A DNA stretch of 64,000 nucleotides from Pseudomonas triclosanedens. Its GTDB lineage: Bacteria > Pseudomonadota > Gammaproteobacteria > Pseudomonadales > Pseudomonadaceae. Below are positions 1 to 64,000 of the stretch, piece by piece (position 1 is the stretch's first letter; each line of letters starts with the position of its first letter). The notes beneath the pieces are model-generated. The model did no database searches. It worked only from the letters and a program-made list of their open reading frames with translations, and was not told where the DNA came from. The stretch lies in NCBI RefSeq assembly GCF_026686735.1, contig NZ_CP113432.1:5879001-5943000 (forward strand), written 5' to 3'. Position numbers and translations under genes: made by a program.

Positions 1-102
1 CTTGGCGCCTTCCGGTGCCGGCGTACGCGGCAGATCCGCAGCGACCGCGGATGCGCCGACAAACAGCGCAACCAGGCCAAGGCAAGGCAGCATGGTTCTC
101 AT
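1..102 (-). CDS. DUF4399-like exported protein, N-terminus only
   Basis: Only the first 34 codons lie in the window; the gene continues past base 1. The start ATG at 102 follows an AAGGAG-type ribosome site (minus strand, about 108-113). The protein begins MRTMLPCLGLVALFVG and has a clear signal peptide ending near AVAAD, followed by LPRTPAPEGAK. That segment resembles the mature N-terminus of small periplasmic DUF4399 proteins, which usually continue with VYFISP, but the diagnostic part is outside the window. The family name is therefore a guess from about ten residues. Export to the periplasm is well supported, function is unknown. Confidence 0.5.
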   Translation of the reverse strand, partial: MRTMLPCLGLVALFVGASAVAADLPRTPAPEGAK

Positions 103-238
103 GGGTTTCTCCTTCTTCTCGGGAATCGGGAAGACGGCCCGCTCAGACCGGACCGTTCGCCCGCATGGACCCACAAGCATAGGCGTCCGAGCCGCAGGCT
201 CAAGCAAAAGAATGCTTCGCGAGGTGTCGGCGACCGCT

Positions 239-733
239 CTAGCCCCCGGCTTCCAGCCCGGCCAGGCAGACTGCCGCAGCATCCAGCTCCTCTTCGCTGA
301 ACACCAGCACCCCCATGCGCTTGAGCGCCGCGGCGGTGACACCCTCCCCGGCCACACGCTGGCCGCTGAAGGTGCCGTCGTAATTCTCTCGGTTACCGCA
401 GGACGGGCTGCGCGCCTTCAACACCGCAAGGCGGATATCGTGGTGCCGAACCAGCTTCACCGCCGCCTCGGCACCGGCCAGGAAAGCGTGGCTGACATCC
501 TGGCCATCGACAGTCACCACCGGGCTCGTCCGCTCCAGCACGGCCAGCCCCTGGCCGCCGGGAATTTCCGCTGGCGCACGCGGCGTCGGCAATCCGCCGG
601 CCACCTCCGGGCACAACGCCACCACGCGCCCCTGCGCCAGCCAGCGCGTCAGCAGGTCGAACGGACCGTGCGCGCCACCGTCGTAGCGTACGCGGTGTCC
701 GAGCAGGCATCGGCTGACAAGAACCTTCTGCAT
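239..733 (-). CDS. DUF523 (YbbK-type) cysteine-rich protein
   Basis: A 164-residue protein that spans the full DUF523 domain. Family signatures are visible: SRCLLG near the N-terminus (residues 7-12), CPEVAGGLPTPR (about 41-52) and a KARSPSCG motif (about 106-113) that supplies conserved cysteines. No signal peptide or membrane segment is present, so it is probably cytosolic. DUF523 proteins are widespread and are suspected to bind a metal or metabolite through the conserved cysteines, but no reaction is established. It reads the same way as the DUF4399-like gene but is separated from it by about 135 bp, so it need not be co-transcribed. The family call is firm, the function unknown. Confidence 0.85.
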   Translation of the reverse strand: MQKVLVSRCLLGHRVRYDGGAHGPFDLLTRWLAQGRVVALCPEVAGGLPTPRAPAEIPGGQGLAVLERTSPVVTVDGQDVSHAFLAGAEAAVKLVRHHDIRLAVLKARSPSCGNRENYDGTFSGQRVAGEGVTAAALKRMGVLVFSEEELDAAAVCLAGLEAGG

Positions 734-984
734 GGGCCATTCACTCCATTTCGAATGCCACAGACTAGCCGCTCACTTCTTTCGGGTCACGCCGAGTAAC
801 ACGACGTTCATCGGTGATCTGTCGCATGGAATTTCGAGCCCGCCGAAAGTCGGGCGGCAACGCCACTACCAGTCGTCGGACTCGCGCGACAGCACAACCT
901 TCGGCGGGAACAGCCGGTCGGCACTGGCCGCCCATCGGGCGCCTGACCAGACTGACGCACCCCCAACCGCCAGGAGCCCCCGTC

Positions 985-1533
985 ATGACCCGCCTGTTCG
1001 CCCTGTCCGCCGCCGCCGCGGCACTCTTCCACCTCTCAAGCAGCCAAGCCGCCCTCGAAGCCCTGGACAATGAGAGCCTCGGTGCGATCACCGGACAGGA
1101 CGGCATCAGCATTCGCGCCGACGTACAGGCACGCATCGACAGCGCCGCCTGGAATGACGACGGCGGCAGCGTTTCGCTGCGCAACGTGTACATCGACAAC
1201 GGCTGCGTGAAGACCGGCGACTGCCCGGACGGGCGTGGCGGCAGTCTGCCCTTCGGCGCCGCCAAGCTGGGCCTGAGCCTGCCGATCTTCGGCATCGAGC
1301 AGCCGACCCTGCAGGTCGACGTGGTGAAAAGCTCCAGCGGCACGCAGCAACTGGCGCTCACGCTGCCCGACCTCTCCACCATCAACAAGCAGCTCAATGC
1401 CAGCGGATTGCCGTCACAGACCATCCGCCTGCGGATCAGGGGGGATCTCTACGTCGGCAACGGGCGGCTGGGGACACTGGAAGTGCGCGATATCCAGGAC
1501 ATCAGCGGCACCATCAAGGTCTGGGGGCACTGA
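985..1533 (+). CDS. DUF6160/FilA-like exported protein
   Basis: A 182-residue protein. The ATG at 985 is preferred over upstream in-frame starts because a CAGGAG ribosome site (971-976) precedes it and a signal peptide follows directly (MTRLFALSAAAAALFHLSSSQA). The mature protein begins ALEALDNESLGAITGQDGI, an opening shared by proteins annotated as DUF6160 or putative pilus-system FilA-like proteins of gammaproteobacteria. The rest is rich in beta-strand-like stretches (SIRADVQARID, LRIRGDLYVG) and contains one pair of cysteines (about residues 66 and 71). It is probably periplasmic or surface-exposed. The gene stands alone between oppositely oriented genes. Function is unknown and the family match is by recognition of the N-terminal motif only. 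Confidence 0.7.
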   Translation: MTRLFALSAAAAALFHLSSSQAALEALDNESLGAITGQDGISIRADVQARIDSAAWNDDGGSVSLRNVYIDNGCVKTGDCPDGRGGSLPFGAAKLGLSLPIFGIEQPTLQVDVVKSSSGTQQLALTLPDLSTINKQLNASGLPSQTIRLRIRGDLYVGNGRLGTLEVRDIQDISGTIKVWGH

Positions 1534-1542
1534 GCTCCCGTC

Positions 1543-2160
1543 TCAGAACGATCCGCGACGGCGGAACCAGCCAGTCAGCGACAGGCGCTCATGGCTGGCC
1601 GGCAGCACTTCGTGGGGAAAGTCGCCGGACAGGAACACCGCGAGGCGGCCAGCGAGCGGCGCCAGGTCCAGCACCTGCTCGTCGGGCAGGTACATGCGCA
1701 GCGCTCCGCCTTGCTCCTCTCGCCAGTCCGCGTTGAGGTAGAACACCGCCGTCACGGTACGACGATCATCGTCGCGGAACCGGTCCAGATGCTTCTGATA
1801 GAAGGAACCTGGCGGATAGAGGGCGAAATGGCCCTCGAAATCCTCCAGCCCGAGGAACAGCGTGCGGTTGAGGGTTAGCCGCAGGGTGTCCAGGGCGGAC
1901 AGGTAGTGATCACACGCCTCCGACTGCCCCGGCTCCAGCCAATGGATGCGGTCGCCGCGAATACCCTCACGCACCGCCTGCCCATCGCCACGACCGACGG
2001 CTGCGGCGGCGAGCAGGCCTTCGCTCGCGCGGGTACGGCACTCCGCCGCCAGCGCGGCGATGAGCGATGCAGGAAGAAACGCGTCCTGAACGGACCAACC
2101 CCTCTCGGCGAGGTCGTCGGCAATGAGCTGCAGCAGGGAGAAATCGGCGTCAAGATTCAT
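1543..2160 (-). CDS. 2OG-Fe(II) oxygenase, prolyl-4-hydroxylase-like
   Basis: A 205-residue protein starting at ATG 2160 (MNLDADFSLL); the frame is open further upstream, but that part lacks a plausible start and ribosome site. The iron ligands of the double-stranded beta-helix dioxygenase fold can be read directly: H124-x-D126 in YQKHLDRF, distal H183 in FPHEV, and the 2-oxoglutarate-binding R192 in HERLSL. The spacing fits the prolyl 4-hydroxylase alpha-subunit (P4Hc/EGL-9) group, which hydroxylates protein or small-molecule substrates using Fe(II), O2 and 2-oxoglutarate. No signal peptide is seen, so it is cytosolic. It is convergent with the DUF6160-like gene and divergent from the DUF2059 gene. 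The substrate is not known. Confidence 0.85.
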   Translation of the reverse strand: MNLDADFSLLQLIADDLAERGWSVQDAFLPASLIAALAAECRTRASEGLLAAAAVGRGDGQAVREGIRGDRIHWLEPGQSEACDHYLSALDTLRLTLNRTLFLGLEDFEGHFALYPPGSFYQKHLDRFRDDDRRTVTAVFYLNADWREEQGGALRMYLPDEQVLDLAPLAGRLAVFLSGDFPHEVLPASHERLSLTGWFRRRGSF

Positions 2161-2259
2161 GGCGCATTGTAACGTCCGACGCCAGTGGCTCGACAAGCAG
2201 GGCAAGCCTTGCCGACAATAGCCCCGGCGAGCGAACCCTGCCGCCCAAAAGGAGTTGCA

Positions 2260-3000
2260 ATGCGCGTACTGCTGGCCCTCACTCTTCTGGTCCTGGGCAT
2301 GCCTGCCCTGGCCGACAACTACCAGCGCCTCTACCAGGCCGCCGGTTGGCCCGAGCAGCGTGCACACTTCAACGACGCCTTGCACGCCGCACAGAAGCGC
2401 TACCAGGGCAACCTGCCACCGGCGCTGTACCAGGCGCTGGTGGACAACAGCAATCGCCGCTTCGCCCCCGCCGACATCGACCAACGTGCGCTGGCCAGCC
2501 TTCGCCAGAGCCTGCCCGACAGCACCTCGGCACTGAATTTCTTCGAGTCTCCGCTGGGCCGCAAGGTCAGCGCTGCGGAAACCTTCGCCACCCGCAGCGA
2601 CCAGTTGCAGAAGAGCGCCAATGGCCTGCCACGCCAGCAGGCCAGCGAGGCACGCCTGCAGACGATCCAGCGACTGAGCCAGATCCTGCCGGCCCGCGAG
2701 GCAGGGGCGGAAGTCAGCCTGGCGCTGGCCAGCGTCGCCGCCGACAGCCTGAGCCAGATGCTCCCCGGCCTGCTCGGCCAGGGCCAGGCCCAGGGCATGC
2801 TGGAAGGCCAGCGGCAGAAGTTGATGGAGCAGATCGGCGCGGACCTCGATAACACGCTGCTGTATGTCTATCGCGGCCTTTCCGATGCCGAACTCGCCCA
2901 ATTCGCAGCGTTTGGCGAATCTCCCGCGGGACGCGACTACTACCGTGCCGCCCTCACCGCACTGCGCGCCGGGCTGTCCGTCTCCCCCAGCGAACAGTGA
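2260..3000 (+). CDS. DUF2059 domain periplasmic protein
   Basis: A 246-residue protein from ATG 2260, which follows a GGAG site (2251-2254) and opens a short signal peptide (MRVLLALTLLVLGMPALA). After cleavage the chain is almost entirely alpha-helical. It carries two similar helical segments, around residues 60-130 (LASLRQSLPDSTSALNFFESPLGRK) and 195-240 (GLSDAELAQFAAFGESPAGRDYYRA). The motif of F/L, E, SP and GR is typical of DUF2059 and is visible twice. DUF2059 proteins are periplasmic or membrane-associated and of unknown role. The gene is monocistronic, with about 100 bp between it and the divergent oxygenase gene. Confidence 0.8.
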   Translation: MRVLLALTLLVLGMPALADNYQRLYQAAGWPEQRAHFNDALHAAQKRYQGNLPPALYQALVDNSNRRFAPADIDQRALASLRQSLPDSTSALNFFESPLGRKVSAAETFATRSDQLQKSANGLPRQQASEARLQTIQRLSQILPAREAGAEVSLALASVAADSLSQMLPGLLGQGQAQGMLEGQRQKLMEQIGADLDNTLLYVYRGLSDAELAQFAAFGESPAGRDYYRAALTALRAGLSVSPSEQ

Positions 3001-3136
3001 TCAGAATTTACCTACCGCGTTTTTGGACCACTCCGAGGAACATTCTCTTCAGAATCACTCTCGCTGTTCAGGGGGTGGCGTCTGAGGAAAATGGCGCAAG
3101 GAATAATGGACACACCCCGTGGCAGCTCCGCAGCGG

Positions 3137-4075
3137 TTAGCTCAACCGCTCGCTCAGAAAGTCGAAATACCGCCTCCGCAATACCTCACTCTCGTTCGCC
3201 AGATGGTGCCGCGCACCGCTGAGCAGCAGACACTCGATCCGCTCGAACTTGTCTTCCAGCACTTTCAGGTTATACCGCCAATCCACCGTTTCATCGGCGT
3301 CGCCCTGCACCACCAGGAGACTCTGTGACCCCGGCGCGGCTGATTCGATGTGCGGAATCCAGCGGGCCAGCGCCCCTACCCAGGCAGTTGGCAGCGTTCG
3401 CGGCTGCAGCGGATCACGATTCTGCAAGAACTCCAGGAACTCCGCATCGCTGGAGTTAGCGGTGAAGCGGCGCGGTATCGAATCAACGAATGGCCGCAGC
3501 ACCTGATAGCTCAGCTTCGACCAGCCCCAGGCGCGTGGCCGTACCAGCGGCGCCAGCAGAATGGTTCGCCCAAGCTCCGGTCTCGCGTCACCGGTCAGCA
3601 GATAGTCGAGCAGGATCGCCCCGCCAGTGCTCTGCCCGCACAGATGCCAGGGCTGCGGCAGACCCAGCGCCTGCGCCTGGCCGAGCAGCCCGGCCAGCAC
3701 CGCCTGGTACTCGGAAAAATCCCCGATGCTGGCAACCTTCCCGCCCGACAGGCCATGTCCCGGCAAGTCGCAGGCCAGCACGGCGAAGCCCATGCCCAGC
3801 GCCCAGTCGATCACGTGCCGGTACAGCCCCATGTGGTCGTAATAGCCATGCAGCAGCAGCAACGTTCCGCGCGCCCACTGGGGGCGCCAGAACTGCGCCG
3901 CGATCTGGTAGCCGGCTGCCTCGAAGGTGCCCAGGCGGGTCTGTGCACCGGGGTAGCGCGACACCAGATCGAGACCGTAGAAACGCTGGTACAGCACGAT
4001 TCCGCTCTCGGTCGTATCCGCGGTCAGTGGTCGCAGGCGGGGACGCAGCAGATTGGGCTGGAACGCTTCAGTCAT
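3137..4075 (-). CDS. alpha/beta hydrolase, S33/monoacylglycerol-lipase-like
   Basis: A 312-residue protein read from ATG 4075 (MTEAFQPNLL). A TTG 21 bases upstream is also in frame but less likely. The alpha/beta-hydrolase core is plain: the HGYYDH oxyanion segment near residue 76, CDLPGHGLSGG near 102-112, the nucleophile elbow GQSTGG with S149, an acid loop in VVQGDADETVDW and a catalytic-histidine region GARHHLANE near the C-terminus. This layout fits the serine aminopeptidase S33 / lysophospholipase (PldB-like) group, which cleaves ester bonds in lipids. No secretion signal is seen. In PAO1 a similar hydrolase lies at the same place near PA0308. The natural substrate cannot be told from sequence. 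Confidence 0.85.
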   Translation of the reverse strand: MTEAFQPNLLRPRLRPLTADTTESGIVLYQRFYGLDLVSRYPGAQTRLGTFEAAGYQIAAQFWRPQWARGTLLLLHGYYDHMGLYRHVIDWALGMGFAVLACDLPGHGLSGGKVASIGDFSEYQAVLAGLLGQAQALGLPQPWHLCGQSTGGAILLDYLLTGDARPELGRTILLAPLVRPRAWGWSKLSYQVLRPFVDSIPRRFTANSSDAEFLEFLQNRDPLQPRTLPTAWVGALARWIPHIESAAPGSQSLLVVQGDADETVDWRYNLKVLEDKFERIECLLLSGARHHLANESEVLRRRYFDFLSERLS

Positions 4076-4198
4076 GGGGGTTTCGCTTCTCGGCAAGGCT
4101 AGGGTGGAAAATCTGGCGCTTGTGCGGGATATTCAGCCGCGACCGTCCTCATGGCAAGCTAGGCGGCTATCTTACCGGCTATGTGACTGGGGACCGAC

Positions 4199-4774
4199 AT
4201 GGCTACCCGTAACAAGAAACTGATCACTTGGCTCGTCGCAGCCCTTTGCCTCGCCGTCCTGCTCAGTACCTACTGGTGGTACGAGAAGCGCTTCATCCGG
4301 CCATTCAGCGACCAGCCCCAACTGTTCTCCGGCGACCACCTGATGCTGCCAGCGCAACTGGCCGGGCCAGGGCACATTCGTCTCGTCCACTTCTGGGACC
4401 CGGCCTGCCCCTGCAATGTCGGCAACCAGCAGCATCTCGCCGAGCTGATCGATCGCTTCGGCCCGCAAGGCGTGGACTTCTATGCGGTGCAGAAGCCCGG
4501 CAGCCACGGCCAACTGCCCGACACCCTGAAGCACATGCAGGTACTGCCCACACTGCCCGGCGCGGCAAGCCTGCCAGCCAGCCCCGCTGTGGCGATCTGG
4601 GATTCCCAGGGCAATCTCGCCTATTTCGGGCCCTACAGCGAAGGTGCGGTATGTACCTCCAGCAACAGCTTCATCGAGCCGATCCTCGATGCACTGGTAC
4701 AGGGACGACGCGTGCAGGCCACCCATACCCTCGCGGTCGGCTGCTATTGCCCCTGGGACAATGCGAGGCACTGA
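4199..4774 (+). CDS. DUF6436 membrane-anchored thioredoxin-like protein
   Basis: A 191-residue protein with one N-terminal transmembrane anchor (residues 9-25, LITWLVAALCLAVLLST) and a thioredoxin-like periplasmic part. The strand RLVHFWDPACPCNVGNQQHL (about 61-80) looks like the thioredoxin beta-alpha motif, but the active site is C70-P-C72 rather than CxxC. Two more cysteines sit in a C-terminal VGCYCPWDN. The CPC motif is a feature of DUF6436 proteins of Pseudomonas and suggests a redox or metal-related envelope role, which is inference. ATG 4199 follows CTGGGGACC. It is divergent from the hydrolase gene with about 120 bp between. Confidence 0.75.
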   Translation: MATRNKKLITWLVAALCLAVLLSTYWWYEKRFIRPFSDQPQLFSGDHLMLPAQLAGPGHIRLVHFWDPACPCNVGNQQHLAELIDRFGPQGVDFYAVQKPGSHGQLPDTLKHMQVLPTLPGAASLPASPAVAIWDSQGNLAYFGPYSEGAVCTSSNSFIEPILDALVQGRRVQATHTLAVGCYCPWDNARH

Positions 4775-4859
4775 GCCTCATCAACACCGTCAATGCGCAA
4801 TCCATGACTACACTTGCAGCGCCGGCCCATGAAGGGCCGCTCGCCATCAAGGAGTTCAT

Positions 4860-5363
4860 ATGCGTCTTCATCCCGCCCTCGCCCTGTGCGCCGTATTCAG
4901 CCTGCCTTTCGCCGCCCACGCCGACGACCAGGCCCCCAGCAGCAGCCAGGTCATGAGCGACCACAAGCAGGCGATCGATAACCGCCTGGCCGACATCGAC
5001 TACAAGCGCAAGCGCATCGTCGAGGCCAACATGGCACTCGATCCGAAGGAAACCGAGAAATTCTGGCCGATCTACAACAGCTATCGCACCGAGGCGGACA
5101 AGCTGAGCAAGGAAACCCTGAAGATCATCCTCGACTACGCCAAGAGCTATAACACCGGCGCAGTCAGCGACGAGGACGCAACCAAGCTGCAGAAGCGGGT
5201 ACTGGAGCTGCAGGATGACAAGCAGGAGCTGAAGGAGAAGTACCTCAAGCGCATCGCCAAGGAGGTCTCGCCCAAGCGCTCCCTGCGCTTCCTGCAGATC
5301 GAGGACCAGCTCGACGCAATGGCCCTGCTGGACGTGACCCGGGAAATCCCCCTGGCCCAGTAA
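4860..5363 (+). CDS. small helical periplasmic protein of unknown function
   Basis: A 167-residue protein whose ATG at 4860 follows a strong AAGGAG site (4848-4853). The first 21 residues form a signal peptide (MRLHPALALCAVFSLPFAAHA). The mature chain is charged and strongly helical (RKRIVEANMALDPKETEKFWPIYNSY, then LQKRVLELQDDKQELKEKYLKRI) and contains the phrase ALDPKETEKFWPIYNSYR that marks a conserved Pseudomonas family. The overall look is Spy/CpxP-like, a cradle of helices, but the LTxxQ signatures of CpxP are absent. A chaperone role would be speculation. It ends 7 bp from the convergent AraC-type gene with no clear terminator between. Confidence 0.65.
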   Translation: MRLHPALALCAVFSLPFAAHADDQAPSSSQVMSDHKQAIDNRLADIDYKRKRIVEANMALDPKETEKFWPIYNSYRTEADKLSKETLKIILDYAKSYNTGAVSDEDATKLQKRVLELQDDKQELKEKYLKRIAKEVSPKRSLRFLQIEDQLDAMALLDVTREIPLAQ

Positions 5364-5369
5364 GCGGCC

Positions 5370-6422
5370 TCAGGACTCGGCGACGCCTCCGCGCAACCGC
5401 TGCCGGTAGCGCTCCGGCGGCGCCGAGTACCATCGCCTGAACGCCCTGTAGAACGGCGACAGTTCTGCGAATCCGCAAGCACGCGCCACCTCGCGGATCG
5501 CGGCTCCGCGCTCCAGCATCTCGGCGGCGCGCTGCCGACGAACCTCCTCACGCACATCGCGAAAGGTCTGCGCCCTGCTCGCCAGGCTGCGCTGCAACAG
5601 GCCCGGACGCACGCCCAGCTCGCTCGCACAACTGCGTAGCGAACACTCTCCATCACCCAGCCGAATGCCGATCAGGTAACGCAGACGGTTGAGCAGGTCA
5701 TTCTCGTCGAAGGTCCCCAATTGCTCGCGGGCGTGCCCGCTGAGCAACCGATGCAGATCAGGGTTGGCCGTGCGCGAGGGGCGCGACAGCAGCATCCGGT
5801 CGAACAGCAGCGCATCGTTGGGCTGGCCAAAGCATGGAGTAAGCTCATAGAGTCGCCGGTGCTCGGTCAGCCGGCGCGGCTGAGAGTGACGGAACTCGAT
5901 GGCGTTGGCGCGGAACTCTCCATCGGTGATCAGCGCCAGCAGCTTGAGGAACAGCAGCATGAGGCACTCCATCTGCTGTCGCAGACTGGGCACGCCCAGG
6001 TAGTTGAGGTCGAGAATCAGCCGTACCTGCTCGCCCTCCTCGCGCATCTGCGCGGCAAAGCCTCCGGAGAGGATGTGCTGGAAGCGCAGGAAGCTCTGCA
6101 ACGCCTCACGCAGATCGGCGCTGGCCATCAGTAGATAGCCAACTACATCCAGCAGGCGCGGCTTCATCACCTCGCCCAGGTGCAGGCCGATATCGCGGTC
6201 GCCGGTGATCTCGTCCAGGGTCGTCCAGAATAGCGGCGCATCGTCGTGCACCAGCCGCCCACTCTGCGCAGGGGCCGGCAGGCGGACCTTCTGCAGCGCC
6301 TGGCGGTAGATGTCGGTGGGATCGAAACCCAGGTCCGCAAGTGACTCGTAGAGCAATCGGCGCAGGGTGGCGGACTGGGTCAGCGCCGGGGCTGCCGGGA
6401 AATTCAACTCGGGGGTAGGCAT
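5370..6422 (-). CDS. AraC-family regulator divergent from hacB
   Basis: A 350-residue protein from ATG 6422, preceded by GGAGAG. The N-terminal part (about 20-210) resembles the Arabinose_bd domain (PF12625 type) of the OruR/ArgR-like AraC regulators, with LHLGEVMKPRLLDVVGYLLMAS. The C-terminal 100 residues hold two helix-turn-helix units, including CSLRSCASELGVRPGLLQRSL and the signature AAIREVARACGFAELSPFYRAFRRWYSAPPERYR. It is divergent from hacB with 107 bp between starts, so the acylase is its natural target. In PAO1 the same arrangement is PA0306/PA0305. The effector is unknown; fatty-acid or acyl-HSL-like ligands are conceivable from context only. Confidence 0.85.
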   Translation of the reverse strand: MPTPELNFPAAPALTQSATLRRLLYESLADLGFDPTDIYRQALQKVRLPAPAQSGRLVHDDAPLFWTTLDEITGDRDIGLHLGEVMKPRLLDVVGYLLMASADLREALQSFLRFQHILSGGFAAQMREEGEQVRLILDLNYLGVPSLRQQMECLMLLFLKLLALITDGEFRANAIEFRHSQPRRLTEHRRLYELTPCFGQPNDALLFDRMLLSRPSRTANPDLHRLLSGHAREQLGTFDENDLLNRLRYLIGIRLGDGECSLRSCASELGVRPGLLQRSLASRAQTFRDVREEVRRQRAAEMLERGAAIREVARACGFAELSPFYRAFRRWYSAPPERYRQRLRGGVAES

Positions 6423-6529
6423 GGACTCTCCTTGGATTGACCAAAGAGTTCCAGCATCGAGACATTCGGTCAATGAATAGCGACAGCCTTCCTTTGCAGA
6501 ATCACCGCATAACAACAAGGAGATGGCGC

Positions 6530-8917
6530 ATGAAACGCACCCTGACTGTCCTCGCCGTCGTCGTGGCAACCGCCGCGGCCGGCGCCGGCTGGTACCTGCA
6601 CGGCAAGCAGCCGGTACGCGATGGACAATTGCCCCTGGCCGGCCTGTCGAGCGAGGTCACCGTTCGCTACGACGAGCGCGGCGTACCGCACATCAAGGCG
6701 GCCAGCGAGGAGGACATGTATCGCGCGATCGGCTACGTCCACGCGCAGGATCGCCTGTTCCAGATGGAGATACTGCGCCGGCTGTCGCGTGGCGAACTGG
6801 CCGAGGTACTCGGGCCCAAACTGGTCGATACCGACCGCATGTTCCGCAGCCTTCGAATCCGCGACCACGCCGCAGAGTACGTCGCTACCCAGGACAAGAA
6901 CTCTCCCGCCTGGAAAGCGCTGGTGGCCTATCTCGATGGCGTCAACCAATTCCAGGACAGCCATCCGCGGCCGATGGAGTTCGATATCCTCGGCATTCCC
7001 AAGCGTCCGTTCACCCCCGAGGATACCGTCAGCGTCGCCGGCTACATGGCCTACAGTTTTGCTGCGGCCTTCCGTACCGAACCGGTGCTCACCTACGTCC
7101 GCGACAAGCTGGGAACCGATTACCTGAAGGTCTTCGACCTCGACTGGCATCCGCAAGGCGTGCTCGACAAGAGCCCGCTGGCCGCCGCCGACTGGCAGGA
7201 CCTCAGCGCCATCGCCCGGATCAGCCACGCAGCGCTGGAGGAAGCCGGCCTGCCGCAGTTCGAAGGCAGCAACGCCTGGGCCGTGTCCGGCAGCCGCACC
7301 AAGAGTGGCAAGCCACTGCTGGCGGGCGACCCGCACATCCGCTTCGCCGTACCGGCGGTGTGGTACGAGATCCAGGCCAGCGCCCCGGGCTTCGAGCTAT
7401 ATGGGCACTATCAGGCGCTCAACCCGTTCGCATCGCTCGGCCACAACCAGCAGTTCGGCTGGAGCCTGACCATGTTCCAGAATGACGATGTCGATCTGGT
7501 CGCGGAGAAGGTCAACCCGGACAATCCCAACCAGGTCTGGTACCACGGCCAGTGGGTCGACCTGAAGAGCGAGGAGCAGAGCATCGCGGTGAAGGGCGAG
7601 GCGCCGGTGAAGATCACCCTGCGCAGCTCGCCCCACGGCCCGCTGGTCAACGATGCTCTGGGCACTGCAGCGGGCAAGACGCCGATCTCGATGTGGTGGG
7701 CCTTCCTGGAAACGCAGAACCCGATCCTCGACGCCTTCTACCAGCTCAACCGCGCCGACACCCTGGAAAAGGCCCGCAACGCCTCGTCGAAGATCCAGTC
7801 GCCGGGCCTCAACGTGATCTGGGCCAACGCCCGCGGTGACATCGGCTGGTGGGCCTCGGCGCAATTGCCGGTGCGACCGGACGGCGTCAATCCGTACTTC
7901 CTGCTCGATGGCGCCACCGGCCAGGCCGACAAGAACGGCTACTACCCCTTCAGCGAGAACCCGCAGGAAGAAAACCCGCCGCGTGGCTACATCGTGTCCG
8001 CCAACTTCCAGCCGGTTCCCGCCAACGGCCGCCCGGTGCCGGGCTATTACAACCTGCCGGATCGCGGCCAGCGCCTGAACGAGCGCCTCGCCGACAACTC
8101 GGTGAAATGGGATCTGCAGAACAGTCAGGCACTCCAGCTCGATACCGGTACCGGCTATGGTCCGCGCGTGCTCAAACCATTGCTGCCGATCCTGCGCGAA
8201 GCCGCGGCCAACGGCGAGGAAAAGGCTCTGGTGGAGAAACTGGCGGCCTGGCAAGGCGACCATCCGGTCGATTCGGTCACCGCAACGCTGTTCAACCAGT
8301 TGCTGTACCAGATCGCCGACGGTGCGATGCGCGACGAGATGGGCGACGCCTTCTTCGACAACCTGCTGTCGACCCGCGTGCTGGATGTCGCTCTGCCGCG
8401 CCTAGTGGCCGACGAGAGCTCGCCCTGGTGGGATAACCACAAGACGCCGCAGAAGGAGACACGCCAGGACATCGTCAAGGCCGCCTGGCAGGCGAGCCTG
8501 GCGCACCTGCGCAGCACGCTTGGGCAGGACTCGGCGCAATGGCAGTGGGGCAAGGCTCATACGCTCACCCACGGCCACCCGCTGGGGCAGCAGAAGCCGT
8601 TGGATCGCATCTTCAACGTCGGCCCGTTCGCCGCACCCGGCGGGCATGAGACGCCAAACAACCTGTCCGCCCGCGTCGGCCCGGCACCCTGGCAGGTCGC
8701 CTACGGCCCATCCACACGGCGCCTGATCGACTTTGCCAACCCAACGCACAGTCTGGGCATCAATCCGGTCGGACAGAGCGGCGTGCCGTTCGACAAGCAC
8801 TACAACGACCAGGCCGAAGCCTACATCGAAGGACAGTACATGCCCCAGCACTATGAGGATGCCGAGGTTAAGGCCAATACCAAGGGTCTGCTGAAACTGG
8901 TACCCGCCAGTCGCTGA
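6530..8917 (+). CDS. hacB: acyl-homoserine-lactone acylase (penicillin-amidase family)
   Basis: A 795-residue Ntn-hydrolase of the penicillin acylase family, which cleaves the amide of long-chain acyl-homoserine lactones and so quenches quorum signals in the periplasm. ATG 6530 follows AAGGAGA. The N-terminus is a signal or anchor segment (MKRTLTVLAVVVATAAAGAGWYL). The alpha chain runs to about residue 246; autocleavage is expected at G246-S247 in FEGSNAWAVSGSRT, leaving Ser247 as the N-terminal nucleophile of the beta chain. The conserved LGHNQQFGWSLT (about 302-313) is also present. Length and neighbourhood equal PA0305 (HacB) of PAO1, next to the spu genes. PvdQ and QuiP are the alternative relatives; synteny favours hacB. 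Confidence 0.9.
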   Translation: MKRTLTVLAVVVATAAAGAGWYLHGKQPVRDGQLPLAGLSSEVTVRYDERGVPHIKAASEEDMYRAIGYVHAQDRLFQMEILRRLSRGELAEVLGPKLVDTDRMFRSLRIRDHAAEYVATQDKNSPAWKALVAYLDGVNQFQDSHPRPMEFDILGIPKRPFTPEDTVSVAGYMAYSFAAAFRTEPVLTYVRDKLGTDYLKVFDLDWHPQGVLDKSPLAAADWQDLSAIARISHAALEEAGLPQFEGSNAWAVSGSRTKSGKPLLAGDPHIRFAVPAVWYEIQASAPGFELYGHYQALNPFASLGHNQQFGWSLTMFQNDDVDLVAEKVNPDNPNQVWYHGQWVDLKSEEQSIAVKGEAPVKITLRSSPHGPLVNDALGTAAGKTPISMWWAFLETQNPILDAFYQLNRADTLEKARNASSKIQSPGLNVIWANARGDIGWWASAQLPVRPDGVNPYFLLDGATGQADKNGYYPFSENPQEENPPRGYIVSANFQPVPANGRPVPGYYNLPDRGQRLNERLADNSVKWDLQNSQALQLDTGTGYGPRVLKPLLPILREAAANGEEKALVEKLAAWQGDHPVDSVTATLFNQLLYQIADGAMRDEMGDAFFDNLLSTRVLDVALPRLVADESSPWWDNHKTPQKETRQDIVKAAWQASLAHLRSTLGQDSAQWQWGKAHTLTHGHPLGQQKPLDRIFNVGPFAAPGGHETPNNLSARVGPAPWQVAYGPSTRRLIDFANPTHSLGINPVGQSGVPFDKHYNDQAEAYIEGQYMPQHYEDAEVKANTKGLLKLVPASR

Positions 8918-8932
8918 CCTCCCCCCGAAAAA

Positions 8933-8963
8933 AGAAAACCCCGCATTGCGGGGTTTTCTTTTT
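8933..8963. terminator. bidirectional Rho-independent terminator after hacB
   Basis: A stem AAAACCCCGC/GCGGGGTTTT with a short loop is followed by CTTTTT on the plus strand; on the minus strand the same stem is followed by CTTTTTT. It lies 16 bp past the hacB stop and could end transcripts from either direction. Confidence 0.9.
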
Positions 8964-8965
8964 GC

Positions 8966-9250
8966 AGCTGGAAAGAGAGTACTGCGGGAGATGCCAGAGC
9001 TCCTTGGCGCGTTATTTCCCCTAGGGACACTCGGGGTGTTGTATTGGGCGCCGTCTCCCGCACGTATCAAAGACTTCATGGGAAGTTGCCGTTGACGATG
9101 CCGGCCCTGGTTTGGGGGGAGGCCGGCAAAGTCATCGAACGCTTTAGATATTAGTTGGGTAAACGCTCGGAGAAGGCCTTTCTTACCTACAGATTTTTCC
9201 GATAAATCCTGATTTTCCAGACACTTCGGAATAACGCCGACACAAATAGA
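8966..9250. other. non-coding spacer between hacB and spuH
   Basis: About 285 bp without a convincing gene. It contains a GC-rich hairpin (GCCGGCC...GGCCGGC, about 9096-9126) and a lower-GC stretch (9140-9250). It is flanked by two strong stem-loops, one of them bidirectional. On the minus strand the frame stays open across the spacer, but it has no ribosome site or recognisable domain. A small RNA is possible; nothing proves it. Confidence 0.4.
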
Positions 9251-9275
9251 CACGGGCCACCCGAAGGTGGCCCGT
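9251..9275 (-). terminator. stem-loop terminator after spuH
   Basis: A near-perfect hairpin, CACGGGCCACC/GGTGGCCCGTG with loop CGAA, lies 42 bp beyond the spuH stop. The following minus-strand sequence (TCTATTTGTG) is only moderately T-rich, so it may be a weak terminator or a 3' stabiliser. Confidence 0.7.
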
Positions 9276-9316
9276 GGTTCGACAATCGCCGGAAGCAACC
9301 GGCCGACAAGACGGTG

Positions 9317-10192
9317 TCAGGCGGTGGCTGTCGAACTCTTTTGCTGCCAGTCGGTAGCGTTGGACTCCATCGCCTCCTGGACAGCGCGCTTGCGACGCTC
9401 CTCGGCCCGGCGGGTGAAGTACCAGGCGAAGAAGGTGAACAGCGAAACGGTCAGCAGGATCAGGCTGGCCACCGCGTTGATCTCCGGCTTCACGCCCAGG
9501 CGCACGGCGGAGAACACTTCCATCGGCAGGGTGGTGGAGCCAGGACCGGACACGAAGCTGGCCAGAACCAGGTCGTCCAGCGACAGGGCGAAGGACATCA
9601 TGCCGCCCGCTGCCAGCGACGGCGCGATCATCGGGATGGTGATCAGCAGGAACACCTTCCAGGGCTTGGCGCCCAGGTCCATTGCCGCTTCTTCGATAGA
9701 CAGGTCCAGCTCACGCAGACGCGCCGATACCACTACCGCCACGTAGGACGAGCAGAAGCTGGTGTGAGCGATCCAGATGGTCACGATGCCACGCTCCTGC
9801 GGCCAGCCGATCAACTGGGCCATCGCTACGAACAGCAGCAGCAGCGACAGACCGGTGATCACCTCGGGCATTACCAGCGGCGCGGTGACCATGCCGCCGA
9901 ACAGCGTGCGGCCACGGAAGCGCGGGATGCGGGTCAGCACGAAAGCCGCCAGGGTACCCAGCGCCACGGAGGAGAACGCAGTGTAGAACGCGATCTCCAG
10001 CGAGCGGAACACCGAGCCGATCAGTTGCTGGTTGTCGAGCAGGCCGACGTACCACTTGATCGACCAGCCCCCCCACACGGTCACCAGCTTGGAGCCGTTG
10101 AACGAGTAGATGACCAGGATGATCATCGGCACGTAGATGAACAGCAGACCGAGGACCAGCATGATGTTGGAGAACGACCAACGCTTGTTCAT
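9317..10192 (-). CDS. spuH: polyamine ABC transporter permease SpuH
   Basis: A 291-residue inner-membrane permease of the PotC/PotI type. It is one of two channel subunits that move putrescine or spermidine from the binding proteins SpuD/SpuE into the cell. Six hydrophobic helices are visible, starting with IMLVLGLLFIYVPMIILVIYSF, and the EAA loop (YVAVVVSARLRELDLSIEEAAMDLGAKPWKVF) that docks onto the ATPase is intact near residues 160-195. Its ATG overlaps the spuG stop by 4 bp (ATGA), so translation is coupled. It is the last gene of the spuABCDEFGH operon, matching PA0304 of PAO1. Confidence 0.93.
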   Translation of the reverse strand: MNKRWSFSNIMLVLGLLFIYVPMIILVIYSFNGSKLVTVWGGWSIKWYVGLLDNQQLIGSVFRSLEIAFYTAFSSVALGTLAAFVLTRIPRFRGRTLFGGMVTAPLVMPEVITGLSLLLLFVAMAQLIGWPQERGIVTIWIAHTSFCSSYVAVVVSARLRELDLSIEEAAMDLGAKPWKVFLLITIPMIAPSLAAGGMMSFALSLDDLVLASFVSGPGSTTLPMEVFSAVRLGVKPEINAVASLILLTVSLFTFFAWYFTRRAEERRKRAVQEAMESNATDWQQKSSTATA

Positions 10193-11100
10193 ACCTTGCC
10201 CTCCAGCTCTTTAGCCTGGTTCTTGTTAAAGAAGATGATGGGCACGATCAGGATAGCCAGCATCACGACAGCAAGGGCGGAAGCCACCGGCCAGTCACGG
10301 TTGTTGAAGAACTCTTGCCAGAGGACCTTACCGATCATCAGCGTCTCGGGGCCACCGAGCAGTTCCGGGATCACGAACTCGCCCACCGCCGGGATGAACA
10401 CCAGCATGCAGCCGGCGATGATGCCGTTCTTGGACAGCGGTACGGTGATCTTCCAGAAGCTGGTGAAGTTGCGCGCGCCAAGGTCGGAGGCAGCTTCCAG
10501 CAGGCTCATATCGTGCTTGACCAGGTTGGCGTACAACGGCATGACCATGAAGGGCAGGTAGGAGTAGACGATACCGATGTACACCGCGAAGTTGGTGTTC
10601 AGAATCGTCAGCGGCTCGTTGATCACACCCAGCCACATCAGGAAGCCATTGAGCAGGCCGTTATTGGACAGGATGCCCATCCAGGCGTAGACGCGGATCA
10701 GGATCGCCGTCCAGGTCGGCATCATGATCAGCAGCAGCAGCACGGTCTGCATTTCCTTGCTGGCGCGGGCGATGGCGTAGGCCATCGGATAGCCGATCAG
10801 CAGGCAGATCAGGGTACTGATGAACGCCATCTTCAGCGAGCCGAGATAGGCATCGATGTACAGCGGGTCGCCCGTCAGCATCAGGTAGTTGCCGAGGTTC
10901 AGCACCACCTGCAGGGTCTGGTCCGCGTACTGGAAGACTTCCGTGTACGGCGGAATGGCGACGTCCGCCGCAGCCAGGCTGATCTTCAGCACGATGGCGA
11001 ACGGCAGGAGGAAGAACAGGAACAGCCAGAAGAACGGGATGCCGATCACGGCATGCCGCCCTCTGGGCAGGCGTTTCAGGATCGAGGCGGCGACGTTCAT
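10189..11100 (-). CDS. spuG: polyamine ABC transporter permease SpuG
   Basis: A 303-residue PotB/PotH-type permease, the partner of SpuH. The first helix (IGIPFFWLFLFFLLPFAIVLKISLA) is followed by a long periplasmic loop and five further helices. The EAA motif reads LLEAASDLGARNFTSFWKITVPLSKNGI near residue 205. Its start overlaps the 3' end of spuF by 4 bp and its own stop overlaps spuH, so F, G and H are tightly coupled. The order and subunit types match PA0303 of PAO1, where the Spu transporter imports putrescine and spermidine. Confidence 0.93.
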   Translation of the reverse strand: MNVAASILKRLPRGRHAVIGIPFFWLFLFFLLPFAIVLKISLAAADVAIPPYTEVFQYADQTLQVVLNLGNYLMLTGDPLYIDAYLGSLKMAFISTLICLLIGYPMAYAIARASKEMQTVLLLLIMMPTWTAILIRVYAWMGILSNNGLLNGFLMWLGVINEPLTILNTNFAVYIGIVYSYLPFMVMPLYANLVKHDMSLLEAASDLGARNFTSFWKITVPLSKNGIIAGCMLVFIPAVGEFVIPELLGGPETLMIGKVLWQEFFNNRDWPVASALAVVMLAILIVPIIFFNKNQAKELEGKV

Positions 11101-12251
11101 GATTGCAGTACCACGCCGCTGTCGTCGTACCAGCTGATGTACACGGGCTGGTCCCAGGTCGGGCGAGCCACATGACGCTCGGCGTTGGCCATGAAGGCCT
11201 GCACGATCATGCCGGAGGCAAGTTTGATGTAGTACACCGAATGACCGCCCAGGTAGGCGATATCGTAGACGGTGCCTTGCGCCCAGTTGCAGCCCTCGTG
11301 CTCGAGGTTCTCAGGCTTCTGCGAACTGACCATGACCTTTTCCGGACGCAGCGCGTAGGTGATGCGCTTGTCTTCGGCACGGGTGCTGATGCCGTGGCCG
11401 ATGTAGATCGGGTTTTCCAACTGCGGGCAGGCGATCACGGCGTGGTCTTCCACGTCCTGGACCAGTTGGCCGTCGAACAGGTTGACGTTGCCGATGAACT
11501 CGCAGACCAGGCGGCTGGCCGGGGTCTCGTAGATGTCCATCGGGCTGCCGATCTGCTCGATGCAGCCCAGGTGCATGATGGCGATGCGCTGAGCCATCGT
11601 CATCGCTTCTTCCTGGTCGTGGGTCACCATCACGCAGGTCACACCCACGCGCTCGATGATCTCCACCAGTTCCAACTGCATCTGCGAGCGCAGCTTCTTG
11701 TCCAGTGCGCCCATCGGCTCGTCGAGCAGCAGCAGCTTCGGACGCTTGGCCAGGGAGCGGGCCAGGGCAACGCGCTGACGCTGGCCGCCGGAAAGCTGAT
11801 GCGGCTTGCGCTTGGCGTACTGGGCCATCTGCACCAGCTTGAGCATCTCGTTGACGCGCTGGTCGATCTCGTCCTTGGGCAGTCCGTCCTGCTTCAGGCC
11901 GAAAGCAATGTTCTGCGCTACCGTCATGTGCGGGAACAGAGCATACGACTGGAACATCATGTTGATCGGCCGCTCATAGGGCGGCAGGTCGGTAATGTCC
12001 TGGCCATCGAGGAAGATGCGACCTTCAGTGGGACGCTCGAAACCAGCCAGCATGCGCAGCAGGGTCGACTTGCCCGAACCGGAGCCACCGAGCAGGGCGA
12101 AAATCTCACCTTTCTTGATGTTCAGGGACACGCTATCGACAGCCAGTGTTTCGTCGAACTGCTTGCTGACCCGGTCGATTTTTACCAGCACCTCTTTAGG
12201 CTGCTGGTCGCCACTGAGGGCTTTCTTGTAGGCACCGGAGGCTATTGCCAT
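11097..12251 (-). CDS. spuF: polyamine ABC transporter ATPase SpuF
   Basis: A 384-residue PotA/PotG-type ATPase that drives the SpuGH channel. ATG 12251 (MAIASGAYKK) is preferred over a TTG 15 bases upstream because a GGGAG site lies just before it. Walker A is GGSGSGKSTL (about 55-64), the signature is [16 protein letters not shown], Walker B is LLLLDEPMGALD and the switch is [12 protein letters not shown]. The C-terminal 110 residues form the TOBE-like regulatory domain (YALRPEKVMVSS...YDIAYLGGHSVYYIKL). It is separated from spuE by a 152-bp gap with two strong hairpins that may reduce its expression relative to the binding protein. Confidence 0.94.
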   Translation of the reverse strand: MAIASGAYKKALSGDQQPKEVLVKIDRVSKQFDETLAVDSVSLNIKKGEIFALLGGSGSGKSTLLRMLAGFERPTEGRIFLDGQDITDLPPYERPINMMFQSYALFPHMTVAQNIAFGLKQDGLPKDEIDQRVNEMLKLVQMAQYAKRKPHQLSGGQRQRVALARSLAKRPKLLLLDEPMGALDKKLRSQMQLELVEIIERVGVTCVMVTHDQEEAMTMAQRIAIMHLGCIEQIGSPMDIYETPASRLVCEFIGNVNLFDGQLVQDVEDHAVIACPQLENPIYIGHGISTRAEDKRITYALRPEKVMVSSQKPENLEHEGCNWAQGTVYDIAYLGGHSVYYIKLASGMIVQAFMANAERHVARPTWDQPVYISWYDDSGVVLQS

Positions 12252-12275
12252 TACCACAACTCCCAAATCATAGAG

Positions 12276-12296
12276 GCCCGGCCCCCGCGGCCGGGC
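12276..12296 (-). terminator. hairpin just upstream of spuF
   Basis: A perfect 8-bp stem GCCCGGCC/GGCCGGGC with a 5-base loop lies 25 bp before the spuF start and has no T-run. Together with the larger stem at 12335-12363 it could damp read-through or protect the spuE message. Confidence 0.5.
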
Positions 12297-12334
12297 ATGC
12301 TTGGTATTACTACGGGCTGGCGCAGTTTAGAGAC

Positions 12335-12363
12335 GTCGGAGGGCTTTTTTGAGCCCTCTCCGA
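12335..12363 (-). terminator. intra-operon stem-loop between spuE and spuF
   Basis: Complementary arms GTCGGAGGGCT and AGCCCTCTCCGAC enclose a short T/A-rich loop, about 40 bp past the spuE stop. No strong T-run follows, so partial termination or mRNA 3'-end stabilisation is more likely than full termination. Such elements commonly make binding protein more abundant than permease. Confidence 0.6.
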
Positions 12364-12403
12364 CGCTCCGTGCCCGCGCGCACGGACTCAGTAGAGCCCG
12401 GGC

Positions 12404-13501
<1,098 letters not shown>

Positions 13502-13648
13502 TTAGTCCTCTCGTTGTTTTTAACTTCTTCTGTCGGTTGGCGACGACGGCCATTGCGTGGATAGCGACAAAGCCATCAGGAGCACGAGAGCACCTCGACT
13601 TGCGCAGCCATTCCACTGATGGAAGCTACGGATTCCTGCCGGAAGTGA

Positions 13649-13708
13649 CGGGGGAGCGCACTCCCCCGCCATCTACCCGGTACATCGGCTGCCGCGCCAG
13701 GCGGCAGC
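13649..13708 (-). terminator. two stem-loops between spuD and spuE
   Basis: A perfect stem CGGGGGAG/CTCCCCCG with loop CGCA occupies 13649-13668. A second stem, GCTGCCGC...GGCGGCAGC, occupies 13688-13708, 10 bp beyond the spuD stop. Neither has a long T-run. They probably stabilise or partly terminate the spuD message. Confidence 0.55.
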
Positions 13709-13718
13709 GACTACCCGA

Positions 13719-14819
13719 TTACTTGCCGGACTTGATGGTGGTCCAGCTGCGGGTCATCAGGCGCTGAGTCTTCGCCGGCAGGTCCGGGAAGGCGTACAGC
13801 TTCTTCATGGTCTCATCGGTCGGGTATACGCCCGGGTCGTTACGAATGGCCTCGCTCACCATCGGAGTGGCGGCGGCGTTACCGTTCGGGAACTGAACCA
13901 CGTTGGTGATCTCGGACATTACCGCCGGCTCAAGCAGGAAGTTGATCCACTTCAGAGCAGCTTCCGGGTTCTCGGCATCCTTCGGGATTGCGACGGTATC
14001 GAAGAACGCGCCGGCACCTTCCTTCGGAATGTTGTACTTCACAGTGACCTTGTTCTTGGCTTCTTCAGCGCGGGACTTGGCCTGGTATACGTCACCCGAG
14101 TAACCGATGGCCACGCAGATGTTGCCGTTGGCGATGTCGGAGATGTACTTCGAGGAGTGGAAGTACGAGATGTACGGGCGAATCTTCAGGAACAGCGCTT
14201 CGGCCTCCTTCAGCTCTTTCGGATCCTGGCTATCCGGCTTGTAGCCCAGGTAGTGCAGGGCGGCCGGCAGCATTTCGGTCGGCGAGTCGAGGAAGCTCAC
14301 GCCGCATGCTTTCAGCTTCTGGATGTTTTCCGGCTTGAACACCAGGTCCCAGGAGTCCACCGGAGCGTTGTCGCCCAGCGCAGCCTTGACCTTGTCCGGG
14401 TTGTAGCCGATGCCGATGGTGCCCCACATGTACGGAATCGCGTACTGGTTACCCGGGTCGCTGATCTCCAGGGTCTTCATGATGTCCGGATTCAGGTTCT
14501 TCCAGTTCGGCAGCTTGGACTTGTCCAGCGGCTGATAGACACCAGCCTTGATCTGCTTGGCGAGGAAGGAGTTGGACGGAACCACGATGTCATAACCCGA
14601 CTTACCGGCCAGCAGCTTGGCTTCCAGCACTTCGTTGCTGTCATAGACGTCGTAGACGACCTTGATTCCGGTTTCCTTGGTGAACTTGTCGACCGTATCC
14701 GGCGCGATGTAGTCCGACCAGTTGTATACGTGCAGCACTTTGTCATCTGCCTGCGCCATACCAGCCACAGCGCCCGCCAGCGTCACAGCGAGCAGGGATT
14801 TGCCGAAGGTCTTGAACAT
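13719..14819 (-). CDS. spuD: putrescine-preferring periplasmic binding protein SpuD
   Basis: A 366-residue PotF-type binding protein. ATG 14819 follows CGGAGC and begins the signal peptide [24 protein letters not shown]; a longer upstream frame is not preferred. The mature chain opens [19 protein letters not shown] and carries [16 protein letters not shown] and [15 protein letters not shown], closely parallel to SpuE. SpuD of P. aeruginosa binds putrescine, and the two proteins share the SpuFGH channel. The gene follows spuC after a 117-bp gap. Confidence 0.93.
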
Positions 14820-14936
14820 GCGGGTAGCTCCGTTTGTTTTTTTGATGTTCCGGGTGGCGTGGACAGTTCGATCCGTCACCACCCGGTGAGCCTGGCCAAC
14901 GCACAGGCGCAGTCTGTCAAAGGTCCGGTGAAAGAC

Positions 14937-16304
14937 TCAAGACAGAACGGCTGCGGCGGTTTGATCGAGGCACTTGCGCGCCAGGGTGATCAGGTCGTCG
15001 ATCTGCGATTTCTCGATCACCAGCGGCGGCGAGATAATCATAGTGTCCCCCACCGCGCGCATGATCAGACCGTTACGGAAGCAGTGCTCACGGCACAGCA
15101 TTCCCACACCCTTGTTCTCGAAGCGCTCGCGGGTCTTCTTGTTCTTCACCAGCTCCAGTGCTGCCACCAGACCGACACCGCGGGCTTCGCCAACCAGGGG
15201 GTGATCGGCCAGCTCCTGCCAGCGCTTCTGCAAATACGGTGCCGATTCGGTCTTCACCTTCTCGACAATCTTCTCTTCGCGCAGGATACGGATGTTTTCC
15301 AGCGCGACAGCCGCTGCAACCGGGTGACCAGAGTAAGTGAATCCGTGATAGAACTCGCCACCCTCATTCAGGGTATGGACGATCTCATCGCGAACGATCA
15401 CGCCACCCATAGGGATGTAGCCGGAGGTCAGGCCCTTGGCGATCGGCATCAGGTCCGGGGCGTTGCCGTAGTACTGGCTGCCGAACCATTCGCCGGTACG
15501 GCCGAAGCCGCAGATCACTTCATCGGCGATGAACAGGATGTCGTACTTGGCGAGGATTTCGCGGATCTTCGGCCAGTAGGTTTCCGGCGGAACGATCACA
15601 CCGCCTGCGCCCTGGATGGGCTCGGCGATGAAGGCGGCGACCTTGTCTTCGCCAACTTCCAGAATTTTCTTTTCCAGTTGCTCGGCAGCCCAGACGCCGA
15701 ACTCTTCCGGCGACATGTCACCGCCCTCACCGTACCAGTACGGCTGCGGGATGTGCACGATGCCCGGGATCGGCAGGTCGCCCTGCTCGTGGAGAGCCTT
15801 CATGCCGCCCAGGCTGACGCCGGCTACGGTAGAGCCGTGGTAGCCGTTCCAGCGGCCGATGACCACTTTCTTCTGCGGCTGCCCCTTGATCGTCCAGTAG
15901 TGACGGACCATGCGCAGCACGGTGTCGTTGGACTCGGAGCCCGAACCGGTGAAGAACACGTGGTTCATGCCCTCGGGGGCGATATCGGCAATGGCCTTGG
16001 CCAGTTCCAGCGCCGGCGGGTGTGCGGTCTGGAAGAACAGGTTGTAGTAGGGCAGCTCCTGCATCTGCTTGTAAGCGGCTTCAGCAAGCTCCTTGCGACC
16101 GTAGCCGACGTTCACGCACCACAGGCCCGCCATGCCATCGAGGATCTTGTTGCCCTCGCTGTCCCAAAGGTACACGCCTTCGGCCTTGGTGATGATGCGA
16201 GCACCCTTTTCGTTCAACTGCTTGTAGTCGGTGAACGGTGCCAGGTGGTGTTCACGGCTGAGCGCCTGCCAATGCTGGGTCTTGGCGCTGGTCTGGTTAG
16301 TCAT
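14937..16304 (-). CDS. spuC: polyamine:pyruvate transaminase SpuC
   Basis: A 455-residue class III (omega) aminotransferase. It moves an amino group from putrescine, cadaverine or spermidine to pyruvate, using pyridoxal phosphate. ATG 16304 (MTNQTSAKTQHW) is preferred to a start 87 bases upstream, which would overlap the end of spuB. Family features are clear: GLWCVNVGYGRKEL, the FFTGSGSESNDT phosphate-binding turn, the FIADEVICGFGRTG aspartate and the Schiff-base lysine in PIAKGLTSGYIPMG. It lies between spuB and spuD as in PAO1 (PA0299), where it provides the transamination branch of putrescine breakdown. Confidence 0.94.
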   Translation of the reverse strand: MTNQTSAKTQHWQALSREHHLAPFTDYKQLNEKGARIITKAEGVYLWDSEGNKILDGMAGLWCVNVGYGRKELAEAAYKQMQELPYYNLFFQTAHPPALELAKAIADIAPEGMNHVFFTGSGSESNDTVLRMVRHYWTIKGQPQKKVVIGRWNGYHGSTVAGVSLGGMKALHEQGDLPIPGIVHIPQPYWYGEGGDMSPEEFGVWAAEQLEKKILEVGEDKVAAFIAEPIQGAGGVIVPPETYWPKIREILAKYDILFIADEVICGFGRTGEWFGSQYYGNAPDLMPIAKGLTSGYIPMGGVIVRDEIVHTLNEGGEFYHGFTYSGHPVAAAVALENIRILREEKIVEKVKTESAPYLQKRWQELADHPLVGEARGVGLVAALELVKNKKTRERFENKGVGMLCREHCFRNGLIMRAVGDTMIISPPLVIEKSQIDDLITLARKCLDQTAAAVLS

Positions 16305-16365
16305 CTTGGTAAAACCTCTCTCTAAGAAACACAGGGTCCGACCGGCTGGCCGGACCCCACGCCGA

Positions 16366-17724
16366 TCAGACGGAAAGCAGAAGGAACTCACGCTCCCAGG
16401 AACTGATCACTCGCTTGAAGTTCTCGTGCTCGGCGCGCTTCACCGCGACGTAGCCCCGAATGAACTTCTCGCCCAGGTACTTCTCCAGGGTCTTGCTGCC
16501 TTCCATGCACTCCAGCGCTGCCTCGATGGTCAGCGGCAGACGCAGGTTACGCCGTTCGTAGCCACGGCCTTTGACCTGTGCACTGGGTTTGAGGCCTTCC
16601 ACCATGCCGATGTAACCGCACAGCAAGCTGGCTGCCAGGGCCAGGTAAGGGTTGGCGTCCGCACCGGCAAGACGGTTCTCCACGCGGCGGTTCTCCGGAG
16701 AGGAATCCGGCACGCGCAGACCGACGGTACGATTCTCTTCGCCCCACTCCACGTTCACCGGCGCCGAGGTATCGGGCAGGAAGCGGCGGAACGAGTTGAC
16801 GTTCGGCGCGAACAGCGGCAGCGCCTCCGGAATCAGCTTCTGCAAGCCGCCGATGTGGCTCAGGAACAGCTCGCTCATGCTGCCGTCGGCGTTGGAGAAG
16901 ATGTTCTTGCCAGTCTTGATGTCGACGATGCTCTGGTGCAGGTGCATGGCACTGCCCGGCTCGCCGGTCATCGGCTTGGCCATGAAGGTAGCGGCCACGT
17001 TGTGCTTGAGGGCAGCCTCGCGCATGGTGCGCTTGAACACCACGATCTGGTCGGCCAGGTCGAGGGCGTCGCCATGACGGAAGTTGATTTCCATCTGCGC
17101 GGTGCCTTCTTCATGGATCAGGGTATCCAGATCCAGGCCCTGCAGTTCGCACCAGTCATACATGTCCTCGAACAGCGGGTCGAATTCGTTCGCCGCGTCG
17201 ATGGAGAAGGATTGGCGGCCTGTTTCCTGGCGACCGGAACGACCGATCGGAGCCTGCAGCGGGTAGTCGGGATCGTCGCTGCGCTTGGTCAGGTAGAACT
17301 CCATCTCCGGGGCGACAATCGGCCTCCACCCCTTGTCGGCGTAGAGCTTGAGCACGCGCTTGAGCACGTTGCGTGGCGACAGCTCGATGGGGTTGCCCAG
17401 TTTGTCGTAGGTATCGTGGATCACCATCGCGGTCGGCTCGATGGCCCAGGGAACGAGGAACACGGCATTCTCGTCCGGGCGGCAGACCATATCGATGTCT
17501 GCCGGATCCAGCAGGTCGTAATAGATGTCATCCTCGACGTAGTCACCGGTCACGGTCTGCAGGAGAACGCTCTCCGGCAGGCGCATGCCTTTCTCGTTGA
17601 GGAACTTCGCAGTCGGCGCGATCTTGCCCCGGGCAATCCCGGTAAGGTCGGCGATCATGCATTCCACTTCGGTGATCTTGCGTTCCTTCAGCCAGCTGCT
17701 CAGCTGGTCTAACTTGGTAGTCAT
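16366..17724 (-). CDS. spuB: gamma-glutamylputrescine synthetase SpuB
   Basis: A 452-residue glutamine-synthetase-like ligase that joins glutamate to putrescine at the cost of ATP, the entry step of the gamma-glutamyl (Puu-like) route. ATG 17724 begins MTTKLDQLSSWLKERKITEVE. GS-type motifs are present: EMEFYL near residue 148, the metal-binding EGTAQMEINF, MHLHQSI (about 270) and the ATP-binding AGADANPYLALAASL. It starts 41 bp after spuA ends and is followed by spuC. It differs from true GlnA by its DLTGIARGK opening, shared with SpuI and PuuA. Matches PA0298. Confidence 0.93.
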   Translation of the reverse strand: MTTKLDQLSSWLKERKITEVECMIADLTGIARGKIAPTAKFLNEKGMRLPESVLLQTVTGDYVEDDIYYDLLDPADIDMVCRPDENAVFLVPWAIEPTAMVIHDTYDKLGNPIELSPRNVLKRVLKLYADKGWRPIVAPEMEFYLTKRSDDPDYPLQAPIGRSGRQETGRQSFSIDAANEFDPLFEDMYDWCELQGLDLDTLIHEEGTAQMEINFRHGDALDLADQIVVFKRTMREAALKHNVAATFMAKPMTGEPGSAMHLHQSIVDIKTGKNIFSNADGSMSELFLSHIGGLQKLIPEALPLFAPNVNSFRRFLPDTSAPVNVEWGEENRTVGLRVPDSSPENRRVENRLAGADANPYLALAASLLCGYIGMVEGLKPSAQVKGRGYERRNLRLPLTIEAALECMEGSKTLEKYLGEKFIRGYVAVKRAEHENFKRVISSWEREFLLLSV

Positions 17725-17764
17725 AAAGACCTCAGGGTTTAAGAGCCCGGCCCCAACGCCGGAC

Positions 17765-18517
17765 TCAACGGTTCCCCGCCCTCTTGCTGCAGGCTTTGCC
17801 GAAAGCCTGGAAGATAGCGAGATAGTTGGGGTTCGTTTCGACCTGCCACTCCGGGTGCCACTGCACACCGACAGCGAAGGTCTTTGCACCTTCGACGCAG
17901 AAGGCTTCAACCAACCCGTCAGGCGCCAGAGCTTCTACACGAAGGCCGGGCGCCAGACGTTCAACGCCCTGGCCATGAATGGAATTGACCTGGAACTGCG
18001 AGGGTAGCCCGATATCGGCGAAGACGCCGCCCGGCTGCACGTCGACGACGTGCCGCAGTCCATACTGGATTTCGATCGGTTCACCGGCAGGCTCGCGGTG
18101 ATCCATGAAACCTTCGATTTCGTGCACCTTCTGGTGCAGCGTGCCACCGAAGGCCACGTTCATTTCCTGGAATCCGCGGCAGATGCCCAGCACTGGAACG
18201 CCGGCCGCCACGGCACGACGAATCAGCGGCAGCGTGGTGCTGTCGCGCAAGGAATCATGAAGAGTGCCGGCTTCGCTGGCGGAGCCACTATAATGATGTG
18301 GTTCGACGTTTGACGCCGAGCCAGTGAACAGCAGGCCATCGAGGGAAGCCAGCATGGCTTCCTGGTCGATGACCTCGCCCAGGGAAGGAATGATCACCGG
18401 AATGCCCGAGGCCCCGGAGATCACTGCTCTGAGGTATTTGTCGCCAGTAACGTGGTAGGGTTTCGAACCGATCTGCTTGACGCAGGCCGACACGCCGATT
18501 AACGGCAGGCGAGACAT
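17765..18517 (-). CDS. spuA: class I glutamine-amidotransferase-like hydrolase SpuA
   Basis: A 250-residue protein related to PuuD, which releases GABA from gamma-glutamyl-GABA by hydrolysis. The catalytic Cys lies in the nucleophile elbow PVLGICRGFQEMNVAFGG (about 105-122), and the His/Glu pair in VGVQWHPEWQ near residue 225. It is the first gene of the minus-strand spuABCDEFGH operon. Its ATG at 18517 faces the divergent spuI across 278 bp that contain an A/T-rich inverted repeat. PuuD-like hydrolysis is the best-supported role. Confidence 0.9.
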   Translation of the reverse strand: MSRLPLIGVSACVKQIGSKPYHVTGDKYLRAVISGASGIPVIIPSLGEVIDQEAMLASLDGLLFTGSASNVEPHHYSGSASEAGTLHDSLRDSTTLPLIRRAVAAGVPVLGICRGFQEMNVAFGGTLHQKVHEIEGFMDHREPAGEPIEIQYGLRHVVDVQPGGVFADIGLPSQFQVNSIHGQGVERLAPGLRVEALAPDGLVEAFCVEGAKTFAVGVQWHPEWQVETNPNYLAIFQAFGKACSKRAGNR

Positions 18518-18572
18518 GAGGCACCCGTGTTTGTATGTGTTATGGGCTTGAGGCCGAGCTTAGCCTTGTTCA

Positions 18573-18600
18573 TTTTTTTACACAACAGAAATGTAAAAAA
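18573..18600. promoter_or_regulatory. A/T-rich inverted repeat between spuA and spuI
   Basis: Arms TTTTTTTACA (18573-18582) and TGTAAAAAA (18592-18600) are separated by 9 bases. The dyad centre is about 69 bp from the spuA start and 209 bp from the spuI start, in the only divergent control region of the polyamine cluster. It looks like a repressor or activator site. The cognate regulator is not encoded next to it. Confidence 0.55.
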
Positions 18601-18795
18601 TCAAACACGCCCCACTGAACAGCCCGCCAGCCAAGGCTCTCAGCCTGCTTAGAGTGCCTCTGGACGCCCCAAAAACGGCCTGCCAGAGCCAGACCGCACC
18701 AACATGGTGCAACATTGACAACCCTTGCCAATTCGGATTGACTCACACCTCAGCCTTCGAATGATTGATATTTTTAACAATAAAGGTGTTGCATC

Positions 18796-20175
18796 ATGCC
18801 GGTACCCCAGAGTGCCGTTTCGCTTGAAGAAGCGAGTGAGTTCCTGAAGGAACATCCCGAGGTCCAGTTCGTCGACCTTCTTATTGCAGATATGAACGGT
18901 GTGGTTCGCGGCAAGCGCATCGAACGCACCAACCTGCCCAAAGTCTACGAGAAAGGCATCAATCTCCCCGCCTCTCTCTTCGCTCTCGACATCACCGGCT
19001 CCACTGTAGAAAGCACTGGCCTCGGCCTGGACATTGGAGACGCGGACCGCGTCTGCTACCCCATCCCCAACACACTCTCGATGGAACCCTGGCAGAAGCG
19101 CCCTACCGCGCAACTGTTGATGACCATGCACGAGATGGAAGGACGCCAGCCTTTCTTCGCCGACCCGCGTGAAGTACTGCGCCAGGTGGTGCAGAAGTTC
19201 ACCGACATGGGCCTGACCATCGTTGCCGCGTTCGAGCTGGAGTTCTACCTGATCGACCAGGAAAACGTGAACGGCCGTCCGCAACCGCCGCGCTCGCCCA
19301 TATCCGGCAAGCGTCCGCAATCGGTTCAGGTCTACTCCATCGACGACCTCGACGAGTACGCCGACTGCCTGCAGGACATCATCGACGGCGCGCGCGCCCA
19401 GGGCATTCCGGCCGACGCCATCGTCAAGGAAAGCGCCCCCGCCCAGTTCGAAGTCAACCTGCACCACGTCAATGACGCGCTGAAGGCCTGCGACTACGCG
19501 GTCCTGCTCAAGCGTCTGATCAAGAACGTCGCCTACGATCACGAGATGGATTCGACCTTCATGGCCAAGCCCTACCCGGGCCAGGCTGGCAACGGTCTGC
19601 ATGTCCACGTCTCGCTGCTCGACAAGGACGGCAAGAACATCTTCACCAGCGAGGATCCCGAGCAGAACGCCGCGTTGCGCCACGCGATCGGCGGTGTGCT
19701 CGAGACCCTGCCGGCATCGATGGCGTTCCTCTGCCCGAACGTCAACTCGTACCGCCGTTTCGGCTCGGCTTTCTTCGTGCCGAACGCACCGAGCTGGGGT
19801 CTGGACAACCGTACCGTCGCCCTGCGCGTCCCGACCGGCACGCCCGAGGCAGTACGCCTGGAACACCGAGTCGCTGGCGCCGACGCCAACCCGTACCTGC
19901 TGCTTTCGGCGGTACTGGCGGGTATCCACCACGGCCTGACCAACAAGGTCGAGCCCGGTGCGCCGATCGAGGGCAACGCCTACGAACAGTTGGAACAGAG
20001 CCTGCCGAACAACCTGCGCGATGCACTGCGCGAGCTGGACGACAGCGACGTGATGAACAAGTACATCAGCCCCGAGTACATCGACATCTTCGTCGCGTGC
20101 AAGGAGCATGAGATGCAGGAGTTCGAATATTCGATCTCCGATCTCGAGTACAACTGGTACTTGCATACCGTATAA
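18796..20175 (+). CDS. spuI: gamma-glutamylpolyamine synthetase SpuI
   Basis: A 459-residue glutamine-synthetase-like enzyme and paralogue of SpuB (both carry the DMNGVVRGK/DLTGIARGK opening and AGADANPYL...SA(V/S)L ATP motif). ATG 18796 follows AAAGGTG. Visible GS elements include FELEFYLIDQ (about 148), PAQFEVNLHHV, GNGLHVHVSL (about 268) and GADANPYLLLSAVLAG. SpuI ligates glutamate to polyamines such as putrescine, spermidine or diaminopropane for later oxidation. The gene is divergent from spuA and is followed by a strong hairpin and two PotF-like binding-protein genes. Confidence 0.92.
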   Translation: MPVPQSAVSLEEASEFLKEHPEVQFVDLLIADMNGVVRGKRIERTNLPKVYEKGINLPASLFALDITGSTVESTGLGLDIGDADRVCYPIPNTLSMEPWQKRPTAQLLMTMHEMEGRQPFFADPREVLRQVVQKFTDMGLTIVAAFELEFYLIDQENVNGRPQPPRSPISGKRPQSVQVYSIDDLDEYADCLQDIIDGARAQGIPADAIVKESAPAQFEVNLHHVNDALKACDYAVLLKRLIKNVAYDHEMDSTFMAKPYPGQAGNGLHVHVSLLDKDGKNIFTSEDPEQNAALRHAIGGVLETLPASMAFLCPNVNSYRRFGSAFFVPNAPSWGLDNRTVALRVPTGTPEAVRLEHRVAGADANPYLLLSAVLAGIHHGLTNKVEPGAPIEGNAYEQLEQSLPNNLRDALRELDDSDVMNKYISPEYIDIFVACKEHEMQEFEYSISDLEYNWYLHTV

Positions 20176-20185
20176 GTGGCAACTG

Positions 20186-20238
20186 AAACGCCGGCCCTCG
20201 TGCCGGCGTTTCCCTGGTGCCTCTGGCATCACCAGGGC
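20186..20238 (+). terminator. paired stem-loops after spuI
   Basis: A first stem AAACGCCGGC/GCCGGCGTTT (20186-20211) begins 11 bp after the spuI stop. A second stem CCCTGGTG/ACCAGGG follows directly (20213-20237). T-runs are short. This is likely the end of the spuI transcript, at least partly. Confidence 0.65.
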
Positions 20239-20419
20239 AGCGATATCGCAATGGCGCGGGGAGGCGCCGACGCGACCCACCCACGCTGCCGGTTCCTGCT
20301 CGCGATGACTCCGCCTGCCCGGTCGGGCACCCATCGCGTCTGTCGTGTCTTTGCTGTTGCGCTTTCGAGCGGCCCAAGCCGCATCCGCTGAGTTACGTGG
20401 TTATTCAGGGAGATCGCCA

Positions 20420-21481
20420 ATGCCACGCCTGTACGCCTTGATGTTGTTGCTGCTGTGCCCATTGTCCGGATGGGCCGACCAGGTAATACGCGTCTACAAC
20501 TGGAACGACTACATCGCCCCCGAAGTGCTGAAGGACTTCGAGAAAGACTCCGGAATCCGGGTCGAGTACCACACCTACAGCACCGCCGAAGAACTGAAGA
20601 AAGCCCTGCAAAGCGGTGAGCACATCGACGTCGCGGTGCCATCGCACAATGATCTGCCGGCGATGATCAAGGACAAACTGATCCAGCCGCTGGACCTCGC
20701 CCGCCTGCCCAACCGCAGCCACATGGATCCCCAGTTGCTGAGCAAGCTGGCCGCGGTCGACCCCAACAACCAGCATGCCGTGCCCTACCTCTGGGGCGCC
20801 GTGGGCCTGGCCATCAACGAACCCGAGGCGGAGAAGGCCTACGGCGGCAAGCTGCCAGAAAGCTGGAGCGTGCTGTTCGACCCGCAGCAGAGCCAGCGCC
20901 TGAAAAGTTGCGGCATCAGCCTGCTGGACGCGCCGGACGAAGCCTTCTCCGTGCTGATGAACTATCAGGGCCGCAACTTCGCCCGCAGCGCGCCGTCGCA
21001 GATTCGCCGGGCCGGCGAAGTCTTCGCGGCGCTGCGTCCGAACCTGCGCTACATCGACAGCGAGCGCTACATCCAGGACCTCAACGCCGGCAAGCTGTGC
21101 GTGTCGATGGCCTGGGTCGGCGACGCGCTGAATGCCGCCAACGCCGGCCAGCCGGTTCGTTTCGTGGTGCCGCAGGAAGGCTCCGTGCTGTTCATCGACA
21201 ACCTGGTCATCCCCAGCAGCTCCGAGCACCCGGACCTCGCCCTGCGCTTCATCGACTACCTGATGCAGCCGAAGGTAGCGGCGCAGATCACCGCCTCCAC
21301 GCTCTACCCCAACGGCAACAAGGATTCCGCGCAGTACCTGGACGCCGCCCTGCGCGACCAGCCCGGCCTCTATCCCGACCAGGAAACCAAGCGCCGCCTG
21401 TTCGCCCTGGAGACCGCGCCGGAGAAGACCGCCCCGGTCATCACCGAAGTCTGGGAGCACCTGCGCAGGGAAGCTCGATAA
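20420..21481 (+). CDS. PotF-like periplasmic polyamine-binding protein
   Basis: A 353-residue solute-binding protein. ATG 20420 follows CAGGGAGA and opens a short signal peptide (MPRLYALMLLLLCPLSGWA). The mature chain starts DQVIRVYNWNDYIAPEVLKDF and contains PYLWGAVGLAINEPEA and YIDSERYIQDLNAG, all parallel to SpuD/SpuE. The pocket motif reads YNWNDY where SpuD and SpuE have YNWSDY, so ligand preference may differ. PAO1 has one such gene at this place (PA0295). No permease or ATPase is encoded with it, so it would have to use SpuFGH or signal through another partner. Confidence 0.88.
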   Translation: MPRLYALMLLLLCPLSGWADQVIRVYNWNDYIAPEVLKDFEKDSGIRVEYHTYSTAEELKKALQSGEHIDVAVPSHNDLPAMIKDKLIQPLDLARLPNRSHMDPQLLSKLAAVDPNNQHAVPYLWGAVGLAINEPEAEKAYGGKLPESWSVLFDPQQSQRLKSCGISLLDAPDEAFSVLMNYQGRNFARSAPSQIRRAGEVFAALRPNLRYIDSERYIQDLNAGKLCVSMAWVGDALNAANAGQPVRFVVPQEGSVLFIDNLVIPSSSEHPDLALRFIDYLMQPKVAAQITASTLYPNGNKDSAQYLDAALRDQPGLYPDQETKRRLFALETAPEKTAPVITEVWEHLRREAR

Positions 21482-21548
21482 TTACGCGTACTTTCCTACG
21501 ACAGCCTCAGGCAACTCTCAGTCCATCGAGAAACCACTCGCCCGAATA

Positions 21549-21582
21549 CTCCGGAGTTGAAGGAACACCCTCAACTCCGGAG
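21549..21582 (+). promoter_or_regulatory. perfect 12-bp stem-loop covering the SD of the second binding-protein gene
   Basis: Arms CTCCGGAGTTGA (21549-21560) and TCAACTCCGGAG (21571-21582) are perfectly complementary around a 10-base loop. The 3' arm contains the CGGAG ribosome site (21578-21582), 8 bases from the ATG at 21591. Folding of the message would hide the site. It could also be a partial terminator between the two paralogues, though no T-run follows. Confidence 0.75.
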
Positions 21583-21590
21583 CCACCTTG

Positions 21591-22652
21591 ATGTTCTATC
21601 GATATCTAAGCCCGCTTTTAATTCTGCTGTGTTTTCAAATCCCCCTGGCCCAGTCCGGCGAGCGCATAACCGTCTACAACTGGAATGACTACATCGATCC
21701 CCAGGTGGTGCAGGACTTCGAGAAAGAGACCGGTATCGGAGTCGATTACCGGACATTCAATACAACGCAGGAACTCATGCAGTCGCTGCGCGACGGCGCC
21801 ACTCTGGACGTCGTGGTCCCGGCGCACAGCGACCTGCTCGAACTGATCGACAAACACCTGCTGCTGCCGCTTGACCGTACTCGCCTGAAAAACTTCGGCC
21901 AGTTGGACAAGTACCTGCTGCGCAAGCTCGCCCCGTTCGATCCTGGCAACCGCTTCGCCGCTCCCTACCTGTGGGGCATGATCGGCCTGGCGATCAACAT
22001 GCCGCAGGCAGAAGCCGCCTACGGCGGACCGCTGCCCAATAGCTGGGCATTGCTGTTCGAAGCGGACAGCAATGCAAAATTCAAGGACTGCGGCGTCAGC
22101 CTGCTCGACGCACCGGAAGAAACTTTCGCCGCGTTGATCAACTTCCAGGGCCGCAGCCTTTCCAACCTGCGCCCCAGCCTCATCCAGACCGCGGGCGAAA
22201 AGCTCCAATTGATCCGCTCCAACCTGCGTTACATCGACAGCGAGCGCTATATCAAGGATCTCTCGGAGGGGCACCTGTGCCTGTCGCTGGCCTGGGTGGG
22301 CGATGCCCTGAAGGCTGCGGAAGAAGGACAGCCCGTGCACTTCTTCATTCCGGAAGAGGGCTCCCCCATGTTCATCGACTCCCTGGCCATTCCCGCCCAT
22401 GCCGCCCATCCCGAACTCGCCTATCGCTTCATCGACTACCTGATGCGCCCCGAAGTGGCCGCGCGCAATACCACCGCCACCTTCTATCCCAATGCAGTGC
22501 CCGGCTCAGCTGCAAACCTCACCCCGGCCATGCGCAATGACGTCAATCTCTTCCCGGATGTCCAGATCCAGCGCCGGCTGTTCCTGCTTCCGCCCGTATC
22601 CGAGAAACTGCAAACACCGCTGCAACAGGCCTGGCAACTCCTGCGAAAATGA
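21591..22652 (+). CDS. second PotF-like polyamine-binding protein (tandem paralogue)
   Basis: A 353-residue binding protein 109 bp downstream of its paralogue. The signal peptide is MFYRYLSPLLILLCFQIPLAQS and the mature protein begins GERITVYNWNDYIDPQVVQDFEKETG, again with YNWNDY. PYLWGMIGLAINMPQA, CGVSLLDAPEETF and YIDSERYIKDLSEGHLC align block by block with the upstream gene, so this is a diverged tandem duplication, not present in PAO1 as I remember it. Its ribosome site is buried in a perfect hairpin. It is followed after 61 bp by aguR. Substrate is unknown; agmatine, putrescine or spermidine are all possible. Confidence 0.87.
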   Translation: MFYRYLSPLLILLCFQIPLAQSGERITVYNWNDYIDPQVVQDFEKETGIGVDYRTFNTTQELMQSLRDGATLDVVVPAHSDLLELIDKHLLLPLDRTRLKNFGQLDKYLLRKLAPFDPGNRFAAPYLWGMIGLAINMPQAEAAYGGPLPNSWALLFEADSNAKFKDCGVSLLDAPEETFAALINFQGRSLSNLRPSLIQTAGEKLQLIRSNLRYIDSERYIKDLSEGHLCLSLAWVGDALKAAEEGQPVHFFIPEEGSPMFIDSLAIPAHAAHPELAYRFIDYLMRPEVAARNTTATFYPNAVPGSAANLTPAMRNDVNLFPDVQIQRRLFLLPPVSEKLQTPLQQAWQLLRK

Positions 22653-22713
22653 CAGCGGGTTGCCGAGCGCCCCGCAGCTGGCGTCCAATAGCCGCCCAGC
22701 TCCGGAGGACGCC

Positions 22714-23352
22714 ATGCCCGCTCCCACCACTCGCAAACCTCGCGCCAGCAGCCAGGCGCGCATCGCTGTGATCCTCGACGCCGCTCGGGCGCTGCTGGCC
22801 GAGAGCGGCGCGGCAAGCCTGTCGATCTATGCGGTGGCCGAGCGCGCCGGGATTCCGCCCTCCTCCGTCTACCACTTCTTCCCCAGCGTGCCCGCCTTGC
22901 TCCAGGGCCTGACCAACGATGTCCACGCCGCCTTCCGCGCCTGCCTGGAGCGCCCGATAGACCACGCGCAGCTGCGCGAATGGCGCGATCTCTCGCGCAT
23001 CGTCGAGCAGCGCATGCTGGAGGTCTACGCCGACGACGCAGCCGCCCGCCAATTGATCCTCGCCAGCCACGGCCTGGCCGAAGTCACCCAGGCCGACAGC
23101 CAGCACGACGTGCAACTGGGCGAAGCGATGCGCCAGTTGTTCGAACGCCACTTCGAGCTGCCGCCTCTGCCGCGTGATATCGAAGTGTTCAGCCTGGCGA
23201 TGGAACTGGGCGACCGCGTCTACGCGCTTTCCATGCAGCGCCACGGGCACATCAGCGAGCGTCTGGCCGAGGAAGGCATGCGCGTATTCGACGCCTACCT
23301 CGGCCTCTACCTGCCGCCCGGCCTGCCCAAGCGCGCTCAACCCCTGAGTTAA
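22714..23352 (+). CDS. aguR: TetR-family repressor AguR
   Basis: A 212-residue TetR-type regulator. ATG 22714 follows CGGAGGA. The helix-turn-helix is at about residues 35-60 (AASLSIYAVAERAGIPPSSVYHFFPS); the rest is the helical ligand domain. In P. aeruginosa AguR (PA0294) represses aguBA and is relieved by agmatine or N-carbamoylputrescine. Gene order here (aguR, then aguB, aguA) is identical. The 195-bp gap to aguB contains two copies of a 23-bp dyad and a third half site, good candidates for its operators. It may also control its own upstream neighbours. Confidence 0.88.
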   Translation: MPAPTTRKPRASSQARIAVILDAARALLAESGAASLSIYAVAERAGIPPSSVYHFFPSVPALLQGLTNDVHAAFRACLERPIDHAQLREWRDLSRIVEQRMLEVYADDAAARQLILASHGLAEVTQADSQHDVQLGEAMRQLFERHFELPPLPRDIEVFSLAMELGDRVYALSMQRHGHISERLAEEGMRVFDAYLGLYLPPGLPKRAQPLS

Positions 23353-23354
23353 TT

Positions 23355-23377
23355 CGATTTTTATCTGATATTTATCG
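23355..23377. promoter_or_regulatory. candidate AguR operator 1
   Basis: A 23-bp quasi-palindrome of the form CGAT-W4-ATC-N-GAT-W4-ATCG, here with half sites CGATTTTTATC and GATATTTATCG. It starts 3 bp after the aguR stop and lies 171 bp before aguB. The same pattern recurs at 23418. Confidence 0.65.
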
Positions 23378-23417
23378 AATTCACGGTGAGATTATTTTTC
23401 AAAATCTCTTCATAAAC

Positions 23418-23440
23418 CGATTTTTATCGGATATAAATCG
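23418..23440. promoter_or_regulatory. candidate AguR operator 2
   Basis: A second 23-bp dyad with half sites CGATTTTTATC and GATATAAATCG. It begins exactly 63 bp after operator 1, about six helical turns, so both would face the same side of the DNA. A third half site, CGATAAATATC, is at 23520-23530 just before the aguB ribosome site. Confidence 0.65.
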
Positions 23441-23547
23441 CCCATGCCCTGAACGACCAAGGTGTGGGCGCGCACAACCGTGGTCATTCAGCCTCGTTAC
23501 CGGTTATCGGTGGGACCATCGATAAATATCCGCATGCAAGGTGTTCC

Positions 23548-24429
23548 ATGACCCGCACTGTCACTGTCGCCGCCACCCAGATGGCGTGCTCCCGGGATAT
23601 CCAGGCCAACATCGCCAACGCAGAGAAACTGGTTCGCCAGGCAGCGGCGAAGGGCGCGCAGATCATCCTGATCCAGGAGCTGTTCGAGACCCCATACTTC
23701 TGCCAGAAGCCGAACGCCGACTACACGCAGTTGGCAACCAGCACCGAAGAGAACCCGGCGATCCGGCACTTCCAGAAAGTCGCAGCCGAACTGAACGTGG
23801 TGCTGCCGATCAGCTTTTTCGAGCGCGCCGGCCGCGCCCGCTTCAACAGTATCGCCATCATCGATGCCGACGGCAGCAACCTCGGCGTCTATCGCAAGAG
23901 CCACATTCCCGACGGCCCCGGCTACCACGAGAAGTACTACTTCAATCCCGGCGACACCGGTTTCAAGGTCTGGGATACCGCCCACGCGCGCATCGGCGTC
24001 GGCATCTGCTGGGACCAGTGGTTCCCCGAATGCGCCCGCAGCATGGCGCTGATGGGTGCCGAAGTGCTGTTCTACCCCACCGCCATCGGCAGCGAACCGC
24101 ACGACGCCAGCATTACCTCCCGCGACCACTGGCAGCGCGTCCAGCAGGGCCACGCCGGTGCCAACCTGATGCCGCTGGTGGCCTCCAACCGCATTGGCCG
24201 CGAAGAGCAGGACGGCTACGACATCACCTTCTACGGCTCGTCGTTCATCGCGGACCAGTTCGGCAAGAAGGTAGCGGAACTGAACGAGACCGAGGAAGGC
24301 ATCCTGGTCCACGCCTTCGACCTGGATGCCCTGGAAAAGACCCGCACCGCCTGGGGTGTGTTCCGCGATCGCAGGCCGAACCTATACTGGCCGATCGCGA
24401 CGCTCGACGGCGAAACCCTCTCCGAATGA
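23548..24429 (+). CDS. aguB: N-carbamoylputrescine amidohydrolase AguB
   Basis: A 293-residue nitrilase-superfamily hydrolase that converts N-carbamoylputrescine to putrescine, CO2 and ammonia, the second step of agmatine use. The Glu-Lys-Cys triad is visible: Glu in [11 protein letters not shown] (about residue 48), Lys in [18 protein letters not shown] and Cys in [11 protein letters not shown] (about 157). ATG 23548 ([12 protein letters not shown]) is used; the frame is open upstream but reads through the operator region. aguA follows after 55 bp in the same operon. Length and motifs equal AguB of P. aeruginosa (PA0293). Confidence 0.95.
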
Positions 24430-24484
24430 CCGACCCCGCCGCGCAGGCGCCTCCCCCTGCGCGGCACCACTCAAGGATCGCCCC

Positions 24485-25594
24485 ATGACCACTCTGACCA
24501 GCACTCCCCGCGCCGATGGCTTCCGCATGCCGGCCGAATGGGAACCCCACACCCAGACCTGGATGGTCTGGCCCGAGCGCCCGGACAACTGGCGCCTGGG
24601 CGGCAAGCCCGCGCAGGCCGCGTTCAGCGCCGTCGCCCGCGCCATCGCGCGCTTCGAACCGGTGACCATCGGCGTCTCCGCAGGCCAGTACGAGAACGCC
24701 CGCGCGCAGCTCGCCGATGCAGCCAACATCCGCCTGGTGGAAATCAGCAACGATGACGCCTGGGTCCGCGATACCGGCCCGACCTTCGTGATCGACGACA
24801 ACGGAGCCGTGCGCGGCGTGGACTGGACCTTCAACGCCTGGGGCGGCCTGGAAGGCGGCCTGTACTTCCCCTGGCACCGCGACGACCAGGTGGCGAGCAA
24901 GATCCTCGGTATCGAGCGTTGCGCCGGCTACCGTACCGAAGGCTTCGTACTCGAAGGCGGCTCGATCCACGTGGACGGCGAAGGCACCCTGATCACCACT
25001 GAAGAGTGCCTGCTCAACCACAACCGCAACCCGCACATGAGCCGCGAAGAAATCGAAGCCGTGCTGCGCGACCACCTGGCCATCGATACCGTGATCTGGC
25101 TGCCGGACGGCCTGTTCAACGACGAGACCGACGGCCATGTCGACAACTTCTGCTGCTACGTGCGCCCCGGCGAAGTCCTGCTGGCCTGGACCGACGACGT
25201 CAACGACCCGAACTACCAGCGCTGCCAGGCCGCCATGCGCATACTGGAAGGCGCCCGCGACGCCAAGGGCCGCCAACTGACCGTGCACAAGATCACCATC
25301 CCCGGCCCGATCCACGCCACCGAAGCCGAGTGCGAAGGTGTCGATATGGTGATTGGCACCCAGCCGCGCGATCCGTCGATCCGTCTGGCCGGTTCCTACG
25401 TCAACTTCCTGATCGTCAACGGCGGCATCATCGCCCCGCGCTTCGACGATCCGAAGGATGCAGAAGCCGAAGCGACGCTCAAGCGCATCTTCCCCGAGCA
25501 CGAAGTAGTGATGGTGCCGGGCCGCGAGATTCTCCTGGGCGGCGGCAACATCCACTGCATCACCCAGCAGCAACCAGCGCCGCAGAAGCGCTGA
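24485..25594 (+). CDS. aguA: agmatine deiminase AguA
   Basis: A 369-residue peptidyl-arginine-deiminase-like (PPADase) enzyme that hydrolyses agmatine to N-carbamoylputrescine and ammonia. ATG 24485 follows AAGGATC. Diagnostic pieces are [17 protein letters not shown] at the N-terminus, [14 protein letters not shown] near residue 90, [11 protein letters not shown] near 215 with catalytic acid and His, and the nucleophilic Cys in [13 protein letters not shown] near the C-terminus. It is the last gene of aguBA and is followed directly by a strong terminator. Together AguA and AguB feed putrescine into the spu pathways next door. Confidence 0.96.
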
Positions 25595-25603
25595 TTCGCT
25601 GAA

Positions 25604-25645
25604 GAAAAAAGGCCGTCACTCCGACCGAGCGACGGCCTTTTTCTT
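25604..25645 (+). terminator. terminator of aguBA
   Basis: Stem AAAAGGCCGTC/GACGGCCTTTTT followed by CTTTC, starting 10 bp after the aguA stop. A textbook Rho-independent terminator. Confidence 0.92.
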
Positions 25646-25661
25646 TCTGCGGCAGACAACC

Positions 25662-25798
25662 CCGCAGGAGCATTTGCCTTGTCAGGCTCCATCCATCCTA
25701 CGGTTACGGCGAGCTTCGGTTGCTGCGTGCACTCCTACGAGGCCACCCGGCTGATCCGCAGGAGCAATTGCCTGGCAGGTTCGTAGGATGGGTGGAGC
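25662..25798. repeat. nested direct and inverted repeats between aguA and oprE
   Basis: Two direct copies of an about 24-bp unit beginning CCGCAGGAGCA lie at 25662-25686 and 25756-25779. Interlaced with them, arms GCTCCATCCATCCTACG (25686-25702) and CGTAGGATGGGTGGAGC (25782-25798) are inverted copies with one mismatch. The GTAGGATGG...GATACCCATC part is the same repeat family seen at 58540-58845. It looks like a dispersed, REP-like element in a spacer with no gene. Confidence 0.75.
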
Positions 25799-25882
25799 GA
25801 AGCGATACCCATCGAGCATCGCGCACTGAGCTGATTGTCTGCGAGCCCCCAACAAGAGCACCCTGCAAAAGCCGCCCGCAAA

Positions 25883-25914
25883 AAAGCCGCCGCCTCTCAC
25901 GAGGTCGGCGGCTT
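25883..25914 (-). terminator. terminator of oprE
   Basis: Stem AAGCCGCCG/CGGCGGCTT, followed on the minus strand by TTTTTTG. It lies 18-49 bp past the oprE stop. Confidence 0.85.
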
Positions 25915-25931
25915 CTGTTTGCCCCGGATGC

Positions 25932-27317
25932 TTACAGCAGCGGGATGGTGTAGCTGACGATCAGGCGGTTCTCGTCCTGATCGCGCTGGGTGGCGGTGCC
26001 GGGCTTGCCAGCGGAGCTGTCCGGCAGGCCGCTGCGCAGGGCCGCGTTACGCCAGGTGAAGCCCAGGCCCTTGAAGGTGCCGTCCGGGATCACGTAAGCC
26101 AGGGAGATATCACGCTCCCACTCGCTCTTGTCGCCGTACTTGGTATCGATGTTGTCGCCGTGCAGGTAGATGGTCTGGAAGGTCAGGCCCGGCAGACCGG
26201 CCTTGGCGAAGTCGTAGCCGTAGCGGACCTGCCAGGTGCGCTCGCCGGCGCGCTGGAACTTGCCGATCTGCACGTCGGTGATCAGGTAGGCAGTGGAGCC
26301 TTCGCCGTCGCCACGGTTGAGGAACGGGAAGTCGCTGTCGCCGTTGAGCACCTGGTAACCGGCGCCGAAGCTGTGGCCACTGACGGAGTAGGTGAACAGA
26401 CCGCTGAAGGCGCGGTTGTCCACTTCGCCCTTGGTGGTGTTGCCGCCGTAGTAGCCGCTGCTGACATAGCCGTCGGCACGGCCGGAGGAGCTGCCGTTCT
26501 TGCCATCGGAGCTGCTGTCGAAGGCGCGCAGGTCGGTCTTCAGGACGCCCGGGCCGATAGCCCAGTTGTGCTGCAGGCCGAGGAAGTGCTGCTGGTAGAA
26601 GTCGGTGAGCTGACCGTAGTAGTACTGCAGGGTCAGGTCCTTGTTCAGCTTGTAGTCGCCACCGGCGTAGTAGAACTTGTTGCTGTCGCGGGAGCTGAGG
26701 CTGGAGCCGTTGGCGCCAGCGATGCTCAGGCTGCGGTTGTCGGTGGAGTTGCGGCCCTTGGAGTGCTCCAGTTGGCCGGCTACCAGCGAGAAGTCCTTGA
26801 GGTCGGTGGAAGCGACCTGGCCGCCTTCGAAGGTGACGGGCAGCAGGCGGCCGTCGTTGTACGTCACCACCGGCAGCTTGGGCTGCAGGGTGCCGTAGCG
26901 GAATTCGGTATTGGAAACCTTGGCCTTGGCGGTCAGGCCCAGGCTGCTGAAGTCGTTCACCGCATCGCCGTTGCTCTTGGACGGGAACACGGTGCCACCC
27001 TGTTGCGAAGCCGACTCGTAGTGCTTGGCGCCGCTGCTGTCCAGGCGCACACCCAGCAGGCCCAGCGCATCCACGCCGAACCCTACCGTGCCTTCGGTAA
27101 AGCCCGAGCTGTAGTTCAGCAGGAAGCCCTGGCCCCATTCTTCCTGCTTGTTCGGGTCGCTGGTGCCGTTACGGTTGTCGCTGTTGATGTAGAAGTTGCG
27201 CAGGGTGAGGTTGGCCTTGCTGTCTTCGATGAACCCGCCGGCGACGGCCGACTGAGCGAGGCTGGCGGCAGCGATGGCGAGCGCCAGGCTCGATTGCGTG
27301 AGAGTGCGGCTTTTCAT
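25932..27317 (-). CDS. oprE: OprD-family outer-membrane porin OprE
   Basis: A 461-residue OprD-family porin. Signal peptide MKSRTLTQSSLALAIAAASLAQSAVA; mature start GGFIEDSKANLTLRNFYINSDNRNG, the usual opening of this 18-strand barrel family. The body alternates aromatic-ended beta strands and ends with the barrel-terminating YTIPLL. Such porins take up small solutes such as amino acids or organic acids. By position after aguA it corresponds to OprE (PA0291), known as an anaerobically induced porin; a link to polyamine or arginine uptake is only contextual. The upstream region contains a good sigma54-like match 268 bp before the ATG. Confidence 0.9.
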   Translation of the reverse strand: MKSRTLTQSSLALAIAAASLAQSAVAGGFIEDSKANLTLRNFYINSDNRNGTSDPNKQEEWGQGFLLNYSSGFTEGTVGFGVDALGLLGVRLDSSGAKHYESASQQGGTVFPSKSNGDAVNDFSSLGLTAKAKVSNTEFRYGTLQPKLPVVTYNDGRLLPVTFEGGQVASTDLKDFSLVAGQLEHSKGRNSTDNRSLSIAGANGSSLSSRDSNKFYYAGGDYKLNKDLTLQYYYGQLTDFYQQHFLGLQHNWAIGPGVLKTDLRAFDSSSDGKNGSSSGRADGYVSSGYYGGNTTKGEVDNRAFSGLFTYSVSGHSFGAGYQVLNGDSDFPFLNRGDGEGSTAYLITDVQIGKFQRAGERTWQVRYGYDFAKAGLPGLTFQTIYLHGDNIDTKYGDKSEWERDISLAYVIPDGTFKGLGFTWRNAALRSGLPDSSAGKPGTATQRDQDENRLIVSYTIPLL

Positions 27318-27880
27318 TGGAATTTCCCCATTTTATTGATCTTGGAAAACAGGCCATTCACGACGGCGACGAATCCCCAGCGAATCCGTCCGAATGGCAA
27401 ACAGCGGCCTCGGCGCGGCGTGAGCACGCACGCGGGCATCCGGTATTCGGAGCTGGTGGAGTCCCTCTAGTCGGGGACGATGCGCAGGCAGGCGGAGAGA
27501 GATACGGCAGAGAAATGCAGTGGCATGGTTCGGTACTCGTGTCTTGTTGTCGTGGCGAAGCTGCAGGCTCGCGCCCACTGCCAAGGCAAACCCCAGGCCA
27601 ACCGGCCTCATGTGCCCGACAACCCCGCGCGGCCTGCCCCGGCTCTCGTTCCAGAGCCACTTCCCCAGGCAAGACCAGCGGAAAACCGCCACCGTCCCCT
27701 ACCTTGCTGGCGGATTACCGCCACTCCTCCGTGCCTTCCGATACAGCCAGCGGCAACGCTGGGCAACGATAAGACAAGCGTTATAAATCCAAAAAGAATT
27801 AATTCTTAATATGTAATTCTATTAAGGAATATAAGAGATCGAGCGTACCCCATGACACACGCGGCAGGATCGTGTCGCCG
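27318..27880. other. upstream region of oprE, no gene seen
   Basis: About 560 bp with no convincing coding frame on either strand. It holds a sigma54-like element (27585-27601) and, at 27780-27840, a sharply A/T-rich island with a 14-bp perfect palindrome AAGAATTAATTCTT (27794-27807). The A/T island may be an upstream activator or nucleoid-protein site, or mark the edge of the inserted polysaccharide locus. Confidence 0.45.
27585..27601 (-). promoter_or_regulatory. sigma54-type -24/-12 candidate for oprE
   Basis: On the minus strand the bases read TTGGCCTGGGGTTTGCC, which keeps the GG-N10-GC spacing and agrees with most of the YTGGCACGRNNNTTGCW consensus (mismatches at the A, C and W). It would give a leader of about 250 nt before oprE. 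Confidence 0.4.
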
Positions 27881-27890
27881 GCAAAAAGAA

Positions 27891-27918
27891 ACCCGCCAAC
27901 GCTGCAACGTTGGCGGGT
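27891..27918 (-). terminator. terminator of the exopolysaccharide operon
   Basis: Stem ACCCGCCAACG/CGTTGGCGGGT with a 6-base loop, followed on the minus strand by TTCTTTTTGC. It lies about 100 bp beyond the last gene of the minus-strand operon. Confidence 0.88.
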
Positions 27919-28017
27919 CATGGGCATTGCTAGGGGAAACGCCCACCAAAAGGGTAGAGCGTCCGCACGGACGGGCGAACCCGTCCGGCGTCTTGCGAAG
28001 GCTGGGTCGCGAGTGCC

Positions 28018-29133
28018 TCAGCGGCCCACTGCGGCGCTGGTGCTTACGATGTTGGCCGACGGCAGCAACTGGCTGATGAAGCGGTTCCAGCGGGTGATGT
28101 TGGCCGGACCGATGAACACCACGTCCTGCGGCTGCATGGCGAACTCCTTGGCCAGCGCATAGGCGGTCGGGCGCTTGGCTTCCAGGTGGAAGACCTGTGC
28201 CTGGAACGCGCCCTGAGCACTGGCGGTCTGCTGCGGGTTGCCACGAATCACGTAGACCGAGTCGCCATCGGAGGTTTCCGGGGCCAGGCCGCCGGCGTTG
28301 CCGAGCACTTCGAGCAGCGACAGGCCGGTAGTGCGATAGGTGACTACCTGCGGCCGCTCCACTTCGCCCACCACGTAGACCTTCTTGCGGTCGTTATAGG
28401 GCAGGTGGATCTGGTCGCCGTTCTTCAGGTAGACGCCGCTCAGGGTGGAGCCGGTGCGGTTGAGCGCATCGACGTCGATCACATACTCGCGGCCGTCACG
28501 CTTGAGGGTCAGCCCCGACAGATCCGCCTCGCCGGCAATCACGCCAGCCTTGCTGACCGCCTGCACCAGCGTCGTCGGCGTATTGTTCAGCTCGACCTGG
28601 CCGCCGTTCTGGAAGGCACCGGAGAGCACCACATGCTGGCTGGCATAGCGCAGCACGGTGACGTCCACCTGCGGATCGACGATACCCTTCTTCCCGAGCT
28701 GGCTGGCCAGGCGCGAGCGCAACTGCGCGGGAGACTGCCCCTCGGCGCGCACCACCCCCGCATAGGGGAAGAAGATATTGCCGTCGGCGCCGACCACGCG
28801 GCCGTTGGCTTCCATCTGCTGGGTCGAGCCGGGACTGGTGAGCTCCGGGTGATCCCAGACAGTGACCAGCAGGACATCACCCGCGCCGATCAGGTAGTCG
28901 TTCTGCGGCGGACGGTAGTTGAGCAGCTCCGCAGGCACGCCGGGCAGGCTCTCGCGGGTCGCTTCCTGGCGTTGCAGCACCTGGGGCGTGATGGGCACCA
29001 GAGTGATCTGCATCCCCTCCTTCTGTGCCTCGCGTTGAATATCGGAATCCGTCATGTGCTGACCGGGGGAGAATACACAGCCTTGTAGCGCCAGACTGCC
29101 GACAACAAGACCGAACACGAACAGATTTTTCAT
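28018..29133 (-). CDS. Wza-type outer-membrane polysaccharide export lipoprotein
   Basis: A 371-residue polysaccharide export protein. The lipobox LQGC puts the lipidated cysteine at residue 19. The Poly_export domain starts at YLIGAGDVLLVTVWDHPELT (about 80-99). Two SLBB domains follow (VVLSGAFQNGGQVELNN and VYVVGEVERPQVVTYRTTG). The C-terminal helix that would cross the outer membrane is near SRFISQLLPSANIVSTSA-like residues (WNRFISQLLPSANIV). Wza-type octamers form the outer-membrane channel and work with the Wzc kinase encoded at 38.9-41.1 kb. It is the last gene of the operon, 42 bp after the initiating transferase gene. Confidence 0.93.
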   Translation of the reverse strand: MKNLFVFGLVVGSLALQGCVFSPGQHMTDSDIQREAQKEGMQITLVPITPQVLQRQEATRESLPGVPAELLNYRPPQNDYLIGAGDVLLVTVWDHPELTSPGSTQQMEANGRVVGADGNIFFPYAGVVRAEGQSPAQLRSRLASQLGKKGIVDPQVDVTVLRYASQHVVLSGAFQNGGQVELNNTPTTLVQAVSKAGVIAGEADLSGLTLKRDGREYVIDVDALNRTGSTLSGVYLKNGDQIHLPYNDRKKVYVVGEVERPQVVTYRTTGLSLLEVLGNAGGLAPETSDGDSVYVIRGNPQQTASAQGAFQAQVFHLEAKRPTAYALAKEFAMQPQDVVFIGPANITRWNRFISQLLPSANIVSTSAAVGR

Positions 29134-29175
29134 GGCGATCCTTCCTTGAAGCAGGGTGTTAGGTAGGAGACAGAT

Positions 29176-30576
29176 TCAGAACGCATTGCGATGAACGAAT
29201 CCCTTGAAGAGGGTCAGCAAGACGATTTTCAGATCCCACCAGACGGACCAGTTCTCAATGTAATCAAGGTCGTATTCGATGCGTTTCTGCATCTTTTCCA
29301 GGGTGTCTGTCTCGCCTCGCCAGCCGTTGACCTGCGCCCATCCGGTGATACCGGGCTTGACCTTGTGACGCAGCATGTAGCGGCTGACCTGGCGGCGGTA
29401 CTGCTCGTTGTGCGCCACTGCGTGAGGCCGTGGGCCAACCACCGACATATCGCCCCGGAGGACATTGAAGAACTGCGGCAGCTCATCCAGTGAAGTCCGT
29501 CGCAGGAACGCGCCCAGGCGAGTGACGCGGCAATCGTTGCGCGAGGCCTGAGTGACCTCGGCACCATCCTCCATGACCGTCATGCTGCGGAACTTCCATA
29601 CGCGGATCGGCCTTCCGTCCATCCCGTAACGGGTCTGGCGGAACAGCACGGGGCCGCGCGAGGTGAGTTTCACCGCCACGGCAATCAGCAGCATCGGCAC
29701 CGACACCAGCAGCAGGATCAGCGAAGCGAGGGCAACGTCCTCGATGCGCTTGAGCACCGCGTTGGGCCCATCCATAGGGGTGTCGAAGATGCTGATGGTT
29801 TCCAGGCCGTTGATGCTCTCGCTGCGCGCGTGCAGCAGATCGAACATGAACAGGTCGGGAATCAGGTAGACCGACACCGTAGTGTCGGACAGTTCGCGAA
29901 TCAGCTCGTTGAGCAGCGGCTCGCGGGACAGAGGCAGAGTCAGGTAGACCTTGTCGATCTGGCCGGCGCGCGCCGCCTCGATCAGCGCCAGGCGGCCGCC
30001 CTTCACCGGCACCCGCTGGTCCAGCGGCATCTGCTGCGGGCGGTCATCGTAGAAGCCCACCAGGTGCAGGCCCATCCACGGCGCATCGAGGATGGTGGCC
30101 GCCAGCCGCGCACCGATTTCGCCGGTGCCGTAGATAGCGACATTGCGGCTGTTCAGGCCGTGCCGTCGCGCCAGGCGCAGCAGGACACGCAGCAGCAGGC
30201 GATAGCCGCACATCACCAGCAGCGCGATGGCGAACCAGGCGAAGCGGCGGCCGTCGGTGAGCACACCGTGGCGCAGCGCGACGTCCAGCAGCATCACCGC
30301 GAAGAACGACAGCGACCAGTAGCTGGTGACGAGCAACGACTCGCGCAGCATCGACTCGCCGCGCCAGGAGCCATACAGCCGGTTCAGCTCGCCGAGCCAG
30401 CCGAACAGCATCACGCACAACAGAACCGATACCCAGACGCGGGAGTCCGGCATGCCGCTGCCATCGCTCAGGAGAATCGCCCCACTCACGACGATGACCA
30501 GCAGATCGAGCAGCCGGTGAGCCAGTGCGAGAAGCGACTGGTTGGCCCGCAAAATTCCCTTCGATCGAATGGACAT
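29176..30576 (-). CDS. WcaJ-type undecaprenyl-phosphate sugar phosphotransferase
   Basis: A 466-residue polyprenyl-phosphate hexose-1-phosphate transferase that starts repeat-unit synthesis by loading the first sugar phosphate, usually glucose, on undecaprenyl phosphate. Four N-terminal membrane helices (about 15-120) are followed by a Rossmann-like CoA-binding-type domain (NVAIYGTGEIGARLAATIL). A fifth membrane segment (LASLILLLVSVPMLLIAVAVKL) leads into the catalytic domain with KRIEDV, GPVLFRQTRYGMDGRPIRVWKFRSM, TSLDELPQFFNVLRGDMSVVGPRPH and a C-terminal KIVLLTLFKGF. This is the WcaJ/PslA architecture. Glucose is the likely first sugar, but galactose cannot be excluded. Confidence 0.92.
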   Translation of the reverse strand: MSIRSKGILRANQSLLALAHRLLDLLVIVVSGAILLSDGSGMPDSRVWVSVLLCVMLFGWLGELNRLYGSWRGESMLRESLLVTSYWSLSFFAVMLLDVALRHGVLTDGRRFAWFAIALLVMCGYRLLLRVLLRLARRHGLNSRNVAIYGTGEIGARLAATILDAPWMGLHLVGFYDDRPQQMPLDQRVPVKGGRLALIEAARAGQIDKVYLTLPLSREPLLNELIRELSDTTVSVYLIPDLFMFDLLHARSESINGLETISIFDTPMDGPNAVLKRIEDVALASLILLLVSVPMLLIAVAVKLTSRGPVLFRQTRYGMDGRPIRVWKFRSMTVMEDGAEVTQASRNDCRVTRLGAFLRRTSLDELPQFFNVLRGDMSVVGPRPHAVAHNEQYRRQVSRYMLRHKVKPGITGWAQVNGWRGETDTLEKMQKRIEYDLDYIENWSVWWDLKIVLLTLFKGFVHRNAF

Positions 30577-30686
30577 GGAAAAACCTCACAACGTTCGACG
30601 CCCATCCTGGCGTCGCTGCCACCCAAGGCAGACAGGTCGGTGATGCACCGCCGCGGCCGACCGGCCAGACATGCGGCAGACGGAGT

Positions 30687-31562
30687 TCATGGGCGGGCGT
30701 CCAGCAGCAGTTGCTGCAGATAGCGCCCGTAGCCGGTCTTGCCCAGGCGCTCGGCCTGAAGGGCCAGACGCTCGCTGGAAAGCCAGCCCTGCTGGAATGC
30801 GATTTCCTCCAGGCAGGCGACCTTCAGCCCCTGCCGTGCCTCGATGGTCTGCACGAAGTGCCCTGCCTCCATCAGCGACTCGTGGGTTCCGGTATCCAGC
30901 CAGGCGAAGCCGCGCCCCAGCAGGCTCACGCGCAGCTCGCCAAGGGCCAGGTAGGCGTTGTTGACGTCGGTGATCTCCAGCTCGCCGCGCGCCGAGGGAC
31001 GGATGTTCCTGGCGATCTCCACCACGCGGTTGTCGTAGAAGTACAGGCCGGTTACCGCATAGTTCGAACGCGGGGCGCGAGGCTTCTCCTCGATGGAAAT
31101 CACCCGCCCGCCGTCATCGAACTCGACCACCCCGAAGCGGCCCGGGTCGGCCACCTGGTAGCCGAACACCGTGGCGCCACGCTCCCGCGCGGCGGCCTCG
31201 CGCAGGGTGGCGGTGAAGCTCTGGCCGTAGAAGATGTTGTCGCCCAGCACCAGGCACACCGAGTCGTCGCCGATGAACGACTCGCCGATCAGGAATGCCT
31301 GCGCCAGGCCATCCGGCGACGGCTGTACCGCGTACTGCAGACGCACGCCGAACTGTTCGCCATCGCCCAGCAGGGCGTGGAAGTTGGGCAGGTCGGCAGG
31401 CGTGCAGATCAGCAGGATGTCGTCGATGCCGGCGAGCATCAGCACCGACAGCGGGTAATACACCATCGGTTTGTCATAGATCGGCAGCAGTTGCTTGGAC
31501 ACCCCGAGCGTAATGGGGTGCAGCCGGGTGCCGGAGCCCCCGGCGAGGATGATGCCTTTCAT
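30687..31562 (-). CDS. rmlA: glucose-1-phosphate thymidylyltransferase
   Basis: A 291-residue RmlA/RfbA enzyme making dTDP-glucose from dTTP and glucose-1-phosphate. The nucleotide-binding signature [18 protein letters not shown] opens the protein and [17 protein letters not shown] follows; [11 protein letters not shown] near residue 107 is also typical. RmlB, RmlC and RmlD are not in this window, so later steps must be encoded elsewhere. In context its product, after RmlB, could feed the aminotransferase at 43.6 kb to give a dTDP-amino-dideoxyhexose. It is separated by 110 bp from the downstream WcaJ-like gene. Confidence 0.95.
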
Positions 31563-31601
31563 GGAACTTGCCTCCTTGGCGGACGGACCCCTGGGTCCGC
31601 A

Positions 31602-32693
31602 CTACTCGAGTGGATCGAAGCGCGGCAGGTAGTCCGCGCGGTCGGCGAGAAAGGTGTCGATCAGGCTGGACAGCCGCAGGGCTGACAGATCCCACGAATA
31701 CCGTAGGAAGTTCTCCAGCCCGGCGCGGCGCAGGCTGTCACGCAGCTCGCCGTCCAGCAGGACGCGGCGCATCGCCTCGGCCAGCGCCTGGGTGTCGCGC
31801 GGGTCGAAGTACAGCGCCGAGGCGCCCAGCACCTCGGGGATCGACGCGCTGCTGGCGGCGATCACCGGGCAGCCGCACGCCTGCGCCTCCAGCGGCGGAA
31901 TGCCGAAGCCCTCGTAGAGCGATGGGAACACGAACGCCGCCGCCCCCCGGTACTCCTCGATCAGTCGTGTGTCGTCGATGCGGCCGAGCCAGCGCACTCG
32001 CTCGCCCTGGCCGCTGGCCTGCAAACGGCAGTCGGCGAAACTGCGGCCGGCGGAGCCGACGATGTGCAACTCGACATCCAGGTCATGCAGCAATCCGAAC
32101 GCCTCCACCATCCGCGCGAAGTTCTTGTGCGCCGCCTGCGACGACACCGCCAGCAGGTAGGGCCGCGCGGGTGTGGCCACGGCGGCGGAACGAAACTCGC
32201 CGGAGACCGCATTGCCGATGACATGGATGCGCTGCTTCGCAAAACGGTAGTACGAGGCTATTTCCTGGCGGGAGAACTCACTGACGCTGATCAGCGCCAG
32301 CACCCGCCTCAGCATCAGTGGCGTCAGCACGCGATACAGCGCGCGAAAGCGCCAGGAAAAGCTCTCCGGGTGGCGCACGTAGGCGATGTCATGGTGGGTC
32401 GCCAGTTGCCGCCCGTAGGCCAGCGGTGCGGTGTTGCACAGCGACACCAGCAGCGGCCGGCCATTGCGCGCCAGCCACAGCGGCAGGTCGACCTGTTCCC
32501 AGAGATGTCCGCGGTTGCGGCCGATGCGCTCGACCCGCAGTTGCCGGGCAACGTCCTCGCGGACCAACGGGCCGGGCGGCGCAACGAAATGCACGTCGCT
32601 GCGCAGACGCGCCAGCGACAGGGAGATCTGCTCGGCGAAGCGCTGCACGCCGCTCAGTTCCTGGGATAGAAAACGCGCGTTGATGACGATCAT
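31602..32693 (-). CDS. family-4 glycosyltransferase
   Basis: A 363-residue GT-B glycosyltransferase of family GT4. ATG 32693 is preceded by GGAGGG. The N-terminal domain opens MIVINARFLSQELSGVQRFAEQ; the C-terminal donor domain has YLLAVSSQAAHKNFARMVEAF and the E-x7-E retaining motif EGFGIPPLEAQACGCPV (about 283-299). The closest look-alikes are mannosyl- or rhamnosyltransferases of surface-polysaccharide clusters. No membrane segment is seen, so it acts at the cytoplasmic face on the lipid-linked unit. It lies 16 bp after the polymerase-hydrolase gene. Donor and acceptor cannot be fixed. Confidence 0.88.
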   Translation of the reverse strand: MIVINARFLSQELSGVQRFAEQISLSLARLRSDVHFVAPPGPLVREDVARQLRVERIGRNRGHLWEQVDLPLWLARNGRPLLVSLCNTAPLAYGRQLATHHDIAYVRHPESFSWRFRALYRVLTPLMLRRVLALISVSEFSRQEIASYYRFAKQRIHVIGNAVSGEFRSAAVATPARPYLLAVSSQAAHKNFARMVEAFGLLHDLDVELHIVGSAGRSFADCRLQASGQGERVRWLGRIDDTRLIEEYRGAAAFVFPSLYEGFGIPPLEAQACGCPVIAASSASIPEVLGASALYFDPRDTQALAEAMRRVLLDGELRDSLRRAGLENFLRYSWDLSALRLSSLIDTFLADRADYLPRFDPLE

Positions 32694-32709
32694 GGAGAAA
32701 CCCTCCGGG

Positions 32710-35334
32710 TCAGCGCAGCGACAACTGATAGCCCGAGGCGCTGCGCAACAGCGTCGGAGCGCTATCGATGGGAATGCTGGCCTGGCACGCACCGCCGCCC
32801 TCAGGGCAGTCCCAGGGGACTTTCCGGCCCTGGCTGGTGCTGACGCCGTCGAAGTCCCGCAAGCGCCAGATGGTGTCCGACCCGCTGGGCTGGCTGGTGA
32901 TCTTCAGGTTCTGTTCATGGCCCAGCGTCCACGCCACCAGCACCTCGTCGCCTGCCTTGGCGAAGCGCAGCAGGTAGACATCCGGGTCCTGGCTGGGCAC
33001 CCGGCCGACGAAACGGTAGTGGCCGATGATCCCGGCGACGCTGGCCATCGCGTGGTAGGCCGGCTTGGCCTGGCCACTGGCGCCGAGCAGGCCGAAGTTG
33101 TGTTCCATGTCGCGGCGGTCGATGCCGTCGTCCACCAGGTCGTACCACCAGGAACCTTTCACGTTCGGCAGGCTGCGCAGCAGGAAGTAGGCGCGCGCCA
33201 GGTAGGCCGCCTGGCGTTCGCGGCTGATGCCGCAGGCACCGTCGTGGGCCGGCCAACTGAACTCGGTGAAGTACATCGGCACCGGCTTGCCGGCGACCTG
33301 TTCGAAGCGCTGGTCGACGCCCTTGAACCATTCCAGCCAGTTCTCCGGCGTCGACAATTCACCCTCGCAGTACACCGAGGGATGCAGCGACAGCCCATCG
33401 GCCACCTCCAGCAGGCCACCGGTCAGCAGTCGCTCGGCGAAGCCCTGGCGGATACCGCGCAGCGTCACCGCGCCGGCGATCACCTTGGCTTTCGGGTCTT
33501 CTTCGCGGATCACCTTGGCGGTGGCGCGAACCAGGGTCAGGTAGTCGTCGCTGAAGTCCTTGTCGGTGGGGTTTTCCACATCCCATTCGTTCCAGACTTC
33601 ATAGATCGCCACCTGCCCCTTGAAACTGCGCACCACGTGGCGCACGTAGCGCAGGAACGCATCGCGGGTGGCGTCGTCGCGCGGCTTTCTGCTGCCGTAG
33701 AACTGGTTTTCCAGCCCCAGGATCAGCAGCGTGTCGATGCCCAGCGCACGGGTGCTGCGCATCTGCGCGCGCCAGCTTGCCGGAATCGACAGCACACCGG
33801 GCCGGACTTCGACACTGGACCAGAAGGCGTCGTCGCGGAACGACCGGATGCCAGCTTCTGCGGCCAAGCGATTGATCCCGTCGCGATTGCCCGGGCGCTC
33901 GTTCTGATGAGTGCTGGCGCCGACAATGAACTCCGCCTCGCCGAGGTCCGCCGTGGCGGTCTCCTTGGCCAGCGCCGATGGCGAGTGGCCCGCCATGCCC
34001 AGCAGCACGGCGCCGCCCAGCAACAGACTCAGCACACGCCCCACGCCCTGCAGGCGCCAGGCTTGCGGCGCCGGCGGGGTGATGGCTTCGTCCGGCAGGC
34101 GCAGGGCGCGACCGATGGCCAGACCGAGGAACAGGCTGGGCACCTGCGCTTCCAGCACATCGCTGGTCCACCCCACCAGCAGGACGCAGTAGGCGATTCC
34201 CAGCAGCGCGCGCGCCTCGCCGCCCGGCTGGCGCTGCAAGCGCATCAGCATCGGCAGGGCCAGCACATACAGCGCCACACCAGCCACACCGAACAGGCAC
34301 CAGAGATAGAGCAGCGAATTGTCCGCCACCGCGAGCTGCTCGACGCCGAATATCGGAAACGCCCCGTAGGCGCTGCCGGTCATGCCCAGGCCCGCGCCGG
34401 TGTACGTCCAGCCGTTGTAGTCGATCACCCGGATCAGGTTGGGCCAGGTGCTGACCAGGCGATCCACCATCGAACCGATCAGGCTGTCGCCGGAAGAACT
34501 GACCACGTAGGGATCGACGCCGACGAGCAGGCCATAGAGCGGCAGCGCCAGCGCGCCGAGCACCACCACCAGGGCCGCCAGCAGGAAGGCCAGGCGCTGG
34601 CGGGCGAAGCTCATCACCACCAGGGCGACGAGGAAGGCCCCGGCAGAAGATTTGTTGGTAGTGAGCACGATGCCGGCCAGCGCCACCAGATAGATCAGCC
34701 CGCGCAGCAGCAGCGGCAGGCGGAACGAACCCAGGTACAGACTGAAGATCGCCAGCATGATCGCCAGGCTCGACGACATCCGCGAGAAGCCGGCGATGCG
34801 GTCCAGACCGTAGGCGCTCCAGGCGCGGTTGCCGCTGATCTCCACCCCGCCCATCGAGTAGGTGTAGCCCTTCCAGGACACCGTGGTGAGCAGGTCCAGG
34901 GCTATGCCAGCCAGCGAAGCCGCGAGGCAGAAGGCGATCACCCAGCCAACAGTCTTGCGGTGCATTTCCAGGTAGCTGCCACAGAGCAGGCCGAACAGCA
35001 GCGGCGCGTAGATGAACACGCTGAAGGCACCGGCCTTCCACTCCGCGCCATGCAGGTGGCCGACCAGCAGCGAGGCCAGCGCCAGCAGCAGCAACAGCCA
35101 CAACCCGCGCTGCTGCGGACGGGTGATCAGTTCCCAGGCCACCGCCACCATGCAGGCGACCTTCGGCAGGTAGACCAGGGCCGACAGGCCCGACTGGTCG
35201 GCATAGAAACGCAGCGCGCCGCTGAAAGTCTCAACCAGCAGCAGCGACACCAGCACCGCCAGCGCCAGCAGCGAGCGGTCGAAGGTCACCCCGCGGGAGG
35301 GCTCAAAGCGTGGAAACGGGGATTGCAGATCCAT
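32710..35334 (-). CDS. Wzy/O-antigen-polymerase-like protein fused to a PslG/GH39-like glycosidase
   Basis: A single uninterrupted 874-codon frame. Residues 1-450 form a polytopic membrane domain of about ten helices, with a long periplasmic loop around 273-340, as in Wzy/O-antigen ligase proteins. A further helix at about 432-448 leads into a periplasmic TIM-barrel domain (about 465-775). Its catalytic acids are visible: acid/base E583 in YEVWNEWDV and nucleophile E691 in MYFTEFSWP, 108 residues apart, much as in PslG (E165/E276, recalled). A beta-rich tail (775-874) completes it. It starts 32 bp inside the preceding GT4 gene. The likely role is polymerising repeat units and trimming or editing the chain in the periplasm. 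A fusion is seen; coupling of activities is inferred. Confidence 0.88.
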   Translation of the reverse strand: MDLQSPFPRFEPSRGVTFDRSLLALAVLVSLLLVETFSGALRFYADQSGLSALVYLPKVACMVAVAWELITRPQQRGLWLLLLLALASLLVGHLHGAEWKAGAFSVFIYAPLLFGLLCGSYLEMHRKTVGWVIAFCLAASLAGIALDLLTTVSWKGYTYSMGGVEISGNRAWSAYGLDRIAGFSRMSSSLAIMLAIFSLYLGSFRLPLLLRGLIYLVALAGIVLTTNKSSAGAFLVALVVMSFARQRLAFLLAALVVVLGALALPLYGLLVGVDPYVVSSSGDSLIGSMVDRLVSTWPNLIRVIDYNGWTYTGAGLGMTGSAYGAFPIFGVEQLAVADNSLLYLWCLFGVAGVALYVLALPMLMRLQRQPGGEARALLGIAYCVLLVGWTSDVLEAQVPSLFLGLAIGRALRLPDEAITPPAPQAWRLQGVGRVLSLLLGGAVLLGMAGHSPSALAKETATADLGEAEFIVGASTHQNERPGNRDGINRLAAEAGIRSFRDDAFWSSVEVRPGVLSIPASWRAQMRSTRALGIDTLLILGLENQFYGSRKPRDDATRDAFLRYVRHVVRSFKGQVAIYEVWNEWDVENPTDKDFSDDYLTLVRATAKVIREEDPKAKVIAGAVTLRGIRQGFAERLLTGGLLEVADGLSLHPSVYCEGELSTPENWLEWFKGVDQRFEQVAGKPVPMYFTEFSWPAHDGACGISRERQAAYLARAYFLLRSLPNVKGSWWYDLVDDGIDRRDMEHNFGLLGASGQAKPAYHAMASVAGIIGHYRFVGRVPSQDPDVYLLRFAKAGDEVLVAWTLGHEQNLKITSQPSGSDTIWRLRDFDGVSTSQGRKVPWDCPEGGGACQASIPIDSAPTLLRSASGYQLSLR

Positions 35335-36538
35335 GACGGACTCCACGGTCGAGCAGGGTATGGCGCAAGAGGGCTTCGTATTCGTCGAGCATCCGCTCGA
35401 CGCTGAGCATCGATTCCACGCTGGCCCGTGCGCGCGAGGCCAGCCCCAGGCGCAAGCCCGGGTCCTGCGCCAGGCGCTGGATCGCATCGCGCAGGGAGTC
35501 GGGCCGGTCAGGCTCGCAGAGCAGGCCGTTGAATTCGTCGCGGACGATTTCCACCAGCCCGCCACGCGCCGAGGCGATCACCGGTACGTGATGGGCACAG
35601 GCTTCCAGCGCCACCAGGCCGAACGGTTCCTGGCTGAGCGTGGGAACCACCGCGACATCGATGGTGCGGAAGAAATCCCCCGCCTTGCGGTAGCCCACGA
35701 AATGCACGTGCCGGGGATCGGCCCGCGACTTGAGGGCGTTCACGTACTCGGCATCGCCGCGCCCGGCGATCAGCAGCGACGCATCGCAGCGAGTCTCCTG
35801 GAAGGAGTCGATCAGCCATTCCAGCCCCTTGTTGGGCGCCAGCGTGCCGATGAAGCCGAAGCGCAGCGGCCGATGCGCCGCCACCACCGCCGGCTCGTCG
35901 TTCTGCGGGGCGAACGGCGAAGCGTTGTAGATCACGTGGGGCCGGCTGTCCCGGAAATAGCCGGCATCCAGCAGCACGTCGAGCTGGAAGCGGCTGACGC
36001 CCACAACCACATCGACCGTCGCCGAAGCCTTGGCATGGGAGCGCCGCAGCAGCGCGCAGGAGCCGCATTGCTGCTCGCAGTGGCGGCCCTTGTTGAAGCG
36101 CATCCCGCGCGGGCAGATGAGGTACTGGTCATGGAGTATCTGCACGATGGGCAATCCGGCATCGCGGATCGCGTCCCACACGGCAATCGACCAGCCCGAC
36201 AGGTTGTGGCACACCACCACATCCGGCTCGCTCTGCTCCAGCACATCCGCCAACACCTCGCGCATGCCCCGGTTGTAGCGGTCGAGCGCGTGCCAGGCCA
36301 GGCGCAGCAGCGGACCGGGGCGGCGTCCGGAAAACGGCCAGTAGAGATTGCGCATCCCGGCGCGCAGCACCGGCACACCATTGAGCGACTCGCTCTGCAC
36401 GCCGGATTCCGGGCCGGTGCTCAGCACCTGCACCTCATGGCCGCGGCGCTTGAGACCCTCGACCATCGACTGCAGCATCACCTCCGCGCCGCCACCGAAG
36501 TAAGGCGCGTACAGCGTGTTGAGGAACAGAATCTTCAT
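35303..36538 (-). CDS. family-4 glycosyltransferase
   Basis: A 411-residue GT-B glycosyltransferase of family GT4. The N-terminal acceptor domain begins MKILFLNTLYAPYFGGGAEVM, the usual glycine-rich loop after strand 1. A cysteine-rich insert CPRGMRFNKGRHCEQQCGSC (about 140-160) is seen in a subset of GT4 enzymes and may bind a metal. The donor domain has RFGFIGTLAPNKGLEWLI and the retaining E-x7-E motif SQEPFGLVALEA. It overlaps the GT2 gene upstream by 4 bp and the fused polymerase gene downstream by 32 bp, so the three are translationally coupled. Confidence 0.88.
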   Translation of the reverse strand: MKILFLNTLYAPYFGGGAEVMLQSMVEGLKRRGHEVQVLSTGPESGVQSESLNGVPVLRAGMRNLYWPFSGRRPGPLLRLAWHALDRYNRGMREVLADVLEQSEPDVVVCHNLSGWSIAVWDAIRDAGLPIVQILHDQYLICPRGMRFNKGRHCEQQCGSCALLRRSHAKASATVDVVVGVSRFQLDVLLDAGYFRDSRPHVIYNASPFAPQNDEPAVVAAHRPLRFGFIGTLAPNKGLEWLIDSFQETRCDASLLIAGRGDAEYVNALKSRADPRHVHFVGYRKAGDFFRTIDVAVVPTLSQEPFGLVALEACAHHVPVIASARGGLVEIVRDEFNGLLCEPDRPDSLRDAIQRLAQDPGLRLGLASRARASVESMLSVERMLDEYEALLRHTLLDRGVRHGSAIPVSTL

Positions 36539-37533
36539 AGCGGGTACGCCCTGCTCATGCCCAGCGCGCCGGACTCGCCGTCACGGATGGCACGCAGCAG
36601 CAGTTCAAGGCGCCCCTCGCGGCCGTGCCGGCGGGCGAAAAAGTGCAAAAGGCGCAGGAACACCCAGCGGTTGAAGCGGTACATCAGCGGCGAGCGCACC
36701 CAGAGGTTCTTGTCGAACCACGCCTGGTTGCGTGCGGCGTAGTACGCGCGCAGATCGGAGCTGCCCAGCAGGTAGGTTTCATAGATGTTCGAGGTGCGCT
36801 CCTTGATGTTCCAGGAGTGTTCCAGGTCGTCCAGCCCGGCCTCGGGCACGAGGTACAGGTGCCCGCCCGTGGCGTTGATACGGAAGGTGTATTCGGTGTC
36901 GTCCGCATACAGCACCAGCTCTCGGCGCGGCAGGCCGATGCGCTCGATCAGTTGCCGGTGCGCCAGCAGCCCGCCGTAGTAGGCGAATGGCAACTCCAGC
37001 AGCGGCGCCACCGGGCGCGGGCGCGGCCTGCCCCACGGGGTACGGCGCCAGAGCTTGTAAGGCAACTGGTGGACATGGAAACCGAAATAGCTGGAGCGCG
37101 GCGGCGTAATGAAGCGGCTCGGCACCCCGGCGACGACGTCGGCCTGATGTTCCGGGCGAAAGCCCAGTACCGCCGTACGGTCGGCGCCGTGGTGCTGCAC
37201 GCACTCCAGCAGACGCTGCTTGAGCAGAGGGAACGAGCCCGGCGCCGGCGCGTTGTCGTCGTCCATCAGCCAGATGTATTCGCAACCGGTCTTGAGCGCC
37301 GCCTCGATGCCCACGCAGTAGCCGTTGGCCGAGCCGGTGTTGCTGTCCAGTTCGATCACCTGCACGCGGTTGGGCCAGAGCATGAACAACTGGTCCAGCT
37401 CGGCCACCGAGGCGTTGCTGACGACGATGGCGCAAGCGATGTCCTTCTCGCGGAAGGCGCGCGCCAGCAGCTCTTCCAGGTACTCCAGGCGGTCGCCGTA
37501 GGTCAGCGTCACCAGCACGGTCGATGCGGTCAT
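36535..37533 (-). CDS. family-2 glycosyltransferase, rhamnosyl/galactofuranosyl-like
   Basis: A 332-residue GT-A enzyme. ATG 37533 (MTASTVLVTLTYGDRLEYL) follows a GGAGAG site; longer starts would overlap the rfaH-like gene. The donor-binding DxD region reads WLMDDDNAPAP (about 89-99), preceded by NTGSANGYCVGIEAAL, a combination typical of GlfT/rhamnosyltransferase-type GT2 enzymes. It is soluble or peripherally attached and probably adds a sugar to the undecaprenyl-linked unit. Stop and next start overlap as ATGA. The donor is unknown. Confidence 0.86.
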   Translation of the reverse strand: MTASTVLVTLTYGDRLEYLEELLARAFREKDIACAIVVSNASVAELDQLFMLWPNRVQVIELDSNTGSANGYCVGIEAALKTGCEYIWLMDDDNAPAPGSFPLLKQRLLECVQHHGADRTAVLGFRPEHQADVVAGVPSRFITPPRSSYFGFHVHQLPYKLWRRTPWGRPRPRPVAPLLELPFAYYGGLLAHRQLIERIGLPRRELVLYADDTEYTFRINATGGHLYLVPEAGLDDLEHSWNIKERTSNIYETYLLGSSDLRAYYAARNQAWFDKNLWVRSPLMYRFNRWVFLRLLHFFARRHGREGRLELLLRAIRDGESGALGMSRAYPL

Positions 37534-37567
37534 GATGCGGGGCTCTCCTTCGTCCTTCATCGGGCGC

Positions 37568-38074
37568 TCAGGCCCGCCATCCTTCGCCATCGGCCGCCGA
37601 AAGACGGCTCAGTGGCACACGCACGCGCTGCTCGCGCTGCAGCAGGTTGAGCAGGATCAGCGCGCGCTCGGCGCCGTCGTCGCAGAGGAAGATCGCGTCC
37701 ACTTCGCAGGCACCGGCGCAACGCACCCGCACCGTCTGCCCATGCTGGAAGCGCGAGGCCGGACGCTCGGGCAGCGCCAGCAGACGCCGGCGGATGTCCT
37801 CCACCAGCTCGTCGGCCACCGGCAAGGGCTGCGGGCCGAAGCTGACGATGCGCGACACCCCCCGGGTGGAACGGATCGGGAACCAGTTGTCGTGCTGCTG
37901 ATCCAGGCGGATGAACAGGTAGCCGGGGAACAGCGGCTGCGGCCGCGCGCCCTGCCCCACCACCGGGCGGTAGCAGGCGAAGCCCTGGCGCGCCAGGTTC
38001 TCTTCGGCGCGCAGCTCCTGGTGCGGTTTGGTCTGGATCAGGTACCAGCGGTGCAGCGGTTCGGTGGCGCTCAT
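37568..38074 (-). CDS. rfaH-like: RfaH/NusG-family transcription antiterminator
   Basis: A 168-residue NusG paralogue. The NGN domain shows RWYLIQTKPHQELRAEENLARQGFACYRPV (9-38) and the polymerase-contacting LFPGYLFIRLD (about 48-58). The C-terminal KOW-type domain carries GQTVRVRCAGACEVDAIF (about 112-129) and ends RVRVPLSRLSA. RfaH proteins load on RNA polymerase at ops DNA elements and stop premature termination in long surface-polysaccharide operons. Two ops-like elements occur in this operon's own leader (46654 and 46741), so the protein probably acts on its own operon. Its ATG overlaps the WbqC-like gene by 4 bp. Confidence 0.9.
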   Translation of the reverse strand: MSATEPLHRWYLIQTKPHQELRAEENLARQGFACYRPVVGQGARPQPLFPGYLFIRLDQQHDNWFPIRSTRGVSRIVSFGPQPLPVADELVEDIRRRLLALPERPASRFQHGQTVRVRCAGACEVDAIFLCDDGAERALILLNLLQREQRVRVPLSRLSAADGEGWRA

Positions 38075-38832
38075 GATTCGTACTCCTCGACACCAGGCCG
38101 GACGACGACAGGGGACGGCGCCGGGCGATCGACGGAATAGCGGCCGAGCAGGCGCCGCATTTCGTCCGGCTGGTTGAACATCAGCACGTCGATGATCGAC
38201 AGGCTGGGCACGAAGTTGTCGTCGAACTGCCGGTAGCTGAACTCGTCCATGCGCAGGAAACGCAGCTCGACGCCGTGGGAATGGAAGACATCCGGCGAGT
38301 ACAGGTGCCGGCCGCCCTCGGGGTTCAGGTAGACATTGCCGCCGCTGCGCTTCACCACGTGGATCAAGCGCTGCTCGCGGTCGATGTCGCCGGCCAGGCC
38401 CATATCGGAGAACCGCGCTATCGGCGTATCGATCTCCAGGTAGCGGCAGATGCGCCGGATCGAATGCTCGGTGAAGTGCGCCAGGTTGCGCTCCGGGTTT
38501 TCGAGGATCTCCTCCACCAGCGGGAACACCTGCGCGTAGCACGGCGCCCGGTGGTAGGCGTGGCGGATGGTGTGCAGCAAGCGCTGGCTGGTGAGCCGCA
38601 TCTGCTCGCTGAGCAGCCTCTGGTTGATCGCCTGGCTGCGCGAACCCTGCTCCAGCGGCACGCTGAACTGCCACGGGCGACCACCGACCAGCAGCCGGTT
38701 GCGATTGATCCAGCCACGCCGGGTGTACTGCAGGCTGTCGCCGAGAATGAACAGGCTGCTGGCGGCGATCAGTTGGAAGTACCCCAGGTAGGGGAACAGG
38801 TACGGCTGCATCAGGCTGACGATGTGGACCAT
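38071..38832 (-). CDS. WbqC-family protein
   Basis: A 253-residue WbqC-like protein. The family signature is the N-terminal MVHIVSLMQPYLFPYLGYFQLIAASSLFILGDSLQYTRRGWINRNRL, with QPYxFPYxGYFQL and QYxRxxWxNRN. Members occur in O-antigen, capsule and exopolysaccharide loci, often near amino-sugar genes, and may transfer an amino acid or acyl group to amino sugars; no reaction is firmly known to me. ATG 38832 is the first start that keeps this motif intact. It follows the Wzc gene by 22 bp and overlaps the rfaH-like gene. Confidence 0.85.
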   Translation of the reverse strand: MVHIVSLMQPYLFPYLGYFQLIAASSLFILGDSLQYTRRGWINRNRLLVGGRPWQFSVPLEQGSRSQAINQRLLSEQMRLTSQRLLHTIRHAYHRAPCYAQVFPLVEEILENPERNLAHFTEHSIRRICRYLEIDTPIARFSDMGLAGDIDREQRLIHVVKRSGGNVYLNPEGGRHLYSPDVFHSHGVELRFLRMDEFSYRQFDDNFVPSLSIIDVLMFNQPDEMRRLLGRYSVDRPAPSPVVVRPGVEEYES

Positions 38833-38854
38833 GATTTCATCCCTGTTTCCGTTC

Positions 38855-41074
38855 TCAGTCCCGGTTGTCGTACCGGTAGGCGTAGGCACCGTAGTCGTAG
38901 GCGGCGGTCGAGGCCTTGCGCTTGACTCCATTGAGGATCGCGCCCTGCAGATGAATCCCGTTCTGCCCCAGGCGGCGGCGGGCGGTATCGATCTCGCTGG
39001 CCGGGCTCTGGCCGAAACGGGTGACCAGCAGGCAGATGCCGCACAGCCGGCCGACCAGCGCGGCGTCGGTCACCGCCAGCACCGGCGGGGTATCGACGAT
39101 CACCAGGTCGTACAGCGCCGAAGCGTCGCGCAGCAGTTGCGCGAAGTTCTCGTGCATCAGCAGCTCGGACGGATTGGGCGCGGCAAAGCCGCAGGAGATG
39201 AAGTCCAGCTCCGGCACTTCGGTCGGCAGGATCACCTCGCTCAGCGGGCGATGGGCGCTCAGTGCATCGGACAGGCCGTGGCGCGGCGTCAGGCCGAACA
39301 CGCGGTGCAGGTAGCCTTTGCGCATGTCGGCGTCGATCAGCAGGGTGCGCTGCCCGGACTGGGCGATGATCGCCGCCAGGTTGCTGGAGACGAACGACTT
39401 GCCCGCGCCCGGCGCCGGGCTGGTGAGCATCACCACGTTGTTGCGCGCTTCCAGCAGGGCGAAGTGCAGGTTGGTGCGCAGGCTGCGCAGCGCCTCGTTG
39501 GCGAGGTCGCCCGGATTCGCCGCGGCGAGCAGCTTGGGCGTATGCCCGGCGAGGTCGCCCTTGCGCTCCTTCTCCAGGCGCTCCTGCTGGCGCGAGTAGG
39601 GCACGGCGGCGAGCACCGACAGCCCGAGTTGCTCGATCGCTTCGGGGTTCTCCACGCCACGGTAGAACGCCTGGCGCAGGAACAGGATGCCCAGGGCGAG
39701 GCAGAAACCGAACAGGGTGGCGAGCAGCACGATGATCTTGCGCATCGGCTTGGCCGGTTGCTCGACGTTGGCCTGGGCAGTGTCGATCACCCGCACGTTG
39801 CCGATGGTGCCGGCGCGGATGATGTCCTGCTCCTGGGCCTTGTTCAGCAGGGAGGTGTAGGTCTGCCGGGTGACCTGCATGTCACGGGAGAGACGCAGCA
39901 GTTCCTGCTGGGTGGCCGGCAGGGTCTGGATGCGCTTCTGCAGTTGCTGCTTGCGCTCGTCGAGGCTGCTCATCTGCTTGAGCAGCGCCTGGTAGGCCGG
40001 GTGGCTCGGGGTGTAGAGGCGGTCGTACTCGGCACGCTTGAGCTTGAGCTCGGACAACTGGTTGTCGATGCCCACCACCTGATCCAGCACGCCGCGGGTC
40101 TCGACACTGATATCGGCAGACTTGGCGCTGGTCTGGTAGGCGTTGTAGGCGGCCTCGGCGCGCTCCAGCTCCAGGCGAACAACCGGCAGTTGCGAGCGCA
40201 GGAACTGCAGGCGCTGGGACGCTTCGGCGGAACTGCGCTCGACGTTCTGCAGCACATAAAGGTGGCTGATCTTGTCGAGGATGCGGTCGGCCTGCTGCGG
40301 ATCGGGATCCTCCAGGGTCAGGTAGACGATGCCCGAGTCCTTGCCGGCCTCACCGACCTTGAGCAGCTTCTGGTAACCCAGGGTGGTGGTCAGCAGGCGA
40401 TTGCGGGTGAGCACGAACTCGGTACCCGGACGGGCCACCAGCTCATCCACCTCGATGGTGAACCCCTTCTCGATGATGGTCTTGCTCAACTGGCCGCGCA
40501 GAAGCAGCTCACCGTCGGCATTGAGCAGGTGGTACGCATCGCCGCCGTCGGCGACCAGGGTGAGCGGCTCGCCCAGGTACTCCTCCGGCACGTCCAGTTG
40601 GAACACCTTGATCTGCTCGCCACCCCAGCCATACGAGTCCAGGCCGAGCCACGGCGTGGCGAGGGTCTGGTCCGGCGCCGGCTTGAAGCGCCGCGCCAGG
40701 TAGTCGCCCACCAGAGGCAGGTGCCTGGGCTTGGCGACGATGTCGAGCTTGAGCAGCTCGACCGCCTTGCCGAGCACCGCGCGCGACTTCAGCAGTTCGA
40801 TCTCGGTGGCCGCGAGTGACACCGAGTCGGGCCGGTTGATGACCTCGGGCGTACCGTTCAGGCCGTTCTTCTTCTGCTCGATCTGGATCATCGCCCCCGA
40901 TACGTAGATCGGGGTGGCGACCACCGCATAGAAGATGCCGAGAACGGCGAACAGCCCGGTCACGGCGATGATCATCTTCTTGTGGTCGAACAGCAGGCGC
41001 AGCAGGCCGGCGACGTCGATACGGGTGTCCTGGAAGGTTTCCAGGGACGAGCGGGGCATGACACTCATGGACAT
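38855..41074 (-). CDS. Wzc-type polysaccharide copolymerase and tyrosine autokinase
   Basis: A 739-residue bacterial tyrosine kinase. An N-terminal Wzz domain (about 15-130) has helix one in MIIAVTGLFAVLGIFYAVVA, followed by a long periplasmic coiled coil (about 270-430) and a second helix (about 447-465, KIIVLLATLFGFCLALGI). The cytosolic kinase has Walker A PAPGAGKS (about 553-560), Walker A' LLIDADMR, Walker B LVIVDTPPV and a tyrosine-rich tail YDYGAYAYRYDNRD. Phosphorylation cycling of the tail controls chain length and export through the Wza channel. ATG 41074 lies only 4 bases from GGAGG; ATG 41068 is an equally plausible start. Confidence 0.93.
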   Translation of the reverse strand: MSMSVMPRSSLETFQDTRIDVAGLLRLLFDHKKMIIAVTGLFAVLGIFYAVVATPIYVSGAMIQIEQKKNGLNGTPEVINRPDSVSLAATEIELLKSRAVLGKAVELLKLDIVAKPRHLPLVGDYLARRFKPAPDQTLATPWLGLDSYGWGGEQIKVFQLDVPEEYLGEPLTLVADGGDAYHLLNADGELLLRGQLSKTIIEKGFTIEVDELVARPGTEFVLTRNRLLTTTLGYQKLLKVGEAGKDSGIVYLTLEDPDPQQADRILDKISHLYVLQNVERSSAEASQRLQFLRSQLPVVRLELERAEAAYNAYQTSAKSADISVETRGVLDQVVGIDNQLSELKLKRAEYDRLYTPSHPAYQALLKQMSSLDERKQQLQKRIQTLPATQQELLRLSRDMQVTRQTYTSLLNKAQEQDIIRAGTIGNVRVIDTAQANVEQPAKPMRKIIVLLATLFGFCLALGILFLRQAFYRGVENPEAIEQLGLSVLAAVPYSRQQERLEKERKGDLAGHTPKLLAAANPGDLANEALRSLRTNLHFALLEARNNVVMLTSPAPGAGKSFVSSNLAAIIAQSGQRTLLIDADMRKGYLHRVFGLTPRHGLSDALSAHRPLSEVILPTEVPELDFISCGFAAPNPSELLMHENFAQLLRDASALYDLVIVDTPPVLAVTDAALVGRLCGICLLVTRFGQSPASEIDTARRRLGQNGIHLQGAILNGVKRKASTAAYDYGAYAYRYDNRD

Positions 41075-41099
41075 CCATCCTCCAGTGAGGCGGCGCGGC

Positions 41100-42029
41100 T
41101 CAGCGCGCCTGAATCGGGTTCAGCCGCTTGAGCAGGTTCATTCCGTGATTGCCGACCAGCAGCAGGAACGCCTCGATCTTGCGCGGCAGCGGAATCGAGG
41201 CCATCGACAGGCGGCAGACCTGGACCAGGAAGTACTCGTTGAGCGCCCGGTCACCGATGCGCTGGTAGTAGCGCGCCAGGCAGTAGTAGGTGTGCAGGGT
41301 CATCTGTTGCTGCACGCGATCGGCCTGCATGGAGAAAATGCCGCCCTTGTGCACGCGGTAGGCAGCCGGGCGGATTTCGCCAAGGAACTTGCCCTTGCCG
41401 TAGGCTCCCAGCAGCGACCACCAGCAGAGGTCGACCATGCGTGTGGTGAGCAGCTCCGCGGGCATCTCGGTGAGGACGTTGCGAAAGCAGGTAGTCAGCG
41501 TGGAAATCGGCCGCGCCTGTTGCAGCTCCAGGCGGCTGGCATCGCGGCGGAACTTGCCGGTGAGCTGTTGCGGCTTGAGCACGCCGTCCTCGTTGAAGGT
41601 GTAGGCGTCGTGATAGGTGATCACGTAGTCCGGGTTTCTTTCGAGGAAGTCGACCTGGATCTGGAGCTTGCGCGGATCGGTCCAGAAGTCGTCGCCCTCG
41701 CAGTAGGCGATGTAGCGGCCGCGTGCCTTGCGGAATACCGGCAGGCCGTGGGAAAGGCCCTTGGAGTACTGATTTTCCTTGTGGAAGATCGGCTTGATGA
41801 TGTGCGGGTAGCGCGCGGCGTAGTCGGCGATCACCTCGGCGGTGCCGTCGGTGGAGGCGTCATCGTTGACCAGCACCTCGAAGCGGAAGTCGGTGACTTG
41901 TTCGAGGAAGCTGTCCAGCGTGCGGCCGATGTAGTTCACCTGGTTGTAGGCCAGGCACACGACGCTCAGCAGTGGTTCGGGGGCTTCCGGCCAGTTGGAG
42001 AGGATCTGCAGCTCTGAGCGGATATCCAT
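41100..42029 (-). CDS. family-2 glycosyltransferase
   Basis: A 309-residue GT-A glycosyltransferase of family GT2. The start ATG 42029 gives MDIRSELQILSNWPEAPEPLLSVVCLAYNQVNYIGRTL, followed by the nucleotide-sugar motif FEVLVNDDASTDGTAEVI (about 50-66) and the metal-binding CEGDDFWTDPRK (about 109-120). The C-terminal part is helical with an amphipathic RLSMASIPLPRKIEAFLLL. It resembles WcaA/EpsE-like transferases that extend lipid-linked units at the inner face of the membrane. It sits between the Wzx and Wzc genes, 2 bp from the Wzx stop, so it is part of the same message. Sugar specificity is unknown. Confidence 0.87.
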   Translation of the reverse strand: MDIRSELQILSNWPEAPEPLLSVVCLAYNQVNYIGRTLDSFLEQVTDFRFEVLVNDDASTDGTAEVIADYAARYPHIIKPIFHKENQYSKGLSHGLPVFRKARGRYIAYCEGDDFWTDPRKLQIQVDFLERNPDYVITYHDAYTFNEDGVLKPQQLTGKFRRDASRLELQQARPISTLTTCFRNVLTEMPAELLTTRMVDLCWWSLLGAYGKGKFLGEIRPAAYRVHKGGIFSMQADRVQQQMTLHTYYCLARYYQRIGDRALNEYFLVQVCRLSMASIPLPRKIEAFLLLVGNHGMNLLKRLNPIQAR

Positions 42030-42031
42030 GT

Positions 42032-43561
42032 CTAGACACTCGGCTTGTGGGACGGTTTGAACAGGCGCAGCAACGCCGGAGCGGAGCCGACGCCCACCAG
42101 GAACAGGGTGATCAGGCCGCAGGTGGCCAGCGCCAGCAGCAGCGACAGACGCCCGCCGGAGCGGGCCAGCAGCGCGTAGAAGGGTTCGCTGAGCAGCAGG
42201 CCGGCGACGCTCAGCGCAGCGATCTGCAGGGTGTCGCGCAGCCACGGGGCATGCAGGTCGTCACCGAAGCTGCGATGCACGATCGCCGGCCAGATCAGGA
42301 AGGCCACCAGGCGCAGGCCAAACCAGCACAGCGCGACGCCGACCACGCCGAACAGGTAGGCGCTGGCGATCACCAGAGGGATGCTCACCAGGGCGGAAAC
42401 CACGCTGTACCAGACGTGCATGCGCAGTTGGCCGTGGGCGTACTGGAGGTAGAACTGGAAGCTGCCGACCGCCATCAGGCCTGCGCCGAGCACATACCAG
42501 ACCAGCACCGGCCGGCACCAGCGCGCGGCCTCGGCGTCGCCACTCCAGGCGAGGATCAGGTCGTGGCCGTGGGCGGCGATCACCGCCACCATCGGGAACA
42601 TCAGCACGCAGACGAAGCGGTTGGCGTTCAGGTAGAGCTGCTGCATGTCGGCGTGGCGGCCCTCGGCGACCAGCATGGTCATGCGCGGCAGCAGGCCCTG
42701 CGCCAGCGGGTTGACCAGGCTGAGGATGCCGCCGCTGACCAGCGCCACCAGCGAGAAGTAACCGTAGTCGCGCAGCGGCAGCAGGCTCGACAGCAGTACC
42801 TTGTCCAACTGGGTGAGGACGATCCACAGGCCCGAAGTGAAGAACATGCCCAGGGCGAACGGCAGAACCGGGCGCAGTGTGTCCCAGCAGAAGCGGGTCA
42901 GCAGGCGCACGTCCATCCACAGGTAGGCCTTGCCGCCCAGCAGCAGGGTTTCCAGCAGCGACACCGCGACCTGGAATTCGAAGAACACCAGTGGGTCCTG
43001 GCTCACCTCGGCCACCAGGAACAGGCCACCGAAGTAGCGCAGGGTCGTGATGAAAACGTTGATCCCGTTGATCCAGCCGTGCAGCTCCAGCCCCTGCAGC
43101 GCACTGCGGTAGAGGGTGCCGTACAGGCGCAGGGCAACCAGCAGTCCCATCAGGCTGACGCACTGCGCGACCAGTTGCGGGCTGAGGGTCTGGACGTTCA
43201 GCCAGTGGCCGGCGATCCAGCCGCTGCCGGCGTACACCGCCAGGCTGCTGAGCAGCGTCAGCGGCAGCAGGATCAGCTCGAAGGAACGCAGCAGGCTCGC
43301 CTGGCTGTATGCCTCGCCCTGCATGCCCCGGCCGTGGGCGACCTGCCGCACCAGCGCCGGCGAGAGGCCGACGTCGAGCAGCAGGAGCCAGGTCTGCAGC
43401 ACCGCGAAGAAGCCGATCAGGCCATACGCCTCCGCCCCCAGGTGGCCGAGGTAGAACGGCTGGATCAGGATGCCGATGACGATCGCGTACGCCTGCCCCG
43501 TGTAGTTCAGCAGGGTGTTGCGGATCATCGACAGCGACCGCTTTCGCGCCATGATCGACAT
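42032..43561 (-). CDS. Wzx-type polysaccharide flippase (MOP superfamily)
   Basis: A 509-residue membrane protein with about 12-14 predicted helices and the usual N-terminal feature of polysaccharide flippases (NTLLNYTGQAYAIVIGILIQPFYLGHLGAEAYGLIGFF). It would carry the undecaprenyl-diphosphate-linked repeat unit across the inner membrane for polymerisation by the Wzy-like domain encoded at 32.7-35.3 kb. The ATG at 43561 lies 2 bp beyond the aminotransferase stop; the MARK start at 43552 is an alternative. The charged loops between helices (for example ARQVAHGRGMQGEAYSQA-like VRQVAHGRGMQG) are normal for the family. Substrate unknown. Confidence 0.9.
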   Translation of the reverse strand: MSIMARKRSLSMIRNTLLNYTGQAYAIVIGILIQPFYLGHLGAEAYGLIGFFAVLQTWLLLLDVGLSPALVRQVAHGRGMQGEAYSQASLLRSFELILLPLTLLSSLAVYAGSGWIAGHWLNVQTLSPQLVAQCVSLMGLLVALRLYGTLYRSALQGLELHGWINGINVFITTLRYFGGLFLVAEVSQDPLVFFEFQVAVSLLETLLLGGKAYLWMDVRLLTRFCWDTLRPVLPFALGMFFTSGLWIVLTQLDKVLLSSLLPLRDYGYFSLVALVSGGILSLVNPLAQGLLPRMTMLVAEGRHADMQQLYLNANRFVCVLMFPMVAVIAAHGHDLILAWSGDAEAARWCRPVLVWYVLGAGLMAVGSFQFYLQYAHGQLRMHVWYSVVSALVSIPLVIASAYLFGVVGVALCWFGLRLVAFLIWPAIVHRSFGDDLHAPWLRDTLQIAALSVAGLLLSEPFYALLARSGGRLSLLLALATCGLITLFLVGVGSAPALLRLFKPSHKPSV

Positions 43562-43562
43562 C

Positions 43563-44657
43563 TCAAACCGCCTCGGCGACCCGGCCGCTTTCCATCAGCA
43601 GCACATCGATCACCGCGCGCTGTACCTCCTGCGGCAGACTCGGATAGAGCGGCAGGCAGAGGATGCGCTGGCTGAGTTCGCGGGAAAGCTGCTGAGGCTG
43701 CTGCGGCGCCAGGTAGTCGAGGGTGTCCAGCGACGGGTAGAAGTAGCGCCGAGGATTGACCCCGACGGCATTCAGGGCGGCCCGCACGCGCAGTACCTGC
43801 TCCTCGTCGCGCAGGCCGATCGGGTAGTAGCTGTTGTTCTGTCGCGCGCCCGCCTGCACGATCTGCAGGTCGTAGTAACCGCCCAGAGCGGCGGTGTAGC
43901 GCGCGGCGATCTCCTCGCGCTGGGCAAGGATGGTCTCGATGTCGTCCAGCACGCACAGGCCCATCGCGGCGGAGAACTCGTTGAGTTTGGCGTTGATTCC
44001 CAGGCCGACGATCTTGTCCACGTCGGCGATGCCGAAGTTGCACATCAGGCGGATCTGCCGGGCCAGGTCGTCGTCGGAGGTGACGATGGCGCCGCCCTCG
44101 ATGGTATGGAACAGCTTGGTGGCGTGGAAGCTCAGGGTGCTCACGTCGCCCCAGGCCAGCACAGAGCGGTCGCGGTAGCGCGAACCGAAGGCATGGGCGC
44201 CGTCGTAGATCACCTTCAACCGGTTACGCTGCGCCACCGCCTGGATTTCCTCCACGGCGCAGGGGTTGCCGAACACGTGGGTGGCAACGATGGCGCTGGT
44301 GTCCGGCGCCAGGCTGGCTTCGATCAGTTGTGGGTCGAGGTTCCAGGTTTGCGCATCGATATCGGCGAAACGCGGCCGGATGCTTTCCCATTGCAGCGTG
44401 CTGCTGGTGGCGACGAAGCTGAACGGTGTGGTCACCGCGCTGCCGGTGACGCCCAGCGCGCGGTACGCGACCTGCAGGGCGATGGTGCCGTTGCAGGTGA
44501 GGATCACATGGCGCACACCCAGGTAGTCCTGCAGGCGCTCTTCCAGCTCGGTGACACAGGGGCCGTGGTTGGTGATCCAGCCCGAGGCATAGATCTTTTC
44601 CACGTACGCCTTGAACTTCTCCAGATCACCCAGATAAGTCTTGGTCACATTGATCAC
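43563..44657 (-). CDS. DegT/DnrJ/EryC1-family sugar aminotransferase
   Basis: A 364-residue PLP enzyme that aminates a keto-dideoxy nucleotide sugar. No ATG gives the conserved N-terminus; GTG 44657 with an upstream AGAGGGA site gives MINVTKTYLGDLEKF. The catalytic Lys is K181 in SFHATKLFHTIEGG and D152 in IYDGAHAFG contacts the PLP ring. Motif GWITNHGPCVTELEERL and HVFGNPC resemble VioA-like enzymes that make dTDP-4-amino-4,6-dideoxyglucose, which would fit the RmlA gene in this operon; FdtB/QdtB-like 3-amination is the alternative. It lies between the oxidoreductase and Wzx genes. Confidence 0.88.
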   Translation of the reverse strand: MINVTKTYLGDLEKFKAYVEKIYASGWITNHGPCVTELEERLQDYLGVRHVILTCNGTIALQVAYRALGVTGSAVTTPFSFVATSSTLQWESIRPRFADIDAQTWNLDPQLIEASLAPDTSAIVATHVFGNPCAVEEIQAVAQRNRLKVIYDGAHAFGSRYRDRSVLAWGDVSTLSFHATKLFHTIEGGAIVTSDDDLARQIRLMCNFGIADVDKIVGLGINAKLNEFSAAMGLCVLDDIETILAQREEIAARYTAALGGYYDLQIVQAGARQNNSYYPIGLRDEEQVLRVRAALNAVGVNPRRYFYPSLDTLDYLAPQQPQQLSRELSQRILCLPLYPSLPQEVQRAVIDVLLMESGRVAEAV

Positions 44658-44710
44658 GGTCGCATCCCTCTGATGAATGGAAATTCCATCGCTGGCGGCT
44701 GGCGTGCCGC

Positions 44711-46123
44711 TCAGCCCAGCGCAGGCAGCACGAACGGTGCGCCTTCCAACTGGGTGTCCATGACGCTGGCGGGCGCCTGCGCGGCGCGGTTCGCCAAGTG
44801 TTCCTGCAATGCCTCGATGACCCGGCCGCTGGCGTCGTGGTGGAACTGCCAGACGCCGTAGATGCGGCTGTCGAAGGAACGCTCGCTGCCCAGCATCGGG
44901 TTGGCAGCGAGGCCCGAGCCCAGGCCGAAGCTGTACAGTCCCGGGATCGGCCGCCCGCTGAGGTCGCGCAGGCAGCCTGCGGCGTCGGAATCCAGCCCTC
45001 CCTTGCTCTCGCGCACCTGCAGCGGCTCGCCGTTGGCGTGGCGCATCGCCGGCAGGCAGGGCTGGTAGCCGATGGCCTGGACCATCACCCCCGGATCGCG
45101 GCAGCACTGCTCCAGGCGCGCACGGTTAGCGGGCGAGCGGTCGTCCATACGCAGCATCTCGACCTTTACCCGGGTCCCGCTGACGTAACCGTTGGCGAGC
45201 ACGTCGCTGCCGACTTGGTGCGCGCGATAGCGCAGGCCGCCGGAGCGGTTGACCCGTCCGGATACCGGGCACACGTCCATGCTCTCGTCTACCTCGTAGC
45301 CCGCCGACCGCGCCTCCTCGACGCTCTCGAAGAACAGGCGGATGGGCGCGCGGTGGATCAGCGTCAGTTGCTCCAGGCCCAGGCAATCCAGGGCGCAGGC
45401 CAGGTTGTCGAGCACCGAGAAGGCGCTGTGCGAACCGCCCACCACGGTGAAGCGGGTATCCGGCCCGACGCGGTCGCCGAACAGCTCCACCAGCTCGGCG
45501 GGGCTCAGGCTCAACAGCGCATCGGAGGAGTAGACCGTGGGGCCGTCGTGAGGCAATTGCAGGTCCTGCTCGGCCAGGCTCCAGTTGAGGTACTCGCGGT
45601 TCTGCCGGCCACCCAGGTTGAGCACCAGGGCGCCGCAGTCGATCTGCCAACTGCGCGATCCACTGCGCAGGGCCAGCTGGAAGCCGGCGTCGTCACCGGC
45701 GACGATCTTTTCGATGCGAGTCCCCAGCGCCACGTCCACGCCGAGATGGCCGGTGACATAGCGCATGAACAGCGTCGAGGCGTGTGCCAGCAGCTCACCC
45801 ACCTGGGTGAGCATCGGCGCGCCGTGGGGATCGTCACGCAGGCGACGGAAGGCGGCCGAGTGTTCCAGCGGGGCGAAGATCGGCAGCAACGCCGGATCGC
45901 GCAGGCAGTCGAGGAACACATCGCCCACCGAGTTGGCGGTGATGTGGTAGTCGCCCAGCCGGCCACGGCCAACCGCCAGGGCTGCGTCCACCACCAGCAG
46001 GCCGGAGCGCGCCAGGCTGGCCAGGGCGCCGGTCTTGTATGCGTTGAAGAGGAACCCCATGCCAGCCGGGCCGGCGCCGCCGACCACACAGGCATAGTTG
46101 GAACGGAAGGATTGATCAGTCAT
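44711..46123 (-). CDS. FAD/NAD(P)-binding oxidoreductase, first gene of the polysaccharide operon
   Basis: A 470-residue protein with two dinucleotide-binding signatures: YACVVGGAGPAGMGFLFNAY (residues 10-29) for FAD and RFTVVGGSHSAFSVLDNLA (224-242) in the position of the NAD(P)H domain. The two-domain order and the C-terminal MVQAIGYQP (347-355) recall flavin monooxygenases of the lysine/ornithine N-hydroxylase kind. I do not recognise the exact family and the match is to fold only. ATG 46123 follows GGGAG by about ten bases. Placed directly before a sugar aminotransferase, it might oxidise an amino sugar nitrogen; that is inference. There is no signal peptide. Confidence 0.7.
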   Translation of the reverse strand: MTDQSFRSNYACVVGGAGPAGMGFLFNAYKTGALASLARSGLLVVDAALAVGRGRLGDYHITANSVGDVFLDCLRDPALLPIFAPLEHSAAFRRLRDDPHGAPMLTQVGELLAHASTLFMRYVTGHLGVDVALGTRIEKIVAGDDAGFQLALRSGSRSWQIDCGALVLNLGGRQNREYLNWSLAEQDLQLPHDGPTVYSSDALLSLSPAELVELFGDRVGPDTRFTVVGGSHSAFSVLDNLACALDCLGLEQLTLIHRAPIRLFFESVEEARSAGYEVDESMDVCPVSGRVNRSGGLRYRAHQVGSDVLANGYVSGTRVKVEMLRMDDRSPANRARLEQCCRDPGVMVQAIGYQPCLPAMRHANGEPLQVRESKGGLDSDAAGCLRDLSGRPIPGLYSFGLGSGLAANPMLGSERSFDSRIYGVWQFHHDASGRVIEALQEHLANRAAQAPASVMDTQLEGAPFVLPALG

Positions 46124-46653
46124 CAGCCTGACTCCCAAGGAAGCGCGAAACGCAACATGTCGCGCAGCGCTCGTCGTGGTGCCGGCGCAAATGGCCGGCA
46201 AGGGGCGCGTGTTCGCGCCGGAATTCCGTCGCCCGTTGGGTGGGGTGGATCGGTACGAGGGCGGTTCGCCAGAACGGCACGCCGCTGCGGAGTGCCGGAA
46301 GAAACAGCTCGGAAACGGCAGAAAGTTTCCGGCCCAATGAAGAGATCAATAACGATTGGCGATTGAAAAGTTCCGCCGAAAGTTCTGGCCAATTCTCTGC
46401 TGAAACACGGGCATAAATACTTTCGGCGATAAGTCCGGCATTTCGACCAAACTTCAGCGGGTGTCCGGAAGTCTTGGCGCCAGAATTCCGCAGTATCTTT
46501 GGAGACGTGGCCTTCAGAGAAATGGCAAGTGCGGGCCTGGCTGTTGCGAAAGCGTTACAAGTTCCGCTCTCTATCGTTTTCCGATTGGCCATCGACAGTA
46601 GCTCCACTCAAGGAGATCGCTCTGCGCCGGGCCTTTGGCAATATTCGAAGACA

Positions 46654-46664
46654 AGGCTACCGCC
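46654..46664 (-). promoter_or_regulatory. ops-like element 2 (RfaH loading site)
   Basis: The minus strand reads GGCGGTAGCCT, matching the ops core GGCGGTAGCNT, on the transcribed sense strand of the polysaccharide operon. It lies 531 bp upstream of the first start codon and 87 bp downstream of element 1. Confidence 0.75.
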
Positions 46665-46740
46665 CGAGTTCGAATGACCCGATTCAATTAACGACTATCA
46701 ACTGCTTATCCCTGGAATGGCCGTTACTTTTCGCCGGGCA

Positions 46741-46751
46741 AAGCTACCGCC
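46741..46751 (-). promoter_or_regulatory. ops-like element 1 (RfaH loading site)
   Basis: The minus strand reads GGCGGTAGCTT, again an exact fit to the GGCGGTAGCNT core. It is the promoter-proximal copy, about 200 bp downstream of the proposed -10 box. No third copy was noticed elsewhere in the window. Confidence 0.75.
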
Positions 46752-46920
46752 CCTCGGCCAATTCCGAAAATCTGGAAAAACAACAGCAAAAAACCATCTC
46801 GCCTCCGTTGCGGCAAAGGCAGCGGAAGTTCTCGGGCAGTGAACAGGAGGTGGCAGGAAGACAGGGGGGGTACATCGAAATCTTCCTTGACACGCTACTA
46901 CTCGTGCGACTACTCCCCGG

Positions 46921-46939
46921 GGTGTCTCATCCAGACACC
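46921..46939. promoter_or_regulatory. 19-bp palindrome in the polysaccharide promoter region
   Basis: Perfect dyad GGTGTCT-CATCC-AGACACC. It would lie about 20-40 bp downstream of the proposed -10 box on the minus strand, a typical repressor position. The cognate regulator is not evident. Confidence 0.5.
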
Positions 46940-46961
46940 ACACGATATTGCTATGTGGTTA

Positions 46962-46991
46962 GTAATAGTGGCGTGGCCGAAGGTGTGTCAA
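46962..46991 (-). promoter_or_regulatory. candidate sigma70 promoter of the polysaccharide operon
   Basis: On the minus strand a perfect TTGACA (46986-46991) is followed after 18 bases by TATTAC (46962-46967). This is the best -35/-10 pair seen upstream of the ops elements. Not decisive without a mapped start. Confidence 0.4.
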
Positions 46992-47160
46992 TCCATGAAA
47001 CACCCAACCGCCAAGATTCCGACAAAAGGCATTTATGGATTCGCAACCCATTGATTTATAAGCCGCCATATTAATGGCACAAGCATATTGACAGCATGAC
47101 CACCCCGTCCCCGGGTGCGCCGAAGGCAGGCGAAGGTAATAGTCGGAAAGCGATAATCCG

Positions 47161-47179
47161 CCGCCGCGGGTCGCGGCGG
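47161..47179 (-). terminator. stem-loop after the PAS-GGDEF gene
   Basis: Perfect stem CCGCCGCG/CGCGGCGG with a 3-base loop, 8 bp past the stop, followed on the minus strand by GATTATCGCTTT. It is probably a weak terminator separating the GGDEF gene from the polysaccharide promoter. Confidence 0.6.
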
Positions 47180-47186
47180 CAGTGTT

Positions 47187-48158
47187 TCACGCCTGAACCA
47201 TGCGGTCCTTGCCGGTGCGTTTTGCCTGGTACAGAGCCGCATCGGCTCGACTGTAGAGCGCGGACAGGTTCTGGTCGTCCGGCTGGAGGAGGGTCAGCCC
47301 CTGGCTGATGGTGACGCTGAAGTAATGCTCGGCCTCATTGAAGCGCAGCCGCTGGACTTCCCGCTGCAGACGCTCGCCGATCTGCCGCGCCATGCTCTCG
47401 TCACAACCGGGCAGCAGTACCGCGAACTCTTCCCCACCGATGCGCCCGAACAGGTCGCCACGACGCAACGCTCCCGCACCGCACTGGGCGATACGCTGAA
47501 GCACCACATCGCCGACCTGGTGGCCGTAGACGTCGTTGATCTTCTTGAAGTCGTCGACATCCAGCAACAGGAACGCCAGCGGCGTGGAGGTGGCCTTGCA
47601 GTCGCGGAACGCCTGTTCGGCGCTGTCGAAGAAGTAGCGGCGGTTGCTGCTCTGGGTCAGCACGTCGGTGGTGGCCAGACGGTGCAGCTCAGTCTCCATG
47701 TGCTTCTTGTCAGTGATGTCATCGGCGATGCCGACGATCATCAGCGGCAGGCCGGCTTCGCTGTGCTGGCTGACGAAGCATTTGTCGCTCAACCAGCGCA
47801 CCTCGCCGTCGGCGCGCAGGATGCGGTATTCGCGCTGCTCGATGGCGCCGCGCTCCAGCACGTCCTGCATGCTGCTCTGGGCGTATTCGAGGTCGTCCGG
47901 GTAGATGCAGTTGCGCCACTCGTTGTAGTCCGACAGCAGCAGCGCTGCCGAGCGACCGAAGATGCGCTCGTAGGCGGGACTGACGTAGACCATGCGCTGG
48001 GCCTGCCAGTCGAAAGCCCAGAGCACCGAGTTGACGCTCGCCAGCAGCGCGCTGAAAAGCTGCTCGCGCTCCTTGAGGCGCTGGGTCTCGGCGCGGCTGT
48101 GCAGCAGCGCAAGCAGGGCTTCGTCCTGGTCCACGGGCATCTTGTTCTGTTCATCCAT
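47187..48158 (-). CDS. PAS-GGDEF diguanylate cyclase
   Basis: A 323-residue cytosolic protein. A short N-terminal coiled coil (LLHSRAETQRLKEREQLFSALL) leads to a PAS domain with PAC tail (about 35-150, VYVSPAYERIFGRSAALL...EYRILRADGEVRWLSD). The GGDEF domain (about 155-320) has an intact active site GGEEF in GRIGGEEFAVLLPG and an RRGD inhibitory site five residues before it, so c-di-GMP synthesis with product feedback is expected. By neighbourhood it matches PA0290 of PAO1. It lies directly upstream of, and reads toward, the polysaccharide operon, which makes c-di-GMP control of that locus an attractive inference. Confidence 0.9.
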   Translation of the reverse strand: MDEQNKMPVDQDEALLALLHSRAETQRLKEREQLFSALLASVNSVLWAFDWQAQRMVYVSPAYERIFGRSAALLLSDYNEWRNCIYPDDLEYAQSSMQDVLERGAIEQREYRILRADGEVRWLSDKCFVSQHSEAGLPLMIVGIADDITDKKHMETELHRLATTDVLTQSSNRRYFFDSAEQAFRDCKATSTPLAFLLLDVDDFKKINDVYGHQVGDVVLQRIAQCGAGALRRGDLFGRIGGEEFAVLLPGCDESMARQIGERLQREVQRLRFNEAEHYFSVTISQGLTLLQPDDQNLSALYSRADAALYQAKRTGKDRMVQA

Positions 48159-48230
48159 GTGTCGGCTTCCTCCCCTCTTATCGCGTGGGGCTATGACCGC
48201 AAACTACGGCAGGCAGCTTCAAAATAAACG

Positions 48231-48256
48231 AAAAGCCCGCCGAACGGCGGGCTTTT
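48231..48256 (-). terminator. terminator of desA
   Basis: Stem AAAAGCCCGCC/GGCGGGCTTTT with loop GAAC, followed on the minus strand by CGTTTATTTTG. It lies 43-68 bp after the desA stop. Confidence 0.85.
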
Positions 48257-48298
48257 CTCGCGACTGGCTATCCATCGTCCGGGGACGATGGTGTCAAT

Positions 48299-49480
48299 TC
48301 ATACGGCGGGGCGTAGCGAGTAGGTCTTGAGCTGCTCGGCGAATTCCTTCAGCGACTGGATACCGCTGGCCTCCGCCTCGTGGACCCACTGCTTGATCGC
48401 CGCCAGCATGTCGTGACCGTTGGCGCTGGTCTTCACCCAGATCTGCTGCAGGGCCAGGCGCTTCTCGTAAATAACCTGCAGGGACTGGCTCTGCGCGAGC
48501 AGGTCCTGGATGCGCGCATGGTGGCGATCTTCCAGCAGGCTGGTCTCGCGGGAGAGCAGGCGCTTGGCACGGCGGAACAGATGGCGGACCGACTCGTCAG
48601 CCTTGGCCAGCTCCTGCTTGACCAGTGGGCCGATCACCAGCTTGCGGTACTGGGCCATGATCTGGAAGCGGTTGTTGAGGATCGCCATCGCGGTGTCCAT
48701 GTCCAGGCTGCCCTTGCCCTCGACTCGATGGGCAATGGGTGCCACGCGGGCGACCCTGGCCAGGCGCAGGAAGCTGAACAGCTTGATCCATGCCCATCCC
48801 AGGTCGAACTCCCATTTCTTGACCGACAGCTTGGCCGAGTTCGGATAGGTATGGTGGTTGTTGTGCAGTTCTTCGCCGCCGATGAGGATGCCCCAGGGCA
48901 CCAGGTTGGTAGCGGCGTCGCGGCACTCGAAATTGCGGTAGCCGATCGCATGGCCCAGGCCATTGATCACGCCCGCGGCCCATACCGGGATCCACATCAT
49001 CTGCACGGCCCAGACGGTCATGCCGAGGACACCGAACAGGGCGAGGTCGATCACCGCCATCAGCACCACTCCGCCGATCGGGAAGCGCGAGTAGACATTG
49101 CGCTCGATCCAGTCTTCCGGGCAGTTCTTGCCGTAGATGCGCAGGGTATCTTCATTCTGCGCTTCTTCGCGGTAGAGCTCGGCGCCCCTGCGCAGCACGG
49201 TACCCAGGCCCTTGTAGACCGGGCTGTGCGGGTCGTCGGCAGTTTCGCACTTGGCGTGGTGCTTGCGGTGGATGGCAGTCCACTCGCGAGTGTTCATCGC
49301 AGTGGTCATCCACAGCCAGAAACGGAAGAAATGCTGCAGCGCGGGATGCAGTTCGAGGGCACGGTGCGCCGAATAGCGATGCAGATAGACGGTGACGCTG
49401 ACGATGGTGATGTGTGTCAGGACCAGGGTGATCGCCACCAGTTGCCACGGCGACAGATCAAGGAAACCGTTGTACCACAT
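48299..49480 (-). CDS. desA: acyl-lipid fatty-acid delta-9 desaturase DesA
   Basis: A 393-residue membrane di-iron desaturase that puts double bonds into acyl chains of phospholipids. The three histidine boxes are intact: HRYSAH (34-39), HRKHH (71-75) and HNNHH (206-210). Hydrophobic helices lie at about 12-32, 46-62, 133-150 and 155-175. After the catalytic core there is a long soluble C-terminal extension (about 250-393) rich in charged helices (RRAKRLLSRETSLLEDRHHARIQDLL). ATG 49480 (MWYNGFLDLSPWQ) is the natural start. It is divergent from the GGDEF-EAL gene, matching PA0286 next to PA0285 in PAO1. Confidence 0.93.
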   Translation of the reverse strand: MWYNGFLDLSPWQLVAITLVLTHITIVSVTVYLHRYSAHRALELHPALQHFFRFWLWMTTAMNTREWTAIHRKHHAKCETADDPHSPVYKGLGTVLRRGAELYREEAQNEDTLRIYGKNCPEDWIERNVYSRFPIGGVVLMAVIDLALFGVLGMTVWAVQMMWIPVWAAGVINGLGHAIGYRNFECRDAATNLVPWGILIGGEELHNNHHTYPNSAKLSVKKWEFDLGWAWIKLFSFLRLARVARVAPIAHRVEGKGSLDMDTAMAILNNRFQIMAQYRKLVIGPLVKQELAKADESVRHLFRRAKRLLSRETSLLEDRHHARIQDLLAQSQSLQVIYEKRLALQQIWVKTSANGHDMLAAIKQWVHEAEASGIQSLKEFAEQLKTYSLRPAV

Positions 49481-49647
49481 GGTCGATAATGAACCTCGGA
49501 AGTGGTGTGAAAGAGCGGCTTTGCCGGGCAAGGCCAGCTCGCATTATCACTAAGCGGGTCCGGAAAACCATCCGGTCTTTTAGATATGAACGCCCCGCTA
49601 TGGGCATCCTTTATACTGCCCAGCCAATATCTTCGCCTTGCCGCCAC

Positions 49648-51921
49648 ATGAACCCTCGTCTTAGCGCCTTGCGCATCAGCCTGCTGTACCTGGTGCTCGC
49701 CACAGTCTGGATGCTGGCGAGTGATCATTGGTTACAAATGGCCATTGCCGACCCGGCCCAGACCCTGCGCTGGATGACCGCCAAAAAGTACCTGTTCGTG
49801 GCTGGCAGCGCGATGCTGCTGTTCGTACTGCTGCACCGGCAGTTCCGCCACCAGCAGGCGACCATCAGCTCTCTGAGCGACCGCGAAAAGCGCCTGAGCC
49901 GCGCGCTGAATGTGGTGGAGGATGGTATCTGGGACTGGGACCTGCGCACCCACCGCGTCTACTACTCGCCGGGTTACGCGAGCCTGATCGGGCTGCCCGG
50001 CGACCGCCTGAGCGACGACTTCCTGCTCTGGGAAAACCGCCTGCACCCCGAGGACCACGACACCGCCCTCGCCGCCTACCAGGACCACATCGACGGTCTC
50101 AGCGAGCAGCTCGATTGCGTCTACCGCATCCGCCACGGCGATGGCAGCTACCGCTGGGTCCATGCCCGTGGCCGCGTGGAGCGGGACGTCGACGGCACCG
50201 CGCTGCGCATGACCGGCGTGAGCCGCGACATCACCCGCCAGCGCAGCAACGAAGATCACCTACGCCAGGCGGCGGCGGTGTTCGAGGCAACCCAGGAAGG
50301 TCTGCTGGTCACCGACAGCCGTGGCGTCATCGTGCACACCAACCCCTCGTTCTCGCGCATCACCGGCTATGACGCCCGGGACGTGCTCGGGCTGCAACCG
50401 TCGATCCTGAAGTCGGGAAGGCAGGATGCGGCCTTCTATCGCCGCATGTGGGAAACCCTGCAGAACGAGGACGTTTGGAGCGGCGAGATCTGGAACCGTC
50501 GCAAGAGCGGCGAGGTATATCCGCAGTGGCAGCACATACGCGCGGTACGCAACGACCAGGGCGAGCTGACGCACTACGTCGCGGTGTTCTCCGACCTCAG
50601 CAGCCTCAAACGCTCGCAGCACGAGCTGGACTTCCTCGCCCACCACGACCCCCTCACCGCGCTGCCCAACCGCCTGCTGCTGCGCGAACGCATCGAGCAG
50701 GCGCTGGCCCGCGCCGAGCGCGAACAGGGCGGCGGCGCCCTGCTGGTCATCGACCTCGACCACTTCAAGCACATCAACGACAGCCTCGGCCACAGCACCG
50801 GCGACCTGCTGATCAAGGCCGTCGCCGAGCGCCTGCAAGGCTGCCTCGACGAGCGCTGCTCACTCGCCCGGCTGGGCGGCGACGAGTTCGCGGTAATCCT
50901 CGAAAGCCCCCAGCAGCAACACGCCAGCAGCCTCGCCCAGCGCCTGCTGGAAACCATGAACGCGCCGTTCATGGTCAACGGCCAGACTATCTACATGTCC
51001 GTCAGCCTGGGCGTCAGCCTGTTCCCGGAGGATGCGCGCAACGTCGACCACCTGATGCAGCACGCCGATGCCGCGCTGTTCCAGGCCAAGGCCAGCGGCC
51101 GCAGTCTGTACGCCTTCTATACGCCGGAACTGACCGCCCGCGCGCGCTCCCACGTTCAGGTGGAAGCCGCGCTGCGCCATGCCCTGGACAACGACGAGCT
51201 GCGCATCTACTTCCAGCCGGTCCACGACCTGGCCAGCGGGCGCATGGTCGGTGTCGAGTCGCTGGTACGCTGGCAGCACCCGCAGCGCGGCCTGGTGCCG
51301 CCCTGCGACTTCATCCCGGTGGCCGAAGAGTGCGGGCTGATCACCGCCCTGGACGCCTGGATGCTCGACCAGGCCTGCCGGCAGATGCGCAGTTGGCTCG
51401 ATGCAGGCATCGACCTGGACTACATCGCAGTGAATGTATCCAGCCGCCTGTTCAGCCGCGGCGGGCTGGAGCAACGAGTTGCGCTGGCGCTTGAGCAGGC
51501 GGGCCTGGAGCCGCATCACCTGGAGCTGGAGATCACCGAAAGCGCGGTGATGCAGAACTTCGACCAGGCGCTGGAACTGCTCTGCCAACTGCGTCTGCTC
51601 GGCGTACATCTGGCCATCGACGACTTCGGCACCGGCTACTCGTCGCTCATGCGCCTCAAGCGCATGCCGGTCCACAAACTGAAGATCGACCAGGGCTTCG
51701 TCGCCGGCCTTCCCGACGAGTCCGAGGACGCCGCCATCGCCTGCGCGGTCATCGGCCTGGGCCAGAGCATGGGCCTTCAGGTAGTTGCCGAAGGCGTCGA
51801 GCGCCCGGACCAGGCCGCTTTCCTGCTCACCCATGCCTGTGATTTCGGCCAGGGTTACTGGTACGGCGCGCCACAGCCAGCCGACGTCTTGCTACCCAAA
51901 CTGCCGCGCCACCGGGCCTGA
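49648..51921 (+). CDS. PAS-PAS-GGDEF-EAL membrane protein (pipA-like)
   Basis: A 757-residue c-di-GMP enzyme. Two N-terminal helices (about 7-24 and 47-66) flank a short periplasmic loop. A PAS/PAC pair follows at about 85-205 and 210-330, then GGDEF (about 340-500) with intact GGDEF in LARLGGDEFAVI, and EAL (about 515-750). No RxxD inhibitory site precedes GGDEF (DERC at that place). The EAL signature reads ESLVRW with the metal-binding Glu retained, and IDDFGTGYSSL and KIDQGFV are intact, so phosphodiesterase activity is likely. Position and architecture match PA0285 (PipA). ATG 49648 follows a 167-bp divergent region. Confidence 0.88.
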   Translation: MNPRLSALRISLLYLVLATVWMLASDHWLQMAIADPAQTLRWMTAKKYLFVAGSAMLLFVLLHRQFRHQQATISSLSDREKRLSRALNVVEDGIWDWDLRTHRVYYSPGYASLIGLPGDRLSDDFLLWENRLHPEDHDTALAAYQDHIDGLSEQLDCVYRIRHGDGSYRWVHARGRVERDVDGTALRMTGVSRDITRQRSNEDHLRQAAAVFEATQEGLLVTDSRGVIVHTNPSFSRITGYDARDVLGLQPSILKSGRQDAAFYRRMWETLQNEDVWSGEIWNRRKSGEVYPQWQHIRAVRNDQGELTHYVAVFSDLSSLKRSQHELDFLAHHDPLTALPNRLLLRERIEQALARAEREQGGGALLVIDLDHFKHINDSLGHSTGDLLIKAVAERLQGCLDERCSLARLGGDEFAVILESPQQQHASSLAQRLLETMNAPFMVNGQTIYMSVSLGVSLFPEDARNVDHLMQHADAALFQAKASGRSLYAFYTPELTARARSHVQVEAALRHALDNDELRIYFQPVHDLASGRMVGVESLVRWQHPQRGLVPPCDFIPVAEECGLITALDAWMLDQACRQMRSWLDAGIDLDYIAVNVSSRLFSRGGLEQRVALALEQAGLEPHHLELEITESAVMQNFDQALELLCQLRLLGVHLAIDDFGTGYSSLMRLKRMPVHKLKIDQGFVAGLPDESEDAAIACAVIGLGQSMGLQVVAEGVERPDQAAFLLTHACDFGQGYWYGAPQPADVLLPKLPRHRA

Positions 51922-51952
51922 CGGCACCCTTGAAACTTTCGGGTATATAAAA

Positions 51953-51977
51953 ATTCTTAAACAGTATTTTTAAGAAT
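51953..51977 (+). promoter_or_regulatory. inverted repeat upstream of yezD-sbp
   Basis: Perfect 9-bp arms ATTCTTAAA (51953-51961) and TTTAAGAAT (51969-51977) separated by 7 bases, in the A/T-rich stretch 31-144 bp past the pipA-like stop and about 90 bp before yezD. It is a good candidate for CysB binding at a sulfate-starvation promoter, which is inference from the downstream genes. Confidence 0.5.
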
Positions 51978-52064
51978 ATCCAGCTCCTGCCTAAGATGCG
52001 CTCACACCGCACGAATGGCCGCCCGGAAGCGGCGCCGCGGTCAACCTACTAGGAGCAGATACCC

Positions 52065-52247
52065 ATGAGCGCAACCCTCCGTAGCCTGGACGGCCAGGAA
52101 GAAGCCAACATCCTGCGCGAAGTCCAGAGCGCCCTGCGTGGCCTGCGTTTCGGCGCCGTCGAGATCACCGTGCACAACGGCCAGGTCGTCCAGATCGAAC
52201 GCAAGGAAAAGTTCCGCCTCCAGCAAAGTGCCGCCAAGCAGGCCTGA
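52065..52247 (+). CDS. YezD-family small protein (DUF2292)
   Basis: A 60-residue protein with an AGGAG site ten bases before ATG 52065. The body [37 protein letters not shown] is the YezD/DUF2292 pattern: a helix followed by a beta hairpin ending VVQIERKEK. Such proteins accompany sulfur-uptake and assimilation genes in many bacteria, but their role is not known. It stands first in the sbp-cysTWA transcription unit, as PA0284 does in PAO1, with about 150 bp before sbp. Confidence 0.88.
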
Positions 52248-52398
52248 GCATCCGTCCGACACGACTGGACCACCGGAGAGTCGCCATGACCGCCCTGCCC
52301 CACCGGTACAGCAGCAGTCAGCCACGAATGCGCGGCTGACGCCTCCCCCGCAAGACACTGCCAACAAACACAAAGATCTGCATTATCAGGAGCTGCAC

Positions 52399-53397
52399 AT
52401 GTCCATCCGCCGTTTCGCCCTGGCCGCTCTGGCCAGCGCACTGATTGCCGGCCCGGTTTCCGCCGCCACTCAACTGCTGAACGTTTCCTACGACCCGACC
52501 CGCGAGCTGTACCAGGCTTACAACGCCGCCTTCATCAAGCACTGGAAGGCCCAGGGCGGCGATGACCTGACCATCCAGCAATCCCACGGCGGCTCAGGCA
52601 AGCAGGCCCGCGCCGTGATCGACGGCCTGAAGGCCGACGTCGTGACCCTGGCCCTGGCCGGCGACATCGACGAACTGAACAAGCTGGGCAAGCTGCTGCC
52701 GGCCGACTGGCAAGCGCGTCTGCCCGATAACAGCACTCCCTACACGTCGACCATCGTGTTCCTGGTACGCAAGGGCAACCCCAAGGGCATCAAGGACTGG
52801 GGCGACCTGACCAAGCAGGGCGTGGAAGTCATCACTCCGAACCCGAAGACCTCGGGCGGCGCCCGCTGGAACTTCCTGGCCGCCTGGGCCTGGGCCAAGA
52901 AGCAGTACGGCAGCGATGAGAAAGCCCAGGAATATGTGAAGAACCTGTACAAGCACGTGCCGGTTCTGGACACTGGCGCCCGCGGTTCGACCATCACCTT
53001 CGTCAACAACAACATCGGCGATGTGCTGCTGGCGTGGGAGAACGAAGCCTTCCTGGCCAAGAAAGAACAGGGCGGCGAGAACTTCGAGATCGTCGTACCG
53101 TCGATTTCCATCCTGGCCGAACCGCCGGTTGCAGTGGTCGACAAGACCGTCGACAAGAAGGGCACCCGCAAGGTCGCCGAGGAATACCTGAAGTACCTGT
53201 ACAGCGAAGAAGGCCAGCGCATCGCCGCGCAGAACTTCTACCGCCCGCGTAACGAGAAGGTCGCCGCCGAGTTTTCCCAGCAGTTCCCGAAACTCAACCT
53301 GGTGACCATCGACAAGGACTTCGACGGCTGGAAATCCGCGCAGCCCAAGTTCTTCAACGATGGCGGCATCTTCGACAAGATCTACCAGGCGCAGTGA
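52399..53397 (+). CDS. sbp: periplasmic sulfate-binding protein Sbp
   Basis: A 332-residue binding protein for sulfate (or thiosulfate) delivered to CysTWA. ATG 52399 follows CAGGAG and opens the signal peptide [22 protein letters not shown]. The mature part starts [20 protein letters not shown] with the sulfate-family signature; [17 protein letters not shown] (about 62-78) supplies anion-binding backbone amides and [18 protein letters not shown] is the second signature. Sulfate rather than thiosulfate is favoured by similarity to PA0283 Sbp. Genes for the permeases follow after a 177-bp gap with two large hairpins. Confidence 0.94.
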
Positions 53398-53407
53398 TGC
53401 GCCACCC

Positions 53408-53426
53408 GCCCGGCCTTGCGCCGGGC
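53408..53426 (+). terminator. stem-loop directly after sbp
   Basis: Perfect stem GCCCGGC/GCCGGGC with a 5-base loop, 11 bp after the sbp stop. No T-run. It probably stabilises the abundant sbp message and reduces read-through into cysT. Confidence 0.55.
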
Positions 53427-53493
53427 GGCACGTTCGACGCAGGCGGTGCACAGCCTGCGCCGGACGGAAACCCCGGCCACATGGCAGGGGCAC

Positions 53494-53547
53494 AGAACCT
53501 GCCTACGACCTTGCGAGCTAGGGCAATGCAAGGCGTAGCCAGGTTCT
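53494..53547. repeat. long imperfect inverted repeat before cysT
   Basis: Arms of about 20 bp, starting AGAACCTGCCTACG on the left and ending CGTAGCCAGGTTCT on the right, pair with few mismatches around a 13-base loop. The sequence style is that of intergenic dispersed elements of Pseudomonas rather than a terminator. It ends 27 bp before the cysT start. Confidence 0.55.
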
Positions 53548-53574
53548 CAACGCGTTCATGAGAAAGGACAACCA

Positions 53575-54393
53575 ATGTCACGACGCATTTCCCCGGTCAT
53601 ACCCGGCTTCGGGCTGACTCTGGGCTACACCCTGGTGTACCTCAGCCTGTTGGTGCTGATTCCGCTGGGGGCCATGTTCCTCAAGACGACCCAGCTCACC
53701 TGGGATCAGTTCTGGACCATCATCACCGCGCCGCGCGTCCTCGCTGCGCTCAAGCTGAGCTTCGGCACCGCGTTGATCGCAGCGTTGATCAACGGAGTGA
53801 TCGGCACGCTGCTGGCATGGGTGCTGGTGCGCTACCGCTTCCCGGGACGCAAGATCATCGACGCGATGATCGACCTGCCCTTCGCCCTCCCCACCGCCGT
53901 GGCCGGCATCGCGCTCACCGCGCTGTATGCACCCAATGGCCTGGTCGGCCGCTTCGCCACCGAGATCGGCCTGAAGATCGCCTACACCCCGCTGGGTATC
54001 ACCCTGGCGCTGACCTTCGTGGTGCTGCCGTTCGTGGTGCGCACGGTGCAGCCGGTGCTGGCGGACATCCCCCGCGAGGTCGAAGAAGCCGCCGCCTGCC
54101 TGGGTGCCAAGCCCCTGCAGGTGTTTCGCCATGTGCTGCTGCCGGCTCTGCTGCCGGCCTGGCTGACCGGTTTCGCCCTGGCCTTCGCCCGCGGCGTCGG
54201 CGAATACGGCTCGGTGATCTTCATCGCCGGCAACATGCCGATGAAGACCGAGATCCTGCCGCTGCTGATCATGGTCAAGCTGGACCAGTACGACTACACC
54301 GGCGCCACCGCCATCGGTGTGCTGATGCTGGTAGTCGCCTTCGTCCTGCTGCTGTTGATCAACCTGCTGCAACGCCGCATCGAAACGCCTTGA
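53575..54393 (+). CDS. cysT: sulfate ABC transporter permease CysT (CysU)
   Basis: A 272-residue inner-membrane permease, one half of the CysTW channel for sulfate and thiosulfate. ATG 53575 gives [35 protein letters not shown], then five further helices. The EAA loop is [30 protein letters not shown] (about 175-204), and [24 protein letters not shown] is a marker of sulfate permeases. cysW follows after 10 bp and cysA after that. The order sbp-cysT-cysW-cysA equals PA0283-PA0280. Expression under sulfur limitation through CysB is expected from family knowledge. Confidence 0.95.
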
Positions 54394-54403
54394 GGAGCGC
54401 GCC

Positions 54404-55276
54404 ATGAGTACCGCAAGCCTTTCCGCCGCGGCCGCTGCCAACGCTGCTCGCCGGGGTAATGTCTGGGGCCGCCGCGCCCTGATCGCGCTGGCCTGGCTGG
54501 CCTTCGCCCTGTTCCTGCTGCTGCCGCTGTTCGTGGTGCTGAGCGAGGCGTTGAAGCAGGGCTTCGGCACCTTCTTCGAGGCCATCCTGGAGCCCGACGC
54601 ACTGGCCGCACTGAAGCTCACGCTGATCGCCGTGGGCATTTCGGTGCCGTTGAACCTGGTGTTCGGCGTCAGCGCCGCCTGGTGCGTGACCAAGTTCGAG
54701 TTCCCCGGCAAGAGCATCCTGGTGACCCTGATCGACCTGCCGTTCTCGGTCTCCCCGGTGATCGCCGGTCTGATCTATGTGCTGCTGTTCGGCGCCCAGG
54801 GCTACTTCGGCGAGTGGCTGTCGAACCATGACATCCAGATCGTCTTCGCCGTGCCCGGTATTGTCCTGGCCACCGTCTTCGTGACCTTCCCCTTCGTTGC
54901 CCGCGAACTGATCCCGCTGATGCAGGAGCAGGGCACCCAGGAGGAAGAAGCGGCGCGCCTGCTGGGCGCCAACGGCTGGCAGATGTTCTGGCACGTCACC
55001 CTGCCGAACATCAAATGGGGCCTGATCTATGGCGTGGTGCTGTGCACCGCGCGGGCAATGGGTGAGTTCGGCGCGGTATCGGTGGTTTCCGGTCATATCC
55101 GCGGCGTCACCAATACCCTGCCGCTGCATGTCGAAATCCTCTACAACGAATACAACCACGTCGCCGCTTTCAGCGTCGCCACCCTGCTTCTGCTGATGGC
55201 CCTGGTCATCCTGCTGCTCAAGCAGTGGAGCGAATCGCGCCTGTCCCGCGCCAAAGTCAAAGCTGACGAGGAGTGA
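54404..55276 (+). CDS. cysW: sulfate ABC transporter permease CysW
   Basis: A 290-residue permease, the partner of CysT. After an alanine-rich N-terminus, helix one is [26 protein letters not shown]. The EAA loop reads [32 protein letters not shown] (about 178-209), followed by [35 protein letters not shown], the CysW marker. The ATG at 54404 follows GAGGAG. It ends 3 bp before the TTG start of cysA, so the two are probably translationally coupled. Confidence 0.95.
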
Positions 55277-55279
55277 GCC

Positions 55280-56269
55280 TTGAGTATCGAAATTCGTAAC
55301 GTCAGCAAGAACTTCAACGCCTTCAAGGCGCTGAACGACATCAACCTCGACATCCACAGCGGCGAGCTGGTCGCCCTGCTCGGCCCGTCCGGCTGCGGCA
55401 AGACCACCCTGCTGCGCATCATTGCCGGCCTGGAAACCCCGGACGCCGGCAACATCGTGTTCCACGGCGAAGACGTCTCGCAGCACGACGTGCGCGATCG
55501 CAACGTCGGCTTCGTATTCCAGCACTACGCGCTGTTCCGCCACATGACGGTGTTCGACAACGTCGCCTTCGGGCTGCGCATGAAACCGAAGAAGGAGCGC
55601 CCGAGCGAGTCGCGCATCGCCGAGAAGGTCCACGAACTGCTGAACATGGTGCAACTGGACTGGCTGTCGGACCGCTACCCGGAGCAGCTCTCCGGCGGCC
55701 AGCGCCAGCGTATCGCCCTGGCGCGCGCCCTGGCGGTGGAACCGAAGATCCTGTTGCTCGACGAACCCTTCGGCGCCCTCGACGCCAAGGTACGCAAGGA
55801 GCTGCGCCGCTGGCTGGCGCGCCTGCACGAGGAGATCAACCTGACCTCGGTGTTCGTCACCCACGACCAGGAAGAGGCGATGGAAGTCGCTGATCGCATC
55901 GTGGTGATGAACAAGGGCGTGATCGAGCAGATCGGCTCCCCCGGCGAGGTCTACGAGAACCCGGCCAGCGACTTCGTCTACCACTTCCTGGGCGACTCCA
56001 ACCGCCTGCACATCGGCGGTGACGAGCACGTGCTGTTCCGTCCGCACGAGGTGTCGCTGTCCCGCGAAGCGGTGGAAGAGCATCGCCCCGCCGAAGTCCG
56101 CGACATTCGCCCGCTGGGCGCGATCACCCGCGTGACGCTCAAGGTGGACGGCCAGGATGAGCTGATCGAGGCCGAAGTGGTCAAGGACCACGACAGTCTG
56201 ACCGGCCTCGCGCGTGGCGAAACGCTGTACTTCAAGCCGAAAGCGTATCAGCCGGTGGCGAGCATCTGA
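55280..56269 (+). CDS. cysA: sulfate ABC transporter ATPase CysA
   Basis: A 329-residue ATPase that powers CysTW. The start is a TTG at 55280, placed by GAGGAG nine bases upstream and by the conserved opening [25 protein letters not shown]. Walker [13 protein letters not shown] (about 36-47), signature [15 protein letters not shown], Walker [13 protein letters not shown] and switch [11 protein letters not shown] are intact. The C-terminal part (about 240-329) is a TOBE-like domain ([13 protein letters not shown]...[17 protein letters not shown]). It is the last gene of the sulfate operon. No clear terminator is seen in the 80 bp before the convergent TetR gene. Confidence 0.95.
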
Positions 56270-56350
56270 CCGGCGCAGCGCGCTTGCGATCTCGTCCGCG
56301 CTGCGCTACGGCGTGGCAATGGTCGCAGGCGCGGCCCGCTTCTGCGGGCT

Positions 56351-56923
56351 CTATTCCCGCCCCGCTTCGTCCAGGTGGCGAAGCAGAAAATCCCGGCTCG
56401 ATTCGATGATGGCCGCCTGGGTCTCCTCGCTGGCGACCATCCGCGCCACCACCAGCGCGCCGACGCACTGCGCCAGCAGCGCCCAGGCGTCCTGGGCCGA
56501 GCCCAGTGCCTCGGCCCAGGCCCGCTGAAGTTCCAGCAGCGTGTTTTCCGCACTCTGCCGCACCGACTGATCGGCGCGGGCGATTTCCGCCCCCAGCGCG
56601 GGAATCGCGCAGCCGGCAGACGCGTCGTTCACATGGCTCACGCTCAGATAGCGCAACAACGCACGTTCCAGGCGGGCGCGGTCGAACGGCTTGCCCTGCG
56701 CGGCCAGGCGTTCGACGCTCTGGGTCAGCTCGCGCTGCACGATGGCCGCGAACAGTTCGTTCTTCGAGGAGAAGTGGTTGTAGAAGGCCCCGCCGGACAA
56801 CCCGACCGCCTTCATCAACCCATCGACGCCGGTACTGGCGAAACCACCCTGCTTGGCGAGCGCGCTGCTGCTGTGGAGCAGACGCTCGCGGGTTTCTTTC
56901 TTGTGGGTGGCTGAGTAGCGCAT
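56351..56923 (-). CDS. TetR-family repressor
   Basis: A 190-residue TetR regulator from ATG 56923. The helix-turn-helix is at about 30-52 (GGFASTGVDGLMKAVGLSGGAFYNHFSSKNEL), the AcrR/YxaF-like form in which KAVGLSGGAFYNHF is the recognition helix. The rest is helical ligand-binding domain with two cysteines. It is divergent from the SDR gene; the gap contains a tandem 15-bp direct repeat that is its likely operator. By type it would repress itself and the SDR/isomerase pair until an electrophile or quinone-like effector binds. The effector is unknown. Confidence 0.88.
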   Translation of the reverse strand: MRYSATHKKETRERLLHSSSALAKQGGFASTGVDGLMKAVGLSGGAFYNHFSSKNELFAAIVQRELTQSVERLAAQGKPFDRARLERALLRYLSVSHVNDASAGCAIPALGAEIARADQSVRQSAENTLLELQRAWAEALGSAQDAWALLAQCVGALVVARMVASEETQAAIIESSRDFLLRHLDEAGRE

Positions 56924-56966
56924 CGGGCGCCTCCGGAGCGGGTTGACGGTCCGCCGGAGAATAGCA

Positions 56967-56996
56967 TAACGTTCGTTTACCTAACGACCGTTTACC
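56967..56996. promoter_or_regulatory. tandem 15-bp direct repeat, candidate TetR operator
   Basis: Two abutting copies, TAACGTTCGTTTACC (56967-56981) and TAACGACCGTTTACC (56982-56996), differ at two positions. They lie 44-73 bp before the TetR start and 17-46 bp before the SDR start, in position to control both. Confidence 0.6.
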
Positions 56997-57012
56997 AAAG
57001 AGGAAAACGAGG

Positions 57013-57744
57013 ATGTCGCAGAACAGGAAAGTCGTGCTGGTGATCGGCGCTGGCGATGCCACCGGCGGCGCGATTGCCCGCCGCTTCGCCCGAGAAGGCT
57101 ATATCGCCTGCGTTACCCGGCGCTCGGCCGACAAGCTGCAGCCGCTGGTGGACGCCATCCGTGCCGAAGGCGGCGAGGCCCACGGTTTCGCTTCCGACGC
57201 GCGCAAGGAAGAGGCGGTGATCGAACTGGTGGAAACCATCGAACGCGACATCGGCCCCATCGAGGCCTTCGTCTTCAACATCGGCGCCAACGTGCCGTGC
57301 AGCATCCTCGAAGAAACCGCGCGCAAGTACTTCAAGATCTGGGAAATGGCCTGTTTCTCCGGCTTCCTAACTGGCCGTGAGGTGGCCAAGCGCATGGTCA
57401 AGCGCCAGCGCGGCACGATCCTCTTCACTGGCGCCACCGCCGGCCTGCGCGGCGCGTCGGGCTTCGCCGCATTCGCCGGCGCCAAGCACGGCATTCGCGC
57501 GCTGGCCCAGAGCATGGCGCGTGAACTCGGCCCGATGGGCCTGCACGTGGCGCACGTGGTGGTGGACGGCGCGATCGACACCGAGTTCATCCGCGACAAC
57601 TTCCCCGAGCGCTACAAACTCAAGGACCAGGACGGCATCCTCGCCCCTGAGCACATTGCCGACAGCTACTGGTATCTGCATTCACAGCCACGTGATGCCT
57701 GGACCTTCGAGCTGGATCTGCGCCCGTGGATCGAGCGCTGGTAA
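57013..57744 (+). CDS. short-chain dehydrogenase/reductase-like protein with altered active site
   Basis: A 243-residue SDR-fold protein. The dinucleotide loop is atypical, VIGAGDATGGAIARRFAREG (10-29), in place of TGxxxGxG. The usual NNAG reads FNIGANV (88-94). The catalytic Tyr-x3-Lys appears as F154-AGA-K158 in FAAFAGAKHGIRAL, and the Ser position (IVNISS) reads ILFTGATAG, so Ser and Tyr both seem replaced. It may bind NAD(P) without classical dehydrogenase chemistry, or use a different mechanism. It forms a unit with the downstream GSH-dependent isomerase and is divergent from TetR. Confidence 0.8.
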   Translation: MSQNRKVVLVIGAGDATGGAIARRFAREGYIACVTRRSADKLQPLVDAIRAEGGEAHGFASDARKEEAVIELVETIERDIGPIEAFVFNIGANVPCSILEETARKYFKIWEMACFSGFLTGREVAKRMVKRQRGTILFTGATAGLRGASGFAAFAGAKHGIRALAQSMARELGPMGLHVAHVVVDGAIDTEFIRDNFPERYKLKDQDGILAPEHIADSYWYLHSQPRDAWTFELDLRPWIERW

Positions 57745-57928
57745 AAATCCGAGGACGACTAGCTGCGCGCCGACCAGGCGTCGCTGGAATCCAGCAAGGA
57801 CTGCTCGTTTGCCGGCGCTGCCTATCAGAGCAAACGGTACGCGCCCCGCTGAATTCCACCCAGCCTGGCTCCTGCTCGCAAAGTCATATGCCGATTTTGC
57901 GAACCTTCAAAAAAAGAGAGAGCCACTC

Positions 57929-58519
57929 ATGAGCAAGAGCGTCGAGTTCTACTTCGATTTCGGCAGCCCGACTTCCTACCTGGCCTACACCCAGCTACCG
58001 GCGATCTGCGCCGAAACCGGAGCCGAGCTGGTGTATCGGCCGGTGCTGCTGGGCGGCGTGTTCCAGGCAACCGGCAATTCCTCACCCATCGCCGTCCCAG
58101 CCAAGGGTCGCTACACCATGATCGACATCGATCGCTTCGCCCGTCGCTACGGCGTGCCGTTGAAGATGAACCCGCACTTCCCGATCAACACCCTCACCCT
58201 GATGCGCGCCGCCACCGGCGTGCAGATGCGCCAGCCGGAGCGCTTCGAGGCACTGCTCGCCTGCGTGTTCAAGGGCATGTGGGTGGATGCGCTGAACCTG
58301 GGCGATCCGGCGGTACTCGGGCCGTTGCTGGCCGGGGCGGGCTTCGATCCGCAGGCACTGCTGGCGCTGAGCGCCGATCAGGAAGTGAAGGATGCGCTGA
58401 AAGCCAACACCGAGGCGGCGATCAAGCGCGGGATGTTCGGCGCGCCGACCATGTTCGTCGGCAACGACATGTTCTTCGGCCAGGACCGCCTCGACTTCGT
58501 CCGCGAAGCCCTGGCGTAA
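57929..58519 (+). CDS. 2-hydroxychromene-2-carboxylate isomerase (DsbA-like, GST-kappa type)
   Basis: A 196-residue thioredoxin-fold protein of the NahD/GST-kappa group. The N-terminal VEFYFDFGSPTSYLAYTQLP is the family signature; the Ser in FGSPTSY is where glutathione is activated. MNPHFPINTLTLMRAAT (about 78-94) and the cis-Pro strand GMFGAPTMFVGNDMFFGQDRLDFV at the C-terminus are typical. Such enzymes catalyse glutathione-dependent isomerisation in aromatic breakdown, but the members outside naphthalene operons act on unknown substrates. ATG 57929 follows an AGAGAG site. Its last codons lie inside the start of a 170-bp tandem repeat. Confidence 0.87.
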   Translation: MSKSVEFYFDFGSPTSYLAYTQLPAICAETGAELVYRPVLLGGVFQATGNSSPIAVPAKGRYTMIDIDRFARRYGVPLKMNPHFPINTLTLMRAATGVQMRQPERFEALLACVFKGMWVDALNLGDPAVLGPLLAGAGFDPQALLALSADQEVKDALKANTEAAIKRGMFGAPTMFVGNDMFFGQDRLDFVREALA

Positions 58520-58873
58520 CACGGTTCGCATGCGGGAACCGGGCAGCCCCATTCCGCAGAGTTGTCGACAAGCACCAACGTAGGATGGCGTGGAGCACAG
58601 CGATACCCATCGACTCCACGCACCGACCGCATGGGTATCGCTACGCTCCACCCATCCTACAAAGCTTCATCGGCGAAGCTCTGGCGTAACACGGTTCGCA
58701 TGCGGGAACCGGGCAGCCCCATTCCGCAGAGTTGTCGACAAGCACCAACGTAGGATGGCGTGGAGCGTAGCGATACCCATCGATTCCACGCACCGACCGC
58801 CTGGGTATCGCTGCGCTCCACCCATCCTGCAAAGCTTCATCGGCGAAGCTCTGGCGTAACGCGGTTCGCAAAC
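58511..58873. repeat. tandem 170-bp repeat array with internal inverted repeats
   Basis: Two nearly identical 170-bp units (58511-58680 and 58681-58850) and a truncated third (from 58851) begin CTGGCGTAACACGGTTCGCA. The first unit starts with the final codons of the isomerase gene; the segment before each unit (CGAAGC.CTGGCGTAA) is also conserved. Inside each unit two arms, GTAGGATGG.GTGGAGC and GCTCCACCCATCCTAC, face each other around GATACCCATC/GGGTATCGC, so a long cruciform or RNA hairpin can form. The same arm family occurs at 25686-25830. No coding function is likely. Confidence 0.85.
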
Positions 58874-58879
58874 AACGTA

Positions 58880-58914
58880 GGGCGGATAACGCTGATGCGC
58901 TATGCGCCCTACGG
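58880..58914. terminator. GTAGGGCG/CGCCCTAC stem-loop
   Basis: Inverted arms GTAGGGCG and CGCCCTAC around GATAACGCTGATGCGCTATG, itself partly self-complementary. It sits just beyond the membrane-protein stop (minus strand) and looks like a common dispersed bacterial palindrome that can serve as a transcript end. Confidence 0.55.
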
Positions 58915-58923
58915 GTGGTGCCG

Positions 58924-59325
58924 TCACAAGGCCAGGACAGCCGAGCGGCGCAGGCCGAAGAACTCCAGCTCGGCGAACAGCAGGACCACCAGCGCCTGGC
59001 CAATGACGAAGGCGTAGCCCAGAGCGGTCGGCTGCACATAGCCGGTCACCAGCAGGGCGATGCTCTCCAGCACCCACAAGGCGTTCAAGGCTATCACCGC
59101 CCAGACGCCGGTGCGCGGCAGTACCGTCTGGTTGCTCATCCAGTAGAGCACCAGCGCCAGCGGCAGCAGCACGATGCCAGCCACCAGCAGCAGGATGAAC
59201 GGCAGGCCGAACAGTTCGCCAAGCGGTTGCGCAGCCAGGGCCATCAGCAGGCCGATGGCGCCGCCGGCAAGGGCGTCGGCTTTCAGGGTGAGGCGAAGCA
59301 GCGGGGAGGATTGCAGCAGAGTCAT
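58924..59325 (-). CDS. small four-helix membrane protein
   Basis: A 133-residue hydrophobic protein with four predicted transmembrane helices (about 15-37, 39-63, 73-95 and 102-122). ATG 59325 follows GAAGGAG. No enzymatic motif is visible. It is divergent from the MmyB-type XRE regulator, and the 128-bp gap contains a perfect 17-bp palindrome, so it is probably the regulator's target. Regulators of this kind often control adjacent dehydrogenase or membrane genes. Family not recognised beyond integral membrane protein of unknown function. Confidence 0.7.
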   Translation of the reverse strand: MTLLQSSPLLRLTLKADALAGGAIGLLMALAAQPLGELFGLPFILLLVAGIVLLPLALVLYWMSNQTVLPRTGVWAVIALNALWVLESIALLVTGYVQPTALGYAFVIGQALVVLLFAELEFFGLRRSAVLAL

Positions 59326-59400
59326 GGCGAAGCTCCTTCAGGGGGCGCCACCGGCTGGCGGCGTGTGGATGCAGAATCCACCCAGGCCTGATGCGCGTCG

Positions 59401-59417
59401 ATTACCTGCCAGGTAAT
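59401..59417. promoter_or_regulatory. perfect 17-bp palindrome between the XRE and membrane-protein genes
   Basis: ATTACCTG-C-CAGGTAAT. It lies 37 bp before the regulator start and 76 bp before the membrane-protein start. This is a strong candidate operator for the MmyB-like XRE protein. Confidence 0.7.
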
Positions 59418-59453
59418 GGCCGCGGAACCCGCCGCGGTCTATTGTTCGTTCCC

Positions 59454-60257
59454 ATGAACAACCCAGCCCACAACAATCCGGCACAGCCTGTCGGCGCCCT
59501 GCTCCGCCAATGGCGCCAGCGCCGCCGACTCAGCCAGCTCGATCTCGCCTGTGACGCGGAAATTTCCACGCGCCACCTGAGCTTTGTCGAAACCGGACGC
59601 GCCCTGCCCAGCCGCGAGATGCTCCTGCACCTGGCCGAGCAACTGGACATCCCTCTGCGCGAACGCAACCGCCTGCTCAGCGCCGCCGGTTACGCACCGG
59701 TGTATTCGGAGAAGGGCCTGGACGACCCGGCGCTGACCGTGGCGAAGCAGGCCATCGACCAGTTGCTCATGGCCCATGAGCCGAACCCGGCGATGGTGGT
59801 GGACCGCCATTGGAATCTGCTGGCGTCCAATCGCACGGTGAATATCTTCCTCATCGGCGTGGCGCCCGAGTTGCTGCAGCCGCCGATAAACGTGCTGCGC
59901 ATGAGCCTGCACCCCGATGGCCTGGCGCCGCGCATCCTCAACCTCGGGCCGTGGAAGGCGCATGTACTGGAGCGCTTGCAGCGGGACTACGAGGCTAGCG
60001 GCGACCCGGCGCTACAGGCATTGCGTGAGGAAGTGGCGGCCTACCCGGCACCGCCTTACGACGAAGCCGCCAGCGGCGACATGGTGCTGATTCCGGTGCA
60101 ACTACAGACCGAACTCGGCGTGTGCAGCCTGATCGGCACCATCACGGTGTTCGGCACGCCGGTGGACGTGACGCTGTCGGAACTGGCCCTGGAAACCTTC
60201 TTCCCGGCCGATCCCGACAGCGCACGCATACTGCGCCAGCTCAACGGCATGGATTGA
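59454..60257 (+). CDS. XRE-family regulator with MmyB-like ligand domain
   Basis: A 267-residue regulator. The N-terminal helix-turn-helix is in VGALLRQWRQRRRLSQLDLACDAEISTRHLSFVETGRALPSREML (13-57). From about 100 on, an MmyB-like PAS-related domain follows (EPNPAMVVDRHWNLLASNRTV, PPINVLRMSLHPDGLAPRILNL, GTPVDVTLSELALETFFPAD), thought to bind a fatty acid or similar small hydrophobic molecule. ATG 59454 is followed at once by this domain order. It faces the membrane-protein gene across a perfect palindrome and ends 6 bp from the convergent Mpo1-like gene. Confidence 0.88.
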   Translation: MNNPAHNNPAQPVGALLRQWRQRRRLSQLDLACDAEISTRHLSFVETGRALPSREMLLHLAEQLDIPLRERNRLLSAAGYAPVYSEKGLDDPALTVAKQAIDQLLMAHEPNPAMVVDRHWNLLASNRTVNIFLIGVAPELLQPPINVLRMSLHPDGLAPRILNLGPWKAHVLERLQRDYEASGDPALQALREEVAAYPAPPYDEAASGDMVLIPVQLQTELGVCSLIGTITVFGTPVDVTLSELALETFFPADPDSARILRQLNGMD

Positions 60258-60263
60258 GCGGAC

Positions 60264-60788
60264 TCAGGCAGTGGCGTTCTTGTCACGGATGCAGGTGGGG
60301 CCGGCGCGCTCTTCCACGGCATGGCGCACTTCATCGCGCAGGCCGAGCAGGAAGGCTGCTTCGGCGGCGACGAACAGCGGGCCGACGATCAACCCGGTGA
60401 GGTCGTCGATGAACGCCGGCTTGCGGCCTTCGTACCAGTGACCGACGAACTGGATGATCCATCCCACCACGAACAGCCCGATGCCCCAGGCCAGCCAGGA
60501 CGCCGTGCTGCCGGCGGCGAACAGCGCGCCGCCCCACAACGACAGCGCCAGCAGCGCGGTCATCAGCAGGCCAAAGCGCAAATCCAGGCGCAGATAGAAA
60601 ATGATCGAGGCGAGCGCCAGCAACGTGGCTGGAGCGATGGTCAGGCCGGCCAGGTCGAAACCCGGGCGCGACAGCAGGGTGGCAATCGACAACACGATCA
60701 TCGGAATGCCGATGAAGTGGCTGACGATGTTGCGACGGTCACGGTGGTAGGCGGCGTACTGGGCCAGATGGTCGACGAGCGTTTTCAT
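60264..60788 (-). CDS. Mpo1/YGL010w-like membrane protein (DUF962)
   Basis: A 174-residue DUF962 protein. ATG 60788 gives MKTLVDHLAQYAAYHRDRRNIVSHFIGIPMIV, with the family's YxxxHxxxxNxxxHxxGIP pattern and a second conserved FVGHWYEGRKPAF (about 117-129). The histidines in these two motifs bind iron in the yeast relative Mpo1, a dioxygenase that shortens 2-hydroxy fatty acids by alpha-oxidation. Four membrane helices lie between about 30 and 150. The bacterial substrate is not established; fatty-acid or hydroxy-acid trimming is an inference from homology. Confidence 0.85.
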   Translation of the reverse strand: MKTLVDHLAQYAAYHRDRRNIVSHFIGIPMIVLSIATLLSRPGFDLAGLTIAPATLLALASIIFYLRLDLRFGLLMTALLALSLWGGALFAAGSTASWLAWGIGLFVVGWIIQFVGHWYEGRKPAFIDDLTGLIVGPLFVAAEAAFLLGLRDEVRHAVEERAGPTCIRDKNATA

Positions 60789-60861
60789 TGTTGTTCTCCC
60801 GCAAGGTACTGGCATGATGGCGTTGTGCGCCCTTGCACTCTGTCAGCTAGCCGACAAAGCC

Positions 60862-61551
60862 ATGACCGACGCCAATCCGTATCTGCTCCGCCTCGTCGAG
60901 GGCCGCTGGTTCCAGGCCCTCCCGGACAGTCTGCGCCAAGCCCTGTGCGGCGCCGCCGTGGTCCGCCGCCTGCCAGCCGGGCAACGCCTGTTCGCCCGCG
61001 GCGATGCCCCCTGTGGGCTGTATTGCGTTGTGGAAGGTGCAATGCGCATCAGCGTGGTCGGCGAAAATGGCAAGGAAGCGCTGCTGGCGCTGGTGGAGCC
61101 ACCTAACTGGTTCGGCGAGATCTGCCTGTTCGACGGCCAGCCACGCACCCACGACGCCTTCGCCGAGGGCGCCACGACACTGCTCCAGGTGCCCCAGGTT
61201 CCATTGCAGGCGATGCTCACCCAGCACCCGGAGTACTGGCGCGACTTCGCCCTGCTGATGAGCCACAAGCTGCGCATTACCTTCGCCGTGCTGGAAGAGC
61301 TGTCACTGTTGCCGGCCGCACCGCGCCTGGCGCGGCGGCTGCTGATGATCGCCGAGGGCTACGGCGAGTCGTCCACCTGCAAGCGCGAGCTGCACCTGCC
61401 GCAGGAACAACTGGCGGCGATGCTGTCGCTGTCACGGCAGACCACCAACCAGATTCTCAAGGACCTGGAAGCCCAGGGCATCCTCCGGCTCAGCTACGGA
61501 GGGATCGAGATCCTCGACCGCGACCGCCTGCGCGATGCCGCGCACGCCTAG
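60862..61551 (+). CDS. Crp/Fnr-family regulator
   Basis: A 229-residue protein. ATG 60862 (MTDANPYLLRLVEGRWFQALP) gives the usual N-terminus; an upstream ATG at 60814 with an AAGG site is in frame and remains possible. The cyclic-nucleotide-binding fold covers about 20-135 (GQRLFARGDAPCGLYCVVEGAMRIS, NWFGEICLFDGQPRTHDAFA). The RxS contact for cAMP is not conserved as in CRP, so another ligand is likely. No FNR cysteine cluster is present. The C-terminal helix-turn-helix is LHLPQEQLAAMLSLSRQTTNQILKDLEAQGIL. It is divergent from the Mpo1-like gene, which may be its target. Confidence 0.85.
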   Translation: MTDANPYLLRLVEGRWFQALPDSLRQALCGAAVVRRLPAGQRLFARGDAPCGLYCVVEGAMRISVVGENGKEALLALVEPPNWFGEICLFDGQPRTHDAFAEGATTLLQVPQVPLQAMLTQHPEYWRDFALLMSHKLRITFAVLEELSLLPAAPRLARRLLMIAEGYGESSTCKRELHLPQEQLAAMLSLSRQTTNQILKDLEAQGILRLSYGGIEILDRDRLRDAAHA

Positions 61552-61694
61552 GTGTTGAGCCCCACGAATCACTCTTTCGGATGGTTGCAGTAGCGGCGAT
61601 CAGCGCTAGCCTTGGGATAGCCGTGGATCTGGCGCCAGAAAACCACAACCCGGCGCGCCGAGCGGCACACAATAACAATAAGGAACCTCCCGCC

Positions 61695-62462
61695 ATGCTC
61701 CGGACACTCGATGTGCTTCGTGGTCTCCTGCTGTGCTATCTCGGCCTTTTCGCCCTCTGTGCGCAGGCCAGCCTGCCCAGCGATGAGCTGCAACTGCAGA
61801 CCATGCAGGTGTATACCTGCCGATCGATCAACAGCCTGCTCCTGCTGCGCGGCGAAGGCTTCCAGGAAAACCACGCCGCCCAGTTGGAAAAGGACCTGGC
61901 CACCCTGGACAGCACGCTCAAGAGCTATGCCAGATCCGATACCGACCTGAAGAAGGCGCATGCGGAATTCGTTACCCAGATTCGCAATGGCGTTTCCTAC
62001 GGCCCCAAGGAAGAGGACCTGCCCTGGCGCTACAACCAGGACCTCAGCCGGGCGCTGCGTGACCTGCTGAACCAGATCGAGCGTTTCGTCCCGGCCAGCG
62101 CCAATGCCGGTCAGGTCCCGCTGTGGGAGCTGCCGGTACGGGTCGAGTTCCTCGCCACCCAGTATCTGGGCCGCGCCTACATGAGCGGGCTGGAGATATC
62201 CCGGGAACAACCCCAGGAGTACCTGGGGCAGGACGAGAGCGTGCTGGTTCCGCTGTTGTCGCAACGCATCGAGCAACTGCCGGATGGCGACACGACCAAG
62301 AAGTTGCAGACGCGCTGGGATTATCTGAGCAAGGCGCTGCTGGACATGAACAGCAAGAGCAATGCCCTGGTCAGCGCCTCGGGCCGCCCGTGGGCGCCGA
62401 TCATCGTCGAGCGCAACGCCCGCGCGGTCTCAGGGCAACTGATGCAGATCAGCCAGCAGTAG
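61695..62462 (+). CDS. exported protein of unknown function
   Basis: A 255-residue protein whose ATG at 61695 follows AAGGAAC. The N-terminus (MLRTLDVLRGLLLCYLGLFALCAQA) is a signal peptide. The mature chain is mainly helical and polar, with a pattern LQTMQVYTCRSINSLLLLRGEG near its start, WRYNQDLSRALRDLLNQIERFVP in the middle and LQTRWDYLSKALLDMNSKSNALV near the end. No known domain is recognised. It is monocistronic, 143 bp after the Crp-like gene and 4 bp from the convergent polyphosphate kinase gene. A periplasmic location is the only safe statement. Confidence 0.7.
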   Translation: MLRTLDVLRGLLLCYLGLFALCAQASLPSDELQLQTMQVYTCRSINSLLLLRGEGFQENHAAQLEKDLATLDSTLKSYARSDTDLKKAHAEFVTQIRNGVSYGPKEEDLPWRYNQDLSRALRDLLNQIERFVPASANAGQVPLWELPVRVEFLATQYLGRAYMSGLEISREQPQEYLGQDESVLVPLLSQRIEQLPDGDTTKKLQTRWDYLSKALLDMNSKSNALVSASGRPWAPIIVERNARAVSGQLMQISQQ

Positions 62463-62466
62463 CGGC

Positions 62467-63453
62467 TCAGGCCGAAGCGGGCACCTCGCGCTCGGTCGCC
62501 GGCATCGTCGGCAGCGGCCGCTCCAGCTCATCGCAGTCCAGCTCGGCGGCGCGGCCAACCAGGAGCTCGTCCGGCGCGCGGGCTATCTTCAGATCCTTGC
62601 CGGGGTAGTCCAGCGAGTGCAGGAAGTGCCGCAGGCAATTGAGCCGCGCACGCTTCTTGTCGTCGGACTTGACCACAACCCAGGGCGCGTCTGCGGTGTC
62701 GGTGTGGAAGAACATCGCTTCCTTGGCCTGGGTGTAGTCGTCCCAGCGATCCAGCGACTGGATATCGATGGGCGACAGCTTCCAGTGCTTGAGCGGGTCG
62801 TCGCGGCGCGATACGAAGCGCCGCAATTGCTCCTCGCGGCTTACCGAGAACCAGTACTTGAACAGGTGGATGCCATTGCGCACCAGCATGCGCTCCAGGT
62901 CCGGCGTCTGCTGCATGAACTCCAGGTACTGGCGCGGCGTGCAGAAGCCCATCACGCGCTCTACCCCCGCACGGTTGTACCAGGAACGGTCGAGGAAGAC
63001 GATTTCACCCGCGGTCGGTAGATGCTGGATGTAACGCTGGAAGTACCATTGCCCGCGTTCGGCATCGCTGGGCTTCTCCAGCGCCACCACTCGCGCGCCG
63101 CGCGGGTTGAGGTGCTCGGTAAAGCGCTTGATGGTGCCGCCCTTGCCGGCCGCATCGCGCCCTTCGAAGAGCACGACGATGCGTTGTCCGGTCTCCTTCA
63201 CCCAGTTCTGCACCTTGAGCAGCTCGACCTGCAGCTTGGCTTTCTGCACCTCGTACTCCCTGCGCTGCATGCGCTTGCGGTACGGGTAGCTGGCGGGCAG
63301 GTCGGCAGAGGTGGAATCCTCGTTGCTGCCGCGCGGCGCCATCGCAACGGTGAGCGCCACCGGGCCGTGGCTCTGGGAGCGAATCTCCTCGCCGCCACCG
63401 GTAGGGGCCGCGATGGATCCTGCGGGCAGGGTCTTGGGGTCGTTCTGGGGCAT
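62467..63453 (-). CDS. ppk2: polyphosphate kinase 2 family protein
   Basis: A 328-residue single-domain PPK2. It transfers phosphate between polyphosphate and nucleoside diphosphates, typically GDP or ADP. ATG 63453 follows GGAGGAG. Walker A is VLFEGRDAAGKGGTIKRF (about 94-111), Walker B is EIVFLDRSWYNRAGVERVMGF (about 150-170) and the lid arginines lie in LRRFVSRRDDPLKHWKLSPID. About 50 N-terminal residues are poorly ordered, and the last 20 are acidic/variable. The length fits class I PPK2 such as PA0141 of PAO1. This gene marks a break from the PA0279 side of the PAO1 order. Confidence 0.92.
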   Translation of the reverse strand: MPQNDPKTLPAGSIAAPTGGGEEIRSQSHGPVALTVAMAPRGSNEDSTSADLPASYPYRKRMQRREYEVQKAKLQVELLKVQNWVKETGQRIVVLFEGRDAAGKGGTIKRFTEHLNPRGARVVALEKPSDAERGQWYFQRYIQHLPTAGEIVFLDRSWYNRAGVERVMGFCTPRQYLEFMQQTPDLERMLVRNGIHLFKYWFSVSREEQLRRFVSRRDDPLKHWKLSPIDIQSLDRWDDYTQAKEAMFFHTDTADAPWVVVKSDDKKRARLNCLRHFLHSLDYPGKDLKIARAPDELLVGRAAELDCDELERPLPTMPATEREVPASA

Positions 63454-63581
63454 GGTCTCCTCCTGTGAGACGGAATGGGTTGGCCGGATATCCTGTCCAC
63501 TTTGCTCACCGTCGCGGCGACTCCCCTTGACCGACATCAATCCCGGCGGGGGAGCTGCCCGTCATGTGCCGCGAGCATGCC

Positions 63582-64000
63582 TCACAGCCAGCCTTTGTAC
63601 TTGAACCAGTAGTACGGAATGATCGCCGAGATGACCATCGCCACCAGCGCCATCGGGTAGCCCGCCAGCCAGGCAAGCTCGGGCATGTGCTCGAAGTTCA
63701 TGCCATACACGGTGCCCACCAGGGTCGGCGGCAGGAACAGCACGGCGGCGATGGAGAACACCTTGATGATGCTGTTCTGCTCGATGTTGATCAGGCCCAG
63801 CGTGGCATCGAGCAGGAAAGTGATTTCGCCGGACATCTTCGACTGGTACTCGCTGAGCGAGCGCACGTCGCGCTCCACCGACTTCATGCCCAGCTTCACT
63901 TCGTCGCTGATCCAGCCGTTGTTGCCCTGGCGGAAGTACGCCAGCGGCCGGCTGATGCTCAGGAGGCTCTCGTTGAGCTTGGACAGCAGGGAGTTGCTGC
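63582..64000 (-). CDS. corA: CorA-type magnesium/cobalt transporter, C-terminal part
   Basis: The frame is open to the window edge, so only the last 139 codons are seen; the N-terminus is beyond base 64000. The fragment carries the stalk helix (SLLSISRPLAYFRQG...ERDVRSLSEYQSKMSGEITFLLDATLGLINIEQN) and two transmembrane helices with the family signature YGMNF between them (VLFLPPTLVGTVYGMNFEHMPEL), ending KYKGWL. CorA forms pentameric Mg2+ channels. The GMN motif and the two-helix C-terminus make the call firm. It is the upstream neighbour of the ppk2 gene on the same strand, 128 bp away. Confidence 0.9.
   Translation of the reverse strand, partial: SNSLLSKLNESLLSISRPLAYFRQGNNGWISDEVKLGMKSVERDVRSLSEYQSKMSGEITFLLDATLGLINIEQNSIIKVFSIAAVLFLPPTLVGTVYGMNFEHMPELAWLAGYPMALVAMVISAIIPYYWFKYKGWL

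Follow-up and report, generated by a model that had tools for sequence, protein, structure and literature searches.

A Wzy-type membrane domain and a PslG-like GH39 glycosidase domain encoded as a single protein in an exopolysaccharide operon of Pseudomonas

Results

Organization of the operon

The window, by which we mean the whole 64,000-nucleotide stretch of Pseudomonas triclosanedens DNA analysed here (contig NZ_CP113432.1, positions 5,879,001 to 5,943,000), carries on its minus strand an operon running from 45107 down to 28018. It opens with a DegT/DnrJ aminotransferase ORF (43563..45107, with the true start further in), followed by a Wzx flippase (42032..43561; PF01943), a GT2 glycosyltransferase (41100..42245), a Wzc co-polymerase/tyrosine kinase (38855..41074), an ORF containing an RfaH-type antiterminator (37568..38674, residues about 201-368 with an internal true start; TIGR01955, 155.2 bits versus a cut-off of 144.5), a second GT2 glycosyltransferase scoring under the rhamnosyltransferase cut-off (36535..37590) and a GT4 glycosyltransferase (35303..36538), the end of which overlaps the start of the fused gene by 32 bases. 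Beyond the fused gene lie another GT4 glycosyltransferase (31602..32693, with a likely ATG at 32693 in an ORF listed to 32792), RmlA (30687..31562; TIGR01207, 502.6 bits versus a cut-off of 360.65), a WcaJ-type undecaprenyl-phosphate glucose phosphotransferase (29176..30576; TIGR03023, 555 bits versus a cut-off of 410.75) and the Wza exporter (28018..29133). The 13-pair hairpin with a T-rich tail after wza (27890..27919, minus strand) is terminator-like by consensus match only, since the region holds 15 such sites versus 9.5 (sd 3.6) in shuffled sequence. All eight of the named loci with the fusion (L066-L072, L074) share this gene order.

The RfaH-type antiterminator lies inside the operon that it may serve; the ops-like pattern GGCGGTAGNNTG was found nowhere in the window, and Rfam likewise gave no match in the window. 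The operon may begin one gene earlier, with a 496-aa frame at 44711..46201 (minus) that has a GGAGPAG motif near its start and looks from its sequence like a flavin-dependent oxidoreductase; it matched no Pfam family at 1e-3, and its likelier start is an internal MTDQSF. Beside the operon lie genes for a PAS-GGDEF protein (47187..48158, minus) and a PAS-GGDEF-EAL protein (49489..51921, plus).

The fused gene is conserved across species

The gene at 32710..35334 lies on the minus strand, a strand that the first-pass annotation had not given, and the complement of this interval translates from an ATG (35332-35334) starting at 35334 into 874 codons followed by a TGA (32710-32712), bearing out the single 874-residue frame described earlier. 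The antisense strand carries a 991-codon open frame (32431..35406, plus), probably an effect of GC content, so an open frame alone proves nothing in this window. The full-length, stop-free fusion was present in 16 of 25 genomes of the genus, its own included, at 77-100% identity; these 16 represent one genome per species, and eight are single-contig. Fusions in the protein database formed 11 protein clusters of 871-876 aa. With our own Nei-Gojobori script, dN/dS was 0.28 in the Wzy half, 0.39 over residues 413-431 of the linker and 0.24 in the GH half. Because the fused gene is conserved across these genomes and its substitutions are mostly synonymous in both halves and in the linker, we take it to be real: in one group of Pseudomonas species, a single gene product combines a polysaccharide polymerase with a glycosidase.

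The membrane half is a Wzy/WaaL-type domain

Residues 1-411 (34102..35334, minus) form a Wzy/WaaL-type domain, in which hydropathy predicts 12 transmembrane segments and larger loops at residues 151-185 and 267-345. The count comes from a script with a self-chosen cut-off and includes two pairs of overlapping windows, and the predicted topology depends on it. By this script, the membrane half shows the 10-14 transmembrane helices and large periplasmic loops described for Wzy proteins (PMC12004945). The earlier reading of a Wzy-like domain spanning about residues 1-450 therefore holds as to the Wzy/WaaL fold and changes as to extent, which is about 1-411, with residues 430-456 constituting a separate hydrophobic segment.

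At E<=1, 11 of the 25 members in the alignment gave a match to the Wzy_C profile (best 2.6e-7), the sequence from the window giving none, and a PDB sequence search with the Wzy profile returned no match; the best fold match of the membrane half was WaaL. Wzy and WaaL belong to one fold family. The locus also encodes Wzx, Wzc and Wza, and a second polymerase candidate was absent among the ORFs scanned. We assign residues 1-411 to a Wzy-type domain, a putative polymerase of Und-PP-linked repeats.

The C-terminal half is a PslG-like GH39 barrel

Residues 457-874 (32713..33966, minus) form a PslG-like GH39 domain, predicted to be periplasmic, with the barrel starting at about residue 466. Enzymes of the GH39 type are (beta/alpha)8 barrels in which strands 4 and 7 each end in a catalytic glutamate. 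The C-terminal domain has the GH39/PslG-type fold, and its residues E583 (WNEW; codon 33586..33588, minus) and E691 (FTEF; codon 33262..33264, minus) align, in a profile alignment, with two glutamates of PslG, E165 and E276 by our own count, which are the pair mutated in an earlier study (PMC6813494). In an alignment of the window sequence with 25 split GH39s, part of those at hand, E583 was invariant (26/26) and E691 was kept in 25 of the 26. The isolated domain scored 23.2 bits against PF01229, versus a gathering score of 26, and the whole protein had no PF01229 match; among the 26 aligned members at E<=0.01, two matched PF01229, seven Cellulase (PF00150) and nine DUF5722, and precomputed PF01229 assignments were found on 9 of 11 database fusions. 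The C-terminal domain is thus the PslG/GH39-like barrel that the first-pass annotation had recognized, with both catalytic acids where it had placed them, and glycosidase activity is predicted. The one exception at E691 is a standalone GH39 paralogue (L053; G256 C47) with Gly in a TGM motif at the matching position; this copy may be inactive, because Gly replaces the E691 equivalent.

A signal-peptide-like segment joins the two domains

The two domains are connected by a translated linker (residues 412-429; 34048..34101, minus), predicted to be cytoplasmic, and by a hydrophobic stretch (residues 430-456; 33967..34047, minus) that matches the signal peptides of split GH39s in position and character and is likely a former signal peptide, now internal, with a possible signal peptidase I cut after Ala456. 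Its 19-residue segment 430-448 has a mean hydropathy of 1.77. After the hydrophobic core, 16/16 fusions have Pro at 452, a small side chain (A, S, T or G) at 454 and Ala at 456, which are positions −5, −3 and −1 relative to the candidate cut; the same three positions were kept in 11/11 database proteins, a set that includes the window's own and partly overlaps the 16. Conservation is lower in the columns around 430-456 than anywhere else in the protein (0.72-0.73 versus 0.90 overall), and the stretch is the fastest evolving, yet the motif is kept. As dN/dS in 451-457 was 0.97, most of these residues appear to be without constraint. An AF2 model had low confidence at 430-456, with a pTM of 0.53 and no fixed domain interface predicted.

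Controls limit how much the motif can carry. The −3/−1 rule was satisfied in 16/16 at 45 columns of the fused protein, and among the 12 other helices there are 5 that end within 12 residues of a 16/16 −3/−1 site; the rule by itself is weak and not specific. Adding Pro at −5 in 16/16 left two of the 45 columns, residue 456 and residue 727 inside the barrel, so that the combination also arises once by chance here. Hydropathy and motif scripts together predict an in-to-out hydrophobic segment followed by a −3/−1 site: since 12 helices precede it, segment 430-456 would run from inside to outside, like a signal peptide. Among 43 unique split GH39s, five did not pass the −3/−1 script (L039, L053, L049, L050, L063), in the case of L039 and L053 because the motif search ended the segment too early; L082 and L083 lacked the motif and stood outside this scoring, and the junction work left out L017 (a 65-residue chance match), L052 (a 100-base dummy stretch) and L064 and L065 (contig ends). 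On this sequence evidence, segment 430-456 likely exports the GH39 barrel and is probably cut, at least in part, by signal peptidase; it could also serve as a simple 13th anchor helix.

Split relatives and distribution of the fusion

Across the family, 88 of 298 genomes matched, and a single unbroken match across both halves occurred only in the 16 of the same genus. Part of the matching non-fused genomes were fetched, and in all 35 fetched non-fused loci with both domains these were encoded by two adjacent genes in the same direction, the GH39 starting in each with a signal-peptide-like sequence; in 16 of the 35, both genes were in the same frame. In several Stutzerimonas, one in-frame TGA separates the split genes, which raised the possibility of programmed read-through; the GH39 there begins with its own ATG and a signal-like sequence. 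GT4 genes flank the wzy and GH39 genes on either side in the named split loci (L073, L075-L081), the second GT2 lies about 6 kb further on in L075-L078 and L080, and the stretch fetched for L073 and L075-L080 showed no RmlA, WcaJ or Wza.

Six loci of one other genus (L051, L056-L060; one match per genome) have Wzy with no GH39 match in the fetched stretch, and in L051 the gene after Wzy is an acyltransferase-SGNH gene. Conversely, four fetched loci have GH39 with no matching Wzy. L054 shows a different kind of GH39 locus, where a member of the same GH39 family (2044-3426, minus) lies between two GT4 genes, with no match to the fusion's Wzy in the fetched stretch.

The 16 fusions formed one clade in both domain trees (62 and 61 rows) with support 100/100; the trees were midpoint-rooted with several long branches and left out the named copies of fused genomes (L066-L072, L074) and exact duplicates. 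The three alignments (A1-A3) used a chosen part of the sequences at hand. Of the 25 genomes of the genus, the 16 with the fusion are also the ones in which the locus Wzx was found, so that every carrier of the locus there has the two genes joined; P. nitroreducens, P. pseudonitroreducens and P. nicosulfuronedens are among the named carriers. When the protein database was queried with the full-length protein or the Wzy half (about 8000 candidates scored in each case), the matches were confined to 11 fusions from Pseudomonas, one of them the window's own, and the GH-half query (about 8000 candidates) returned the same 11 and 12 proteins of 484-1069 aa with no visible Wzy part; as candidates had to reach at least 0.55 of the query length, most split genes fell outside these searches and distant fusions may escape them. 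In 369 genomes of the class, the matches besides the own genome were 11 weak ones, all on the GH side. The fusion is known so far from one lineage and was probably made once, in the Pseudomonas nitroreducens lineage; the direction from split to fused is argued from parsimony and from two standalone GH39s that serve as outgroups and whose branches are very long.

Discussion

The best explanation overall, toward which we lean without strong conviction, is a single wzy-GH39 fusion whose internal former signal peptide exports the barrel and is partially cut by signal peptidase I. In an exopolysaccharide operon of the Wzx/Wzy/Wzc/Wza type, akin to the EPS273 locus, wzy would have been joined to the next gene, encoding a PslG-like GH39 endoglycosidase, by loss of the stop between them, leaving the signal peptide of the hydrolase inside the chain. 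With 12 helices, the Wzy half would end in the cytoplasm, and the former signal peptide, as helix 13, would run from inside to outside and place the barrel in the periplasm. Signal peptidase I would then probably cut at least part of the molecules after Ala456, such that one gene would give polymerase and hydrolase in equal amounts, with the hydrolase in tethered and free forms, as with full-length and processed PslG. The hydrolase may trim or clear chains, plausibly at the beta-glucosidic bond made by the polymerase; the fusion would fix the ratio and place of both activities, and the cleavage site would govern release.

The bond specificity can be taken a step further. The repeat should begin with glucose, given the WcaJ score (555 bits versus a cut-off of 410.75). 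If Wzy here joins chains in the usual way, through the first sugar and with inversion, the GH39 half may cut the bond made by the Wzy half. It is an attractive, albeit doubtful, extension that a glycosidase on the polymerase's own chain hydrolyses the polymerase-made bond (beta-Glc, in a WcaJ-primed repeat), partial cleavage setting the tethered share, for chain-length editing, against the free share, for polymer degradation.

A credible but less probable account is that the fusion stays uncut, with helix 13 tethering GH39 at the periplasmic mouth of the polymerase, and cleavage coupled to polymerization in a 1:1 complex so as to set chain length or free stalled chains. Segment 430-448 could span the membrane, all genomes of the genus with the locus Wzx preserve the single frame, and full-length PslG in the inner membrane is reported to favour Psl synthesis in P. 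aeruginosa (PMC6813494). Against this stand the conserved Pro-x-[ASTG]-x-Ala site and a variable linker region of low model confidence with no fixed domain interface predicted. Furthermore, because the six loci of the other genus have Wzy with no GH39 match, the Wzy-GH39 pairing appears not to be needed for polymerization there. Of the first-pass interpretation, the fusion itself stood; that the hydrolase stays for good at the exit of the polymerase is conceivable, but the internal site resembling that of signal peptidase weakens this idea.

It is unlikely, in our view, that the membrane half is a WaaL-like ligase, so that the fusion would couple a glycan ligase to a hydrolase: WaaL was the best fold match and the likely homologous EPS273-K is labelled an O-antigen ligase (PMC5532660, Table 1), but a locus with Wzx, Wzc and Wza offers no other polymerase candidate among the scanned ORFs. 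The fold match, moreover, is to a protein sharing its fold family with Wzy. We regard as very unlikely the reading in which the halves are mostly made separately, an internal start near residue 432 giving GH39 its own signal peptide and the long frame being incidental. An ATG is present there in 9/16 fusions, mostly after CAGGGC, and some others have GTG or TTG nearby; however, this start varies among the fusions (CTG in L004 and L007), a signal peptide from those ATGs would lack an N-terminal positive charge, the preceding linker is constrained at the protein level (dN/dS 0.39), and in all 16 the frame runs from one half into the other without a stop. An assembly, frameshift or sequencing artefact joining two genes has a negligible chance and is ruled out by the same unbroken fusion in 16 genomes of as many species, eight of them single-contig, and in 11 protein clusters of 871-876 aa.

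Many exopolysaccharide loci carry a hydrolase of unclear role in synthesis. The fusion ties GH39 to a defined polymerase, and a lineage with both in one gene and an apparent cleavage site between them opens the question of the hydrolase's role to point changes. No description of a Wzy-GH39 fusion was found among the open-licence papers searched; what we describe is a new arrangement of known parts, and the architecture is new.

The closest characterized hydrolase, the GH39 endoglycosidase PslG of P. aeruginosa (4zn2, 5bx9, 9g17), is a separate protein, whereas here GH39 is joined to Wzy, and the two share a sequence identity of only about 17-18%. PslG is reported to occur full length in the inner membrane and in a shortened form in the periplasm; the membrane form is described as important for Psl synthesis, surplus periplasmic PslG goes with less Psl, and PslG set free in the periplasm is reported to break the polymer down (PMC6813494). 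Loss of PslG or of its activity is reported to alter Psl location and to leave cells linked in chains (PMC9075953), and PslG is reported to cut after the glucose of the repeat (PMC11912335).

In the EPS273 locus of Pseudomonas (Stutzerimonas) stutzeri 273, the order R(DegT)-Q(Wzx)-P(GT2)-O(Wzc)-M(RfaH)-L(GT1)-K-J parallels the window by label and letter order only, with K an O-antigen ligase of 417 aa and J a glycosyl hydrolase of 445 aa, two genes where the window has one fused gene (PMC5532660, Table 1). By tblastn, named Stutzerimonas loci show the DegT-to-GH39 part of the order. Table 1 of that report is without WcaJ, RmlA and Wza, all three of which the window has, and contains an N gene that was not found in the window; its EPS273-A is a diguanylate cyclase, and the window has GGDEF proteins beside the operon. 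The deletions described there are of HI and O, not of J or K (PMC5532660).

The O-antigen ligase WaaL (7tpg), of the Wzy_C superfamily, shares 14% identity with the membrane half. WaaL acts on lipid A-core and has no hydrolase domain. A parallel in layout is the Bradyrhizobium FbcH cytochrome b/c1 precursor, in which a polytopic protein is joined to a periplasmic protein through an internal, cleaved signal sequence; the proteins are unrelated, and cleavage is reported to have been demonstrated experimentally for FbcH whereas for the fusion it is predicted. The wzy-GH39 fusion may add another example in which bacteria make an inner-membrane protein and a periplasmic enzyme from a common precursor.
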